Shown in pieces: positions 1-64,000 of a stretch of 64,000 nucleotides of DNA. The notes under the pieces were generated by a model, which did no database searches, had not been told where the DNA came from, and was given only the letters and a program-made list of their open reading frames with translations. The DNA comes from Moniliella sp. 'wahieum' (taxonomy: Eukaryota > Basidiomycota > Moniliellomycetes > Moniliellales > Moniliellaceae). The stretch's first letter is position 1. Each line of letters begins with the position of its first letter. A program made the translations under genes and the position numbers. Location of the stretch: contig RSEE01000030.1 of NCBI GenBank assembly GCA_003971905.1, positions 444,001 to 508,000 on the forward strand, written 5' to 3'.

Positions 1-3000
1 GCATGATTGTCGCAACCTCGGAATCAGCATGTAAAGGTGCCTGCCGAAGCGCAAAGCATTCAGTTAGCATCCAAGGCGTGCCGTCAAGCAAGATGAGAGA
101 AACGAACCAAGTAGTAATTTCCAGCGCAACCATGATGAGCTCGTTGAACACGAGCTGTGAAAGAAATGGAGACAATGTTAAGGAACTCATTCTCAAACAA
201 TGCCAAGGAGGCGATCATGATGGCGCCGCCTTGGTAGATGGATATCATGAGCCACTCGGTGAACGTTTTGCTGGAGAGAGACCGGCCCTTGGTCAAATCT
301 TTGTACAACTCGGGGTACATGAGTGACATGTCCTCGCTCACATCCCGATCGAGCACAAGGGAGAAGACAGGTGCCATGGTGTAAATCGTAGCGTAGCCAA
401 CCATTAGCCAGCCTTGGTAAAGCGCAATGGGGGCAAAGTAGAATATGGCACTGAAGACGGCTTGCATGACACTGATAATCAATCCTCGGTGAATGACAAA
501 CTGGGCGAGCTTGGAGCTGCGCTTATACGAGTTGCGCCCGTGCCAGACCAACAAGCGGGTGAGGTGGGAAAACTGGGTAAGGCTAAAATCGGCCGCTAAC
601 GAGGCTTGCTTGCCTTCCTTGCCCACAATGCCCAGCCCCACATTGGCCGCCTGGATCATGGCCACATCGTTCCCACCATCGCCAATGCAACAGACCCGCT
701 TCTGGGTAAAGTCCTTGATTAGACGCGCCACGTCGGCTTTTTGCTGGGGACTACACCGGCATGCAACCACAGCACTGAGCTGAGTCGCCACCTCGATGAA
801 CTCGGTCGCCAACTGCGGGTGCTGGGGGGAGAGAAGTTGGTGTAAGCTATCGCCATCAATGACAAGGCAGCAATCCAGCTTGGTTCGAAGAATGGACAGA
901 GCATCGCGAGCAGCCTGAGGGTGGGAAGCTTTTGAACAGTGTGGATGTACTGATTACGTGCCACCAGGCGAGAGCTGATAGCAATACAAGTCGCCGTCTC
1001 GATCTTGTCACCAGTCAGCATCCAAATTTTGATTCCACCATATTGCGAAGGAGCTCGAGGTGGCCTTGACCCCCACCTGTAACTTATCCTCCACTCCTGT
1101 AAGGCCCAAGAGCTCCAGCTGATACTCCAGGTGCTGGGACACCACAGCAGCCATCGCCTCGTTGCGATCTTCGAGCTGCAATCGGGCTTGCTTGTAAGCA
1201 AATTCAAACGATGCCCACGCTTCAGCACTAAGTTTCTTGCGACCGATAACCAGTGTGCGCAGACCGTCTCGGGCCATGTTTCCCGTCTCCTCATCCAGCC
1301 AATCGTTCTCCGCTACAATCTTGGTCATGACAACATCGGCTCCCTTCTGGTAGAACGTCACTTCGCCCGAGCGCTCATCACGAATGACAATCCCCATGCG
1401 TTTGCTCTCGCTGCTGAAGGGGAAGATTTCGAGAATGCGGAAGCGGTAAAGCTGCCCGTTGCTGGCGGCCCGGAGTGTCAAACTCGTCCGGTCACGGTAC
1501 ACCAGCGTGAGACCAATACTCTCGGTCCAGCGCACAATGGCCACCTCGTCTGGGACGAAGCTTGGTACGTAATCTGGGGTTTGTCCTCCCCTCCTCCTCC
1601 TCCTTCCTCATCGTCCTCGATCACCGGTGTAACATTGTGGCAGAGAGCCAGGGCCAATGCAATGTCCTTGACACGCTGGCTCATATCGCGTCGGGCACGG
1701 GGCACATAGTGCTGTCCTCCAGAGACAGAGCGATCTTGTTGTTTCTGGGCTGCCTTATTGCTCTTGCCTGGCCCGGCAGGTGCCTCGTCGAGTGCAAGAG
1801 CTTGTGCCAGTTGCGCAGCCACCTCATCAAATGCATCAAACCCATAACTCATGGTGCCCAGGTGGAGCTTGCGTAACTCCATCTCGTTTTGAGTCAAGGT
1901 TCCTGTTTTGTCCGAAAGAAGATATTCGATCCTCCCAACTCTTCGGGCAAAGTGCTGGTTCGCACCACCGTCCCAGGAATGTCTGGGTCCGACATGATCT
2001 GTCGTGCATAGACCGTCTTGCCCATATCCAAGTTAACGCGGAGGGAGATGGAATGATACTGCTAAAGAGGATCAGGAAACGGAAAATATAGACCCACCAC
2101 TCGCCCCGGAACCCATTGAAGGCAACCAAGGAAACGGAAGAGTAAATGTAACGCAAGCCAGGATTTTAGACAAGCGGTTGATCTCCAAGTCCAGTAGGCC
2201 CACTTTGGTTTCGGGATGGGACGTATTCATCACCGCTCGAGTTTCGCTACCAGTGTAGACGACCATACCGACCACACTGCCAGCCGCAAGGACCGTATTG
2301 GACCAGAGCATATTTTCCGCCGTCAGGGGCACCATCAGAGGATGAGGACTCATGGCGATTGCAGAGACAGGGCGTTCGGCACCGGCTTGGCGCCCGGAGG
2401 CTGTAGCCTCAATGTCCTCGCTAGCTCGGCGTCCGAGCAAATCACTAGCCGAAGGATGTCTCGTTTCTACATGCGGGGCTGAACGGGGGAACTGGACAGA
2501 ACCCGAATCACTCGTGTCGAGATCAGGATGGAGAGTAAAGTTGCCCACAAAGGTGTGAATGTCCTTGATGGGGGGACCGGCATAAAGGGAGGCGCGATCG
2601 GTAAGGGAAACGAGTTCATCATTGGTCATGCTTTGAGTGCACTCGACCCCACACGAAGTTTCCAATCCGTCTCGCCGTCCAGCTGGTCGGTGCGGATAAA
2701 GCACGTGCCTCCATCGGTACCATCACTCCCACTCTGCTCGACGCGTTCTTCATCTTCGGCAGCCTTGACATCTGCCGCTTCTTGTGCCTCGTTTATCCGC
2801 AGCGGCGGCTCGGCCGTGTCGAGGTGGTCCAACTCGTCGTCAAGAGCAAACTGCAGTTCTCCATCACCGGAAGCCGTTGTACTGGGCCGGAGGAGATAGG
2901 CGCATCTGATTCAGCAGGAAGATGGTGAGACGCATGGTGGTCCCCGCTGGCGGTGCGAAGCAGTAGAAGATCAGCAGGAACGCGATCGTTCTTCTCAAGT

Positions 3001-3801
3001 ACGACCAAGTCGCCCACCTTGAGCGCACTGCTGGGCACAGACAAAAAGGCCGCATGGTCGTCATCTCCATCGGGAGGGAGTTGCACGCCACCAGATCGAG
3101 CCAAGCGCGCAGCAGCCTTGCGCGCCGACTTGGGCACCAAGCGGGCTGGGAGCAAGGTACGATATGGCTGGGAGTTGCTCTCCGCATCCCGGCGGTAGCG
3201 CCCCACATCGTCCAACGCCTCCTTTCCAATGGTCACGGCCAGAACAAATGAAAGGGGCGCAATGTAGGTGACCAAAAGCCAATCTTGAGCGCAGGGATGA
3301 ACTGACTGAGAGCGACAAGCAAAAAGTACAGGTTGAAGAAGAACTTGAACTGCTCATAGAGGACGAGAGGAAAAAGGTAAATATGTTGTACTTTTGATTG
3401 CACACAACGTTGCGCGCAAACGCCCCGTGCTTCTTGGTATACCCCTCGAGCGGCGCCACTGTGCGGCCAGTGGACAAGGAGCTGGGGCCGGGCTGGAAAA
3501 GACGCTGCCACCAGGGCGAAGGGCGGGACTTGGCTGCTGGACCATCGTCATCTGGGGCAACTGCCGCGGCAGAAGAGGGGAAGGAAGCGGGCGCATCTGG
3601 ACGGGCGCTTCCGCGCGAAGGTAGAGACGAATCAGGGCGGGCGTCGGGATAGTTAGCGCCGCCATCAAGACGGTCGGTGCTTTGATCGGCCGAGGGGCCG
3701 AGCAGGCCAACACGTTCTTCGTCGTCGCTCAGGTCATCGTAGTGCGCCAAGGAGCGGCTTCGGCGATAGACTCCTCCATAGCCGCGTGGCGGCGAAGACA
3801 T
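1..3801 (-). CDS. NEO1: P4-type ATPase, NEO1-family phospholipid flippase (3' end beyond window)
   Basis: Predicted aminophospholipid flippase of Golgi/endosome membranes. The N-terminus (3801 to about 3480) is Ser/Pro-rich and acidic. It is followed by the NEO1-type first membrane block with KEALDD at about 3200-3500. The phosphorylation motif DKTGTLT lies at 892-912 of the 1-2000 stretch, precisely at 1892-1912. The motifs MLTGDK (about 1010) and GDGGND (about 670) follow, then C-terminal membrane segments. A 67-nt intron at 41-107 (donor GTTCGT, branch GCTAAC, acceptor CAG) joins TTW to HLYM, as in NEO1. The reading frame is lost by small deletions near 155 (CTCT reduced to CT), 928 (A run), 1040 and 1063 (CCC reduced to CC), although the protein is strongly conserved across each break. 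The start is the first Met of the N-terminal ORF. The gene is divergent from PHO13. The family call is firm; the exon structure is approximate. Confidence 0.9.
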
Positions 3802-4222
3802 GTCGGGGGGCGCCGGCGGGATGAGGGGTGTGGGTGAAGCGGGGAGGCCGGAGGGGTGGCGGCGATGGAGGCGAGGCTGGCAAGCGCGCAGCTGATCGGA
3901 ACGGCGGCGCAGCCAGCAGCCAGCCGTTAATCAATCGCCCCAGGCGCGCCCATCTGTCCTTGTCGCAGCCACATGCAATGTTTCAAGTGACTAGTGACGC
4001 GCCCCTGCCTCACCCAGGCATCACGTGACCGCCACAGTTTGATTTCAGCCCGCTCAGCCGCCCAGCCGCCCAGCCTGGGCTGAGCGCTGACATGCCCTGG
4101 CATGGCCGGCTGCGCTCCACCCTCAGGCCTCAGGCCTCACCCGAGACGGGCCCCATTGGCCGCATCGCCCCCATCCCTCTCTCATCGCTACCACCACCTT
4201 CCTTTGCTCGGACCGAGTCACC
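3802..4222. promoter_or_regulatory. Shared divergent promoter of NEO1 and PHO13
   Basis: A 421-bp gap separates two head-to-head genes. It holds an E-box octamer TCACGTGA at 4021-4028, a binding site type used by fungal bHLH factors such as Cbf1 or Ino2/4. It also has a 9-bp inverted repeat, CGCTCAGCC at 4051-4059 and GGCTGAGCG at 4078-4086, around a CCCAGCCG-rich loop. Two TCAGGCC heptamers lie at 4123-4136. An inverted CCAAT (ATTGG) is at about 4157. Function of the sites is inferred from sequence only. Confidence 0.5.
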
Positions 4223-5199
4223 ATGGGCTACGACTTTATCTCCGACGCCGCCGGCGCTGACAGTCTGCTCAGCAAATACGACACGTTTCTCTTTGACTGC
4301 GACGGAGTGCTCTGGTCCGGCTCGGACCACATCGCCGGCGCGGCGGACGCGCTGACCAAACTGCGCAATGCCGGCAAGCAGATCGTCTTTGTCACCAACA
4401 ATGCATCCGTCTCGCGCGCCAAGTACATCCACAAGTTTGAAAAGATGGGCGTCGAGGCCAAGGTGGAGGAGATCGTATCGTCCGCCTACGCGGCGGCGGT
4501 GTATGTTGCGCGGGTTTTGAAGCTAGGCCAATCGGCGCGCCCCAAGGTCTATGTCCTGGGCATGGCTGGCATCGAGGATGAGTTGACCATCGAGGGCATT
4601 CCCTTCTGCGGTGGTACCGACCCTAAGGACAAGGCTTTCCTCCCCGAAGACGGCGATACCTGGGCGCCGCTCAACCATCCCGATGCGATTGACCCCGAGG
4701 TGGGGGCAGTGGTGTGCGGCATTGACTTGAATGTCAATTACATCAAGTTGGCAAAGGCATACAAGCACGTTATGCGCGAGGGTACCCACTTCATTCTCAC
4801 CAACGATGACTCCACTTTCCCTGCTCCTGGTGGGCCCTGGCCTGGTGCGGGCTCCATCTCGGCTCCCCTCCTTTCTCTACCAAGAAGACGCCAACCATCA
4901 TTGGCAAGCCCCACCAGCCTATTCTTGATTCCATTCAGGCAGTGTGCGTCGTTGCCCTTTTTGTTTGTTTGTGCCTGTTTGCTAACTGGTAGTCTGCACA
5001 GGCACCCATTTGATCCCAAGCGTACTCTTTCATTGGCGATCGCCTCGACACCGACATTGCCTTTGGTGCTCAGGCCGGCATTGATACCCTCATGGTACTG
5101 ACTGGCATCTCCAGCAAGGCGGAGGTCGATGCGCCCGGGGCCGAAGTGGTCCCGACCTATATGGCTGACTCGCTCGCCTCGGCCCTTCACGTACAGTAA
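4223..5199 (+). CDS. PHO13: HAD-family phosphatase, PHO13/phosphoglycolate phosphatase type
   Basis: Predicted cytosolic HAD hydrolase that removes phosphate from small metabolites such as 2-phosphoglycolate. Motif I FDCDGVLW (nucleophile Asp and general acid Asp) lies at about residues 29-36, motif II FVTNN near residue 59, and motif IV GDRLDTD in the last exon. About 300 residues, normal for the family. The start ATG has a good context (CACCATGG). An intron runs from 4942 (GTGTGC donor, GCTAAC branch) to 5001 (CACAG). Two one-base losses break the frame at 4869-4873 and 5026-5031. In both places a Leu-Phe pair is expected but only CT-TTC is present, and there may be a further indel at the splice junction. 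It converges with PEX12 over a 97-bp gap. Confidence 0.9.
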
Positions 5200-5296
5200 T
5201 TTCTGTCCTTGGGTGTTGGTTAATCAATTCGTTGCGCCAGTAGGCTGCTATCGCTTGGGAAGAGACGTGATGATGGTCGTAAAGTAGGAACTGGGG

Positions 5297-6724
5297 TCAA
5301 GTGAGCACCCGCCGGATTGCATCTCTTGCTTCCTCGCCAGGAAGACGGGCGACTTTCAAGGTAATTGGGCAGGTGTCGACGTGCTCGAGGTGAGTAAGGG
5401 CACACGAGTAGCAGAAAGCATATCCGGACCGAAGTAGAGCTGGGTTGGCAATTGGGGTGCGGCCACAGAGTCCGCAGGCATTGTACAAAAGTGTCGCGGA
5501 GTGGTGACCAGCCCGGGCAAGAGCTTGAGGATGGACTAACGCATCTTCGCCTACGTCCTTTTCGTGCACCCCATCCCCCAGGACAGCCTTTACCATGGGG
5601 GTGACAAACCCGTCCATCGGCTCATATAAGACCCCATTGCCGTCCGGAAGCAAGGGTTTGGGTGGACCAAAGAGCGGGACATTGGATCCGTACCCGCCCA
5701 ACTCAATGCTCCTCCCTCCCCCCCCAAATTGCCATCCGCCCCGCCGCTGCCTGTTCGCCGGCGTGGGGATTCCGAGCTGTACCACCATTCGAGGAACTTG
5801 AAGCCAAGATTGCCGCAGGAAGAAGGTATTTGAGCGATTCAAAAAAGGCGTAAGGGGAGGCTCGCAGGGCACGGCGCAGACCTTCCCTCGGATGTCGCAC
5901 GAGGGATAGCAACTCCGAGATACCGCCATCAGGGAGGAACGATGCGGAGAGTTGGTCCTGCTCAAGGTTAGTTTACATCATTGCGGCAAAGGGAAAAGAC
6001 TACACACTTGGTCGTCCGGGCCCAACCGGCGAAGGTCGATTCGCATCCACTTAAACCATGGACGCCAGTGCGGCACGCGATCAAACAAGTAGGCCAGGTG
6101 ATAGATCAGAAGCCAGGCTTGGTACCCAACCTGCAGGTAAGGATAGCCGTGGTAGAACAACGACTTGAGCGTCGTCTGTACACGTTCCCGTCTGGAACTG
6201 CTACTGGCGACAGTGGCGGGGCGGTGGGAGGTGGCAAGGGAAGCGGGAGCTTCTGGGTCATGAACATCTTCATCTTCGTTATCGCCGAAGAGAACGTCAT
6301 CGCTGGGTAAACCGCCGCCCATGCCCTCCCATGCAGCATGGGCCTTAGCAGCCAGGTACGGCAGGCCAACGAGAAACAGGGGGAGAGATTGATTTCGCGG
6401 GGCCAGTTGCTCATGCTTGAGCTGGGTGACGCGGGACTGATGGCTGTTGGCGTGAATGACACCAGGACGGCGGCGGCGCTTGAGGGAGTAAAGTGCTCAG
6501 AAAAGGAGGCCCCCAGGTCTTGAGGTAGTGGCGTCGACGAGGAAGAGAGCGAGGGCGTACGCCTCGTCAAACTTGTTAGCCAGCCGAAGGAGCAGGCCAG
6601 CACGCCGCTGGGCCAGGATAACGACAATGTAGCGGAGGGCTGGGCCAAGGAGCGAGCGGAGCTGCTCCGACGCGTACAACTCAAAGAAGGACGGCCGCAG
6701 CGGGTCGCCAGGCATGTCCGACAT
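5297..6724 (-). CDS. PEX12: Peroxin-12, peroxisomal RING-type E3 ligase subunit
   Basis: Component of the peroxisomal PEX2-PEX10-PEX12 ubiquitin ligase needed for PEX5 receptor recycling. The N-terminus begins MSDMPGD and continues with the PEX12 motif [13 protein letters not shown]. The middle contains [11 protein letters not shown] and a membrane segment followed by a [11 protein letters not shown] motif at about 5770-5810, diagnostic for PEX12. The C-terminal RING (CGLCG, FCYSC, TCP at about 5330-5480) lacks some zinc ligands, as is usual in PEX12. An intron near 5950-5995 has donor GTGTGT and a CTAAC branch. The frame breaks near 5810-5815 and about 6510. The start at 6724 was chosen because it opens the conserved N-terminus. 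Divergent to TRM7. Confidence 0.9.
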
Positions 6725-7080
6725 GGCGGTGGCGGTGTTCAAGGTGGGGAGGCAGGAGGTGTGAGCTTCGAGCGTCGAGTGCTGCTGCTGCGACGGCTGT
6801 CCTGCCCGCCCCGCCTGCGGTGCGTCTGAAACGGGATGGGATGAGTGGTTTGCCCGGTGGGGCGAATGCGGGGCACCGCCCTTCCGCCCAGGCGGAACTG
6901 CTCTGTCTTGGCGCCCCGCAGCCAGACAGCATTGCAACATTCAAACGTTCAACATTGCCTCGGCCAGAAAAAAAATCATCTGCTGCCTGCCGATCCGCAC
7001 GCCAGCACCGTCGGCCATTGGTTCTTGGCCTGCGACTGCCTCGGCTGCTTCCTCCGCCTCCCCCTCTTCTCTCCTCCACC
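6725..7080. promoter_or_regulatory. Divergent promoter PEX12/TRM7 with heptad pair
   Basis: 356-bp head-to-head intergenic region. It has an inverted CCAAT (CATTGG) near 7016 and a short stretch at 6941-6955 in which TCAAACGT is followed by TCAACAT, which belongs to the TCA-heptad family described in the findings. No TATA box is obvious. Confidence 0.4.
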
Positions 7081-8195
7081 ATGGGCAGCTCCACAACCGA
7101 CCGACGAGACATCTACTACCGTCAGTCCAAGGCGGATGGCTACCGTGCCCGCTCCGCCTACAAGCTGCTTCAGCTGGACGAGATGTACGGCTTCTTGGGC
7201 CGCCGCTCTCGCCACGCCGCCTCCGCCGTCTGGCACTTCCCCAGCGACGGCAGTGTGCCTGTGCGCAAACCACATCTCGCGCCCTCGCCCCTACTCTGCC
7301 TGCCTCATCTTCTGCTGCCCTTCCCACCCCGACCTTTCCTTCGCCTGACTCGCCCGACTCGCCCGACTCGCCCCCTCCACGGAGAGCTGTGGACCTCTGT
7401 GCGGCGCCGGGCAGTTGGTCCCAAGTGCTCCGATCCCATCTCCCCGCCGAAGCAGCCATTGTATCGGTAGACTTGCAGGCCATGGCACCCATTCCCGGTG
7501 TGACTGAGGTGTTGGGCGACATCACTTCTCCCGCTACCCGCCGCCGCGGTGGTCAACGCCCTGCAGCATCCCGATCTAGCTGGCGAAGCACCTCTCCCAC
7601 AGGCACCGATGCGATCTGCTCCTCGCTGATCTGGTTGTGTGCGATGGCGCACCGGATGTGACGGGGGTGCATGACCTGGACGAGTACTTGCACGCTCAAT
7701 TGCTCCTGGCTGCCGTCCAGATTACCTTCCGGGTCTTAGCTTCCGGGGGCACGTTTGTGGCTAAGGTATTTACCTTGCCCGATGAGTCGTCGGCCGGATT
7801 GCTGGCTTCCACCTCCACCGCTTCAGCCGGAACGGGGGAAGGCGTTCCGGGCACATCGGGGTTTCTCCTCAAACAGCAAATGCTGCCTTGGTTCGAACAC
7901 GTTGACATTATCAAGCCCCGATCTTCCCGTCCCACAGTGTCGAGCACTTCCTCGTCGCGCGCGGGTTCAAACCCCCCACCCCTGGGCCCAACCTGCCTTC
8001 TACCGCCGAGGAGCGGCATCGCATCGCATCGCAGAGTCTCTACGGACGTACTTGGACACCCACCTCGACCACCCTAGCTCCCCGCCGCCCCCCCTCAGCC
8101 AGCGACAAGGCGAGAGCACGGCGTTGCAATCGGCAATCGCGATTACAGCCTGTGGGGATTTGTCGGCGTGGGATGCCCCTACGTCGGTGGCCTGA
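7081..8195 (+). CDS. TRM7: tRNA (cytidine32/guanosine34-2'-O)-methyltransferase, FtsJ family
   Basis: Predicted to 2'-O-methylate positions 32 and 34 of the anticodon loop of tRNAs such as tRNA-Phe. The opening has the RrmJ/FtsJ pattern with [18 protein letters not shown]. The SAM motif [14 protein letters not shown] follows at about 7390, then [13 protein letters not shown] with its catalytic Asp at about 7630-7665, GGTFVAKVF at about 7745, and KPRSSR near 7915. The C-terminal ACGDLSAWD at about 8150 is characteristic of TRM7 and fixes the stop. An intron probably lies between about 7250 and 7385, ahead of AVDLCAAPG; its 3' part contains a CGACTCGCC repeat. Frame breaks occur near 7560-7640, 7940 and 8060. 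The identity is safe even though no single frame covers the whole protein. Confidence 0.9.
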
Positions 8196-8548
8196 CGCTT
8201 CGGGATTCAGGTGTATGCCTGCATGACCTCAGTTTCGTGTGCCATACTAAGCGCGGACATACACCGTGAAATGGATCTCTACAGAGAGGTCACTCCCGTT
8301 CTCTCGCACCTACACCTTGCTTTTTCTCATTGGCCCTGTCAGGCAAGCCGGATTATCTGGCCAGAGCCAGATGATCACGGCGTAGCACAATACTTGAGTC
8401 TAGTAGCTGCCTCAGTGCGTGAGCGGAGAAGTACTCGGAATGGAACGATGGGGAGGGGGGGCGCTGTGATCGTACAAGCGGAAACATAAAAATAAGTTGA
8501 CTGGGGGTGAAGGAAATAGTAGTAGAGGGTAACCGAAGAAAAGAGATC
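8196..8548. other. Convergent 3' intergenic region TRM7/GT8
   Basis: 353 bp between two gene ends. It is unstructured apart from ordinary pyrimidine stretches; no gene or repeat array is visible. Confidence 0.5.
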
Positions 8549-9723
8549 TCACATGGCCGCATCTGGAGGTCCTGTGCGTACATACTGCCCAATCTTGCGG
8601 TGCCAGACCTCGTCATTGTGCAGCAACCCGCCTTCCCTGCGTGCATGAGCCACCGCGGTGGGATACGCTTCCCACCACCAGCGGTGGGTAACTTGATCCA
8701 CATGCTCCCGCGCCTCGGGGGGCGCGTCAGGGTGGTCGTAGTCCCCTACCGCCCAAGGTTTTCTGGGGGAGCGTTTCACGTCAGAATCCAGACACTGGAC
8801 GCGAAGAAAAGGAAGGAACATGGGACATACTGCAGAATGTAATGTACGTTGCGCACCGCCTCATCCGACCACATGGCTGGGTGACATTGGTACAGCGGTT
8901 TGAGCGCATTGAACACGTAGGGCAACACGGTGATCTGCCCACGAAACACTTTGGCGAGAAAATCTTGGTCGGGGAAATGGAAATGGGGCACGTCGGGATC
9001 GGTTTGGATCAATTCGGCCATCTCGTTCATCTTGGTCACCGAGGGACGCAGGATGACGAGACCACTGTTGATCAGATGGTAGGTTTCCGGACTGGACTCG
9101 GTCAGCTTGATCCCTGTGTGGGCGGCGGTAGGATGCGTTTGTGGGGTAAAGGCACAGTTGGCGGGGACCCAGGTGGCAGGGTAGGATGCAATCTTGCGCG
9201 GGTTGCATGTACATGCCGAGCTGGCGGCGATGCCGATTTGGTCGGCAGGGCGATGCTCATCCTCCCCTGAAAGAGGGACGACCATGGCATCGTCGATATT
9301 CTGACGAATAAGCATATCGGAATCAATCAGTCCGACCCGATCATACTCTTCCAGTTCAAATGCACGTAGCTTGGTCCAGGCTTGGGAGAAGCGTTCCTCT
9401 GCCATCGACTGCGGGCCATCAAAAAGTAAGACTGTCAGGACGGTGCATTAAGGCTAGGACAAAAGGCCGACGTACCTTGCCGACTTGCTTGGGAATCAGC
9501 GGCTCCACTTGTCGCACAATCGCACCCAAATGATGGATTACTGAGCGCGTTTCTTGTGATACATCCGGCGTGACCATAACAACGAGAGGGTATCGTGAGC
9601 CTGGCTGCCCCCCAGCCCGTTGAGTAGACTGTAGGCAAACACCAGCAAACCAGGCAAGTAGTTGTCGGCTGTCAAAAGCGTAGCCCAGGCCGCGGATCGA
9701 CACTTGGTTTCTCCCGAATCCAT
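8549..9723 (-). CDS. Glycosyltransferase family 8 protein, glycogenin/galactinol-synthase-like
   Basis: Predicted retaining sugar transferase using a nucleotide sugar. It opens with WATLLTADNYLPGLLVFAYSL, the GT8 strand-1 pattern, and continues with RYPLVVMVTPDVS. The metal-binding DxD motif is seen as LIDSDML at about 9310. LINSGLVILRP (about 9060) and the F-P-D-Q-D-F-L motif (about 8970) are also GT8 hallmarks, and NALK and KPW follow. Intron 1 is 409-475 within the 9 kb line, that is 9409-9475 (GTACGT donor, CTGAC branch). A second intron of about 60 nt near 8770-8830 (GTATGT donor) precedes KPWAVGDYDHPDAP. The frame is lost near 9590-9600. About 340 residues, no signal peptide. Fungal members are often annotated as glycogenin-like; I see no clear autoglucosylated Tyr, so the substrate is unknown. 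Confidence 0.85.
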
Positions 9724-9847
9724 GGCTGCGGCCCGTGTCTTCTGCTTAGTGGCCAGCGCACCTAACACATGAAAAAATCCGTGTGAGTACTAAAGCCAAG
9801 CGAATCAAGCTCGGGAAACGGTCCCAGCGATAACGTGCATGAGGGTA

Positions 9848-11021
9848 TCAAACGCGAAACACAGGAGGGTTATATTTACCTAGGGATTTGTGCTGTTCGG
9901 CACGTTTCACAATCCAGCTGTAGAGGAGAAAGAAAAAGGTCAGAATTCTTCGCTCAGAGGCAGGGTATACCACTTACTCCGTCACAATGCCGGCTGCCTT
10001 GGTGCGTTCCTCCATGACTTCCTGCAACGGCTCATGACGGTGGTTTTTGAAGGTGACTAGCGTCTTGTCATCCGCCTTGACTTTCTTGTCAAACTCCACT
10101 GATCCCGCATACGACACAACAGGGTCTTGGTCGCCATGGATGAGCAACAAGGGCAACTGCGGGGGATAGTTTTTGTACTTATCGTTGAGCAAGTCCATCC
10201 CGTTGAGAAGCGGCCCGGCGATCGCGCGCAGAAAGACACTTTTTTCCATGTAAGGGTTTTTGAGTGCATCAGCCTGAATCACCGGATCAGAACTGAGGTC
10301 TTCGGGGGAAATGGGATTGACCCAGGGCATGTTGGGGAAGAACTTGAGCACACCTCTGGCCACGGTCTGCACAATCCCGGGTGGCGGGCTGGTCAACTTG
10401 AGCCAGGGCGCGGAGCCAATTACGCCAGCCAAGCCCTCGGTGGTCGTGGGTGGGAGATAGGGGGAATCTGGGCGTGTCACAGCACTCAGTGCCAGTTGAC
10501 CACCCATGCTGTGGCCCATGAGAAAAAATGGAACCACGCCAGGGCCATACGTGTCATCCATGCGCTTGCGCTCGGCAAGGATAACCTGGTTCAGGTCTTG
10601 GAGCAACAGCTCGAGCGTTGTATTGGTGTGGTTTTCCTTCTTCACGCGCCAGGCATACCCTTCTCTGCTGTGACACCATAGCCGCGCTGGTCATAACTGG
10701 TGACATATATGCCCTTGTCGGCAAAGACAGGGAGGATGTGGTCGTAACGGTAAATGTTCTCGTTGAATCCATGCTAGGATGGAGTAGGATGAATGGTAAG
10801 TGCCATGGCAGAGCGGAAGGAGTAAGGACAACTGAATGCCAAGGACATACAACAAGCAGCAGGGCCGCAACGGGAGGCGTCCCCTGAGCAACCTGGGCAG
10901 GCACCCAGTGCTTGGTGAAGAGCTTGACGGGGGGGTGGGTGGCGGTGGTGACAAACTCTTCTTGGGTGGTACCGGGGTTGGCGACGGGGACAAAGGGCAC
11001 GTCGGCGTGGGCGCTGCTCAT
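9848..11021 (-). CDS. YJU3: Monoacylglycerol lipase, alpha/beta hydrolase
   Basis: Predicted serine hydrolase that cleaves monoacylglycerols to glycerol and fatty acid. The oxyanion block HGFNENIYRYDHI and YDQRGYG follow an intron at 10774-10850 (GTATGT donor, TAG acceptor). The nucleophile elbow GHSMGG is at about 10500, the acid LLIHGDQDPV at about 10130 and the catalytic His in NHRHEPL at about 10030, giving a complete Ser-Asp-His triad. A 3' intron of about 65 nt (donor GTAAGT at about 9980, acceptor CTACAG) leads to a last exon DWIVKRAEQHKSLG. The exact end at 9848 is inferred. One base is missing near 10665 (GG-TATGCC). The start ATG opens MSSAHADVPF. It lies just downstream of the GT8 gene on the same strand. 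Confidence 0.85.
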
Positions 11022-11263
11022 GGCGGGCGGGTGTGTGGTGGGACAGAAGCAAGCGCTGCAGATGCTACGCGTCCCACGGACCGCTCTCTGCAAGGAGCGC
11101 GGATGTAGGTGGGCTGCAAGGCCCGCTGTTCTCTGGGTTCCACAATCTCCGACCCTCGATCACCGACCCATCGGCGTGCTGCCTGCCTGCCCCCGGCCTA
11201 GGCTGCCTATCCACGCGTGTTCCTGCTCCCTCCCGCGGCTTCCGGCCGTGGCATCGGCATCAG

Positions 11264-11284
11264 TCATCGATCATCGATCATCGA
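11264..11284. repeat. Heptad array, core TCGA (3 units)
   Basis: Three perfect head-to-tail TCATCGA units. Equivalent to ATCGAT palindromes separated by one C. Followed by CCATCATGCA, where the register changes. Confidence 0.85.
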
Positions 11285-12132
11285 CCATCATGCATCCGCG
11301 GTGCGTCATCTATGCATGCAACCAACGTCACCCATCCTTTGCGCACCGCGCTTGGCGCCTGGTGTGTGATGCATGATGCATGCATCCCGAGATTTCCTTT
11401 CAGCTTTCTGCTTCGGCCTTCGACGATAACGATAACCTCCGCATTCCGCCTCCCGCCGTTCCGCTCCTGGTGCCACCATCGACTACGGCCGGCCGTCCTG
11501 GTTCGGGCGCTGCACGACGCTGGGTGCCTCTGCTGGCCATCACTGCGACCCCTTCGCCTAGCGCCCAGGCAACGTGCTTTGTCAGGGGCACCTGCACACG
11601 TGGGACGCACCATCGTCGCATCATGCATCATTGGCCCCATCATTTGCAAGCTGCTGGAGACCAACGGCCACAGCTGGTCCGGATGCAATGATCAACCTGT
11701 TCTTTGCATCCCTGGCTCGCTGAGCCGATCCACATGTGCGCCGTAGATCCTTCTGGAATGGGTTGCATGGAAGTACGGCTACGTGCGATCCGTACGCGTA
11801 CGGCATGGTAGCGCCCCTCGCGATGGCCGCGCGGGATGGTCCTATAGCATTTGGCGGCCAAATCAAATGTAGTCCACCTCGCTTTTTAGCCCGCTATAAA
11901 AGGTGTGGCCAAAAGACGTCCTCCATGTCGGGGAAATTCCCAACGTAAAGAGATGCATCAGGATCACAATACGGGCAGTGGTGGGACCCCGTCTTGCTCT
12001 GTGCGGTAGACCGACAAGGCTTGTTCCAACGCGCATGTTGTGGGCGAGGGCCGAGGGTGGGGAGGAGGGGTGTTGTGGGGAGCGTGAGGGCTGGCGGATG
12101 TGGCTCTTCGGGGAGCGTGAGCACGGGGTGAT

Positions 12133-12153
12133 TGAATATTGAACGTTGAACAT
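12133..12153. repeat. Heptad array, cores ATAT, ACGT, ACAT
   Basis: TGAATAT, TGAACGT and TGAACAT stand in one 7-bp register about 455 bp upstream of the kinase start. The first two cores are palindromic tetranucleotides, the third is not. Confidence 0.75.
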
Positions 12154-12607
12154 TCGGATGGCCCCACTGGGCTCGGACAAACGCAGGCTGCCCAGGCGCC
12201 CAGACACGGCCTGTGCGCTGGCGTGCCGTGTGCTCGCCAAACGGGGGTGGCCTGGTGGGGGCGTGGCACACTGCCCCTGTGGCGGCGCCACGCGCGCTTG
12301 CGCTCTGCTGCGTCCGCCGCCGGGCAGGCCAGACAGCGGCAGACAGCAGGCCACAGCGGCAGCAGACACCAGGCCACACCAGCTGCCAGCCTGGCCCATC
12401 GCCTTGGCTGTGTCGGGCGCCCGCCGCTCACCGCCCACTGCGTCGTCCTTGCCTCTGCTCCCCATCTGGCTGCCATGCCCCCCCCCGGCCCTGTTCCTGC
12501 GCCCAGCATGCCCCCTCCACCCGCCCGTGCGTCCTGCGTCCTGCCCTGCCCTCTGCCCCGCGCCCTGCTGACCCCCTCTCCCTTCCGTCCGTACAGACGC
12601 GTACGAC

Positions 12608-14272
<1,665 letters not shown>

Positions 14273-15412
14273 TGAGGTATTGTCTCGGCTCGACGGGCTC
14301 CAACCTACCAGGTGAGCGCATCTGTCTTGGCTCTGCGCTTCGTTATCGTTACCCCTTTGCCTACCGATCATATCCCCCTCCCTCCTCTCTGAGCTGCCCT
14401 TCCTTCAATCTCTATCTCCCTAGCAATCCCCAATCCCCATCTCCATTGTCAACACCCATTTCCAGTCCCTTTTTTGAAGCTTCATCAATGACTAGTTGGT
14501 AGACGTGCGTAGTACGAGAGAAGCGGTCGAACGAGCTGAGAAGGGCAAAGGATTGACGCGTAACGGGATATATGGCTCGAGTAGGCGACCATTGCTGAGC
14601 GCCCAGGCTGAGAGTTGAGGTAGCTGAGGTGAGGCAAGGCGGTGGGCATTGGGCTGTGGACCACTGCTGGACCCAAGCCCAGAGTGGCCGTATTCGGCCC
14701 GAGGCCCTGAGCACCTAAGCTGAGGTTGTGGTGACTTGTTCCGACACACGCTGATGAGCTGTCTTCTGACCTGTGACCGACTGCGGAACAATGATTAATG
14801 AGGGCGTGGTCAGATTGGTGAGTTCGGAGTAAGGAGCGAGCGCAGCCTGAGCGCCTGAGCAAGCACACCGCTGCTCCATAATGGAAAATGGAGTTTGCTG
14901 CCGGAAATGCGGAGGAGGAGTAAGACGGAGAGTAGCTTAGCAGCCGCCAGCCTGGAAGACCATGACCCCATCTCGGCCACGCCCTGGTCCCACCTGGTGG
15001 AGTCGTCATCGTCGTCGCTCAAGGCACACGAGCAGAGGCAAACGTCAAACCCGCGGCCCAGCCTAGCCCAGCTGGTGGCCAACGCGAACTGCCCGGAGCC
15101 CAGCCTGCGGGCCTTCCTTCCGCATTGGGGCACCCTATGACGCAGACAGCCCCCTGACACTGCCGCCAAGCGCCCAGAGTAAGCCCTCAGGCACCCGTGC
15201 TGCCCCCGTGCCCAGCCCGGGGGGCTGCGGACGACGCGTGTGCTGCTGGCTCCTGGCTGCACTAGCTGCGTTTTACAACACTCGGCACCACCATCACCAC
15301 CACCACCACCACCTTTGCCGCTTCCACATCCGCCCTCCCCGCATCCCGCGCGCCTTCCACCCGCCCCCCCGCCTTTCCCCCCGTATCTCTTCTGCCGCCG
15401 CCCTACCTCCTG
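14273..15412. other. Intergenic region between the NDR kinase and PTC1
   Basis: 1.1 kb. A long pyrimidine-rich tract at 14370-14475 looks like 3' UTR or leader. 15290-15330 has a run of CAC triplets on the plus strand. No protein-coding signal or heptad array is evident. Confidence 0.4.
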
Positions 15413-17115
15413 ATGTCCCTCGCTGCCGCACACCCACCCGCGGCGGCGCCGCCGTCGCCGTCTCTACCGACAGCTCAGATGCCATCCCCCCGCCTTGCCT
15501 GCCCATCCCCATCGCTCCGGTGTGCCCGCCGCGGCCTCTGGCGTGCACCCCACACAGCCTCCCCCGCACCCCAAGATCCATCGCCTGCGTCCTCAGCATC
15601 TGTCAATCACCCTTTCCTGCCCCACCCGCGTCACTCTTCCTCCCCGCCATCCGCCTCGCTGCCCGTGATGCCTTCTTCACGCGAGCACCTAGAGGACAAC
15701 GACACACGCCTCTCTCTCCGCCACTCACGCAGTGCTGCTGCCATTCGCACACATCCCAATGGGTCTCCTCGCCTATCTAGCCGACCTCTCTCGATGGCAG
15801 CGCCGGGCCAGTACGGGGCGCGGCCCAAGCACTCTCCTTCCACTGTCCCCTTCCGCGTGGGCGTAGTGGAAGACCGCAACAAACGATGGCGCCGCACCAT
15901 GGAGGACTCACACACATTTGTTTACGACTTTGGTGGGGTCCAAGGGCAGGGATTTTTTGGTCTGTACGATGGTCATGCGGGAAAAGCACAGCAGCAGAAT
16001 GGTGTGGCAAATACCTGTACCAAGTACGTGGTCCTCTCCTCTCCTCTCCTTGGTCTGAAATTGACAATTAATTCGGCAGTACCTACGAGAACATCTCATT
16101 CGTCACCCCAACGATTCGGTTCCCGACGTGCTCAACAATACTTTCCAAAGCGCTGACGTGGCACTGGCCGAGGTAGCAAAGGAAACTCGGACGTCGTCGG
16201 GTTGTACTGCGGTGGCCTGCTACTTGCGCTGGAAGATGCGAATGGGGTTCCTATTGCCGGACCTGGCTCGGGAGGGTCATGCCAGGCGAAACGGGGGCAC
16301 TGGGCCAAGCGTTCATAGGAGGTGCCTCGGTCCCCCCCACATTGAGGGCTTCTCAACGGTTGCTGTGATCCGTACCGATCCCAATCCTTCGGCCATTGCA
16401 CCTGTTTCCGAGGTGGAGACCATCGGCGAGCCGAAACATCACCACGGGGGTCTGCTCTCCTCCCTTGCGCGCCGCGCTGGATTCCACCATCGACACCAGC
16501 GCACAGTCTCGATCAACGTGGCCTCGGGCAGCGACCCTGCCTCGTCCCCGGGCATTCACCATACCACAGGCGCAGCTTGCCTCACGACTCTCCCGATAGG
16601 ACGACACCCCATTTGTTGAACCCTTCTCTGGTTGCGATCCCCTATCGCCGAATGTTGTACACGGCCAACGTTGGTGATGCCCGTGCGGTTCTCTCGCGCG
16701 GGGGAGGGCAGTGCGCCTGACGTACGACCACAAGGGCTCGGACCAGCAGGAAGTAGCGCGCATCAAGGAAGCCGGTGGGTTCGTGATGAACAATCGCGTG
16801 AATGGGGTCTTGGCGGTGACGCGCTCCTTGGGGGACAATAGCATGAAAGAGTTTGTCGTTGGCAATCCCTACACGACCGAGACGGCGCTCGGGGACGAGG
16901 ACGCGTTCTTGATTGTCGCATGCGATGGCCTGTGGGACGTAACGTCGGACCAAGAAGCTGTGGACCTGATTCGGAACGTGGAAGATGCTCAAGACGCAGC
17001 TCGCATTCTTCTCAAACACGCCCTTTCCAACTTCTCCACCGACAACACCTCGGTCATGGTGATTCGGTTCAATACTAAACCCGATACGGGCTTCGCCTCC
17101 CGTATTCTCTCGTGA
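15413..17115 (+). CDS. PTC1: PP2C-type protein phosphatase, PTC1-like
   Basis: Mg/Mn-dependent Ser/Thr phosphatase, a negative regulator of stress MAPK signalling in fungi. After a Ser/Pro-rich N-terminus of about 140 residues, the PP2C core starts with [17 protein letters not shown] (about 15860). Then come [10 protein letters not shown] (motif II, metal-binding Asp and Gly), [27 protein letters not shown] (about 16655), [10 protein letters not shown] (about 16810), VACDGLWDV (about 16917) and [10 protein letters not shown] (about 17041). An intron lies at about 16030-16079. Between VACYLR and LYTANVGDA there is an insert of about 140 codons, Ser- and His-containing, which yeast PTC1 lacks. 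The frame breaks near 15985, 16240 and 16610-16720. Confidence 0.9.
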
Positions 17116-18809
17116 TTTCACGGCCCTTTGCGCTTTTTTTTTCTCGAACAGTGGTCATGCATCTCTTGTCCCAACCAATCCCCTTCACCTGCCCCCTTTT
17201 GTAACCCCGGTCTTGCAACAACCTTCTTGTTCCTTTTCCTGATCCTTCCTTAGAGCCGGATTACTCCCACGTTGCCCCTTCTCCTTGAGGGGTGATGGTC
17301 TGGGCAGAGAGGCAGGTTATGCTTTCGCTTTAATTTCGCTTTCCTTTGGCTGCAGCACCCCTTTCCTCTCTCGTTAAGGATTCGTCATGGCGCTCCTGCG
17401 GCGCGACTGCATTTCCTCCTTCTTGTCTGCACACCCGACTGGATGCCATTCTCATGTTGTTACCGCTCCCGCGCGCGACAGAGGAAAGGGTGGATGGGAC
17501 GGGGACGGGGATGGGATGGGATGTGGGAGTCGTACACCGACCCCCTGGGATCGTCCTATCTCGGATGTGTGTTGGACAATCCGTCCGCACCTCCGAGCGG
17601 GTTCCGCGGGGATGGGAGGGGAGGCGCACGGTCCGGTGCCCTATGTAACGTCCAACGTTCAACGTTCGCTGCCGCGAGGCATTGGCTGTTAGGTCGGGCG
17701 AGCTGATCATCCCGATCATCAGCTGCATCAGCGCATCAGCTGATCCCCCCCTCCGTCAATTGAAGAGTAGCTGATAACTTCGACCCTATCGCACTCCTAC
17801 AGTCTGTAGTCTTGAACCATGTTCTTCTTGTACGCTTCACCTTTTCCCACTGCCCTTCCTCCCGTTGGTGCCCCCCGCATATGGCATCCTTTCTGCGACA
17901 CACCGTATAGTGGCTTGGAGCGGTGCATGTGCCTGCATGCATGGATGCGGCCACCATCTCGAACTACTTTGGTGGGGAGGCTGACATCACCAGTGACTAG
18001 TGACTAGTGGCGGTCACTAGGTCCCACGGGCCCAGCTTGCTCCCGAACGATAGACAGGCTTGCTTGCGATAGTCGATAGATGGCATGACCTGGCGAGCAC
18101 ACTGGGTCTGCACCGGGCGAGGGGGAGATGGTGCAGCAGGACGTGCAGTAAGTATACGTCAATTGCCTGTAAACGTTGTGAACCATGTGAACATTGAACC
18201 GTTGAACAGCGGGGGGATACGCCGGTTAAATGTGGTTAAGCGACGCACCCAGCGGGTCTCGGCCTTGGTTGGACCAGATCGGCTGGGGAAGGCTGGAGAT
18301 GGTGCAAGCTAGCCGGAGGGGCCTCAGCGCGGGGCTTGCAAGGTATGTAGATCGCAAAGCTTGGAGCTCTCCAGAAAGCTTGAGGCGCACAGGCCTGGGG
18401 CCTTGAAGGGTTGGCCGGTTAGAGGCCCTGGGGAACCAGAGGGCGCCCACCCACGCTTCTTGTGCTGCCAAGTGCTACTCGCCCCAGGAGCAAAAGGAGG
18501 CCTGCACGGTCCATCTACGCACGGCCCGTCAGAGCGTCAGGCAGCGCCAGTACTTGCGAGTACGCAGACTGAGTACCGAGTTACTGAGCGGACGCAGGCG
18601 GAGATTGTGAAGCGTGATGACACTGCGGGGCGCACCGTCGAACCCAGATACAGGCTGCTTACGTAGCGAACCGGCCACCCACTCTCTGGCCCCTATCCCC
18701 GAAAAGCCCGCTGTTCTGCCTTATAAGATCCGCATCCGCATCAGCAACGGCAATTCGCACGCTTGCGCTCCCTCCCGCCTCTGCCCTGCCCCCGCACCTC
18801 CACCAGCAT
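17116..18809. other. 1.7-kb intergenic region with short heptad runs
   Basis: No gene is supported. CCAACGT and TCAACGT occur in register at 17652-17665, and TGACTAG twice at 17994-18007. CATCAGC-type near repeats lie at 17704-17745. 18170-18215 has TGAAC-rich spacing (TGAACCA, TGTGAACAT, TGAACCGT, TGAACAG). It lies between tandem plus-strand genes, so it holds the PTC1 3' end and the promoter of the AhpD-like gene. Confidence 0.5.
17994..18007. repeat. Heptad pair, core CTAG
   Basis: Two perfect TGACTAG units, followed after TGGCGG by the inverse form TCACTAGG. Confidence 0.7.
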
Positions 18810-19863
18810 GCCTCACCTTCCTCCGCAACTCAAGTCGCTCGTGCTCTCACCCACCTTTGCAGGTGGCCGCCTGGCCAAGCCGCTGCAGCCGCCCAAGGCG
18901 GCTCTGCTCACCAAGCTCTTCCAGGACGTCGAAAGCTCCGCAGCAAGCAAGGTCTCGGCTGGGGCGAATGGCTGTCGATCACGACCGCCAGCCTGTTTAC
19001 TCTCGACTCGCCCGGATCGCTCCAGGCGCTGCACAAGTTCTCCGCGCCTCCCGCCTGGAAATCGAGGAGCGCACAGCGCGCGCCTCCTTGACCCGCGAGG
19101 TGGGCCTGAAGTGCATTGGGTTTGTTGGCATCCCCAAGGTCATCAACAACCTTGCTGCTCTCCGCAAGGCGGTCGAGACGGACGCCGAGCTGGTCTCGAA
19201 GCTCTCCCTTGAACCTCGCAGGTAGGTCTTTTTTCCGTTCCGTGTACCCTTCCCCCCCCCCCCCCCCCCCAGGCTGGGAATGCGCTGCTGACGTTGACCT
19301 TTCTCAGGCGCGTGACAAAGGACAACATTGGCTTGGTCAACAAGTCGGCGTACGGGTTGTGGGACAACATTTACACCCCGCTTTCGGAGCGACTGATTGA
19401 TGTGCTCAAGAACAGTCATCCTGACTGCCTGTGTTTATCATTGAGAACGAGTATGGTCCGCTGTTTGCCTCGCCCGGCTCGTTCCATGATCCCGCTCTGC
19501 CCGAACCGGCGTGGGACGTGAACCGGCTGCGTACCTCGCTGGTTGCCATCTCGGCACTGCGGTCACAAGGCGGTGTGGGCCCGCAGGTCACGTCGCATAT
19601 TTGGGGGCTGCTCAAGGCCAAACCCTCCATCTCGTCCCAGGACGTGAACAAGGAAGGGTTGGAATGGCTCACGTCGGAAGAGGGGGCAGAATGGGTGGTC
19701 AAGACGGTCGACCAGGTATGTATCCATCGTGCATCCTTATGAATGGAAGAAGGCAAGTCAGGACTGACTGTGGAACTGCGGATTTGACCAGATTGCCGAG
19801 GTGGTCGAAGGTACGCCAGAGGCAGAGCGGGAGCCCAAACCTGCGCCCAAGCCCAAGCTGTAA
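18810..19863 (+). CDS. AhpD-like / carboxymuconolactone-decarboxylase-fold fungal protein
   Basis: Conserved fungal protein of unknown substrate with an AhpD-like fold. Typical blocks are an N-terminal helix with SLFTLDSPGSLQALHKF, then LTREVGLKCIGFVGIPKVINNLAALRKAV (about 19090-19180), LWDNIYTPL, and VAISALRSQGGVGPQVTSHIWGL (about 19540-19605). A peroxidase-type CxxC pair is not evident. Introns are at 19222-19307 (containing a run of 19 C at 19252-19270) and 19716-19791 (GTATGT donor). The frame shifts near 18955, 19050 and 19425. Start at the ATG of MPHLPPQLKSL. The C-terminus ends in a KPAPKPKL tail. About 280 residues. The family call rests on the GIPKVINNL and GVGPQV patterns. Confidence 0.65.
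19252..19270. repeat. Homopolymer run of 19 C inside an intron
   Basis: Uninterrupted C run between the donor at 19222 and the branch region TGCTGAC. Its true length is likely uncertain. Confidence 0.9.
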
Positions 19864-20789
19864 TCGGAGCATATCGTGGGCGAACGTGCTGCCTGTTTCC
19901 AGCGATCTGCACTACAATAGCGACTGTTCTTGTTGATTATCGAACACCCTCAGCGTAACCCGAATAGAGTGGGACTTGTAGTGGGCATTATAGAAGCACA
20001 AGCGAACGAAGACAACCAATCCTCAGCGGAGACGTTATACTGAACGCACTTGAAGTCCTGGGGTAAAGCAAAACTCGATCAAAGTGCACCCTCTCCGCCA
20101 GGCTCTGCCACGTCCCAGACCTTTGCAGTTGAACGTTCGTTGAACTTGACGTTGAGAAAACCAGCAGATAGACCGGGGAGGATACGTGCGGTAGGTAAAT
20201 CATCCTCTTGTGGTACCTGCAGTAAACGAGGTAGACTACGGTAAGGCCGGTAAACGTGGTAAACCACCATTCTGCTGGCACCGAATTTATCCGACAGCTG
20301 GCACAACAATAGGTGCGTCTTCACGCGTGACGTTCATGTGACATGTGACTAGTGACTCCATCTGCTCCTTGCGCTTTTGGCTCGTGCGCAGAACCGCAGT
20401 GACCGGTGACGGTGACCGGTGACCCAAAGTCTTTTAATCGATGAGGCCGTCACATGTCACACCGTGACGAGCACAATTTCTATGTAGCAACGCTGAAGGG
20501 CGCACGCCATTCCCCCGTCCTCCACCTACACCGCAGGTTGAAAAGCAGTGCATGAACAGCTTGGCCAGCTTGGTCAGCTTGACGGAATGGGTGAGAAGCA
20601 CGGTTTTGGTTTGGTTGGCACCTTGGACTCGAAGAAGGAGAAAAAAACAACGATAAACAAACAAGGCAAACGAGACGGTAGTAACTGCGACTAGTAGAGA
20701 AGCACTGGCAACAGAAGGACGAAACCGATGACAAACCACTGGTGGCCATATGGTGGCCTTGGGTCCCCGCATACCTGTTTTGGCCATGC
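19864..20789. other. Convergent intergenic region with CATG/CTAG/CCGG heptads
   Basis: 926 bp between two gene ends. TGACATG, TGACTAG and TGACTCC share one register at 20339-20359. TGACCGG units occur at 20400-20406 and 20413-20419, with a 6-bp TGACGG between them. No gene is visible. Confidence 0.55.
20339..20359. repeat. Mixed-core heptad array (CATG, CTAG, CTCC)
   Basis: TGACATG, TGACTAG and TGACTCC are contiguous and in phase; the core changes while TGA repeats every 7 bp. Confidence 0.8.
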
Positions 20790-22029
20790 TCAAAACCCTT
20801 GGTGAGCAGCGAGGTACTCGTAGACGGGCATGTTGAGCCTGGCACGGTCGAGAGGTTAGCTGGTACCGAGCATGAGACAGGGGGGAAGGCACAGCGTAGA
20901 GAACGTACTGAATCGCGTCATGTACTTCAGGGGGCAAATCGAGCTTTTTGGCATCCTTGGCCGCAGCGCCCGCGTCGGTCCGAAAGCCAGTCGATTGCTC
21001 TGCAACGGCGTGGTAGGACCCCCACTTGGCAAACTCTGAAGTGGCATTTTCGCTGGCTGATTGGCTGGTACTTGGTTCGTTGGCCTTGGGCGAAGCGCGC
21101 GTGGCTTCCCACTGAAGCATACCCTCCTCAAAGGGAATCCCTACGGCAGTACAATACGCGCGCACTGTTTCGTCAGGATGTTGGAGCAGAGCTGCGGCGT
21201 CAATCAAAGGGTAGTGACTTTGCTTGGGGGACGAAGAAGCAGAGCGGTTGTACTCTGACCTGGGGTTGGTTAAATACGCATACAGAATGGCTTGTTCCTT
21301 GTACCCAGCTTCGGCCGGGTCAAAGTATTCAAACCCAGCTGCACCATCTTGACAGCATTTGAAGTACGATGGAACCCCCTTTTCCGGGGTACGGATGAGG
21401 AACGTGTGCTTGAACTTGTAACAGTTCGTTGGGAACAACAGTTGGGTTGGCCACGACGCGCGAGGCAAATCAGGTGCCAGAGAGCCATCGGGTTGGATGT
21501 AACTGTCATCGGGTGTGTCGGTAGCTGCCGTCAGCGGCTTGGCGCCAGGAGACAGTTGGTACTCCTCCCCTTGCGCATGGTACACACGCGACTGGGGGTG
21601 CAACTTGGCTAGCGTCGAGGTAGGGAAGATGTACTGCGCCATGTCTTTGACAAACACAAAGCTTTTTCCTTCCTTCCGTTGGTTGGCACCGCGACCCATT
21701 GGGTTTGTTCCGTCAGCCACACCAGCAAGCGTTTCGAGAAGCGTTGCCTGCACATCACTGTGGTCCTTCTCAATCGAAGCCCGGGAGAAGCGGAGGCATT
21801 GGCGCTGCTGGCCCCAGTAGAATGCATCGCCCAAGGGCTCGTGGTACGTGATGGTGTCATCGCGCTGCATGAAGGCGCGCTCAAATGCGGTAGAGCAGCT
21901 GCGCGGGTGGCACCAGATAATGATGGACTCCAAGACAGGCATGGCGTGGAGAGAAGGGGGAGCAGGCGGTTCGGCGTCCAGGGGTGGGGTGCGGGGTGCG
22001 GAAAGGATGTTGGTCCGACTCGATGGCAA
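20790..22029 (-). CDS. Sulfotransferase-like P-loop protein
   Basis: Fungal P-loop protein related to sulfotransferases. Near the N-terminus, SIIIWCHPRSCSTAFERAF resembles the PAPS 5'-phosphosulfate loop (P-R-S-x-S-T). It continues with YHEPLGDAFYWG, FVKDMAQYI and HTFLIRTPEKGVPSYFKC, the latter resembling the 3'-phosphate-binding R-x-P-x-x-x-x-x-S motif. The main ORF is unbroken for about 370 codons, unusual in this window. A short intron at about 20857-20919 (GTACGT donor, CCAG acceptor) leads to a last exon ending NMPVYEYLAAHQGF with the stop at 20790. Translation may start at 22029 or at the internal Met at 21942, just ahead of the P-loop. The substrate is unknown. Confidence 0.8.
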
Positions 22030-22267
22030 GGATGATACAAATGTCGGCTTTTATACTGGCAGCAGGGCAAAATGGTATGTGCCCGGAGAAATGTGGGGTT
22101 GCAGCCGAGAGCTGCACTGCAGGAGTGTGCATGCAGGCACAGTAGGGCACAGCAGGGCATCGCCTGGCATCGCACGGGCCCGCAGAAGCGAGACGGCTTA
22201 ATTTGAGGCTTAGAGCTTCAAGCTTCAGGCTGAAGCTCTGTAGCCTCAACCTCACTAGCACTCAAGC

Positions 22268-22295
22268 TCAAGCTCCAAGCTCCAAGCTTCAAGCC
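22268..22295. repeat. Heptad array, core AGCT
   Basis: TCAAGCT, CCAAGCT, CCAAGCT and TCAAGCC are contiguous and in phase; AGCT is the shared palindromic core except in the last unit. Confidence 0.75.
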
Positions 22296-22631
22296 TAAAA
22301 AACTTACGGCCTACATATCAGGCCCAAAGCCCTTAGCCTAAGGCCTAAGGCATAGCCACTAGCCAGTACCAGGAGCAAGTCGTAACCGGAATTAAACCAG
22401 GTACTAGGTACTGTTACCATGTTACCGGGGTACCTGGTAAGGCGGTCGCACTGCTATGAACAAGTTGGTTCAATCAAAACCTGGATGCAGTCCGAGACAG
22501 ACCAGATGCCTGGGCGACCGGTGATGGGTGCATGTCATGCATGTCATGCATCATGCGCTGGAAGCATTTGCCACGCAGCCAAGGCAGCGCGACGCATCAT
22601 GCATCATGCACATCATGCGTCGCATCACACG

Positions 22632-22659
22632 TCACGCGTCATGCATCATGCATCATGCA
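22632..22659. repeat. Mixed-core heptad array (CGCG, TGCA x3)
   Basis: TCACGCG followed by three TCATGCA units without a break in register. Confidence 0.85.
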
Positions 22660-22746
22660 CCAAGTAGTGAGTGCGGAGTGTTAGCTTGACTAGTGACTTA
22701 GCTAGTGCCTCAGACTGACGCATAAGGCCGAGGTCTATTAGGCCGG

Positions 22747-22774
22747 TCACCGGTCACCGGTCACTGGTCATTGG
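22747..22774. repeat. Heptad array, core CCGG with variants
   Basis: Two TCACCGG, then TCACTGG and TCATTGG, all in register. Confidence 0.85.
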
Positions 22775-23361
22775 CCACCGGTGAGCTCAGCTGGTTAATA
22801 GGGTCACTAGGTCACTAGGTCACTGCTCGCCGCGAAAGCGGTTGGAGGATGCGCACGTGACCGCATGACCAGTAAAGCTATAAAGCTCCTCATCCACATG
22901 GGCCTCATGCCTCGCCCTGCCCTGCCCTGTCTTGTGAGGCCGTCAGATCACAGGCACCTTCCTTGCACGGCGATCGACCATCCTGAAAATGGTCCGGCAA
23001 GCGGCAACAGGCGGCAACGTCAGCGTCGTCAGCGTCAACCCTCAAATCCCCAATTAAGAGGCAGTCCATCGCTCATTAATTTCATTAACGTTTAACGTCC
23101 AACTTGAACATTCATCGCTCCAGCTTCAGCTTCAGCGCAGCCCGTACTCAGCCCGAGCGCTCACCTGCAGATCGGCATCAACTCGGTTGCACCGATTGCT
23201 GCATCCCAGCGCATGCTGTTGTTGCTTTGCCACTCGCCCCCACTCGCACTCCTGGCTGAGCTCAGTCGATGGGAGATCACTCGATCACGACACCACAGCG
23301 ACCATCATCCGCCTCAACGAGTCCGACCTACCCTGGTCCACTCAGTCTTTCGACCACCATC

Positions 23362-23832
23362 ATGGCCACCGCCCAACATTTCTCCGGGGATGACAACTCT
23401 GCCCCCACCACGCACTTCCTACTGATGACGGAGAATGCGCCGAGGAGACGCATGCGCTTCTCGCCACTCCCAAAGAGTTCTCCCCGGCTACTCTCCCCGC
23501 CTCGTCTCGTCCGAGGGCGGAAGAAGCAGAGCCTGTCTACACGGAGGAATTGCCTTGGTTCATTGCCTACTTTTCTACGACAATGGCGAGGGAGGAGTGC
23601 GGGTGGTACGCGCTGTCTTGGCCGCTGCCGTCTTCTTCACCATCGCCCTGACCTTGACCATTGGGTTGGTCTGTGTCCGCCACGGTCATGCCCATCCCGC
23701 ATTCGAACTCTGGCTCCCTTCTTCCTGCGCTCCACGCATCCCAACTCCTCCAGCGCCTCTGCCTCTTCTCTCTTGCCTACTGCAACCACGCATCTTCTCG
23801 CTACCGGCGCTAGCCCGACCACAGCGGCGTAA
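23362..23832 (+). CDS. Small single-pass membrane protein, hypothetical
   Basis: Not recognised. The ATG at 23362 opens MATAQHFSGDDNSAPTTHFLL. The most coherent reading then passes through an acidic stretch (GECAEETHALLATPKE, EAEPVYTEELPWFIAYF), a clear hydrophobic helix (VLAAAVFFTIALTLTIGLV at about 23605-23680) and a Ser-rich tail ending at 23832. This reading needs one-base corrections near 23420, 23580 and 23715. With them it is about 155 residues with one transmembrane segment and a cytosolic acidic N-terminal half. The frameshift pattern matches that of the conserved genes nearby, which is why I prefer this reading to the separate open frames. Confidence is modest. Confidence 0.4.
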   Translation: MATAQHFSGDDNSAPTTHFLLMTENAPRRRMRFSPLPKSSPRLLSPPRLVRGRKKQSLSTRRNCLGSLPTFLRQWRGRSAGGTRCLGRCRLLHHRPDLDHWVGLCPPRSCPSRIRTLAPFFLRSTHPNSSSASASSLLPTATTHLLATGASPTTAA

Positions 23833-24047
23833 ATTTTCTGGCCAGTCGCCCTATCGACTCTCGAACCACTGGAAGCAATACGTTCCTGGGCAATGCAGGC
23901 GGCTTTGTTCGCCTTTCAAGATTCCTTTTCTTCTAGAACTACGCCGACCCACTTCGTCGCTGCCATTCACTCGCTGTTGTTCATATTTCTTCATACATGT
24001 ACTCCCAACTGATGGATCGCCTGTGTGATAGTGGCCAACGTATCCAA

Positions 24048-24837
24048 TCATTCGTCCATATCAAAGCTTAGCCCCTTTCCACTCTTCTTGATCTCTTTAC
24101 GAGCCGCTTGGTTCTTCTTTTTTCTCGTAACCGATTTCGGTGGCGCCGCGCTGGCCACCTCACGAGCCAGACGTTCTTTCGCTTTGGCCTTATCCTGAGG
24201 ATCCTCCTCTTCAATCAGAACGCGTTTGGCCAGCGTGCTATCTTGAGGCTTGGAGGGGGCAGTTTTACGCTCTGCAATCAATGCACGTACCCCGTCCATT
24301 CCGTCTTTGGGATGGGTGTCCATACGCGGGACTTTGCGCGTCTCCTCGTCTTGGCCTACGGGCACTGCACGTCGTTTAGCTCGTACGGCAGCTCCTGGTA
24401 AGCCTGCTTGCGCACGGGAATTGGATGGCGGTTCAGGTGTTGGGGCGATGTCGGAAGCTGAAGCTGATGCGGGGGATGGAAGTCAGTCAAAGGAACTACC
24501 ACATTGAGGGGAGGGGCTGGGGAGAGGTGGACGACATACGTTGGGAAGTAGATTGACCGTGGGAGATCTGGCGAGCTCCTCGCGAGTGAGGTGCTTCTTT
24601 TCATCCAATACCACTACATGCGCATTGTGCCAGTCCTCCTCGTCATCCGAGTCGGGCAAAGCCCATCGTCGCGAGACGGGCCGGAGGATCCGACACCTAA
24701 CGCATCGTCCCACTCGGACCGAGCAGGAGCGGGCTGTACCTTGTCTTTGAAAGCTTGGAGGAACTTTGGTACAGGAGCAGCCTGGAACTCGAGATGCTTG
24801 GCTTGACGGCGTTGAGTTTGGGTGATGGCGGCGCCAT
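24048..24837 (-). CDS. DUF4604 family protein (KIAA1143 homologue)
   Basis: Small charged protein of the DUF4604 family; function unknown. The pattern is typical: an N-terminal AKHLEFQAAPVPKFLQAFKDKV (about 24740-24800), an acidic patch PDSDDEEDWHNAHVVVLDEKKHLTREEL (about 24560-24665), a Lys-rich C-terminal half (KKKNQAARKEIKKSG) and the terminal LSFDMDE that many members share. An intron near 24390-24540 separates the two halves. One base is missing at about 24805 (AAGGCC expected, AAGCC seen) between MAPPSPKLNAVK and AKHLEFQ, which also fixes the start at 24837. Divergent to eEF1B-gamma. Confidence 0.8.
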
Positions 24838-25182
24838 GGGAGGAGGAAGTTGGTGGAAATGGAGGCCTCGACCAAGTGGAGCTCACTGAGGACCTGGGTA
24901 CACTTGAGTTCAAGCTTGAGGCTTGAGTGTACTGATCGATGAACGTATCCACCCCATCTACCTTGTGTTCAACGTTCAATATTCTGGCCACGTTTCAAAT
25001 TCCAGTGCTGATACGGCGGAACGCTCCCCTGATTCCGCCCGGGGGAGAGTGGAGTCACATGGCGGGACACTGCCCCCGTGCATGGAACACTTTCTCTTCT
25101 TCCTTTTTTTTCTGGGCGCACGTGGTCCATAAGAGGAGCGGGCGTCTGGTCTTTTCTGCCCAACCACCCTATCCTCCCCACC
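24838..25182. promoter_or_regulatory. Divergent promoter DUF4604/eEF1B-gamma
   Basis: 345 bp. TCAACGT and TCAATAT are in register at 24969-24982. An E-box core CACGTG is at 25119-25124. A pyrimidine-rich leader precedes the ATG at 25183, as expected for a highly expressed translation factor gene. Confidence 0.45.
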
Positions 25183-26638
25183 ATGTCCTTCGGCAAGCTC
25201 TACGGCGGCAACCCCGACTTCACCCGTGTCTGGCGCATCCGCGCCGCCGCCAAGGTGGCCGGCCTCGATCGAGTTCGTTCCCACCAAGGTTAATGTGGAC
25301 ACCAAGACGCCCGAGTTCCTTGCCCTGAACCCGCAGGGCAAGGTCCCCGTCTGGCACGGTGCTGACGGCTTTGTCCTCACCGAGTCGCGTGCCATCGCTA
25401 TTTACTGTACGTTCTTCTCTTCTCCTTCCCTCCCGACAGCGATGATGTGTTCTTCGGAACAGTTATCCCTGGCTAAATGGTGGCATTGGTAGCCACCGCG
25501 TCGTGTCGAAACCATTGCACAAAATGTGGCTGAGCTGTACACGGGAGGAAAGACCAATTGAATCAATCACAAGGGTACTGACGTTGATTGTCGTTTGTCG
25601 CTAGTCGCCTCGCTCGCTAAGAACGCCAAGCTCCTCGGCAACGATGAGGCTACCTCGGCGCTCATCACGTCGTGGGTTGAGTGGGCTGATGACGAGGTGC
25701 TCAACAAGGCCATCTCGATCTGCTACCCCAAGTGGAACATTGTGCCTTACTTCAAGCCGCTCGACACGCTCCAGCGTGAGGGCCTTGCCAAGTCGCTCTC
25801 TTACCTCGAGAAGACGCTGGCCAAGAAGACCTTCCTTGTTGGCCACCGCCTGACTCTGGACATTGTCGTCGCCGGCAACCTGCAGTTCATCTTCACCTCG
25901 ATCTACGGTGCCGAGACGCGTGCGACCTACCCCAACACGGTTCGCTACTTCAACACGGTGCTGAACCTGCCTGCGCTTAAGGAGGTTGCCCCGACCGAGG
26001 CGCTGCTCGCCGAGGACTACAAGTTCTCTGTGCCCAAGAAGGAGAAGGCGCCCAAGGCTGCCCCCGCCCCGGCTGCCCCCAAGAAGGAGAAGGCCGCTCC
26101 AAGCCTGCTGAGGACGACGAGGCCCGTGAAGGAGGCCCCTAAGCCTAAGAACCCTCTGGACTTGCTGCCCAAGTCGTCGTTTGTCAACGACGACTGGAAG
26201 CGTGTCTACTCGAACCAGGACACCAAGACCCAGGCCATCCCCTGGTTCTACCAGAACTTTGACTGGGAGGGCTGGTCCATTGTCAAGTTCCGCTTCAAGT
26301 ACCCCGAGGACCTGACGGCCATCTTTATGAGCTCCAACCTGATTGGCGGGTTCTTCAACCGTCTCGAGGCCAGCCGCAAGTACTTGATGGGCACGGGTGG
26401 TGTGTTTGGCGAGGCGAACGACTCGGAGATCCAGGGTGTGTTTATCCTCCGTGGCCAGGACTGGAAGCCCGTCCTGGGCGTTGCGCCCGACATTGAGTCG
26501 TACGAGATTACCCCTCTCGACGTGCGCAACAACGAGGAGGACAAGAAGTACTTTGAGGGCATGCTCGAGTGGGAGCTTTCTGTCCCCTCGCGCGCGGGCA
26601 AGCCCCTGGCTTACCAGGATGGCAAGGTGCTCAAGTAA
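25183..26638 (+). CDS. TEF4: Translation elongation factor eEF1B gamma subunit
   Basis: Scaffold subunit of the eEF1B nucleotide-exchange complex for eEF1A. An N-terminal GST-like domain (LNPQGKVPVW, LTESRAIAIYF) is followed by the C-terminal GST helices (FLVGHRLTLDIVVAGNLQFIF). An A/P/K-rich linker lies at about 26025-26150, and the EF1G domain runs from NPLDLLPKSSFVNDDWKRVYSN to the end (GGVFGEANDSEIQGVFILRGQ). The intron 25407-25604 (198 nt, GTACGT donor, TACTGAC branch) joins AIY to FASL exactly. Two bases are missing near 25266, and a compensating pair of indels occurs in the linker near 26099 and 26140. Codon use is strongly biased to C-ending codons, fitting high expression. About 420 residues. 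The symbol is the yeast name; TEF4 and CAM1 are equally close in yeast. Confidence 0.95.
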
Positions 26639-26920
26639 ACTGCGAGCACTTACGTCGACATCAACCTGAATTTATGCATCATGGGTTGTCCTTTTACATT
26701 GGCGAGGAAAGGTGCTAGAACAATTATCGTAGCTGTTGCTATAGAACCACGAGGCAAATGAATGAAAGGGGCAGACGACAGCAAGAATTGATGAATTGGT
26801 TCGACATCTGAACGAGACATTGGTTACTGGGTTGGGGGCAGAGCCCGAGCTATACTGTGATGATCGATGTAAGCTTGAAGAGAGAAACCTGAGGCCGAGC
26901 ACCAGCGATGCGAAACGGAT

Positions 26921-28678
26921 TTAGACCTTGCGCTGCTTGGTACTGCGGCCCTCCAACTCGTCTCTTCGTCCTCATCCACCACCGTCGTGGCACGGGCACG
27001 AGAGGAAGTGTGGAGTGCCGCTGCCGACTGTCGCCCCACTCGGCACGGGGCGATGCCGGCTCCTCATCGCGACTGGCGTTTGGATGGGAAGGCCGGCTCC
27101 GAATCCCGTGGCACTCTTGGCCGCAGGCGGGAGGGTGGGCTGGTCCGAGACCGACGCCGAGCGCTCAAACAAAAAGCCTCCGTCGTCCTTGGCCGCTTGT
27201 CCGCGGACGATGGAGGAGGTTGGTCTGACACTGGTGCCGGGGGCTCAAACACAAGTTCTCTCTCGTCCTTGGATGGGTCGTCGCCAGAACGTTCAAAGAG
27301 GAAGCTGGGCCGCCCTTGCTTGGTACATTGTAGGTATTGTCACCCACCGTTCCATCATCCAGCACCACGACGCCCGGAAGAGGACCCGAGGCGTAGTCTC
27401 GCCCTGGCCGGCTGCAGTCGGGCCCGGAGGATTTCCTGCGCAAGCCAATTGAGCCCCGCCTCTTCCTCATCATCCTCGTCGGACGTCGGAGTCTGAGCGG
27501 GTGCCACGCCCGTGGGGGGGAAGGCGAGTCGTGCCGCACAAAGCGGCGGGGAAGACGGGTAGGCACGGGAGCAGGCACAAAGGGCACTTGCTCAGGAGGG
27601 TCGTCGGGCGAAAGAAGTTGCCACGTACCCGGCGCCTCCATCTCCAGATCCTCTGGCTGGGCATCCTCCTCGTCCCCGACGCCGACGTGCCAGCATAAGA
27701 AGGCGAGACAAACAGAGACCGATTGGCGTTCCGCGTCGCGGCTGCGCTCTGCAGCGGTGCATAGAACGCATCCCCACGAGGGAAGGAGAGGTACTTGAGC
27801 CCCGGAATCGCTTCCGCGTCCTGAGGAGCCGCAGACAGCAGCTCTGGTGCCGGGGGGGGAGCATCCGCCTCCGCCTCAGCACGCTGCTGCAGGAAGGAAG
27901 AAGACCCGGCCAGGCTTGGCGGTACGGAGCATCTTGCAGCTGGGCTTGGGGCGCACAGGACGGTCGGATGGCACCTCGGCATACTCGTCGTAACCTTGTC
28001 CTGCCTGGTGCATTTCGTTCCACTGGGATTGAGACGCTTGCTGCGCGTAGGTCGCAAACGCACGGTCCGGGTCGGCAAAAGAAGAAGCCTGCCCAGCCGG
28101 TTGGCCCAACGAGGGTACTTCAGCGTACTCGTCGTACCCACTGCGTGGCACCTGGGCCAAAGTCGGGTTGGCTTGGCCGGCTTGACGGTTCAAGAGAGCG
28201 GCTAGCAGCACATATGTATTTGCCTCGTCCAAGTCGGTCTCGGGGGCGTACGAGTCCGGGTGGAGCATGTAAGGGAACATGTTGTCGTACACGGGCTCGG
28301 CCGGAAGCGCATTGAGCAAGAGCTCCCGCCGTCCCAGCGCATCGAGCACCGCCTCTTCCTGAGCCAGGGCAAAGACGAGCTGCGCCAGCTCCTTCTCCGA
28401 CTCCATCTCGGCCAAGGCTTGGGCCCGAGCCTCCTGCTCGGCCTGCTCACGGCGTGTTCGATCGCGGCTTGGACACAGCCTCGACGATCGCCTGATCCTG
28501 GAGCTCGGCCTGGCGGCGTACTTCGGCCTCGGCACGTGCCTGGGGGCCGCGACGAGGGCGAGGTGTGGTCGACGAGGTAGAGCAGCGTGCGCGGGTCGCA
28601 CACCTCGGCCACCTCAGTGGGGGTTTGGGCGGGCGGCGCGTCGGCCCAGTCGTCGGCGATGAAGATTTGCAGGGACAT
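26921..28678 (-). CDS. Hypothetical acidic, coiled-coil/low-complexity protein
   Basis: Not recognised. Starts MSLQIFIADDWADAPPAQTP. An Ala/Glu/Arg-rich helix (about 28370-28510) follows, probably coiled coil. Then comes LFALAQEEAVLDAL-type sequence and PVYDNMFPYMLHPDSYAPETDLDEANTYVLL. A repeated GYDEYAEVPS occurs twice (about 28115 and 27985). Near the C-terminus the phrases FLFERS and VSDQP each occur twice (27150-27300), in one frame only if single-base losses are allowed. The tail reads DELEGRSTKQRKV with the stop at 26921. Frame changes occur near 28540, 27900, 27640 and 27170. Convergent with eEF1B-gamma and divergent from the SH3 gene. Confidence 0.5.
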
Positions 28679-29222
28679 GAGGAGGGGCAGTGGGGCAGGT
28701 GGAGGAGGCGGAGGCGGTGGGCGAGAGGAAATGCCGGAGAAGTGCAAGAGGAATTGCGGGAGGAATGCGAGAGGAAATGAGCGAAAAGGTGCGAGTGGGG
28801 ACCCGTGTAAGACCACTTGTGTGCTGGGCCTGCGTGGCCTCAGCGCAGTCCGTGGGACATCACTCGGCCGTCTCACTGGTCACGCGTCGCCGTCACTGCC
28901 GCGCCAGCCCGCTCACATGCGCTCACACCCGACGGGGCCCGGGCGTTCGGGTTTCGCTTCCGCCTCGGCTGCAGGCACTGCATGACGTAGCCAGCCCAGC
29001 CCCAGCCCAGGCAACCCTACCCCTGCGCACGTAAGCAGGCGCTGACCTGCGGTGCGTGTGCGTGTGGCCATCGATCGTCCCGCTCAGCAGGCGCTCAGAC
29101 TCAATCTCAGCTCTCAGCGCCCCCTCAGCACCAGCTGCTTCTGCGCCGAGTGGCGCTGCTGCTCCACCGACAGCACCACCCGACACGACACGAGCCACCC
29201 CGCTGCCACCCCTCTGCCCGCG
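28679..29222. promoter_or_regulatory. Divergent promoter, acidic hypothetical / SH3 protein
   Basis: 544 bp of GC-rich DNA. The minus-strand side is purine/pyrimidine-skewed (GGAGG runs on plus at 28690-28730). No classical site stands out. Confidence 0.35.
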
Positions 29223-30269
29223 ATGGCCAACCCCTCCAACGCCTACATCATCGCCAACATCCTCCAGGACGCCCAGGAGCTGCGCGACCGCCACGCCTGT
29301 CCCAGTCCGCATATACCGCCATCACCACCCCGCTCAAGTCCCACCAAGCGCTTGCTGACCCCTACCTCTCCACCCGGGCGGACACGCTCCCCCGCTCGGT
29401 GCCTCCCCCGCCCCAGCCACCGCCACCGTTGCAAGTGCCGGTGCCAGTCCTTATGCCCAAGCCGCCCCTCCTGCCACTTTCTCCGCCCCCCCCGCCCCGC
29501 AGCTAGCCCGCCCCGATCCCGCTGCCGACCAAGACGCTCGGCCCTCGGTGGCCGCGCTAACCGCCCGCCTGGCTGGGCATACGTCCCCCCGCCCGGCGCC
29601 GCTGTTGGCGGCGCACGGAGCGCGAGTGGCTTGCCCAAACGCGCTCCGCCCCCTGCGCCAGCCAAGAGTCCTGCCGGGCCCAGCGAGAGCGAGAAGGGAG
29701 AGCGAGCACGGCGCTGTGGGACTACAAGCCGACGGCTGACGACGAGCTGGGCTTTGGCAAAGGAGATGTGATCTTGGTGGTGGAGCGGACGACGGAAGAT
29801 TGGTGGAAAGGGCATCGGGTAGGTGCAGTGGGCCAAGAGGCGCGGGACCGGTTGTTCCCAGCCAACTATGTAGAGATGATCCAGGCCCCCCTCCTGCCAA
29901 GGAAAAAAGATCCGCCCCGGCCTATGGCGCAGCAACGGGCTCCAGTGCGTACGGAGCACAGAACGGTCCTGCCTCCACCTATGGTGCTCCTCCGCCCATG
30001 GGAGTAGGCTATGGAGGCTACCAGCCCTATGGCGCCCCCCCAGCCGGGGGAGGGTATGGTGCGCCGGCGCCGGCGCGTCCGGTGCCTGAGCCTTTCAAAG
30101 CGCGTACGGCAGCCGGGCTGGACCCGCTCCCAATGCCCCGACCCCTGAAGAGGCTCGCAACGCACGCAAGGAGAAGGTATCCAAAGCGTTGAACTCCAAC
30201 GTGGGCCGTGCCGCCGTGGGTGGCGCGGCGTTTGGAGCAGCGGCGGGCATCGTGGGCAGTATTTTCTAA
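29223..30269 (+). CDS. SH3-domain protein, LSB1/PIN3-like
   Basis: Actin-cytoskeleton or endocytic adaptor type. The N-terminal helix MANPSNAYIIANILQDAQEL is followed by a long Pro-rich linker. One SH3 domain at 29705-29885 has ALWDY, ADDELGFGKGD, WWKG and LFPANYVEMI in canonical order (ALYDY, ExELSF, WW, PxNYV). After it comes a Gly/Tyr/Pro-rich segment (about 29990-30070). The C-terminus has RKEKVSKALNSNVGRAAVGGAAFGAAAGIVGSIF, a glycine-zipper-like hydrophobic tail typical of this family. Stop at 30267-30269. The frame changes near 29300, 29500, 29700, 29920 and 30140. The partner is inferred to be Las17/WASP or other Pro-rich proteins. Confidence 0.75.
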
Positions 30270-30888
30270 TGCGCCACCCAAGATCAGTTTCGATGGACTC
30301 TCTTGCTTGGCTCGACTGGCCAGGCCAGGCGGGTGGGCGGGCTTGCTTCTTCTGTATACATCCTTTCCATCGTGAGGCGCAGGACACGTTGTGTTCAATG
30401 GACTTTGTGCATCTTTATTGCCAGAATTCCGGATGGTTTCATCCGGGGGAGCGAGCTGGCCTGGGGGGAGGGGGGGAGTTGCACGGAGGGACCTAACTGT
30501 GTATTAGTTTGACTTCTTAGCTGATGATCTCGAGAGTTCGAGATCCGACGGAGTAAACAGGGGGCTCTCCGCGTCGATGGTGGTGGAATGCCAAATCACG
30601 AGGTGGAGCGGAGACCGGAGACCGGAGACTGGTGACGGGAGAAGGGAGTAGATGGTGACCAAAAAGAACTTGCTGGAGAACCGGGATAAGCAGGGGGGGT
30701 CCATACACGTGTGTATTGAGAATGTGTATCGCATCACCCATACAGGGCGAAAGAAAAAGCGAGGCAAATGAAGGGGAGGGGGGGGCGCCGGGGATTTTTC
30801 ACGAGTCATACTGACTATACCTAGCCAAGTACGGGTAGAAGAAAAAGCAAAGCATGTCGGACAGGGTGGTAGGGGGAGTCGGAATAGG
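30270..30888. other. Convergent 3' intergenic region SH3 / Zn2Cys6
   Basis: 619 bp. The plus strand is purine-rich from about 30590 to 30890, which fits a pyrimidine-rich 3' UTR of the minus-strand gene. GGAGACCGGAGACTGG near-repeats occur at 30608-30635. No gene is visible. Confidence 0.4.
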
Positions 30889-32629
30889 TTAAAGTGGAGC
30901 CCGACGGGGTTCGATGGGGTGAAGAGGCGGGCCCATGGGGGCGGCTGCAGTCCGCGGGGATAAAGCGCCGGGAGCGGAAAAGGAACGGGCAAAGTCGCTG
31001 TCCCCAGGGGGAGGAGGGGGCGCATGGGAAGGGAGAGAGCTTGTGAGGCCACCACTCAGGTGACCGCCAGTACTTGGCAACCCCCCGCCTCGAGGAGGAA
31101 GAGCAATGTGGAGGGGCTCGTAGGGGAGCGCAGTGCTGGCGTAAGTGCCAAAGGGCGAGACAGGGGTTACCAGTCCCCCGGCGATTCCTCCGTGCGCATG
31201 GCCTGGACCCGAAGGAGCGAGGTGTTGAGAGGAATGAGAAGAATTTGGACCAGGTTGGTTGCGACCAATAAGGGGCGTCATGGTGTGCGTTTGGTTGGAG
31301 GGTTGGCCCAGGGGAGGGTAGGGGTCGGATGACAGTTTGTGTTCAAAGAGAGATACAGAGAAGGAAGTATTGCGGCTGGGGAGCATGGTTGAACCTGAGG
31401 ACAAGGTCGAAGGTCCCGAAGATCCACGCGATGGTGCGTCGGATTCAGAGGGTTGCACCTCGTACATGCCACTCATAGGGACCCGTTCGAAATTGGGTGG
31501 GACGAAGCCAATCGACCTGTTTCCTCGGTTCCCACTGGCGTAGGGAACCATAGACTCTGGTTAGGGGAAAGGGAGGGGGTATTGGAACTGCACCCTTGTG
31601 CCATCCATGATGCTTGGGAAGGATTGCCCTCTATGGGAAAGGACCACCGCTGCTGGTCCAGAGACCAATGGTCTTGCCGGCCTTCCTGCAACTCCCGCCC
31701 ATTGCCCGGTCCGGTACGGTGGGAAGCCAGCCGCAGCGGAGGGAATGGGAAAGGATCGTAGGCCCTCCTGCTGCCTCCCTAGTCAGCTCTGAGGAAGAGG
31801 GAGAGGGACCCTCCCTCTCAGGTTCGAGAGGGTGAAACGTGTTGGAAGGGAGGGGCGCAGGGTAAGAGCAAGGGTCCATTTGTGGTGTCGGTACGTGGTG
31901 GTTGGGCTGGGCGGGGGAAAAAGGAAGATAGGAGGACCGAGATTGCTGCTGATGGTCAACGGAGCTCTGAGCTCGGCGTGTGCGTTGACGGTGCTTGAGG
32001 GAAGGGATTTCCAATCCAGCTGCTTGGTAGGCGGCCCGTTCTTTACTGAATTTGTTAATGATGCATAGAAGCAAGAGATCAGTACATGAACGTGAGAGCA
32101 AAGGGCACAGAGCGAGATCAAAAGCACGCACTTGGAAGGAGGTCCCCGACGCATCAAAACGTCCGATCTGGTGCACTTTCGTCCCAAGTGAGCGCATCGC
32201 CCGCAAATCGGCATTTTGCGGTCACATTTCGTTTTCCTTTTCAAACGCAATCGGGTGAGCGATGCTCATGATGCTCGGGGCACAGAGAGAAGAGATGAAA
32301 AAGGGCGGGGAGGAAAGGAAAGGGGGAGGGGGGGAGGAAGAGAGACGTACCTGCGTCGGCAACTGTCGCAAGCCGGGTTTCCCTCATATGAGGAGCCGCT
32401 CCGGCGGCGCAAATTCTCAAGCGCGAGCATGGTCTGGTCAAGGCTGTCTCCTGGAGGGCAAGCCAGAGGAGTGGTTGTCGGGAAGAGCTGGGTCGCCCTC
32501 CGTAACTTCCTTGGCGCCATTCGGGGGGCTCCTGTACTCGGATGAGGAGGCGAGGGGCACAGGATGAGTGGATGGAGACGTCCAATAGGGCAGATGGGCA
32601 GACTGGCCCGGTGGACGAGGGGGCGGCAT
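30889..32629 (-). CDS. Zn(2)-Cys(6) fungal transcription factor
   Basis: Predicted nuclear, DNA-binding regulator. The binuclear zinc cluster reads C-x2-C-x6-C-x6-C-x2-C-x6-C, with CDSCRRRKTKC, CGRC and GRKC, and is interrupted by an intron between about 32250 and 32348 (donor GTACGT, acceptor AAAAG). A second intron runs from about 32135 to about 32050 (GTGCGT donor, TACTGAT branch, TTCAG acceptor). After it comes ERAAYQAAGLEIPSLKHRQ, probably the linker to a dimerisation region. The rest is Ser/Pro-rich and low complexity, ending EPRRAPL. No fungal-specific transcription factor middle-homology domain is visible, so it is a short member. The start at 32629 (MPPPRPPGQ) requires a one-base correction near 32450. 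Target genes unknown. Confidence 0.85.
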
Positions 32630-34430
32630 GAGTCGGGACCCTATAAGTTAGCAGGCGGGAGTGGGCAGGGGATGGAAGAAGGGCGAAACGGATCTGTCTG
32701 TTGGGGAATGCGCACAGTCCACAGAAACGAAAGCCGTCCAAGAGAAAGAGGTGGGGTGCACTCTGGTAGCCGTGTGTGCTGGACGCTGGGGCCCTGGGGA
32801 TGGGGATGGAGGAGGGGAGGACGGGGACAAAGGAAAGAAGGAATGAACAGAATGCCAGAGCCTTTTCCCTGTAGTGGAAAGGGCAAAGTGGGAGCAAAGA
32901 ATGCCGAAGGAGCAACGCAAGGTTTGAGAGAGAGTGGTTCCAACTGTTGTACGTGAGGCGCGCTGGTGGCAAATAAGAGAGACCCCCCAGACTGACCAGG
33001 TTGCCACCGCGGGGGGGAAATTTATCCCCCTGTGGAAGACCACGTCACATCCCAGTTTGCGCATGCTCGTCCTCTATCCTATACCGTCATGCCGGGGACG
33101 CGCAGCAGGGCACACGGTTGCAATGACGCTGCGAAGATGCATCTGCATGATGCGTGAGGCGTGAGGGGCGTCAGGCCTGTAGCCAGCCCGAGGCGTACTG
33201 CCTGCTACTGCATGGTGTGGCATGGTGTGGGAAGCTCTCTGCGGCATGTTTGGGACGAACGGATAAGGAGGAAAGACTCAACTCAGTACTCGGTACTTTC
33301 CGTATATACTCAGTACGCAACGTCTCAACGTCCCACGTCCAACGTTCAACGTTCAGCTCACTCGGCACTGCACAGCTCTACGGATGGCATAGTACATTGT
33401 GGTGCCCACAACCCGGGCACTATACTAGCCCCAAAGTGAGGAACGCACCGGGACGAGGGGCTCCAGTGACGATATAGCCACGGTGTACTGAGAGCAAGCC
33501 CTCGGCTTGGGTAGACATATCACATGGCGTTTTATTGTTTCTTTCGGAAGAGGTGCCGCGCAGTGGGACCTTGTGCGGGGCTGCAATGCCGCGCTGCTGC
33601 CGCTAGTGCCAGGATGTGTCAAGCGCACCAGCTTAGCGCTTACAGCGGGTGCGCCAGGAGGCAGACAGGTGGCAACACGGAATCGAGAAGGAGCGAGTGG
33701 GAAGGCGGGCGAGCGTTCAGTCTCTCGACACACCGAGCGCCAAGAGCAACCCAGCCACTTGTCGGGCATCAGCTGGGTGTGCAACGCGTATGGCCGACGA
33801 GACGCTGCGCCCACGGGCGTCGCCAGGTGATAGCAACGGGGCCAGAGAGGAGGGACAAGTGACTCCTCGAGTGGCCAGTGCTAGTGACCAGTGAATAGGG
33901 AAGCTTGGAGCTGGAAGCTAGTTGCCGGAACGAACAACTAGCATACCTATGTTGCATTGCGTTGGGGTGGGGTGCTGCGCGGCCAGGTACCACAACATTG
34001 CATTTGGGCTGCCCGCAGCAGGCGGCAGGCGGCGCACGCATCATGCATCATGCACCAACGTTTCTCGGTTCAATTGTGCACAGTCCTGTTACAAGACTGC
34101 CTGGCCAGGCAAAGCCAGGCAGGAGGGGGCAGTGGCCCGTGGGCGAGACAGCAGAGCAAGTAATGCCATTCGATCGTCGGGCCCATCGCGGGGTGGGGGT
34201 GGCAGAGCGCACCAGAGGGGGCAGCACGCGGCAGCCGTGGCCAGGAGAGGCCATGTGCATACACGGGCCATCCGTGGTACCTGGCTGGAGCATTTCCAGC
34301 GCCCAGCCCCGCTCAGCCGCTGATGTGCTCAGCCACTCATGTACTCATGTACATACACCATGCATCATCCATCAGTGCGTCAGGTTGTCCCGCGTCACTG
34401 ATCCCGCCGATCATCGATCATCGGACTGCG
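32630..34430. other. Gene-free region, likely promoter side of the Zn2Cys6 gene plus start of desert
   Basis: 1.8 kb. 32630-32950 is purine-rich on plus. An in-register ACGT heptad run lies at 33325-33352. 33425-33860 is open in several frames at once with no protein resemblance, which argues for base composition rather than coding. TCATGCA-type motifs occur at about 34040. Confidence 0.45.
33325..33352. repeat. Heptad array, core ACGT (4 units)
   Basis: TCAACGT, CCCACGT, CCAACGT and TCAACGT, contiguous and in phase, followed by TCAGCTC in the same register. The ACGT core is constant while the linker varies. Confidence 0.85.
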
Positions 34431-34493
34431 AACACACATGGCCGCCCTAGTGCTCCATCCGACGAACGATTGGGGCTCGGCGCTCGATGAGCT

Positions 34494-34612
34494 CGATGGG
34501 CGATGGCGATGGGCGATGGACGCTGGGCCATGGGCCATGGGCGCATGGGCGATGGTCGATGGTCGATGGGCGATGGCTATGGGCTATGGGCGATGGTCGA
34601 TGGTCATTGAGA
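34494..34612. repeat. TGG-linked heptad array (about 16 units)
   Basis: Tandem array with units TGGGCGA, TGGTCGA, TGGGCCA, TGGGCTA and TGGACGC, mostly 7 bp with two 6-bp and one 8-bp units. The linker is TGG instead of TGA/TCA and the fourth to seventh bases are a loosely conserved xCxA core, TCGA in several units. The longest heptad array in the window. Confidence 0.8.
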
Positions 34613-34898
34613 TCGCTGAGCAGTGGGTTAATGGATGTGGCTGCTGGGTGCTGGGTGGCCGTGTTGGCCGTGAAGCTTGAAGCCGGCCAGCGGCAGTCGT
34701 TGCCGACACCATCCGTGAGCGATATCAACGTTACGTTAGAAAGGCAGGGTGTACATACGCCCATTGCCCAAGAATGTGCATGTGGCATGTGCATGGAGCT
34801 GGCGCGAGGAGGCCTGAGGGCATCAATCATCGATATTCGCTTCCGATCATCGATCGCCGCTCACCAATCATGCATCATGTAATCATGTGTACCACCCA

Positions 34899-34940
34899 TC
34901 ATGCATCATGCATCACTAGTCACTAGTCAGTAGTCACTGG
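34899..34940. repeat. Mixed-core heptad array (TGCA x2, CTAG x2, GTAG, CTGG)
   Basis: Six contiguous units: TCATGCA twice, TCACTAG twice, TCAGTAG and TCACTGG. TCA recurs exactly every 7 bp although the core changes three times. Confidence 0.9.
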
Positions 34941-35154
34941 GCGCACCATCCCCGAATCCATCATCGAAAGCTACATGTCGGGTGTCGAGAAAATTGAAAT
35001 CCTTGCCGAAGACAGTTCCTGCCAACACCGATTCCACACTGGTGTACAAGCCATGTGTGAGATGTGCCACTCACCGACCCTTCGGATTGCCCGGCTCCGT
35101 CGAGGGCCGTATATTATTACGTGGGTCACACGTCACAGTCACATGTCACATTAG

Positions 35155-35182
35155 TTACTAGTTACTAGTTACTAGTTACTAG
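35155..35182. repeat. Heptad array TTACTAG x4
   Basis: Four perfect TTACTAG units (core CTAG, linker TTA), followed by TCATCGA and an octamer pair TCACTCGA. Confidence 0.85.
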
Positions 35183-35350
35183 ATCATCGATCACTCGATC
35201 ACTCGCCCCACCCACTCGAAGACTTTTGTCACATGCGAATATGTACACTTGCTACCGCACGCCGCACGGTGCAAGACTCTCCTAATTTCAAAGCGCTAAA
35301 ACCGCTGAGCCTCAGATCTCTGATCTCAAAGCCCTGGCTAAGATTCTGTG

Positions 35351-35399
35351 TGACATGTGACATGTGACATGTGATCTTTGAAATTTGATGTTTGAAGTC
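35351..35399. repeat. Seven-unit TGA heptad array with changing cores
   Basis: TGACATG three times, then TGATCTT, TGAAATT, TGATGTT and TGAAGTC. TGA keeps a strict 7-bp spacing over 49 bp while the core decays from the palindrome CATG to others, one of them AATT. Confidence 0.85.
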
Positions 35400-36021
35400 G
35401 AAGCGACATGTCGAAAAGTAATGTTTAATCCCCGTCCATGTCACTATCCGCAGCCATCAGTCGCTACGTATCCTCTGCTTTGTCGCAGAAAGCACGCCGA
35501 GTCGGGCTTAAGACCATGGGGGCTTTTGGATTGTGTTCGGAGTAGCAGCCTGATGCATGTGAGCGCGTGCGCGCTCAGCCTGAGCGCTCAGCTTGCGTAG
35601 CGCTAAGCTTAGCCTGAGCGTGTGACAGTGACATGTCAGTGACCTGTGACATGCGGGGTCTGAGATTTGAGGGCCTAAGGACTATGGAGATCGCATGGAT
35701 AGCAGGAGGGAAGTGGGGCGAGTGTTCGCTTTTAGGTACCGGTACCTCGCCTTTTTTCGACTTGGAATTATTTCCTGTACACTCTTTGTTCTTCAGCCTG
35801 CGTCGTACCTTCATCATCATGTCGGATGAGGTCGATGAGGCTAACACGTCTGGCTGGAATCCCCAGAATCACCGCCACCCCCCCTCACTCAGATCGTGCT
35901 TTGCTAAGCGCTAATGCCGGCCATGGGGCCTGGTTACTAGCAGGTCACTTGACCAGTCCGAAGCAAAAGTGATTCTAGCTGCCGTGCGGCGTCGAGTACC
36001 ACACTGAGAAGCAAAGAGGAC

Positions 36022-36070
36022 TCAGTACTCAGTACTCAGTACTCAGTACTCAATGTTCAAAGTTCAACTT
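36022..36070. repeat. Seven-unit TCA heptad array (GTAC x4, then ATGT, AAGT, ACTT)
   Basis: TCAGTAC four times, then TCAATGT, TCAAAGT and TCAACTT, all in one register over 49 bp. Confidence 0.9.
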
Positions 36071-36649
36071 GCAAAGCAAGTACCCCTGTTGCATCTTTTG
36101 TGTGGCCAAAAAGAAAACCTGTGACTCTTTGTGGCTTGGGGAAAGGGTTTGATTTGGAACTTCGTAACTATATCTACTTGTACAGATGCATGCTGCGCGC
36201 TGGGCATGATCGATGATCGGTGATCGGAACCTAATAACGATGATCTATCCTCAGATACTTAGTTACTTAGTACTTACTTATTCGCGAGGGGGTCTGTGAC
36301 ACATGTGACACTAGTTACTAATTACTGTTACTTGTGACGCGTGACACAACGATTGACATGACAAGCCCACATCGCCCTGCCTTTGCATCCACGCCAAGTA
36401 AGAGTGCTCTCAGTTCTCCTCAGTTGCTCAGCCCCTGAGTATACCAGTGCTGAGGCTGAGCCTCAGGCTCAGCGGCAGCCCGCACTCTTGGCCGGCTCCG
36501 CTCTCAACTCCGCCATCGGAGATCATCGATCAGTGTGCAGAACCAGGCCGATTGTATTCCTGACCGTGTATTGAGTTCTGATTAATGAACTGATTTCTGA
36601 CCTCTTCTGGGATGTGGGGTCTGGGTCAGCCTGAGCGCTGAGCCTCAGC

Positions 36650-36663
36650 TCAGCGCTCAGCGC
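36650..36663. repeat. Heptad pair, core GCGC
   Basis: TCAGCGC twice; just upstream TGAGCGC and TGAGCCT at 36632-36645 give the inverse orientation, making a small dyad. Confidence 0.75.
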
Positions 36664-36862
36664 CAGCGCGCGCTCGGAGCTCACTGGCATCAGTGTCGCA
36701 ACAGGTGTTCAGCCACTGTAGAAGATAACTGCGTCAACTTCTTCAGTGTCATAACTCGCTCTTCTTCTCGCGGGCTGGCTTTGCGGAGAGCTAAAGGCGG
36801 TGACGGTACCAGAGAGGCCCTCTGGGGCCTGAGGCCGCCTGAGGCTTCAAGCGTCAACGTAC

Positions 36863-36918
36863 TCAACCTTCAACCTTCAAACTTCAAGCTTCAACCTTCA
36901 ACCTTCAAGCTTCAACTT
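36863..36918. repeat. Eight-unit TCAA heptad array
   Basis: TCAACCT, TCAACCT, TCAAACT, TCAAGCT, TCAACCT, TCAACCT, TCAAGCT and TCAACTT, contiguous and in phase over 56 bp; immediately followed by TTGAAGC, which inverts the motif. Confidence 0.9.
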
Positions 36919-37531
36919 GAAGCATGAGAGATGCAGGGTGTAATATGCAACAGAATGGAATCAATGCGCCGAGATCACACAATGCACCGGTGCGCGCGCC
37001 ACCCGTGAAGTGTGATACATTGGCATATGTCATGTGAAATGGCGCAGCCATCAGTGCGTCAGTGCATGAGTGCTCAGTCCAACATTCTTACCTTTTGCGT
37101 AGCACTCCGCCGTGAGTACTGAGTGGCGTGACGCGTGAACCGCACGTTTCCGGCTCAAACACGGGGGCCGCAGGGTTCTTCGTCCTCGTCAAGCGTGACG
37201 TACGGGTCATCCATTATATCGATTTTATAACACTTGGCACTTTGATGCATAAGGGTACTCGGTAGGGGTAACTAGTAACTCGTCGTTAACTAGTAACTAG
37301 CTGTCAAAGTCTTGTAAAGCTGTAAAGGTTAAAATGCTAACCACAATACCTAGAACTAGTAAGCAGTAACTAGTAACTGCTGGGAAAAAGTAACTCGCAA
37401 CTATTGTACTCGGTAACTCAACGTTCAACGTACTCAACAGTTCTTCTGGTGCCGTCGCTGTTTCGCCGAAAAAGGGAATGGAGAGCTAGCACATGCTGCC
37501 CTCCGATATTGAACGTCAACGTGTCAACATG

Positions 37532-37545
37532 TCAACGTTCAACGT
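37532..37545. repeat. Heptad pair, core ACGT, preceded by octamers
   Basis: TCAACGTG and TCAACATG (8 bp each, 37516-37531) followed by TCAACGT twice. Confidence 0.75.
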
Positions 37546-39172
37546 TGCCGCGTGACGCGCGGACCGTGCGCGCGTATATTTTACTCACGTTTTACCGCGT
37601 TGCTGTGGGTTAGCTGGGTTACCGGTTAGCGGCTCTGCTACCTCTGTTATATGTTCCGGTTCCTGCGTTATACGTGTTACATGCGTTACAGGCTACCGCG
37701 GAGGGAGCATGTGTCCAGCGCTCACAGACACTTGTCTTTCACGGAGTGCTCTCCTACCTATCCCGACTTCAAGCTCTTTCATAGTATACGCTTCAAGCTT
37801 CAGTAAGGCTCAAGAGCGCACCCGCTGCTTCCCGCTTGAAGTTGAAGCATGAAGCTTGAAGCCTGATGAAGAACCGCCTGACCCTTGAACCTTGTTAGAA
37901 CTCACAGCGCTCATTATTCATTGAAAATATTGAAGCTTGAAGCTGAGAGCCCCACAACTGGAAGAAGTTCTTGTAGCTGGGATACGGATGGACTTGAAGC
38001 TTAATGCATCATTCATGTTGCATGTGAAGTCGGTAGGCGACCAAATATATGAGCGAGAATCCATATTCAACGTTACATGTTACACTTCAATTCAGTACTC
38101 ATTCCCTCCTCAGGCGTAGGAGTTCCGTTGTTTTTTGCTTCGGTTTCCTTGTTCCGCATCCAAGCCTGCCTAGCCTCTGGCGGGGACTCTTGGCTGCTGT
38201 TGATGCATGATGTACATCTGTACAGGCGTTGCTGTTGGCTTATTATATAGTTGACCATACCACAACCAGATTGCATCTCCTTCGAGCTCGAGGACCATCA
38301 AGACTTCAGGTCTCATATCACATTCAACTTTGTTGCACTGGGACTGCTGTTAGTACTTAGTGGCGCTTCCCTATAGTTATAGTGGTTTGGTCGAATAGAC
38401 TTTTGGCCTGCGCCGCACTCCCACATGGCGCCTCCACCTTGTTCCAATTGTGATCAAAAGCCGCACGTGTGTATGTAGGCGCCGCTGGGCGCATTCCTCT
38501 GTTCGTCTTTCTTACCACCGCAAATTTTGCTCAACTCGCTACCGCGTTACCCATTATCGCTCATCTGCTTCTAATAGCTCAGACCCCGACGTCTGCCTGC
38601 CGTAGTACGTCGCTACACAAAAACTTTCCACGACGTTAATCCCAAATGATCGATAGTCGATAGGCGATCGATCTCGATGAGATCTCGATCATCGAGCGAT
38701 CCGGATCGGCGTACATTCCTTGAAGAACACTTCAAGCTTAGTTCCACGCCTGTGGCTTTGAAGCTCTGAGATCCGAAGCTTGAATTACTGAGTACTGAGT
38801 TGAGTAGTCTGGGTACTGTGAATTATTGCTAGTTACAGTTCAGACTGATGAGTACGTTGAATACTGAGTACTGAGTGTACTGAGTACTCCGACTGAGTAC
38901 TGGGTACTGGTGTTGAGCGCGTCACGCGCCACTCCATCATCTCGGTCACCGGTCAGGCGTTCTTGACATCCAGTTTCAATCTTCAACGTTCAACGGCCGC
39001 AGTGCGCGCGTGTGGGTTGGTCCAGGTTGGTCCGCTTTTTGTCAGACACGATGAATGATTATCGATTAATGGGGCATGATGCATGGCGTATGGTGCACTC
39101 AGCCTGAGGAGAATGGAGGGTGTGTGATTCTGAGGCGCGGGGCAGCAGGCTCTGAGACGAGCAATGTGCATG

Positions 39173-39193
39173 TCACATGTCACATGTCACGGG
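39173..39193. repeat. Heptad array, core CATG
   Basis: TCACATG twice and TCACGGG in register. Confidence 0.8.
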
Positions 39194-40953
39194 CCCTGGG
39201 GGCAGGGGGGTTAAGCGCTAAGCCTTTTAGCGCTAAAATGGGATACAATTTACAATCTCTTGAAGGACCGTCACGGAGTCGACTCTTAAGGTATGGTCGC
39301 TCTTGGGAGGCTTGTTGGTGCATCGACGACGTAATAGCAGGGGCGACTCTCCTTTTGATCAGTGGCGAGAGAGGCTGCGTAGGAACCCCAGCCAGTTGGG
39401 CAATATGATAGTAAAAAACGTGTCTAAGAAAGGCATATTCGTATCCCCCGGGACGGGAAACGGGGCCGGGGAAAGCAACGTTACCGAACATGGTCTGGAG
39501 AGCCGGAACCGGATGGGAGCTGAGACTGAAGTAGGCTGGGACTGGATGTGGAGGACGAGAGAGAAATAATGGGGAGATGGTTGTTCTATTCCGGAAAGAA
39601 GATTCTCAACAGTAGAGGAAAGATACGGAGAAAGGGGGAGGGTCGGACAGGAAGACATGATTACGATGAAATGGTATGTCATGCTAGTGTATTTACAATC
39701 ACGCCAACACTGAAACCTTCACGGATTGGATACGGTCTAAAGCCGAACAGTGAGTGGCTGACAAAAGCTGAAGCTGTGAGAGATGGGAAGATGAGAGAGG
39801 TGAAGAGGCGGAGAGCAGAGGAGGCAACTAGAAGAGAACAGAAGAGGAGTTATCAGTATACCGTATAGGCTTTAGAGAAGACGGGAGCTAAAAGAGGTCC
39901 ACGGATCATGGATAGAAACCACGAACCAAATTGCTTTTACAGGCACTGCTGGGGAGACTAAAGGGAAAAGAGCACAGAGCAGAGAGGGAGAACGGGGGGT
40001 AGACGGGACTGAGGAGCAGTCACCACAAGGCAGTCTGTCTCGGGGAGGGAACCATGAAGCGAAAGCAGACTCGCAGAACTGAGTTCCCGATTAGGACGAA
40101 GCGTGGGTAAAAACAAAACCAAGGGACGACTGTCGTCGCCACGGATTCGCAGGTCGATGGGCGCTCGCGCCACCGGACACGGTGTGGTCATACGCATAGT
40201 CGGTGGGAATGTGTGTGTGATGTGAGGCTCAGGCATTATGTGCACCATGAAGTGCACATGATGGTCCTCGTGGGTGATGCAATCGCGATACTAGTAGTAT
40301 AGTGGTGTTGGCGGCGCTCGAACACCACCCTTCATTCTCAGAGAGGGGCATCAAGCAGTCACAGCCGCCACCAGGCCTGTGGCTTCGGAACAGAGAAGGC
40401 AGAAGCAGAAAACATTGGGGCTGTGGGCTACGGAAGGACTGCAGGATTCTTGGCCACACGAACAAAAGCCAGACTGTTGTGACGAAGAGACGAAGTCACA
40501 GCGAGCTCGATAACGATTCCCAACATTTGAGGGCCTTTCTTTTTCCAGAGAGTAGGGATCAGGATTCAATCTATGCTGCCACTTCTCCCATGCCAAATTC
40601 GTGAGGAGATGATGTAGTTTCCCAAAAGAGAGAGAAGACCCTCTGCAGCATTGCCCTATTGCAGGCCACTTGCTTGCCCTCGTACATCTATATTATTATA
40701 CGCATTCAACTACGCTCCAAGGTTTGCCTCTCCTCATGTCTTCTCTGCTGCTTTCCCCAATTCGATGCTTCCTTCCCTCCGTGGTTGTGATCAGCTCCCT
40801 AATTCTTCCAGACAGTGGCAGCCATTGATTGCGGCCACTTGGACACGGCGCAACAGTTCAGTGTTCAACATGTTCAACTTCCAAAAGCCATAAACAAGCG
40901 TTGAGCGCTGGCTGAGGGAAGAGCGTGCAAGCGACAAAGAGTCAAATTATAGA

Positions 40954-43485
40954 TTAGTTCGCCTCCTCCTCGTCCTCTTCCTCATCAACATTATCCCCAT
41001 CAGTGTTGGTGACAGCCTTGCCCTGTACCGTACCACTCATTGGCTTCCTCTTTTTGCCCTTCTTCTTTTCTTCCCCGCCGAAGAGACCTCAGCCTGGTCG
41101 GTAGCCATCCGCTGACGGAACTGTTCGGCGCGGGAAAGGGGTTTGGCCGGGAGAGGCAATACGGTGCCATCTGCCAGCCCGTCAACGTTGGCAGCAGCCA
41201 CGGCCGACATGGCTTCGATTTGGAACATCATGTCCCGGTTTAGATCCTTCTGCTCCGCCAGATCAGCCGCGTTTTGAGCCAATTGGGAACGCAGTGTGCT
41301 TGTCTCAGCCTCGGCGACACGCAAGTTGGCGCTGAGAGCTGTAGTGAGCGCCCGTTCTTGAGCTAGCTTGTCTGCAACCTCGGCCGCCCGATGCGATTGC
41401 CTCTCTACCTCCTGAAGTGCTTGCTCCTTTGCCAACGCAGCATTCGTTGCGCCTTCCCGAGCCTGTTCAAGCAGTTGGCCCAAGCTTTCATGTCGTTCTT
41501 GGAGTTCGATCAGATCCTGTGCCGCAAACGCACGTTGCTCGGCCTCTTGACTGCGGCGCAGCTCAGATCGAAGCGCTGCCTCATAGTATCTCCGTTGCTT
41601 GTCAAGTTGCGAGGAAAGGAGATAAGAAAATTCGAGTCCAACCGACTCAAGTTTCTTGGCCGCCGCGGCCTCACCAGATCCATCGCCTTCGCACCGTCCT
41701 GCGGCCGCCATGAGCACTGCTTGTGTAGCCGACGCATCCGCCTCGGCCTCAGCTTTAGCCGCTGCGGCGACCGCGGACGCGGCGCTGCATTCGCCAGGAT
41801 ACTCCACCTCTTAGGCCCGCTCGTCGTTCCTGTCGAAAGTTCCACTAGACCGCCATTGTTTTGCGTGCGCAGAAGGCGGTGGACATAGCGGTCTTCGGTG
41901 TAGTCCCATACTCGCTGAGTATCGAGTTCGAGCGAGTACCGGTGGCCCGAAACTTGGTAATGTGCATGCGCATGGCGGCGCTGTACCGCCCGCACCCTAC
42001 TGCCGCGCAAAGAAGGCAGACCCACAAATCGTCCGAAGTGCCGCAGGAAACACATCGTGCCGATGCCTGGGGCGCGCCATTGGGGCCCGAAGTATACCTG
42101 CACACGGGACAGCGGCTGGCACCCCACCGACTGAGGCAGGCACAGTGGAAAGTGTGTTGGCAAGGGGATGGTCATCAAGCCCGAGATACTCGCATCGAGT
42201 CGCTCCAGACAGACGGCACATGTCGGCAGCTTGCAGCCCTACTGTACTGCCCCGCCCACAGGAGGATCAGGATCAAAGCGGGAGGGATGCGGGGGAAGCC
42301 CGGCGGCGGCATGGGCTGCAGCAGACGAGGCATTGGCCCCCGGTACGTGACCTGTATGGGAAATGGTGACGCTGGTCACATAGACCACTTGGCAAATTTC
42401 GCTGGGACGGAGAGCGCTGTAGGTGCCCATGAAAAAGCTTGTAAAACTCCTCTGCATCGTCCGCATTCGGAATTTGAGTAACACGATTGCTGGTTGGGCA
42501 GTGTCTCTCTGCGAAAGTAGCTTTGGTTCATAGTGGAGAAGGGGGAGAAACGTACCGGATCATGCGCAGGTGACTGATAGCCCCAGGCCGGCTCAACAAA
42601 CTCAAGAAAATCTGAGGCAGTCATCGTGGCAGGCACAGCCAAGACGGCGAGGATGGTGCCCATCTCCTCCGCTTGCTGAGGGGGAGCAGGAGGAGGGGTT
42701 GGGGGTCCCGGGCATCTTGGTCGGCGTCGACCGATCACGAAACAGATGAACGACGCCAAACGTCACGTCCGTTGATCCTTAGTAAAAGAGTCGGAAGATG
42801 GGCATGTTGGTGAAGGGGAGGCCACATCGTGGATGCTGAACGTGCTCTGGGGGTGGAACGCAGCCAATGGGCCTTGTGGGGCATCTGACGAGGAACGGTG
42901 ACTGCTCCCACTCGAGAGCTCTCTGCCGCATCAGCAAACTCGATCTGGATCGGACCAAGCGCAGGTCGACGGAGGATGCAGGGGAGGCGATGGGGGGCGG
43001 GCGTCAAGGTTATGCGTATGGTGTTCTCCCTGCCGATGCGAGCGACTGAGCGATGTCCGACAACGGAGGAGGGACCTGCGAATCCCCGTCAAAGCGGGAT
43101 ACCTGGCCAAGCTGAGTCATGGCGCGGTGCGTCTGAGCCACAGCTTGCTGTGGCTCAGACGGTGGTGAGGTGGGAGCCAACGGGCGGGGAGGGGGTGAAG
43201 AGGGGTGGATCGCCAGCAGGGGTACAAAATATGTGCCTTCACGACGCAGGGCATCCAGCTCAGCGTCCCAGTCTGGGAGAGCAGAGCTGCTACTGGCCGC
43301 GCTGCCTGCCGGGCTGTTCTCGTACACAGTCATGTGGACCCGGTATGCGGACCAGCGCCGGGCGGGGGAGGTGTGGAGGCCGGGGCGGAGGAGCGTGTGC
43401 GACGGGAAGAGTGAGCCGAGCGTGCCACGGGGGCTGCGCCTGGGGGTCTAGAGGGAGACGAGGTGGATGCGGGGGTGCGCGACAT
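40954..43485 (-). CDS. ETP1: BRAP2/ETP1-type RING and UBP-zinc-finger protein
   Basis: Homologue of human BRAP and yeast Etp1, a predicted E3 ubiquitin ligase. The domain order is complete. A Ser/Thr/Pro-rich N-terminus is followed by the BRAP2 domain ([22 protein letters not shown] at about 42610-42670). The RING comes next (CAVCLERLD, then [10 protein letters not shown] and CPVCR at about 42090-42220), then the ZnF-UBP domain ([35 protein letters not shown] at about 41880-42060). A long coiled coil follows (about 41180-41780), and the C-terminus is Lys-rich then acidic. The tail [10 protein letters not shown] with the stop at 40954 follows after a one-base correction near 41085. Further frame losses are near 42150, 42060, 41950 and 43350. 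An intron near 42480-42550 is likely. Divergent to DED1. Confidence 0.92.
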
Positions 43486-43820
43486 GAAGGGGGAAGCGAA
43501 ATAATACGATGAGAAGGTGGTGGCGGCGGCGGTGGCGAAAACGTTAACGAGGCGCCTAGGCTGCGGCCAACTGCCGCAAATTGGATATGGTTGATGGATC
43601 ATCGATCAGGCAACCCCCGACGTGTGCTTACGTCAGGAGCCCTCTGCGCGGGCAGTGCCATGTCGCGGTGGCTTGCCACATATGACGTCATGTGGCACGT
43701 GCCATGCGCCCCACGTGACGCAGACGCCGCTTGCTGCGGACGCGGCCGGGGGCTGCGCCAATTAACACTGCCCCTCGCTGCCGCCCAATCGCATCCTATC
43801 CCCTCCTTTCACTTCCGGAC
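43486..43820. promoter_or_regulatory. Divergent promoter ETP1/DED1 with CRE and E-boxes
   Basis: 335-bp head-to-head gap. It has a perfect CRE/ATF palindrome TGACGTCA at 43683-43690, a GGCACGTGCC palindrome at 43694-43703 and a second E-box CACGTGAC at 43712-43719. A CCAAT-like CCCAATC is near 43786. The sites lie within 40 bp of each other, suggesting bZIP and bHLH control of the pair. Confidence 0.6.
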
Positions 43821-45874
<2,054 letters not shown>

Positions 45875-47162
45875 GATTCTCTTTTTCCTTCATTTTCTCT
45901 GTACCGACCTCCATCTCTCTCTCTAATGGAGGGTATTTCCTCTCATGGAGACACCATCAGTATTTCGTATGGCGTCCATGGTGTCAGTCCGTGCGAGCAC
46001 AGGCGACACATCTATACTATTTGTTTGGCCCTCCTCACAGCATCAACCACAACACAGAGAGGGCTTTTCTCCTTTTGGTCCCACTGTATTACCATCATAC
46101 GCCCCTGTGGGTATATACCTCCTAAACTTGGGACCCCACTTATGTCCCTCTCCTGATCGCGTCTCTTTTGGACCTTGTGGGGGCCAACAATCCATTGGTT
46201 TTCTTTGTTAACAATGCCGTCTCTCTCTTCTATACTATAGGGATACACAGGGACCCGTATCGCCCGAATTGCGTCACGCTGGAAGCATGGCCAGATGAAT
46301 CATGTGTCACTGCCACGACCCTCTGCGGCCGAATTGGCGTGTGACCGTACGGTTAATACAAGTCTTCCATTTCAAGGGAGGAGAAAGCGCGATGTTGGTG
46401 ACCTGCAGTGACAGGAGCATCGACCTGAAAAGAGGGAATAGGTAAGGACACATCCCGCTAGAGATGTAATCATAGAATATGGCATCCTTCTGTGTTTTGT
46501 TGTGGCGCCTGATTCTACTCTGGTGACTGATAGGAAAATCCATTCTCTTCCAAAAACCGGATGAGTACGAGTGGTTAGTTACGAATAGCCTGGTGTGGTA
46601 TAGACGTACTGTGAGAGCGATAGCACAATAGGAAGATGATATCATCCTCGAAAATTCTCGACCTTCACAAGATCGGCAACGTTGGCCAGGAAGGAGGACT
46701 CGCGCCAATAACGGTCCCGCGGACATTGTGGCTACGGCTTATGAGAGCTGGTGGCCACAGTCCCATCATGAGCCCTCCGCTGTTCAGCCTAAAACCTGTT
46801 TCTGTTTTCCCAGCCTGGTGCTTCCAGATCGCACGGATTGGCACGCGTTGTACATTCGGCTGCTGTTATATTGGTCGTTGGGTAGACGGTGCGCCGGGTG
46901 TGGGAGGGGGGCGGGGGTAGGGCTTCACGCCGATGTGGTCGGAAGAAGCATGTGAACAATTGTACCACCGGCAGGCTCTGCGCTCTGGATCCAGTTCGTT
47001 CGAATTGGCGGTTGGACCCCGCCGGCGGAGTTGCGTTGGCCAATTCCGCCTGCCGCCCCGCTGAGCTGAGCGGCTGACAATTCTTCCCGTCCGGCGCCCG
47101 TCTGCTTCTCCGTAAAGTGCTGCCCACCGCATACGCCCACCGCCAGAGTCGGTCTGCTGGCC
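45875..47162. other. 1.3-kb intergenic region between DED1 and OXA1
   Basis: No supported gene. Several open frames of 75-140 codons exist on both strands but lack recognisable motifs and overlap each other. The last 250 bp is GC-rich and is probably the OXA1 promoter, including inverted CCAAT boxes (ATTGG) near 47010. Confidence 0.4.
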
Positions 47163-48564
47163 ATGTCCGCTGCTCTCCGCTTCGCTCGGCTTCGCTCCGA
47201 GCGCCCGCCACGCCTCTCTTGGCCGCCCGCCCTGGCCTGCGCCGTGCCCCGGCCGCTGCTCCCCTTGGGCTTGCTCTCCACCGCACCCGCCCTACTGCTA
47301 CGGCCCTGCCCGCTCTTGGCCTGGGCACCCTGGGCGCCCCCCTAGTCCCTGGCGCCCGTGCCTTCTCCCTCTGGCCCTTTGGAAAGTCCAAGGCCCCCGA
47401 ATCTGAAGCAGTTGCAGCTGCCCGGCTGGTTCCACCCCAGCGACGAGCGAGGCGGCCGCAGGCGAACCCCTTTCCTCCGCCGTGGGGGATGCGGTCGAGT
47501 CCAGTGCTGGTTCGGCGCCCGAGGTGGCTGCAGCGGCAACCGATGCTGCTACTGCTGCACCCGAGACAGTGAGTGAGGCAGTGGCTCAGGTGGCGGAGGC
47601 GTTGCCCGCCGTGGGCACTGCTGTGCCCGGAGGCGAGTTTGCTGCGGCGGGCTGCCGAATGGGTACTTGACTGTGCCTTACTGCCAAGAGTTTCTGGAGT
47701 GGCTCGCCGTCTCGACGGGCATGCCGTGGTGGGTGGTGATCTTGGGTGTGTCGGTGGCGATTCGGGGTGCCTTGCTTCCCCTCACGATTTGGGGGCAGCG
47801 CATGTCGATCACGCTGAACAATGTCCAGCCCAAGATGAAGGCCCTGATGGCCGAGTACACCTATGCCAAGAAGGCCAACGACCATGCTACGCTGCAAAAT
47901 CAGGTGCGCGACTGCAGGCGCTACTTACTGCCAACATCACCGCCACCACTGCGTTCAAGGCATGATTCCCTCCTTCTTGCCAATCCCCGTCTTTGCTACG
48001 CTCTTTTTTGCTGTCAACGGCATTGCCAAGGCGGGCCTTGCCTCAATGAGCTACGGTGGCTTGCTGTGGATTCCTGACCTGACCCAGCCGGACCCATACG
48101 TATTGCTTCCTATCCTCACCTCGGCCTCGCAGCTCTTGTCCATGGAGCTTTCACGGCAGGTGCAGCCCAAGGACGAGAACACTCAGCAAAAATTCATGAA
48201 GACAGCGTTCCGAATCGGCCTGTGCGTGTCGCCGCTGCTGATCAAGAATTGGCCTTCAGGTGTACTGTTGGTCTGGGCGGTGAATGCGGTGCTGGGTGCG
48301 CTGCAGGCTTACGCCCTGCAGCACCCCAGAGCCATCAAGTACTTCGGTTTGCCCAAGCGTGCCATTGATACGCGACCAGTCAACAGCTCTGAAAATACCA
48401 AGAGCTTCCTCGAGAAGGGGAAGGACAAGATTATGGGCTTGTTTACCAAGGACCGGGCATCGTGGTGCGAGAACGCCAGGCGCAGGAGAAGCACGCAGTC
48501 TGCAAAAGCGCCGCGCTGCGCTCGAGCGCTTGGCACCTTCGTCCGGCTTGGCTGGGTCCCGTAA
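47163..48564 (+). CDS. OXA1: Mitochondrial inner-membrane insertase OXA1
   Basis: YidC/Oxa1-family insertase for mitochondrially encoded membrane proteins. The N-terminus (MSAALRFARL, then Arg/Ala/Leu-rich) is a mitochondrial targeting sequence ending near RAFSLWPFGKSK. The 60K_IMP domain starts with LTVPYCQEFLEWL, then the first membrane segment MPWWVVILGVSVAIRGALLPL (about 47719-47780). It continues with the MKAL/AEYTYAKKAN loop, MIPSFLPIPVFATLFFAVNG (about 47963), GGLLWIPDLTQPDPYVLLPIL, and the last helices near KNWPSGVLLVWAVNAVLG. A basic matrix-facing tail (RERQAQEKHA, KRRAALERL) binds ribosomes in the family; the stop could lie at 48564 or in another frame as far as 48718. One-base losses occur near 47345, 47455, 47655, 47905, 47961 and 48460. 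Confidence 0.92.
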
Positions 48565-50653
48565 CCCTCGGCGCCCCCGGCAAGCAAGAAGTAACCGCCA
48601 TAATCTCAGGTCCCAATGCACACTTATGCTCAAGACCCTCGCCGTGGTTCGAACTATGCCACTGCACTGTACGATCAAGTTCCTTCCATGCTGTTCCACC
48701 CGTTTACAAGCCGAGTAGGAATCGAGCAACGAAGACTGTGCAATAAGAAATTATCCTTTGCCCAGGGGAATGCTCGGCCCTCTATAGCGCCACAGATTCG
48801 CCATGGGGAGGGCCTTAGCTACAGAGACGTGGTCACCTACCTTTTTCTCTCGATTCGGCTGTTCAGGACGCAAGATCTGTGTGTTCAGTGAATCCGCACG
48901 CATGAAGACGGACAGAGAGGCGCGGATGTAGTAGTAGCTGCGTTAGTGCGAAGAGTGGGGGCATCATCACATCGTTGTCCCCTGGTACCGGCAGTGCATG
49001 GGATGGGGGAGCAGGAGGTGAATCAGCCTTTGGTGGTGAGAGTCGAAGCTGTTGCTGTAGCTCATCATTGCAGCAGCAGGGTTGTGATGTTGACAACAAC
49101 AGACAATCGGTTGTTTTTGAAAGCACCTGCTGGCGGTTCGACGATGCCGCAAAGTACTATGATAATGCGGTTGGGCTGATGAAGTGATGTCCTTATTAGC
49201 GAAGTCTCCGGCCCCAGGGGTATGGATGGTGCTGGTTGGCTGGCAGTGCACGAATAGAGCGGGGTAGTCGGGCAACGATTGGGGACGATAAGGGAGCTAG
49301 GTAATGATACCTGACTGTGCAGACATAGAGGTAATGACGGGGGGGTGGCGGACAGCTGAGCAAGCAAAAAGCTGAAGGCTCTGCTTGACATTTGAAGCCC
49401 CGTTGAGCTGGTTGGCAATACCAGGCGGCCCCGTTCCGCCTCTTGCTCCTCCGAGGTGCCTTCCCCTGATTAGCCTGGTTGCATCCACTCCATTCTTCCC
49501 GGCCTTGTTCGCCTCCACAAATACCACTCGCGTGGGTGAGTGGGAAAGGGGCACTGTCCGGCTCTGCCCCCTTGCCCTCGCCTGCTTTTCAAATTTCCAA
49601 CGCTTTAGCCTGAGAGCGCTGAGGCTCAGCGCAGCAGCTGGATACTACTCAGCTGAGCACTAAGAGTTACTCCGAAGCGTGAAGCTTGAAGGTTCGGTTT
49701 GACGTTAGTAACTGAGTAGTGAGTAATGAGTACTATCGAGTACCGAGTAAACGTGAAGCTTCAAGCTCTTCAAGCGCCCAGCCCGAGCTTCAGATAACAT
49801 CCGTAACCCGGCCCACACTGATCACCTACCGAGTCACCGGGTCAAATCGACAGCCAAACGGCCGTTAAAACAAAACAAGTCCTCTCGTCAATGATCGATG
49901 ACGATGAGATGATGTCGATGATGCATATGACGTCCAGGGAGTGGTCCGCGAATGAATTTCTGCTGCTGCAAGGGATGCGAACTGCCCAAAAACATGCACC
50001 ACAGAGACAAGTCTATGCTACGCCTGCGTGCGGTTCATTCCGCGGCATACTACACGCATACTCTTCGGGTAGGAATGCTCCTCAGGAAAGCTCAGGTCTC
50101 ACGATGAGAGCCAGGCACTCTCATTTATTCGTAAGATCACAGGCAAACAGCATGAAACCAAGTCCACCTCTCTCTCTATTGTCCCAGGTTGCTGAGAGGT
50201 GGTTATATGGAGCAGGCTTCAGAGCGTTAAGCCCCACGTCTGAAACATAGTACACGGTAAATTAGATGGATGGGGACACAATTTTGTTGTACGGTGAAGA
50301 TGAGCATGGGATGACCGGATGGGACACAAGAGAGAGGAAAAATGTGATCCAGTGGCAAAGATGGAAGAATGGAGCAGGGAAGGCGCGGCGAGAGTCAATA
50401 GAGATGGGCGAGAAATGCAAAGGTGACAGCAAGGAGAACCTGGACCACTGGATAGATGCCAAGGGTTGATGGTGACGACGGGGTAGATGTGGCTAATGGG
50501 TGCCAACAAGCGAGGCCGTATAGCGGTGGGAGAGAGAGAGGGGGGAAAGAGAGAGAGAAAGAGAGAGCCAATCAAGGCAGTAGAGGCCAGTGCCAATACA
50601 AGAAAGAGACGAAGAACAGACTGTCACTGCCCGCCATAGGCAGATCCAGCATC
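48565..50653. other. 2.1-kb intergenic region
   Basis: No supported gene. The plus strand is purine-rich at 50266-50620, containing a GAGAGA-rich stretch around 50530-50570, probably the 3' UTR side of the minus-strand FAM72 gene. TGAGTAG, TGAGTAA and TGAGTAC form an in-register trio at 49713-49733. CTTGAAG/CTTCAAG motifs flank it. Confidence 0.45.
49713..49733. repeat. Heptad array TGAGTAN x3
   Basis: TGAGTAG, TGAGTAA and TGAGTAC in register; only the last has a palindromic core (GTAC). Confidence 0.7.
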
Positions 50654-51751
50654 TCATCTGGGCAGAAGGGCGGGTACGTTCACGCCTTCGACCAAATCGG
50701 ACCAACTGAGTTTTTCGCCTGCAAGGATCAGGCGGGCACCAGCATACTGGCCCAGGAGCAGCATAGAGGGAACGAAGGTGCTGGTTGACGCGCCACAGGC
50801 GCTGCTGCACAATCCGTGCCTCTTCATCTTCTGATCCTCGTCCACGGCAAACAAGGCGTCCTCGACGACCAAATGAGCGGTCTTGCCTTGGTCAGCAAGC
50901 TGCTGGGCACGAGTTTCAAGCAAAGTTTGCTCTTCGAGGAGGAGGGAAAGGCGGGGAGGAACGGCCATGGCCTTGACGCCCCGATCGCCGGGAAGATAGC
51001 GCCGCTCAGTGGTTGCAATCTGGTGCAGTGAAAGACGATACGATGGCTGCGGGAATTAGATGGTCAGACTCAAGGGAGAAAGGGAAGGATGAAGTGAACG
51101 TACCCATTGGGGCCCTTGGCGTGCTTAGCAACATTGTGGGTGCAGCGCGCACAAGGAGACACGACATTGTAGCCAACCACTGCCCCGCACCCATTGCATC
51201 CCAAGGTCTGGGTCAGGCAGTTGCAAGTCCGTTCCTTGGCCGGAGGCTCGTATCCGCACTCGTCACCAAGCAGCGTATCGGGGGGTAGATGGGACTGCAG
51301 TTGGCGGGCATTGCGTCGGTGCTGAAGAGCGTAACATGAGGCTTGAGCAGAAGAACCGCCTTCATGCCCCGGTCGGTGAAAAGGTAGAGCAATGCGCGCA
51401 GCGGACGATGTAAACTGTCTGCCGCATGCCAGCCTTCTCATTACTGGAGATGGGGCGCTGGTGGATACTGGGGTTGGAGGGGACCGAACGCTGGGCAGGC
51501 GGTGAGGGCAAGGGAGGGCGAACCGTTTCCGGTGGGAGGGCATGTCGTACAGCGTGGAGAGCGAGGAACTGACCGAGGCAGAGACGAGGGGCGGAGGGGA
51601 GGAGCGCGGCGCCTGTTGGAGCCAAGGGGTGGCGAGATTGTCGTCGTAGCAGGGCGGAAAGTGAGCGGTGGATGCTGCATCGCAAGCTGGATGCCGATGG
51701 AAGGAGAGTTGAGCCAGTGATGGAAGTTGGAGAAGAAGGAGAATGCATGGC
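50654..51751 (-). CDS. FAM72-family protein
   Basis: Homologue of the FAM72 family, small Cys-rich proteins of poorly known, possibly cell-cycle or uracil-DNA-glycosylase-related function. Recognisable blocks are VYIVRCAHCSTF (about 51390), FTDRGMKAVLLLKPHVTLFSTDAMPANC (51300-51375), then CGYEPPAKERTCNC and LGCNGCGAVVGYNVV (51140-51250), with the expected paired Cys. An intron follows at about 51042-51105 (GTACGT donor, CCGCAG acceptor). The next exon holds TTERRYLPGDRGV and a long C-terminal extension rich in Leu/Gln/Glu. The N-terminal extension of about 110 Ser/Pro-rich residues is longer than in animal members. One-base losses occur near 51372 (T run) and 51283 (C run). The start is uncertain (51751 or 51814). 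Confidence 0.8.
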
Positions 51752-51961
51752 AGACGACGGGGGGGTTATATGAGGAAAAAGGTAGTTACTATCAGGGAGG
51801 AAGGGGCTGTGCAAACCAAGCCTATGCAGCCACGAGCGTCACGCGTGACGACACACACACCATCAGCGATCCGCGATCAGCGATCAGCTGCCGACTATCC
51901 TCCACTGGCTCGGCCAGTGCCTTGCTGCTGCCGGCCGCAGCGGCATTTCACACGTTGGATG

Positions 51962-51982
51962 TCACATGTCACATGTCACATG
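51962..51982. repeat. Heptad array, core CATG (3 units)
   Basis: Three perfect TCACATG units. Two in-register units, CCGCACG and TCACAGG, continue to 51996, and TCACACG and TCAGATC (core GATC) follow at 52002-52015. Confidence 0.85.
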
Positions 51983-52315
51983 CCGCACGTCACAGGCATC
52001 GTCACACGTCAGATCTCAGGATCTCAGAATCGGATCTGAGACACAACAGTGACTGGGGAGCTTGGCTCTGCTCAGCCTGAGCGCTGAGGCTCAGCCCTCG
52101 CTGCTGCTTCCGGGGGAATCGCCACGAGAGACAGCACTCGGGCCGAGGGCCGAGCAGTCGGTCCAGTGCTCAGGATCATCGATAATCGATCACTACTCGT
52201 AATGCGTAACTTAAGGGCGTTGCAGATTCCAGGAGGACCACAAAAGCACCCGAGAAGCCAATAATGCTAACGTGCTGAAAAGTAGTCACCTCACTTCACC
52301 TATGGACACGAGGAA

Positions 52316-52361
52316 TGCATGGTGTATGGTGTATGGTGGGTGTATGGTGTATGGTGTATGG
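52316..52361. repeat. TGTATGG tandem heptamers
   Basis: TGCATGG and then TGTATGG five times with a 4-bp interruption (TGGG). Period 7 as in the other arrays, but the unit does not contain TCA/TGA. Confidence 0.85.
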
Positions 52362-52548
52362 TGCACCTTTGTCCCATGGCAGCTGCTGCAGTGAGCCTTA
52401 TGCCGCTTTTTCCGAACGTGTACAACAGTGCCGGCGGTTTGCCCTATTACTAGGAGGCTAGTGGTTGCCCATTGCTGCCTGGGGCTACTTCAGGCTACTC
52501 CCTGGATTCATGGACATCATGCATAGGACGTCATGCGTTACTGATCCT

Positions 52549-52569
52549 TCAAGCTTCAAGCTTCATCGA
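52549..52569. repeat. Mixed-core heptad array (AGCT x2, TCGA)
   Basis: TCAAGCT twice followed in register by TCATCGA. Confidence 0.85.
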
Positions 52570-52581
52570 TGATCATTAACA

Positions 52582-52609
52582 CCATGCATCATGCATCATT
52601 AATCATTCT
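52582..52609. repeat. Mixed-core heptad array (TGCA x2, TTAA, TTCT)
   Basis: CCATGCA, TCATGCA, TCATTAA and TCATTCT, contiguous and in phase. Confidence 0.85.
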
Positions 52610-52696
52610 TGAAGCTAAAAACTAGTCGCCAGTCTCAGTTCACCCTATTCTTAGTCCTCATTTCCTCCGCATGGTGGCTGTGGCATGTCCCACATG

Positions 52697-52724
52697 TCAT
52701 GCATCACATATCATGCATCACTCC
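52697..52724. repeat. Heptad array (TGCA, CATA, TGCA, CTCC)
   Basis: TCATGCA, TCACATA, TCATGCA and TCACTCC in one register. Confidence 0.8.
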
Positions 52725-54320
52725 TAACTGTCACCTGTTGCGCATCTGCATCCCGCCACCCACATTGGTCACCGGCCCTTGGTCCCCGTTTTGCTTGTTC
52801 CACATAGTGGTGCATAATGTTTGTCACACAACGGCATCTTCACACTTCATCACATGGGCCTCTGAAGTATTACTGAAAGTAGGGAGAAATAACACAGAAG
52901 CGCTGCAATTCCTGGTAACCAGTAACGGTAAGCGGTAAGAGGTAGCCACCCTCTGTATCCACCATCTTTCTCGGCCTCCCGTGCCACATGCATCCTGTGT
53001 TATCCTTTCGCATAGACTTGTGTCGGGTTATGGAAAAAAGATGATCTAACGATCAACGTCCAACCTTCTGCATGATTTTCCCTCTCTCTTTTCGGCGATT
53101 TCAAGAAGCTGCCACCAACCATATTGGATGGAATAAGCCATCGGTTTTTTACCATCAACAGTAGCGCCAACAACATCAGAGCATTAAAAAAGCTAAGGTA
53201 TATATACAACGATGACTCTTCTGTAAATTGGGTACTTATTCCATCTCTTTCCTCGAACTATGCATTATACAGAGGTGGTGTGGTATAGGAAAGTACAGCG
53301 CATCAGGGCCGGCGAGGGCTATATCATAACTGTTGTGTGTATACTCTTCTCAGGTCTCCCACAACGTCTCTCGTCATCCGTTTGTCACGCAGTTCTTCTC
53401 GGCCGTTGTCACTGTGTTCTATATTATGCATGCAGGGTATATGGAGTAACTAGTATAATGATGCATGATGACGCGTTGGATTACCCGCTCTGCGCACTTT
53501 GATCTACATATCTACATGTCTACTTATCCCCTCCCTGCGGCCCATACGGGCTTCCGGGCTTAGTGTCAAAGGCTTTAAGCTCCAAGCTTAATGAGCGCTG
53601 AGCTTCGAAGTCCCAAGCGTCTGTTGACATGGACTTGAAAGAGGCCAGGGCACACACTGTTTTTGTCCAAGGTGGCTCATATTCAATATTCTGAGTGTCT
53701 CGCCGCTTGCCGCTGTGGTACCTGATGTATAGTAGTACGCTGACGCGGGGCACTGAGTACTGATATGGATGGGCCTCCACAAACATGTTACACGTGAGGC
53801 TGAGGTAGGAGGCCTGAGGCACACAATCCTGTGAATACTGAATGCGACAACGCTATCACCCGTTGTAATAGAACGCATGAGATTTCTGTTTGCTTCAAAA
53901 GAGCATTCTCTTCGGTCCCACTCAGGAATACAAGAAACAAACTATCTGAGACAAAGCTGAAAACGAGAGATCGCGTGACGCGTGGTGCTTGACGCTGAGA
54001 CGAGAATAGTTTGCTAGGCCTTGGGCCAGTCTCCCACCCTGGTCGGTCTTTCGTACGTACTCGTTCTTCTGCCTAGGGACCACAGGTACGAAGATCCGAT
54101 GCCAGGAATGCGTTGCGAATGCAGCTGCGTGGTAAGATAGTGACACGGTTTTGTTTGTTAGGAAGGGTGATGCGGGTGATGCGTGTGGGACAGCGCAGCA
54201 CAGCCACGATCTGCCTTAAAATTAACGTTTACATATTTGCATGTTTCCATGTAAATTTAAAGTTGGCGACGTAGTTTGGGCATGCAACATGGAACTGGTA
54301 AAGCGCTAACGCATAGCGCG

Positions 54321-54348
54321 TAACGCGTAACGTGTAACATGTAACGTT
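54321..54348. repeat. TAA-linked heptad array (CGCG, CGTG, CATG, CGTT)
   Basis: TAACGCG, TAACGTG, TAACATG and TAACGTT in phase; the linker is TAA and two cores are palindromic. Confidence 0.8.
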
Positions 54349-54435
54349 TGAATGCGCGGGCCTGGGCGGACAAGGCCTCTGCGCTACGCCCGGCGCTGAG
54401 CCTTCCAGCTCAAGGTGACCTCAGTTTCACTGTAG

Positions 54436-54484
54436 TGATGAATGATCAACGATGCATGATGCATGATGCATGATGCATGATGTG
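54436..54484. repeat. Seven-unit TGA heptad array, mainly TGCA
   Basis: TGATGAA, TGATCAA, CGATGCA, TGATGCA three times and TGATGTG, all in one register over 49 bp. Confidence 0.9.
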
Positions 54485-54499
54485 CATGAGTATGGCCGG

Positions 54500-54520
54500 T
54501 GACCGGTGACCGGTGACCGG
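54500..54520. repeat. Heptad array, core CCGG (3 units)
   Basis: Three perfect TGACCGG units, 16 bp after the TGCA array and in the same TGA orientation. Confidence 0.9.
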
Positions 54521-54750
54521 CCGGTGACCTGTCGCATGGCACTGTCACACATCACACATGTCACATGTCGTGCCACATTTGGTGCATTGGCTAACAGCAT
54601 TGCGCGTTACGCGTTACGGATTTCCGGCTCTAACATCTATAGCAGGCGATAACGTTTCCAAACGGTTTTCAGAACAGAGCTCAGAGAAACCCGGTGACCG
54701 GAGACTGGGGATGTCCGATGTCCGGCACAGGTGTGGCTTTTTTAAGATGT

Positions 54751-54876
54751 GGGACGAGGTCAACTCTATGTTGTGCCTGGCGCATGATGCACATGATGCT
54801 GTGGCATATTGATGGGACGAGTTCTACAGTATTAGGTTGTGCCTGGCGCATGATGCACATGATGCTGTGGCATATT
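54751..54876. repeat. Imperfect tandem duplication of about 63 bp
   Basis: A 40-bp segment at 54771-54810 recurs identically at 54837-54876. Each copy is preceded by the shared GGGACGAG element, so the duplicated unit is about 60-65 bp with a divergent middle. Each copy contains CATGATGCACATGATG. Confidence 0.85.
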
Positions 54877-55485
54877 TTCCCGTCGAGTCTCGTATAAGGA
54901 AAAGATATGATCGAGGGTTAATATATTCACCCCACACTGGTGCTAGAGAGGGTAGTGCTAGGGTTCACCTGCACTCTCTCAAATGGATCGGTGACGCTCG
55001 CTGGTTCGGGTGATTCGCCCCTTTTGCGCAGAGGCTGCGCCACCCCTTTGTCTGTTCCGACTTGCTTGCCTGCTCTTATCTTCTTCCCTTCAGCTTGCTG
55101 GACTTTTGTGGCTGACTGCCCTGCCTTCTTGCACGCCTTGAAGCTCATCTCTCGTACTGCCCATAGCGTTCCCTAGCCGCACTCCAGCAACTGGGTCTGA
55201 TGTGTAATACAAAATGCATATGAAATGCTCTCCGGTGAAAATTTTGGAGCCCCGTAGGGGAGGGCCAACCACAAGAACATATGTATGGCAAGAAGCATTT
55301 ATAGACCAAAATAGTAGTACCCCAGCACATCCCGATGAGAGGGGGCTACTAAAAGTATTGATTATGAACGTTAAACTAAGCAATTGATGGCGTTCTGGGG
55401 GACAGTGGGGCCGAAAGGATGCGAGTTTTGACTATAAAATTAAGGTGTAACTCGATCTTCTGTTGTGATTCTGTATACTGCATCC

Positions 55486-55552
55486 ATGTCATTGACAGAG
55501 CTTAAGGCTGGAACAGGGAAACGCTGCGTCTAAACGGAACCGTTCATCTTGC
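55486..55552. repeat. Dispersed repeat, copy A
   Basis: About 67 bp matching 57749-57817 in the same orientation with scattered differences; the best shared blocks are CGTCTAAAC and AACCGTTCATCTTGC. Confidence 0.7.
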
Positions 55553-57748
55553 GGGAGTTACTTGGTAGCGCCACCAAGGTTAAGGAACCAGGGATATCGC
55601 TAGGATATCAGCACACAGGACGCGACAATCAAAAAGGTAAAACTGGTACATAAAGAGAAAAGATAAAGGAAATGGGCAATCTTAGTATGAGAGAGTCAAG
55701 CGAAAGATGAAAAGGGGTGAGGATGAAAATCAAACGTCCCGAGCGTCCGTCGTACACTGCGTTTGTTCACAAAATCTCTGTCCACACACAGTGTGGTAAA
55801 AAGAGACTCATCTCCCGTCGTATTAGCTCTATTACATGCCATTAGATAGCCCTGAAGCTCCATTTTGCATTAGAACTAATGAAGGCACTGCAAGGGAGCT
55901 TCGGCCTGACAACAAATAACAAATCCTGAAGCTCTCTGTAGGCAACCCACGTTTCACACTCTGTATGGTCCCACTCCGAGAGGAAAAACGAAGAGTCCTG
56001 CAGTAGGCCGCAGTGCGCATATGCTCGTTAATATCTCATTCGCATATTAACAGTCTCCTGGGAGAATGCGGGCTCTGTCCAACACGTTCCATATGCCATA
56101 TCCATCTCCCCTCAATCAAAGGGTTTTCAGGCTATAAAAATAAAAGGCTTTTCACCAAAAGTCTCTGCCTGTGCTCTTTTCAACTCTAAAAATCCATGCC
56201 GAGCCTCTCCACAGGCATGCATGAATAGTGTGGGTTGTTTGTACACGCGCTGTCATAGAGTTGACGTTGTTCGGTGGCGCTTCTAGCAGCAAGCCCCATC
56301 TCAGGTGGCCCGCCACAACGCCTATCGACTATATATGATGAAAAGTACAACCATATATATAGGCAGAAGCGCGTCATTCTTAACCATTTATTGCTGCCTG
56401 ATCGATCTGATCGATCCGTCACATGATGCATCACATTCATCACGAGCATCACGGATGGACCAATCCCGAGAGGATGAACTAGTGATATTGATACTGCCTT
56501 TGTGACAAGCACCTGTCACTGTGCTTGTGATCCTTTTTGCAAATAAATAAATGCAAGACATGTCTCTGCCAGCTTTTTGCAGGTAAGCGGGTGAGCGCTC
56601 GCTGAGCGCGCAGGCGGAACATCAGGTACATCAGGCCTGTTGACCTTCAGGCGCTGAAGCCTCAGGGCATCGGGGTCTCATCAGTCACTAGTCACCTCAG
56701 ACCAGCAGACCAGGCCTCCGAAAACTCTCCTTAAAGCTTGAAGCTCGAAGCTTTCAAGTGAGCGGTCACATAATGGTCACATGATGGGTCACACGTTCGA
56801 GAACTACATATATACGAAGACACATACAAGTACTTTTCCCTTCGACTGTACCATGTCACAACTGGGGCTACGCGAGAAAGATCAAGCTCGTATCAAATGG
56901 GAGGTTAGCAACATTGTTCGGGGGAGGAAACGGGAGGCGTAGGGAAGGCAACAAAGGGAAAGGGAAAGGGGAGAGCGAGAAGCTTGGTATGCGCGCAGAA
57001 TTGGAAATTGGAGAGAGAGGTTGAGTCTCATTCGGTGAGACATCGACTTACTAATAAATCTTTTGCTGCAGCCCAACGTGGGCCTCTGATACCCGTGTGT
57101 TGAAGTGTCAGAAAGTAGCAAGTGAATAATGGAGAGAGAACGATGGATGGCACTACTACTGACGAAGAGAGAGAAACACAGGAGGTGCTTTGGAATGAAA
57201 GAACAGGGTATTATATGTATATAGTCGAGAGAACCGCTGAGAATAGATAGAGTCGTCCGCACCATGACTAATGAGAGAAAAAATGGGATATATATGAAAG
57301 CGAGCCCAGTTGGCGGATTGTGGAAGTGAGGAAGCCCAGCTCACGGCAGCGGGGGTAGACAAGAGATGAAAGACAGGACTAGGATAGTCGTCACAGGAAA
57401 CAACGAGGAATAAAAGCGAGAAGAAAAGGCAAAAATATGAAAACGAAAAAGGCGGAAACAGAGATACTGAAGAGATGCACATCAGTGGTCAGAGAACACA
57501 TTTGGTTAGGGAAATACCAGAATGAAGATGACTCCTTAAGTTAAGACCACTCCGGGCACATATCCATCCAAAGGCATAATCGAACACCACCCGGAGTCAG
57601 AGAAAGTACAGAAGGAAAGTAAAAGTTGTGGTGAGAACAGATCCAAACACTCCAAATTCACTTATACCACATCACTTTCAACAACACACTACGCAAGATA
57701 TACCATTGTTGACACACATAGATGAAGGGGTGGTATGTAGTAACTTCC

Positions 57749-57817
57749 ATTCATTGGCAGACTTAAGAAGGCTGGGACAGGGGGAACGCTACGTCTAAAC
57801 CTAACCGTTCATCTTGC
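57749..57817. repeat. Dispersed repeat, copy B
   Basis: Second copy of the element at 55486-55552, 2.26 kb away. No terminal repeats or coding capacity, so not obviously a transposon; it could be a solo fragment of one or a small RNA gene. Confidence 0.7.
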
Positions 57818-58102
57818 TATATATACCCTTTCGGTGCACACATACCCCTGCCTACTATGAACTACCGCAACGGAATTTTGGGTAGATGACATTTGATGGG
57901 GCCCGCTATATCGTTTCAGGGCTGCGGACTGAACGGCCAGCCTGCTTCGCAGGACAAAGGGTTCAAGATTGGATTTGCTGAATGTTACCGACGGTGAGTG
58001 GCGCGAGGGGATGAGTAGGTGTTGGGGGACGAAGTGCGTATGAGAGAATCACAGCTAATAGAAGGAGGGAGAGGCAACAAGTCCTCATACGCGTCGAGCA
58101 AT

Positions 58103-60364
58103 TCAGACGAGGGCGGCGGGGAACTGATCAGCTGCTCTAGCGGGGACTGCTTTGGCCTGGTCTTTTGCGCAAGAAACTCGTGTTAGTGACCCCCCCCCAA
58201 GAGCGGCGGAGTGCAGAGTAGAGCGATCGTGAGTGGGGGAGGGGCACCTCCTTGGTGAGTTGGTAATGTTGTCTGTCCGCCGGCGCAACTGTTGTGCAGG
58301 AGAGGTCACCCGGCCCATAGATCCCAGTCAATTTAGGGGGTGAGGTGATGGTGAGCTCAGAGGCAAGTTCATCCACTTAGATCGGTGTTGGTAAGGGGAC
58401 GGAGGTGCCGCAGGCATGGGAAGGGAGAAACCTGATGAAGAACTCTTTCGAGCACTGGAGTTTTCAGCAGGCAGAAGATCAATAGAAGGCGGCCTTTTCT
58501 CAATTTCATTGGGTGTAAGCGCTCGAAGTGGGGATCGGTTTGTGACAATTTCATCAAAGTGCAAGTGATCATCCCCCATATACAAGACATAGAGGCTGGT
58601 AAGAGAACCCAGTACACCTACATCCGCGTAAAGGGAGACAAAAGTTTCCGTGATGGGAATTGACTGTGGAGTGTTCCATAGAAGGGCGAGGATATACGCG
58701 CATACCATCACGATGGCGAGAAATCCAAGATAGGCCTTGTGAAGCATTGTGAAGATCATGTGTATGTTGCATTGCAACTGATCTGTTTCCGTGAAGCGGT
58801 TGACCACGAGGCGGACGAGGAAGGCCCAAAGGAACGTCATAGACAATGCAGGGCCCAAATTCTTCAGGTGAGCCACTTGCAGAAATAAAGAAGCGCATGT
58901 CGCCGCTACGAGTGTGACAAAGGCATTGCCGTGCTGAGCTGTAAGAGGTGCCAAGTATGTGGCTGGGGTTGTGAGCCTCAAAAGAGTTTGCTCGTCCACA
59001 ATCTGCCCAAATGCTAAGTGACAACCGGCACATAGTACCACGGAATGGACCAGTCCCGAGTATGACGGCCGTTGCGTCAGACGAATCAGAAAAGGAAGCA
59101 TCAAAAGAATGGCAACTACGGTGCAGAATGGGGGCTTAATCATGGGCAAGGCCGTTGAATCCCCATTTTTCGATGATAACAAAGTCCTGCTGGTGGACCA
59201 CAAGCCCTCTTCGTCCGTAACGAGGGATAGGATGACTTGCTTCCCAATAAGGAGGGTTTTGTTTGCAACCGAATACCACCTCTTCCATATACCTGGAGAG
59301 TTGAAGAGAGGAACCGAGGTTTCACGAAAATGTCGCTTCAATAGCATTTGCGCTTGCTGTGAGGACTGTCCCAGGGAGCCAACTTGATCGCCTTCATCCG
59401 AAACCACGGGGGGGCACATGAGCTTGATCCCAATTATCGTCAGGGAGGCAAAGAATGGAAGTACGATAAAACGGCAAGCGTTACGCCCGCTCTACGGATC
59501 CCACCACCAAGGCGGTGCGTTGCTTCATCCACCTAGGGAGCATGATGTTTGTACGAAAAAGGAATATCAGTATAGGGGAGCAAGCCAAACGAAGCCGGGG
59601 CTGAGGTTGATCAGGGTAGATATCAGACCACCACAAAGCAATGAATGACCCTGTGTATTAGTCAAAAAGGTCGGTAAGTATGCATCTCATCATTCGGAAG
59701 GAATAACGGACTTGCCTCTCGTGCGGCCCACAAACACCAAAGTAGACCTCCTGCGAGGAAAGGCCCACTCAACGATAACGCGCTGATGCAGTTAGTGCTG
59801 AAGAACAGGTACGGCTGGAAGAGCAGAGCAGCAAGCAAGACGACGCGAATTTCTTGCCGCTCCCAAGTGTCCCGGGTGGGTGGAGTAGTCGAGATGGTTC
59901 TTGGAGCATGACAGCTTGAGGTAAGGCAAGATGTGATGGACGTGAGAGAGATGCTGGGATGCCATGATGGTTCAGCCCCTGCCTCGTCATCTAGATTGGC
60001 ATTATGCAACTCGTCCAACAGCCGGTCTCCTCTCTCTAGGCTTGTCCGGGATAGGGCCAAAGCTGCCGAAACGAGAACAACGTTGGAAGCGATCACCAGG
60101 ACACAGGCATATGTCTTTACTTGTGTGTGTCCTTCATCTCTTCATCTAACAACACGGCGAGCAGGTCAGGGAAAGCGAAGCGCATGGAGTGCATCAAAGC
60201 CCAATGGAACAGGACAGAGAGAGGGGGCAAAGTTGCGTCCAAGGTGGTTGCGAAACTTGGGCTCATGGGTGGAGAGGTGGCGAGAAGCAAGGAAGCGCGG
60301 TGCACGGCCAAGATATCTGGGTGAAACGAAGGCCAAAACTAATAACGCGAAAAATTATCCCTAG
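58103..60364 (-). CDS. Multi-pass membrane protein, divergent ALG6/ALG8 glucosyltransferase-like
   Basis: Tentative. An unbroken stretch of 363 codons (58328-59419) contains about six hydrophobic helices. Its order of short motifs follows ALG6/ALG8, the ER dolichyl-P-Glc glucosyltransferases: IWKRWYSVANKTLL near the ANIWC position, FLIRLTQRPSYSGL, then HLAFGQIVDEQTLLRL where the family has a V-H-E-K motif, and a last helix ending YVLYM. Upstream, after a probable intron (about 59645-59715), YLFFSTNCISALSLS falls where D-H-x-H-F-Q-Y-N is expected. Still further upstream, AVHRASLLLATSPP resembles EVHRNWLAITHSLP. The key acidic and His residues are missing at these places, so it is either a fast-evolving non-catalytic paralogue or a wrong assignment. 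The 5' end is unknown. The C-terminus may be at 58328 or, after a frame change, near 58103-58137. Confidence 0.4.
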
Positions 60365-62040
60365 GACCATGCTAATCTCCCAAGACTGGAGCCGAAGCGG
60401 CGTGCTGGGTAACTGGTGTTGGAGGGAGGCGGGGAGGGGTTGCTTCTCTTTGCGCTTTGTCTGCCTGTCGGGTTCCAAGAGAAATAATGCCGTCTGGGCA
60501 TCGACTCGGGCGTTTTGTCAAGCTTGTCCACGAGTTGGCGTCATAGGTGGGAAGATGACGACGGTAGCGTTGTTGCTGCGAGCCAAGCTCGTTGTTCGCT
60601 CTAGTACGCCGATCCGGCAAGTAGGAAATAGATGCAGAGGTGCGCCGGCGCGAATGCTTTTCCGGCATTACTTTGGGTGGCAGATTCCTCGCCAGGCAAG
60701 GGAACTCCTGTTCCTCTTCTCTGATTTGGTCTGACACTGGCCCCAGCGGAACCCATGGCCGCCGTTCCAGTTGAGGCAGAGACTTGTGCTTCTGATGCTG
60801 CATGTTTGTGCGGGATGGGGATGGAGAAGAGTTGGCTGAGGAAGGAGGAAGAGAGGGAAGGCAATAAGCCAGCTAAGCGGTGTGCTCGGATATGACAAAA
60901 AGGGGTGCTGCGGACGTGAGAAAAGGGGTGCTGCGAAAGGAGGGGCAATGCGCTATTTTGCCATGCAGTGGACGCTTTAGTTGTCCACTTGTTACCCTAC
61001 TGCGATGTGTACCGAGGCGCACAGGCGTTAATTATTAACCCCTACAACGCGACAAACGTACGGCAGCTGTGCCCTGTGCACGGACCCTTACGGTCGGTAG
61101 CACAGCCTGGCCAACTCGCCGCTATTCTCGCACTTGCCCCGCCTAACCCTCGGGAGCCTCAGGCGCCGAGGTATGCCTCAGTCAGGTCCCTCACACATCC
61201 TCCTCGGCCTCACCAGTCACCTATAGACTCTGCTGGTTTGTGCAGTATGCCTCCTGGCTCTTGGATTTGCTCTCTTGCGCCTAGTACGCTCTGCCACCCA
61301 ACCCCCCGCAGCACTACCTCCCCGCCTAGCTTTTAGCTCGCAGGCACAGCCGCAATCTGATGACAATATACAGCGAGGGCAACGAGAGAAGCAGCCACCA
61401 CAGCGCAGCAGCAACACACCACCACCATTGTAGGGGGGAAAGCACACATACTCCGTGTAGCAAAAGAAGCGTTGCTAAGCGCATTTTGGCGGACAGAGGG
61501 ATGGAAGGTCGGAGTACAGCCAAGAGTGGCGGGTACAAAACAAAAGGCGGGGAAAAGTACAAGACAGAACACACACTCGGCAGGCACACTGGGCAAGAGG
61601 CTCGTGGAGGGGACCATTGGCCAACACCTCTTCCCAGCTCTAGCCGGAGACCCTGAGTGTGCGCACGAGAGGAGGCATACAGAGCGAGCAGCACAAGGAC
61701 GGGCCCGTGCCAGGTTGGGTTGGACATGCAAGAATGCATCCCATTTCAAGGCCGCGTGTGGGAGCGTAGGCGTACACGTGAGGGCGGGAGTGGAAGTATT
61801 TGCGTATGCACAACCGGTGGATAGCTCGTCGGGCCAGGCAGAAACAGGATTTTGGTAAGGTCCGACACCGCGGGAAAGCAGGGTGGAGAAGGAGCGATGA
61901 GGCATAATAAGAAAGGGGAACGATTCGGAAACAGATGATGGGGGGTAGGATGAAGGATGGAAACATAGACACAAAAGGGGAACCCGTCACATAGCTTTAA
62001 CCGATTGGCGCCCCGCTTCCTTCAAAAGGAAGGTCACAGA
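60365..62040. other. 1.7-kb region without a supported gene
   Basis: Lies upstream of the ALG-like gene and downstream of the Q-rich gene. A 213-codon minus-strand frame (61333-61974) is Cys/Ser/Pro-rich with no domain and overlaps other open frames; it is not called. No heptad array was seen here. Confidence 0.4.
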
Positions 62041-63375
62041 TCACGCACCCACTCCCTCAGAGTCGAACATGGAGGAACCAAAGTCAGCGCCGTCAAGGTC
62101 AAAGAACCCAGCATGCTCTCCAGTTGCTCATCAGAACCACCCATGTCGCCCAACCCAGAAAACGAGAAGCCGGTTGAATTTGGTGCCGGGGCCAACCCAG
62201 TCCCGTCATTAGAGGGAACCGCAGCTGGTGCGTTGGCAATATCGGCTGCCATCGAGGCGGCCGGATCCTTTGTATTGGTGGAGGAGCCCGACGTGGCAGT
62301 GGCATTGAGCATTGCATCTGCAGTCGAAAGGGTGTCCATTGACCCAGGAGGGTGAGCGGGCGTGGCACCAGAAACATCGAAGGTGGGACTCCCTGAAGGT
62401 GGTGGGTTTGAAGCGAGAGCTGGGCTCGACGACGTCCCCGTACTTGTCGAATTGTCTGCTTGCCGCCCAGACTGCGCTTTATTTGCAGTCGTCTTGGTGG
62501 AGCCTTTGCGGGCGCGGGCGGCGGGTCTACCTTTCCCACGCGATGCAGTATCCGATCTGCGAGTAGATACGTGACCAGCCAGAGGCCCAGAGCCGCCAGG
62601 GGTAGCTGCCACGCCGGGTGATGCAGTGTTAGGCCCAATTGCGCTTGCGGAGACTGTGCCATTCCCTGGCCCGTCGCTGGGAGCGGTGGGACCATCAAGG
62701 GTGCAGATTGCTGTTGTCCCTGTCCCTGTCCCAGCCTCATTTGAGCTTCCCCTTGAACAGAGCTGGGTGCATCTCCTGGACGGCCAACCCCCGCCGCGAG
62801 AACTTGCTGCTCACCAGCGCCAGAGTAGAACTCCGACATTTCCTGCATCGGCAACTGTTCCGCACCAGCCTGGGAGCGTCATCGCCTCCAGCTCCTGCAA
62901 CCGAGCGCGATACACGCCCACCTCAGCATATGCTTGCTGCGACACCTGCTCCGATGTCGCTCCCTGGGCCCGGGAAAGCTCCGCTTTGATGGCCGCCTGG
63001 AGTTGCTGCACCTGGGCAAGCATCTGCATCCGGTTCGCAGGCATACCAGCTGATGCGGCCCTGCTATGCGGGGCAGATGGAGCACCCCCCTGGTTGGAAG
63101 CCTGCATAAGCTGCCCCACTTGAGCAGACGACGCCCCGGAGTTCTTGCGTTGTTGGGCGCCATCATAGTCATTCTGCATGGGCAGCCCCCTGAAGAGCGG
63201 TGATTTCAGCATGGTGTTTTTGTTGCTGCTGTTGCTGCTGCTGCTGCTGCAGTAGTTGTTGCTGCTGTAGTCGATGCTGCTGCAACTGCTGCTGTTGTAG
63301 TTGCTGCTGCTGCAACTGCTGCTGTTGAAGTTGCTGTTGCTGTAGCTGCTGCTGCTGTAGTTGCTGTTGCTGTAG

Positions 63376-63418
<43 letters not shown>

Positions 63419-63989
63419 GGTGCTGGGCCTGTTGCATTTTGGCCAGTTGGGCTTGATGCAGTTGGGCCTGGTGTTGGGCTTGCAGTTGGGCTTGCTGCAT
63501 CTGAGCTGCCCCTGGCCCCTGGGCTTGGGCTTGGGTCTGGGCTCGAGCTTGAGCTTGTAGTTGGGCTTGGTGGGCATGAGCTTGGCTCTGAGCTTGTGCC
63601 TGGGCCTGTGCGACCTGAACGGCCTGGGCTCGCGCTCGCGCTTGAGCCTGCGCTTGAGCTTGAGCGTGGGCTTGGACTTGAGCGTGGGCATGCTGGACCG
63701 CAATCAAGCCGGGGGGAACTTGGCGAAGGATGTGCGCAATGTTGTGCGGGCCCAACTCAGTGATGAGCTGGACCTTGGTTTGCAGCGAGGCTGCACGAAC
63801 ATCCTCCAAACTCACTCCCTGCCGCTGAGCGGCAGTGGAGATGAGAGCAGACTGCTGGCCATTGCTCAACCGACTAAGCCAGTGGGTGAGCTGAGCCAAG
63901 GTCATACGCTCAATGAATGCCACAGCTTGCGCCATCTCGTTCGACATGCCCGCCTGAGCTCCGACCGGATGGCCTCCAGGGGTCGCCAC
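62041..63989 (-). CDS. Gln-rich protein with Ala/Gln repeat and C-terminal membrane helix, possibly 5'-incomplete
   Basis: Not recognised. The first ATG in frame, at 63989, lies 12 bp from the window edge, so the protein may start further upstream. An N-terminal helical domain ([23 protein letters not shown], then [32 protein letters not shown]) is followed by an AQAQAQ-type repeat (about 63500-63700) and a poly-Gln tract encoded by CAG (63370-63420). After a one-base correction in the CAG tract the sequence continues as LQQQQ repeats; uncorrected it becomes Ser/Asn/Tyr-rich. Then come [19 protein letters not shown] and a hydrophobic segment [22 protein letters not shown] (about 62550-62620). 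The C-terminus is Ser/Thr/Pro-rich, ending acidic ([18 protein letters not shown], stop at 62041) after one more correction near 62095. Confidence 0.55.
63370..63420 (-). repeat. CAG trinucleotide tract (poly-Gln)
   Basis: Run of CTGCTG on plus (CAG on the coding strand), giving about 14 Gln; length variation is likely, and the reading frame changes at its end. Confidence 0.9.
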
Positions 63990-64000
63990 GCCCGCAGCGG

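Follow-up and report, generated by a model that had tools for sequence, protein, structure and literature searches.

Heptamer arrays in the genome of Moniliella sp. 'wahieum': a TNA-centred insertion rule and its possible origin from opened hairpin ends

Introduction

Among the described systems that come closest to the one reported here, hAT transposons duplicate 8 bp of their target, and PIF/Harbinger and IS5-group elements use a TNA target triplet, which in PIF/Harbinger is duplicated as 3 bp without palindromic additions. The footprints of Ac/Ds in Candida are described as deletions and P-nucleotide insertions, explained by hairpin ends, and they are varied, with 28 types among 128 (PMC5873905). 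For V(D)J joining the dominant hairpin opening is given as one that leaves a 4-nt 3' overhang and two P nucleotides (PMC10212571). Galileo, a member of the P superfamily, is described with a 7-bp target duplication of consensus GTAGTAC (PMC2775673), and bacterial heptameric repeats with period 7 and G-rich units (PMC4692102).

We have analysed a window of 64,000 nucleotides (contig RSEE01000030.1, positions 444,001 to 508,000) of the 69.5-Mb eukaryotic genome of Moniliella sp. 'wahieum', contig C13, where the window region is present a second time at roughly 90% identity, and a 264-kb sample made up of the window and twenty 10-kb samples. The window gave 0 Rfam matches at the gathering threshold and 0 tRNAs. 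EF1-gamma proved related to EF1-gamma chains, which points to no particular taxon, and seems fungus-like. The insertion scars found in this genome resemble hAT footprints in having P-nucleotide palindromes and small deletions where the ends are joined, and in the target-site duplication flanking the joint (5 bp for the main class, 7 bp for that of 9-bp insertions); they differ in a target of 7 bp centred on TNA, in having one dominant product and in that no element was seen in a 328.5-kb scan for terminal inverted repeats (TIRs), whereas the hAT footprints are varied, involve an 8-bp duplication and belong to a known element. The TNA triplet is shared with PIF/Harbinger, unlike its 3-bp duplication, to which no palindromic bases are added. 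V(D)J coding joints, formed by RAG and Artemis, would match the proposed hairpin ends in the opening two bases past the tip, the 4-nt 3' overhang and the two P nucleotides (PMC10212571), but they are somatic and diverse, while the scars here are inherited, genome-wide and of near-fixed geometry. The proposed 7-bp target duplication recalls Galileo, although GTAGTAC has an A-N-T centre and elements with long TIRs are present there (PMC2775673); bacterial heptameric repeats have the period in common, their units being G-rich and flank-derived cores not being reported in the cited portions of that paper (PMC4692102). No description of a TNA insertion rule of this kind was found in the literature, judged mostly by titles and abstract openings.

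Results and Discussion

A sequence-only reading had described, between 34899 and 54520, period-7 arrays built on a single rule, TCA or TGA plus a palindromic tetranucleotide. The arrays are real and follow one grammar, and their cores clearly do not occur at shuffled frequencies: TSA-N4-TSA-N4-TSA matches the window 57 times where 2.29 matches are expected (100 dinucleotide shuffles; largest shuffle 7), and 23,058 places in the whole genome against 5,602 for the reversed pattern; since reverse complementation leaves the pattern unchanged, the counts on both strands are the same places. N4 was palindromic in 204 of 465 occurrences of TSA-N4-TSA in the 264-kb sample (44%; chance 6%), compared with 3-8% for the other 15 flank pairs. 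The unit of the exact period-7 runs in the window was a palindromic hexamer in 44 of 80 cases, 42 of the 44 being of the A....T type, against a baseline of 122 palindromic classes among 1,172 unit classes. A general palindrome enrichment was rejected, since palindromic hexamers taken together show no enrichment (3,954 versus 3,965 expected), whereas those of the A....T type are (1,021 versus 735).

The grammar comes down to a 12-mer as its smallest unit, TNAxy-y'x'-TNAxy or the reverse complement of this sequence, and the window holds 135 such 12-mers (shuffle mean 0.33, largest 4, in 60 window shuffles). As judged from the two copies of the window region, the elementary event would convert TNAxy to TNAxy-y'x'-TNAxy, with y'x' the reverse complement of xy, and insert 7 bp; the same event was found on the opposite strand as well, and repeated events fit arrays of the form ab(TNA b'a'ab)p TNA (xyy'x' TNA)q xy. 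The rule is not restricted to TCA and TGA but is TNA: T and A are required, N is free, and x and y are nearly free. T[AT]A flanks enclosed a palindromic N4 in 45 of 91 cases (264 kb), event rates per 1000 TNA were 8.7 (N=A), 9.4 (C), 12.3 (G) and 8.3 (T), and 76 unit scars were without strong base preference outside TNAxy. The ten cores noticed in runs and five as single units do occur, in a set that has now widened to all 16 between TSA flanks (264 kb; TATA and ATAT once each). Among 339 lag-7 runs in which the match extends over exactly 5 bases, 78 were A....T-palindromic, with two main phases (37 and 20), and the heptamer arrays at 34494-34603 and 52319-52363 do not obey the TNA rule.

The scars are not limited to the part of the window where they were noticed but spread through window and genome, as exemplified by GCTGA-GC-GCTGA at 4079..4090 (minus strand; one GCTGA in C13); by extrapolation they number tens of thousands genome-wide. 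They are located, as had been supposed, in poorly conserved DNA, with about 12 starts of grammar 12-mers per kb in those window bins where conservation is lowest.

The geometry of the joint is nearly fixed. With two mirrored bases, copying resumed at TNA in 98 cases (2.6 expected), one base to its left in 5 (0.4) and two bases to its left in 20 (0.6); three mirrored bases gave 4 matches with all resume points combined, and four to six gave 0 at any resume point tested. Two bases are nearly always added, as two P nucleotides from one end, and the duplication at the joint measures 5 bp (TNAxy) for the main class and 6 or 7 bp for minor ones. In one minor class the whole abTNAxy is duplicated, giving a 9-bp insertion (7-bp duplication plus 2 mirrored bases), as in TGTGAAC-CA-TGTGAAC at 18177..18192 (minus strand), for which one copy fits best in C13 (edit distance 5); such 7+2+7 matches number 24 at TNA and 4 at each of the next closing pairs. 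Plain 3-, 5- and 7-bp duplications were rejected, as they show no excess after removal of overlaps with the main class (TNA-TNA, 200 versus 292 expected), and longer stems or other loops form no class of comparable size, only weak ones.

Comparison with C13 shows that a single site can exist either as abTNAxy or as abTNA-xyy'x'-TNAxy (abTNA-b'a'ab-TNAxy when the strands are exchanged), the longer probably being the derived state, formed by insertion and not by deletion. The homeologous copies differ by exactly such insertions with the empty site intact, here and at a second locus, and scars frequently differ between them. On the plus strand, TGAAG-CT-TGAAG (34671..34682) faces a single TGAAG in C13 (edit distance 6 in 33 bases of flank), TGATC-GA-TGATC (36207..36218) a single TGATC, TTACA-TG-TTACA (38073..38084) a single TTACA, TTAGT-AC-TTAGT (38350..38361) a single TTAGT and TCAAC-GT-TCAAC (38983..38994) a single TCAAC; on the minus strand, AGTCA-CT-AGTCA (56683..56694) faces a single GGTCA, and the left-type array ACTCA(GT ACTCA)4 (36020..36052) is mostly absent from C13. 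The longer allele carried a perfect grammar 12-mer at the position of the indel for 14 of 26 indels of 7 bp and 5 of 7 of 14 bp, against 10 of 337 indels of 2-6 bp.

These clean differences bear on the reading of the arrays as ordinary heptamer microsatellites, in which slippage would expand any unit and hairpin formation would retain the palindromic ones. Slippage could produce some one-unit differences in existing arrays, such as TGAAG-CT-TGAAG at 49680..49691 (plus strand; one unit here, two in C13) and the left-type TGTCA(CA TGTCA)2 at 51959..51982 (minus strand; one unit fewer in C13), but the clean polymorphic scars face a single TNAxy, without a repeat to slip on, closing pairs besides T..A are rare, and flanks predict the two-core arrays. 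The 0-to-1 differences with an exact empty site already contradict slippage, which is highly improbable as the sole cause, in line with what had been suspected from the sequence.

The palindromic core is a mirrored copy of the dinucleotide that flanks the array on that side, and a change of core within an array shows where copies of the left flank give way to copies of the right one; the cores hold little independent information. At 34897..34938 the flank CA is followed by TGCA twice, then CTAG twice, a mutated GTAG and the right flank CT (one unit shorter in C13); at 52547..52572 AGCT twice precedes TCGA, the flanks predict both, and the last free base is G, not C. Other arrays are that with free base T and cores CTAG (35152..35182), the left-type TGTGA(CA TGTGA)3 (35349..35374, minus strand), the TGATGCA array with three in-register TGCA cores (54451..54482) and the CCGGTGA array with two in-register CCGG cores (54496..54520; shortened in C13). 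Both end cores mirrored the flanks in 11 of 15 two-core arrays, or at 9 of 12 loci when each homeologous pair is taken as one locus; among 223 one-unit arrays, 179 matched the left or right flank (chance about 12%), and CATG-then-CTAG arrays of the whole genome had both predicted flanks, TG..CT, in 34 of 45 cases (chance 1/256). A protein that reads half-sites at 7-bp intervals, proposed earlier, was rejected because the flanks determine the cores; a replication or chromatin role was not supported either.

The best explanation in our judgement, at a probability of roughly 0.5, is a recurrent, sequence-specific insertion at TNA through enzyme-made breaks at nnTNAnn with opened hairpin ends, and the sequence-only reading had rightly counted a hairpin-type copying process among its options. 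A putative enzyme, a candidate being a transposase or a domesticated transposase, would cut nnTNAnn with a 7-bp stagger, giving a 7-bp target duplication; the broken ends would be closed as hairpins, each nicked two bases past its tip to leave a 4-nt self-complementary 3' overhang, and on rejoining one overhang would survive while the opposite end would be shortened as far as TNA. By analogy with hAT transposons and V(D)J joining, the product would be a footprint of the excision type.

Several results speak against this hairpin-end model. No perfect 12-mer was present at 12 of the 26 indels of 7 bp, and differences of two units are common (5 grammar indels of 14 bp versus 14 of 7 bp), which is not expected from independent hits. 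The three-core array at C1:61651 requires an additional flank mutation; plain 7-bp duplication without mirrored bases shows no excess (10 versus 8.3 expected); mild enrichments occur for two-base joints with a resume point inside TNA (21 versus 6.9) and for one-mirrored-base joints resuming two bases left (18 versus 6.5); and one product dominates, whereas known hairpin footprints are varied.

The main rival is polymerase snap-back during replication, in which a nascent strand ending in y'x'TNA would fold into a mini-hairpin of 7 nt with a stem of 2 bp and TNA as its loop, two self-templated bases would be added, the bulge kept and five template bases recopied. The identical 7-bp product and the same free N would then arise in one step without nuclease or element, T and A being able to pair, and repeated slips would be expected to yield multi-unit gains. 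It should, however, accept any complementary pair, and the grammar 12-mers by closing pair (264 kb) number 255 for TNA as against 4 for ANT, 5 for CNG and 8 for GNC, with all other pairs at 32 or fewer. AT-only stems exist (xy = TT; 7 events, 7.3 per 1000), yet longer mirrored stretches hardly occur, and the 9-bp class still needs TNA though its mirrored bases do not follow the T-A pair. The stem is two and the closing pair T..A almost exclusively, where a variable stem and any pair would characterise snap-back, and we regard it as rather unlikely.

A single, highly active cut-and-paste transposon that duplicates a 7-bp target, nnTNAnn, repeatedly entering and leaving non-coding DNA, would account for the duplication and P nucleotides, for recurrence and for the symmetric target, and Galileo offers a precedent for 7-bp duplications (PMC2775673). 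Neither an occupied site nor a TIR pair with a 7-bp duplication on its flanks was seen in the 328.5 kb scanned (exact TIRs of 11 or more, at most 6 kb apart), although this DNA is rich in scars; 5- and 6-bp 'duplications' in the scan lay inside the arrays themselves and did not flank elements, and large homeolog indels had, by eye, no likeness to TIR transposons with matching duplication. Three transposase families were searched for in the genome: PIF/Harbinger PF13359 (DDE_Tnp_4) had 0 matches at E 0.001, with one control genome matched, hAT PF05699 had 0, but with none in the control genomes either, so that absence does not follow, and MULE PF10551 had 0, compared with 71 matches to reverse transcriptases. 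Such a transposon is in our view quite unlikely, and the lack of a responsible element or enzyme in these searches counts against the hairpin-end model as well. A tentative version of that model, somewhat on the doubtful side, is a cargo-free, host-encoded machine, possibly a domesticated transposase, that would break nnTNAnn, cap and open the hairpins in fixed geometry and rejoin them, reacting on its own products and serving as a main source of insertions in the non-coding DNA of this genome with a 7-bp scar each time.

Conclusions

The cause appears simpler than the sequence-only reading supposed, and a puzzling repeat family becomes a legible mutational signature with a one-line rule. The cores of the arrays record left-flank and right-flank events, and empty and filled sites are natural markers. 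The near-fixed geometry suggests a dedicated enzyme, by which an enzymatic origin of a class of short tandem repeats becomes testable.

The repeat rule and its smallest unit

The period-7 arrays of T[C/G]A and a palindromic tetranucleotide core, claimed in the sequence-only reading, were clearly borne out, since TSA-N4-TSA-N4-TSA (S is C or G) has 57 matches in the window, where shuffled sequence gives 2.29; genome-wide it stands at 23,058 places, compared with 5,602 for the reversed pattern. In 264 kb (the window and twenty 10-kb genome samples) the N4 between TSA flanks was palindromic in 204 of 465 cases, whereas between the fifteen other flank pairs just 3-8% were. T[AT]A flanks behaved alike (45 of 91 palindromic in 264 kb), therefore the rule is TNA: the palindromic cores stand, while the restriction of the middle base to C or G had to be given up. 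Palindromic cores were enriched also between complementary free bases (TCA...TGA and TGA...TCA, 27 of 117 in the 264-kb sample), a minor class outside the rule's explanation; candidate origins are a different type of event and an inverted scar. Two heptamer arrays, at window 34494-34603 (CGATGGG-like) and 52319-52363 (ATGGTGT), break the TNA rule.

Exact five-base matching runs numbered 339 at lag 7, compared with 250 at lag 5, 233 at lag 8 and 221 at lag 10; they were also numerous at lags 6, 9 and 12 (443, 372 and 367), multiples of three being what coding DNA should give. Palindromes with A....T made up 78 of the 339 lag-7 runs, with two main phases (37 and 20) which are the 12-mer TNAxy-y'x'-TNAxy and its reverse complement. 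This scar, read as a 7-bp insertion, is a 5-bp direct repeat enclosing two bases that mirror the adjoining two. The window contains 135 such 12-mers, compared with a mean of 0.33 and a largest value of 4 in 60 dinucleotide shuffles of it. Sorted by closing pair, the 264 kb gave 255 for TNA, 32 for CNT, 20 each for CNA and ANG, and at most 12 for each remaining pair. There N was unrestricted and x and y almost so, AA (2 events), AT (1) and TA (0) being the scarce xy; no strong consensus beyond TNAxy was seen among 76 unit scars.

Changing cores within one array

If an event may copy either flank, ab-TNA-xy would give only ab(TNA b'a'ab)p TNA (xyy'x' TNA)q xy. A set of 328.5 kb that takes in the C13 copies (C13 is the contig homeologous to the window) contains 15 in-register arrays with two different palindromic cores and no array with more. 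The end cores equal the mirrored flanks at both ends in 11 of the 15, at one end in 3 and at neither in 1; as three homeologous pairs reduce the arrays to 12 loci, both ends match at 9 of 12. A flank was matched by 179 of 223 one-unit arrays sharing the same free base, and genome-wide 34 of the 45 CATG-then-CTAG arrays between TSA are bordered by TG and CT, as predicted. An exception outside this set is the three-core array at C1:61651, where the outer cores match the flanks and the middle one does not.

Probable insertion between homeologous copies

The window region has a counterpart on C13, identified by DNA search, with 82% identity over the first 2.5 kb and 92-97% in the three alignment blocks of the window. 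The C30/C13 and C14/C19 comparisons show two diverged, collinear copies at both places examined, which would make the genome a hybrid, a dikaryon or a strongly heterozygous one. The elementary event of the signature is seen between the two copies. For example, exact empty sites on C13 face the scars TTACA-TG-TTACA at window 38073 (single TTACA), TTAGT-AC-TTAGT at 38350 (single TTAGT) and TGATC-GA-TGATC at 36207 (single TGATC); in the alignment at 34372, 34729 and 37250 it is C13 that has the extra unit. For the 69 one-unit arrays of the window, C13 fitted best as empty in 20 cases, as a single unit in 27 and as more than one in 5, and was too diverged in 17; for the 60 of C13, the window gave 9, 28, 6 and 17 in the same order. 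By our count 14 of the 29 cases without a unit differ from the predicted empty site by no more than three edits; the rest are noisier, and a few are neighbouring units within one array.

A perfect 12-mer accompanied 14 of 26 indels of 7 bp and 5 of 7 of 14 bp, as against 10 of 337 of 2-6 bp; some occur at other lengths too, for example with 4 of 10 indels of 8 bp and 2 of 6 of 13 bp, because indels cluster in arrays. Sites at window 35424, 37909 and 34930 are near misses whose mirrored pair has a single mismatch; in the window/C13 comparison the rule is broken at 38650, 34601 and 39391. The empty/filled result was reproduced at a second locus, genome sample L014 against contig C19. For 12 L014 arrays C19 fitted best with no unit in 7 (edit distance 0 in two, two others overlapping a neighbouring difference), an equal number in 4 and was diverged in 1; for 7 C19 arrays L014 was empty in none, had more units in 2, an equal number in 1 and was unaligned or diverged in 4.

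Proposed mechanism of the insertion

Two mirrored bases are added: three gave 4 matches summed over resume points, and four to six gave 0. The usual resume point of the copying is TNA (98 against 2.6 expected); sometimes it is two bases to its left (20 against 0.6), and less often one base to its left (5 against 0.4) or inside it (21 against 6.9). In a second, 9-bp class all of abTNAxy is duplicated, and TNA is needed here too: it accounts for 24 of the 7+2+7 matches, and the pairs ranking next for 4 each. Duplications that lack mirrored bases showed no excess. Polymerase snap-back would yield the main product, but it accounts for neither the T..A specificity, nor the two-base rule, nor the 9-bp class, and we regard this main rival as less likely. 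The products would rather be the outcome of a hairpin-ended break, a mechanism in which we are about half confident: the DNA would be broken with a 7-bp stagger, both ends would form hairpins, each hairpin would be nicked two bases past its tip and one 4-nt overhang would be retained. According to PMC10212571, a nick two bases past the hairpin tip, the position proposed here, is the dominant opening in V(D)J joining. Ac/Ds leaves hairpin footprints with P nucleotides in yeasts and plants, as described in PMC5873905; unlike in those footprints, a single product is far more dominant here. What also fits less well is that a site often differs by two units, in one case with one core of each type, left and right (the C13 counterpart of window 56515), and this calls for recurrence or processivity.

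Genomic setting and abundance

The genome assembly comprises 69.5 Mb in 223 contigs, and the window is C30:444001-508000. Genome size, short open frames and the EF1-gamma, ALG6/8 and 60KD_IMP (Oxa1-type) domains point to a eukaryote. By eye, the EF1-gamma gene (window 25182-26638) has an intron of about 200 bp, and its first exon is apparently frame-shifted, possibly by assembly error. A long TGC/TGTAGCTGC repeat of period 3/15 at window 63221-63425 overlaps a long open frame. Window 55480-55560 resembles 57740-57830 by eye, perhaps as a dispersed repeat, because the latter's part of the window has no aligned C13 counterpart.

Across the genome the class TSAAGCTTSAAG is matched 5,494 + 5,366 times, whereas its reverse is matched 3 + 5 times; an A-S-T version has 70 + 74, and that control reversed (2,765 + 2,832) is itself one of the legal scars. 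The genome samples, 200 kb in all, contain 120 instances, which by extrapolation would give about 40,000 scars in the whole genome. By identity of 500-bp window bins to C13, scar starts numbered 1 in 50 bins (at least 97%), 20 in 38 (94-97%), 55 in 30 (90-94%) and 59 in 10 (below 90%), a partly circular scale as gaps were scored as differences; even so, the scars lie in DNA that is poorly conserved and presumably non-coding.

A responsible element or enzyme was not found among three transposase families and the TIR pairs of the stretches scanned; reverse transcriptases were detected (71 matches). Tests for membership in known transposon families spoke against it wherever they gave a verdict. 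The genome-wide mutational signature is real and reduces to a one-line rule that is nearly certain, and it appears to act like a transposon excision footprint.
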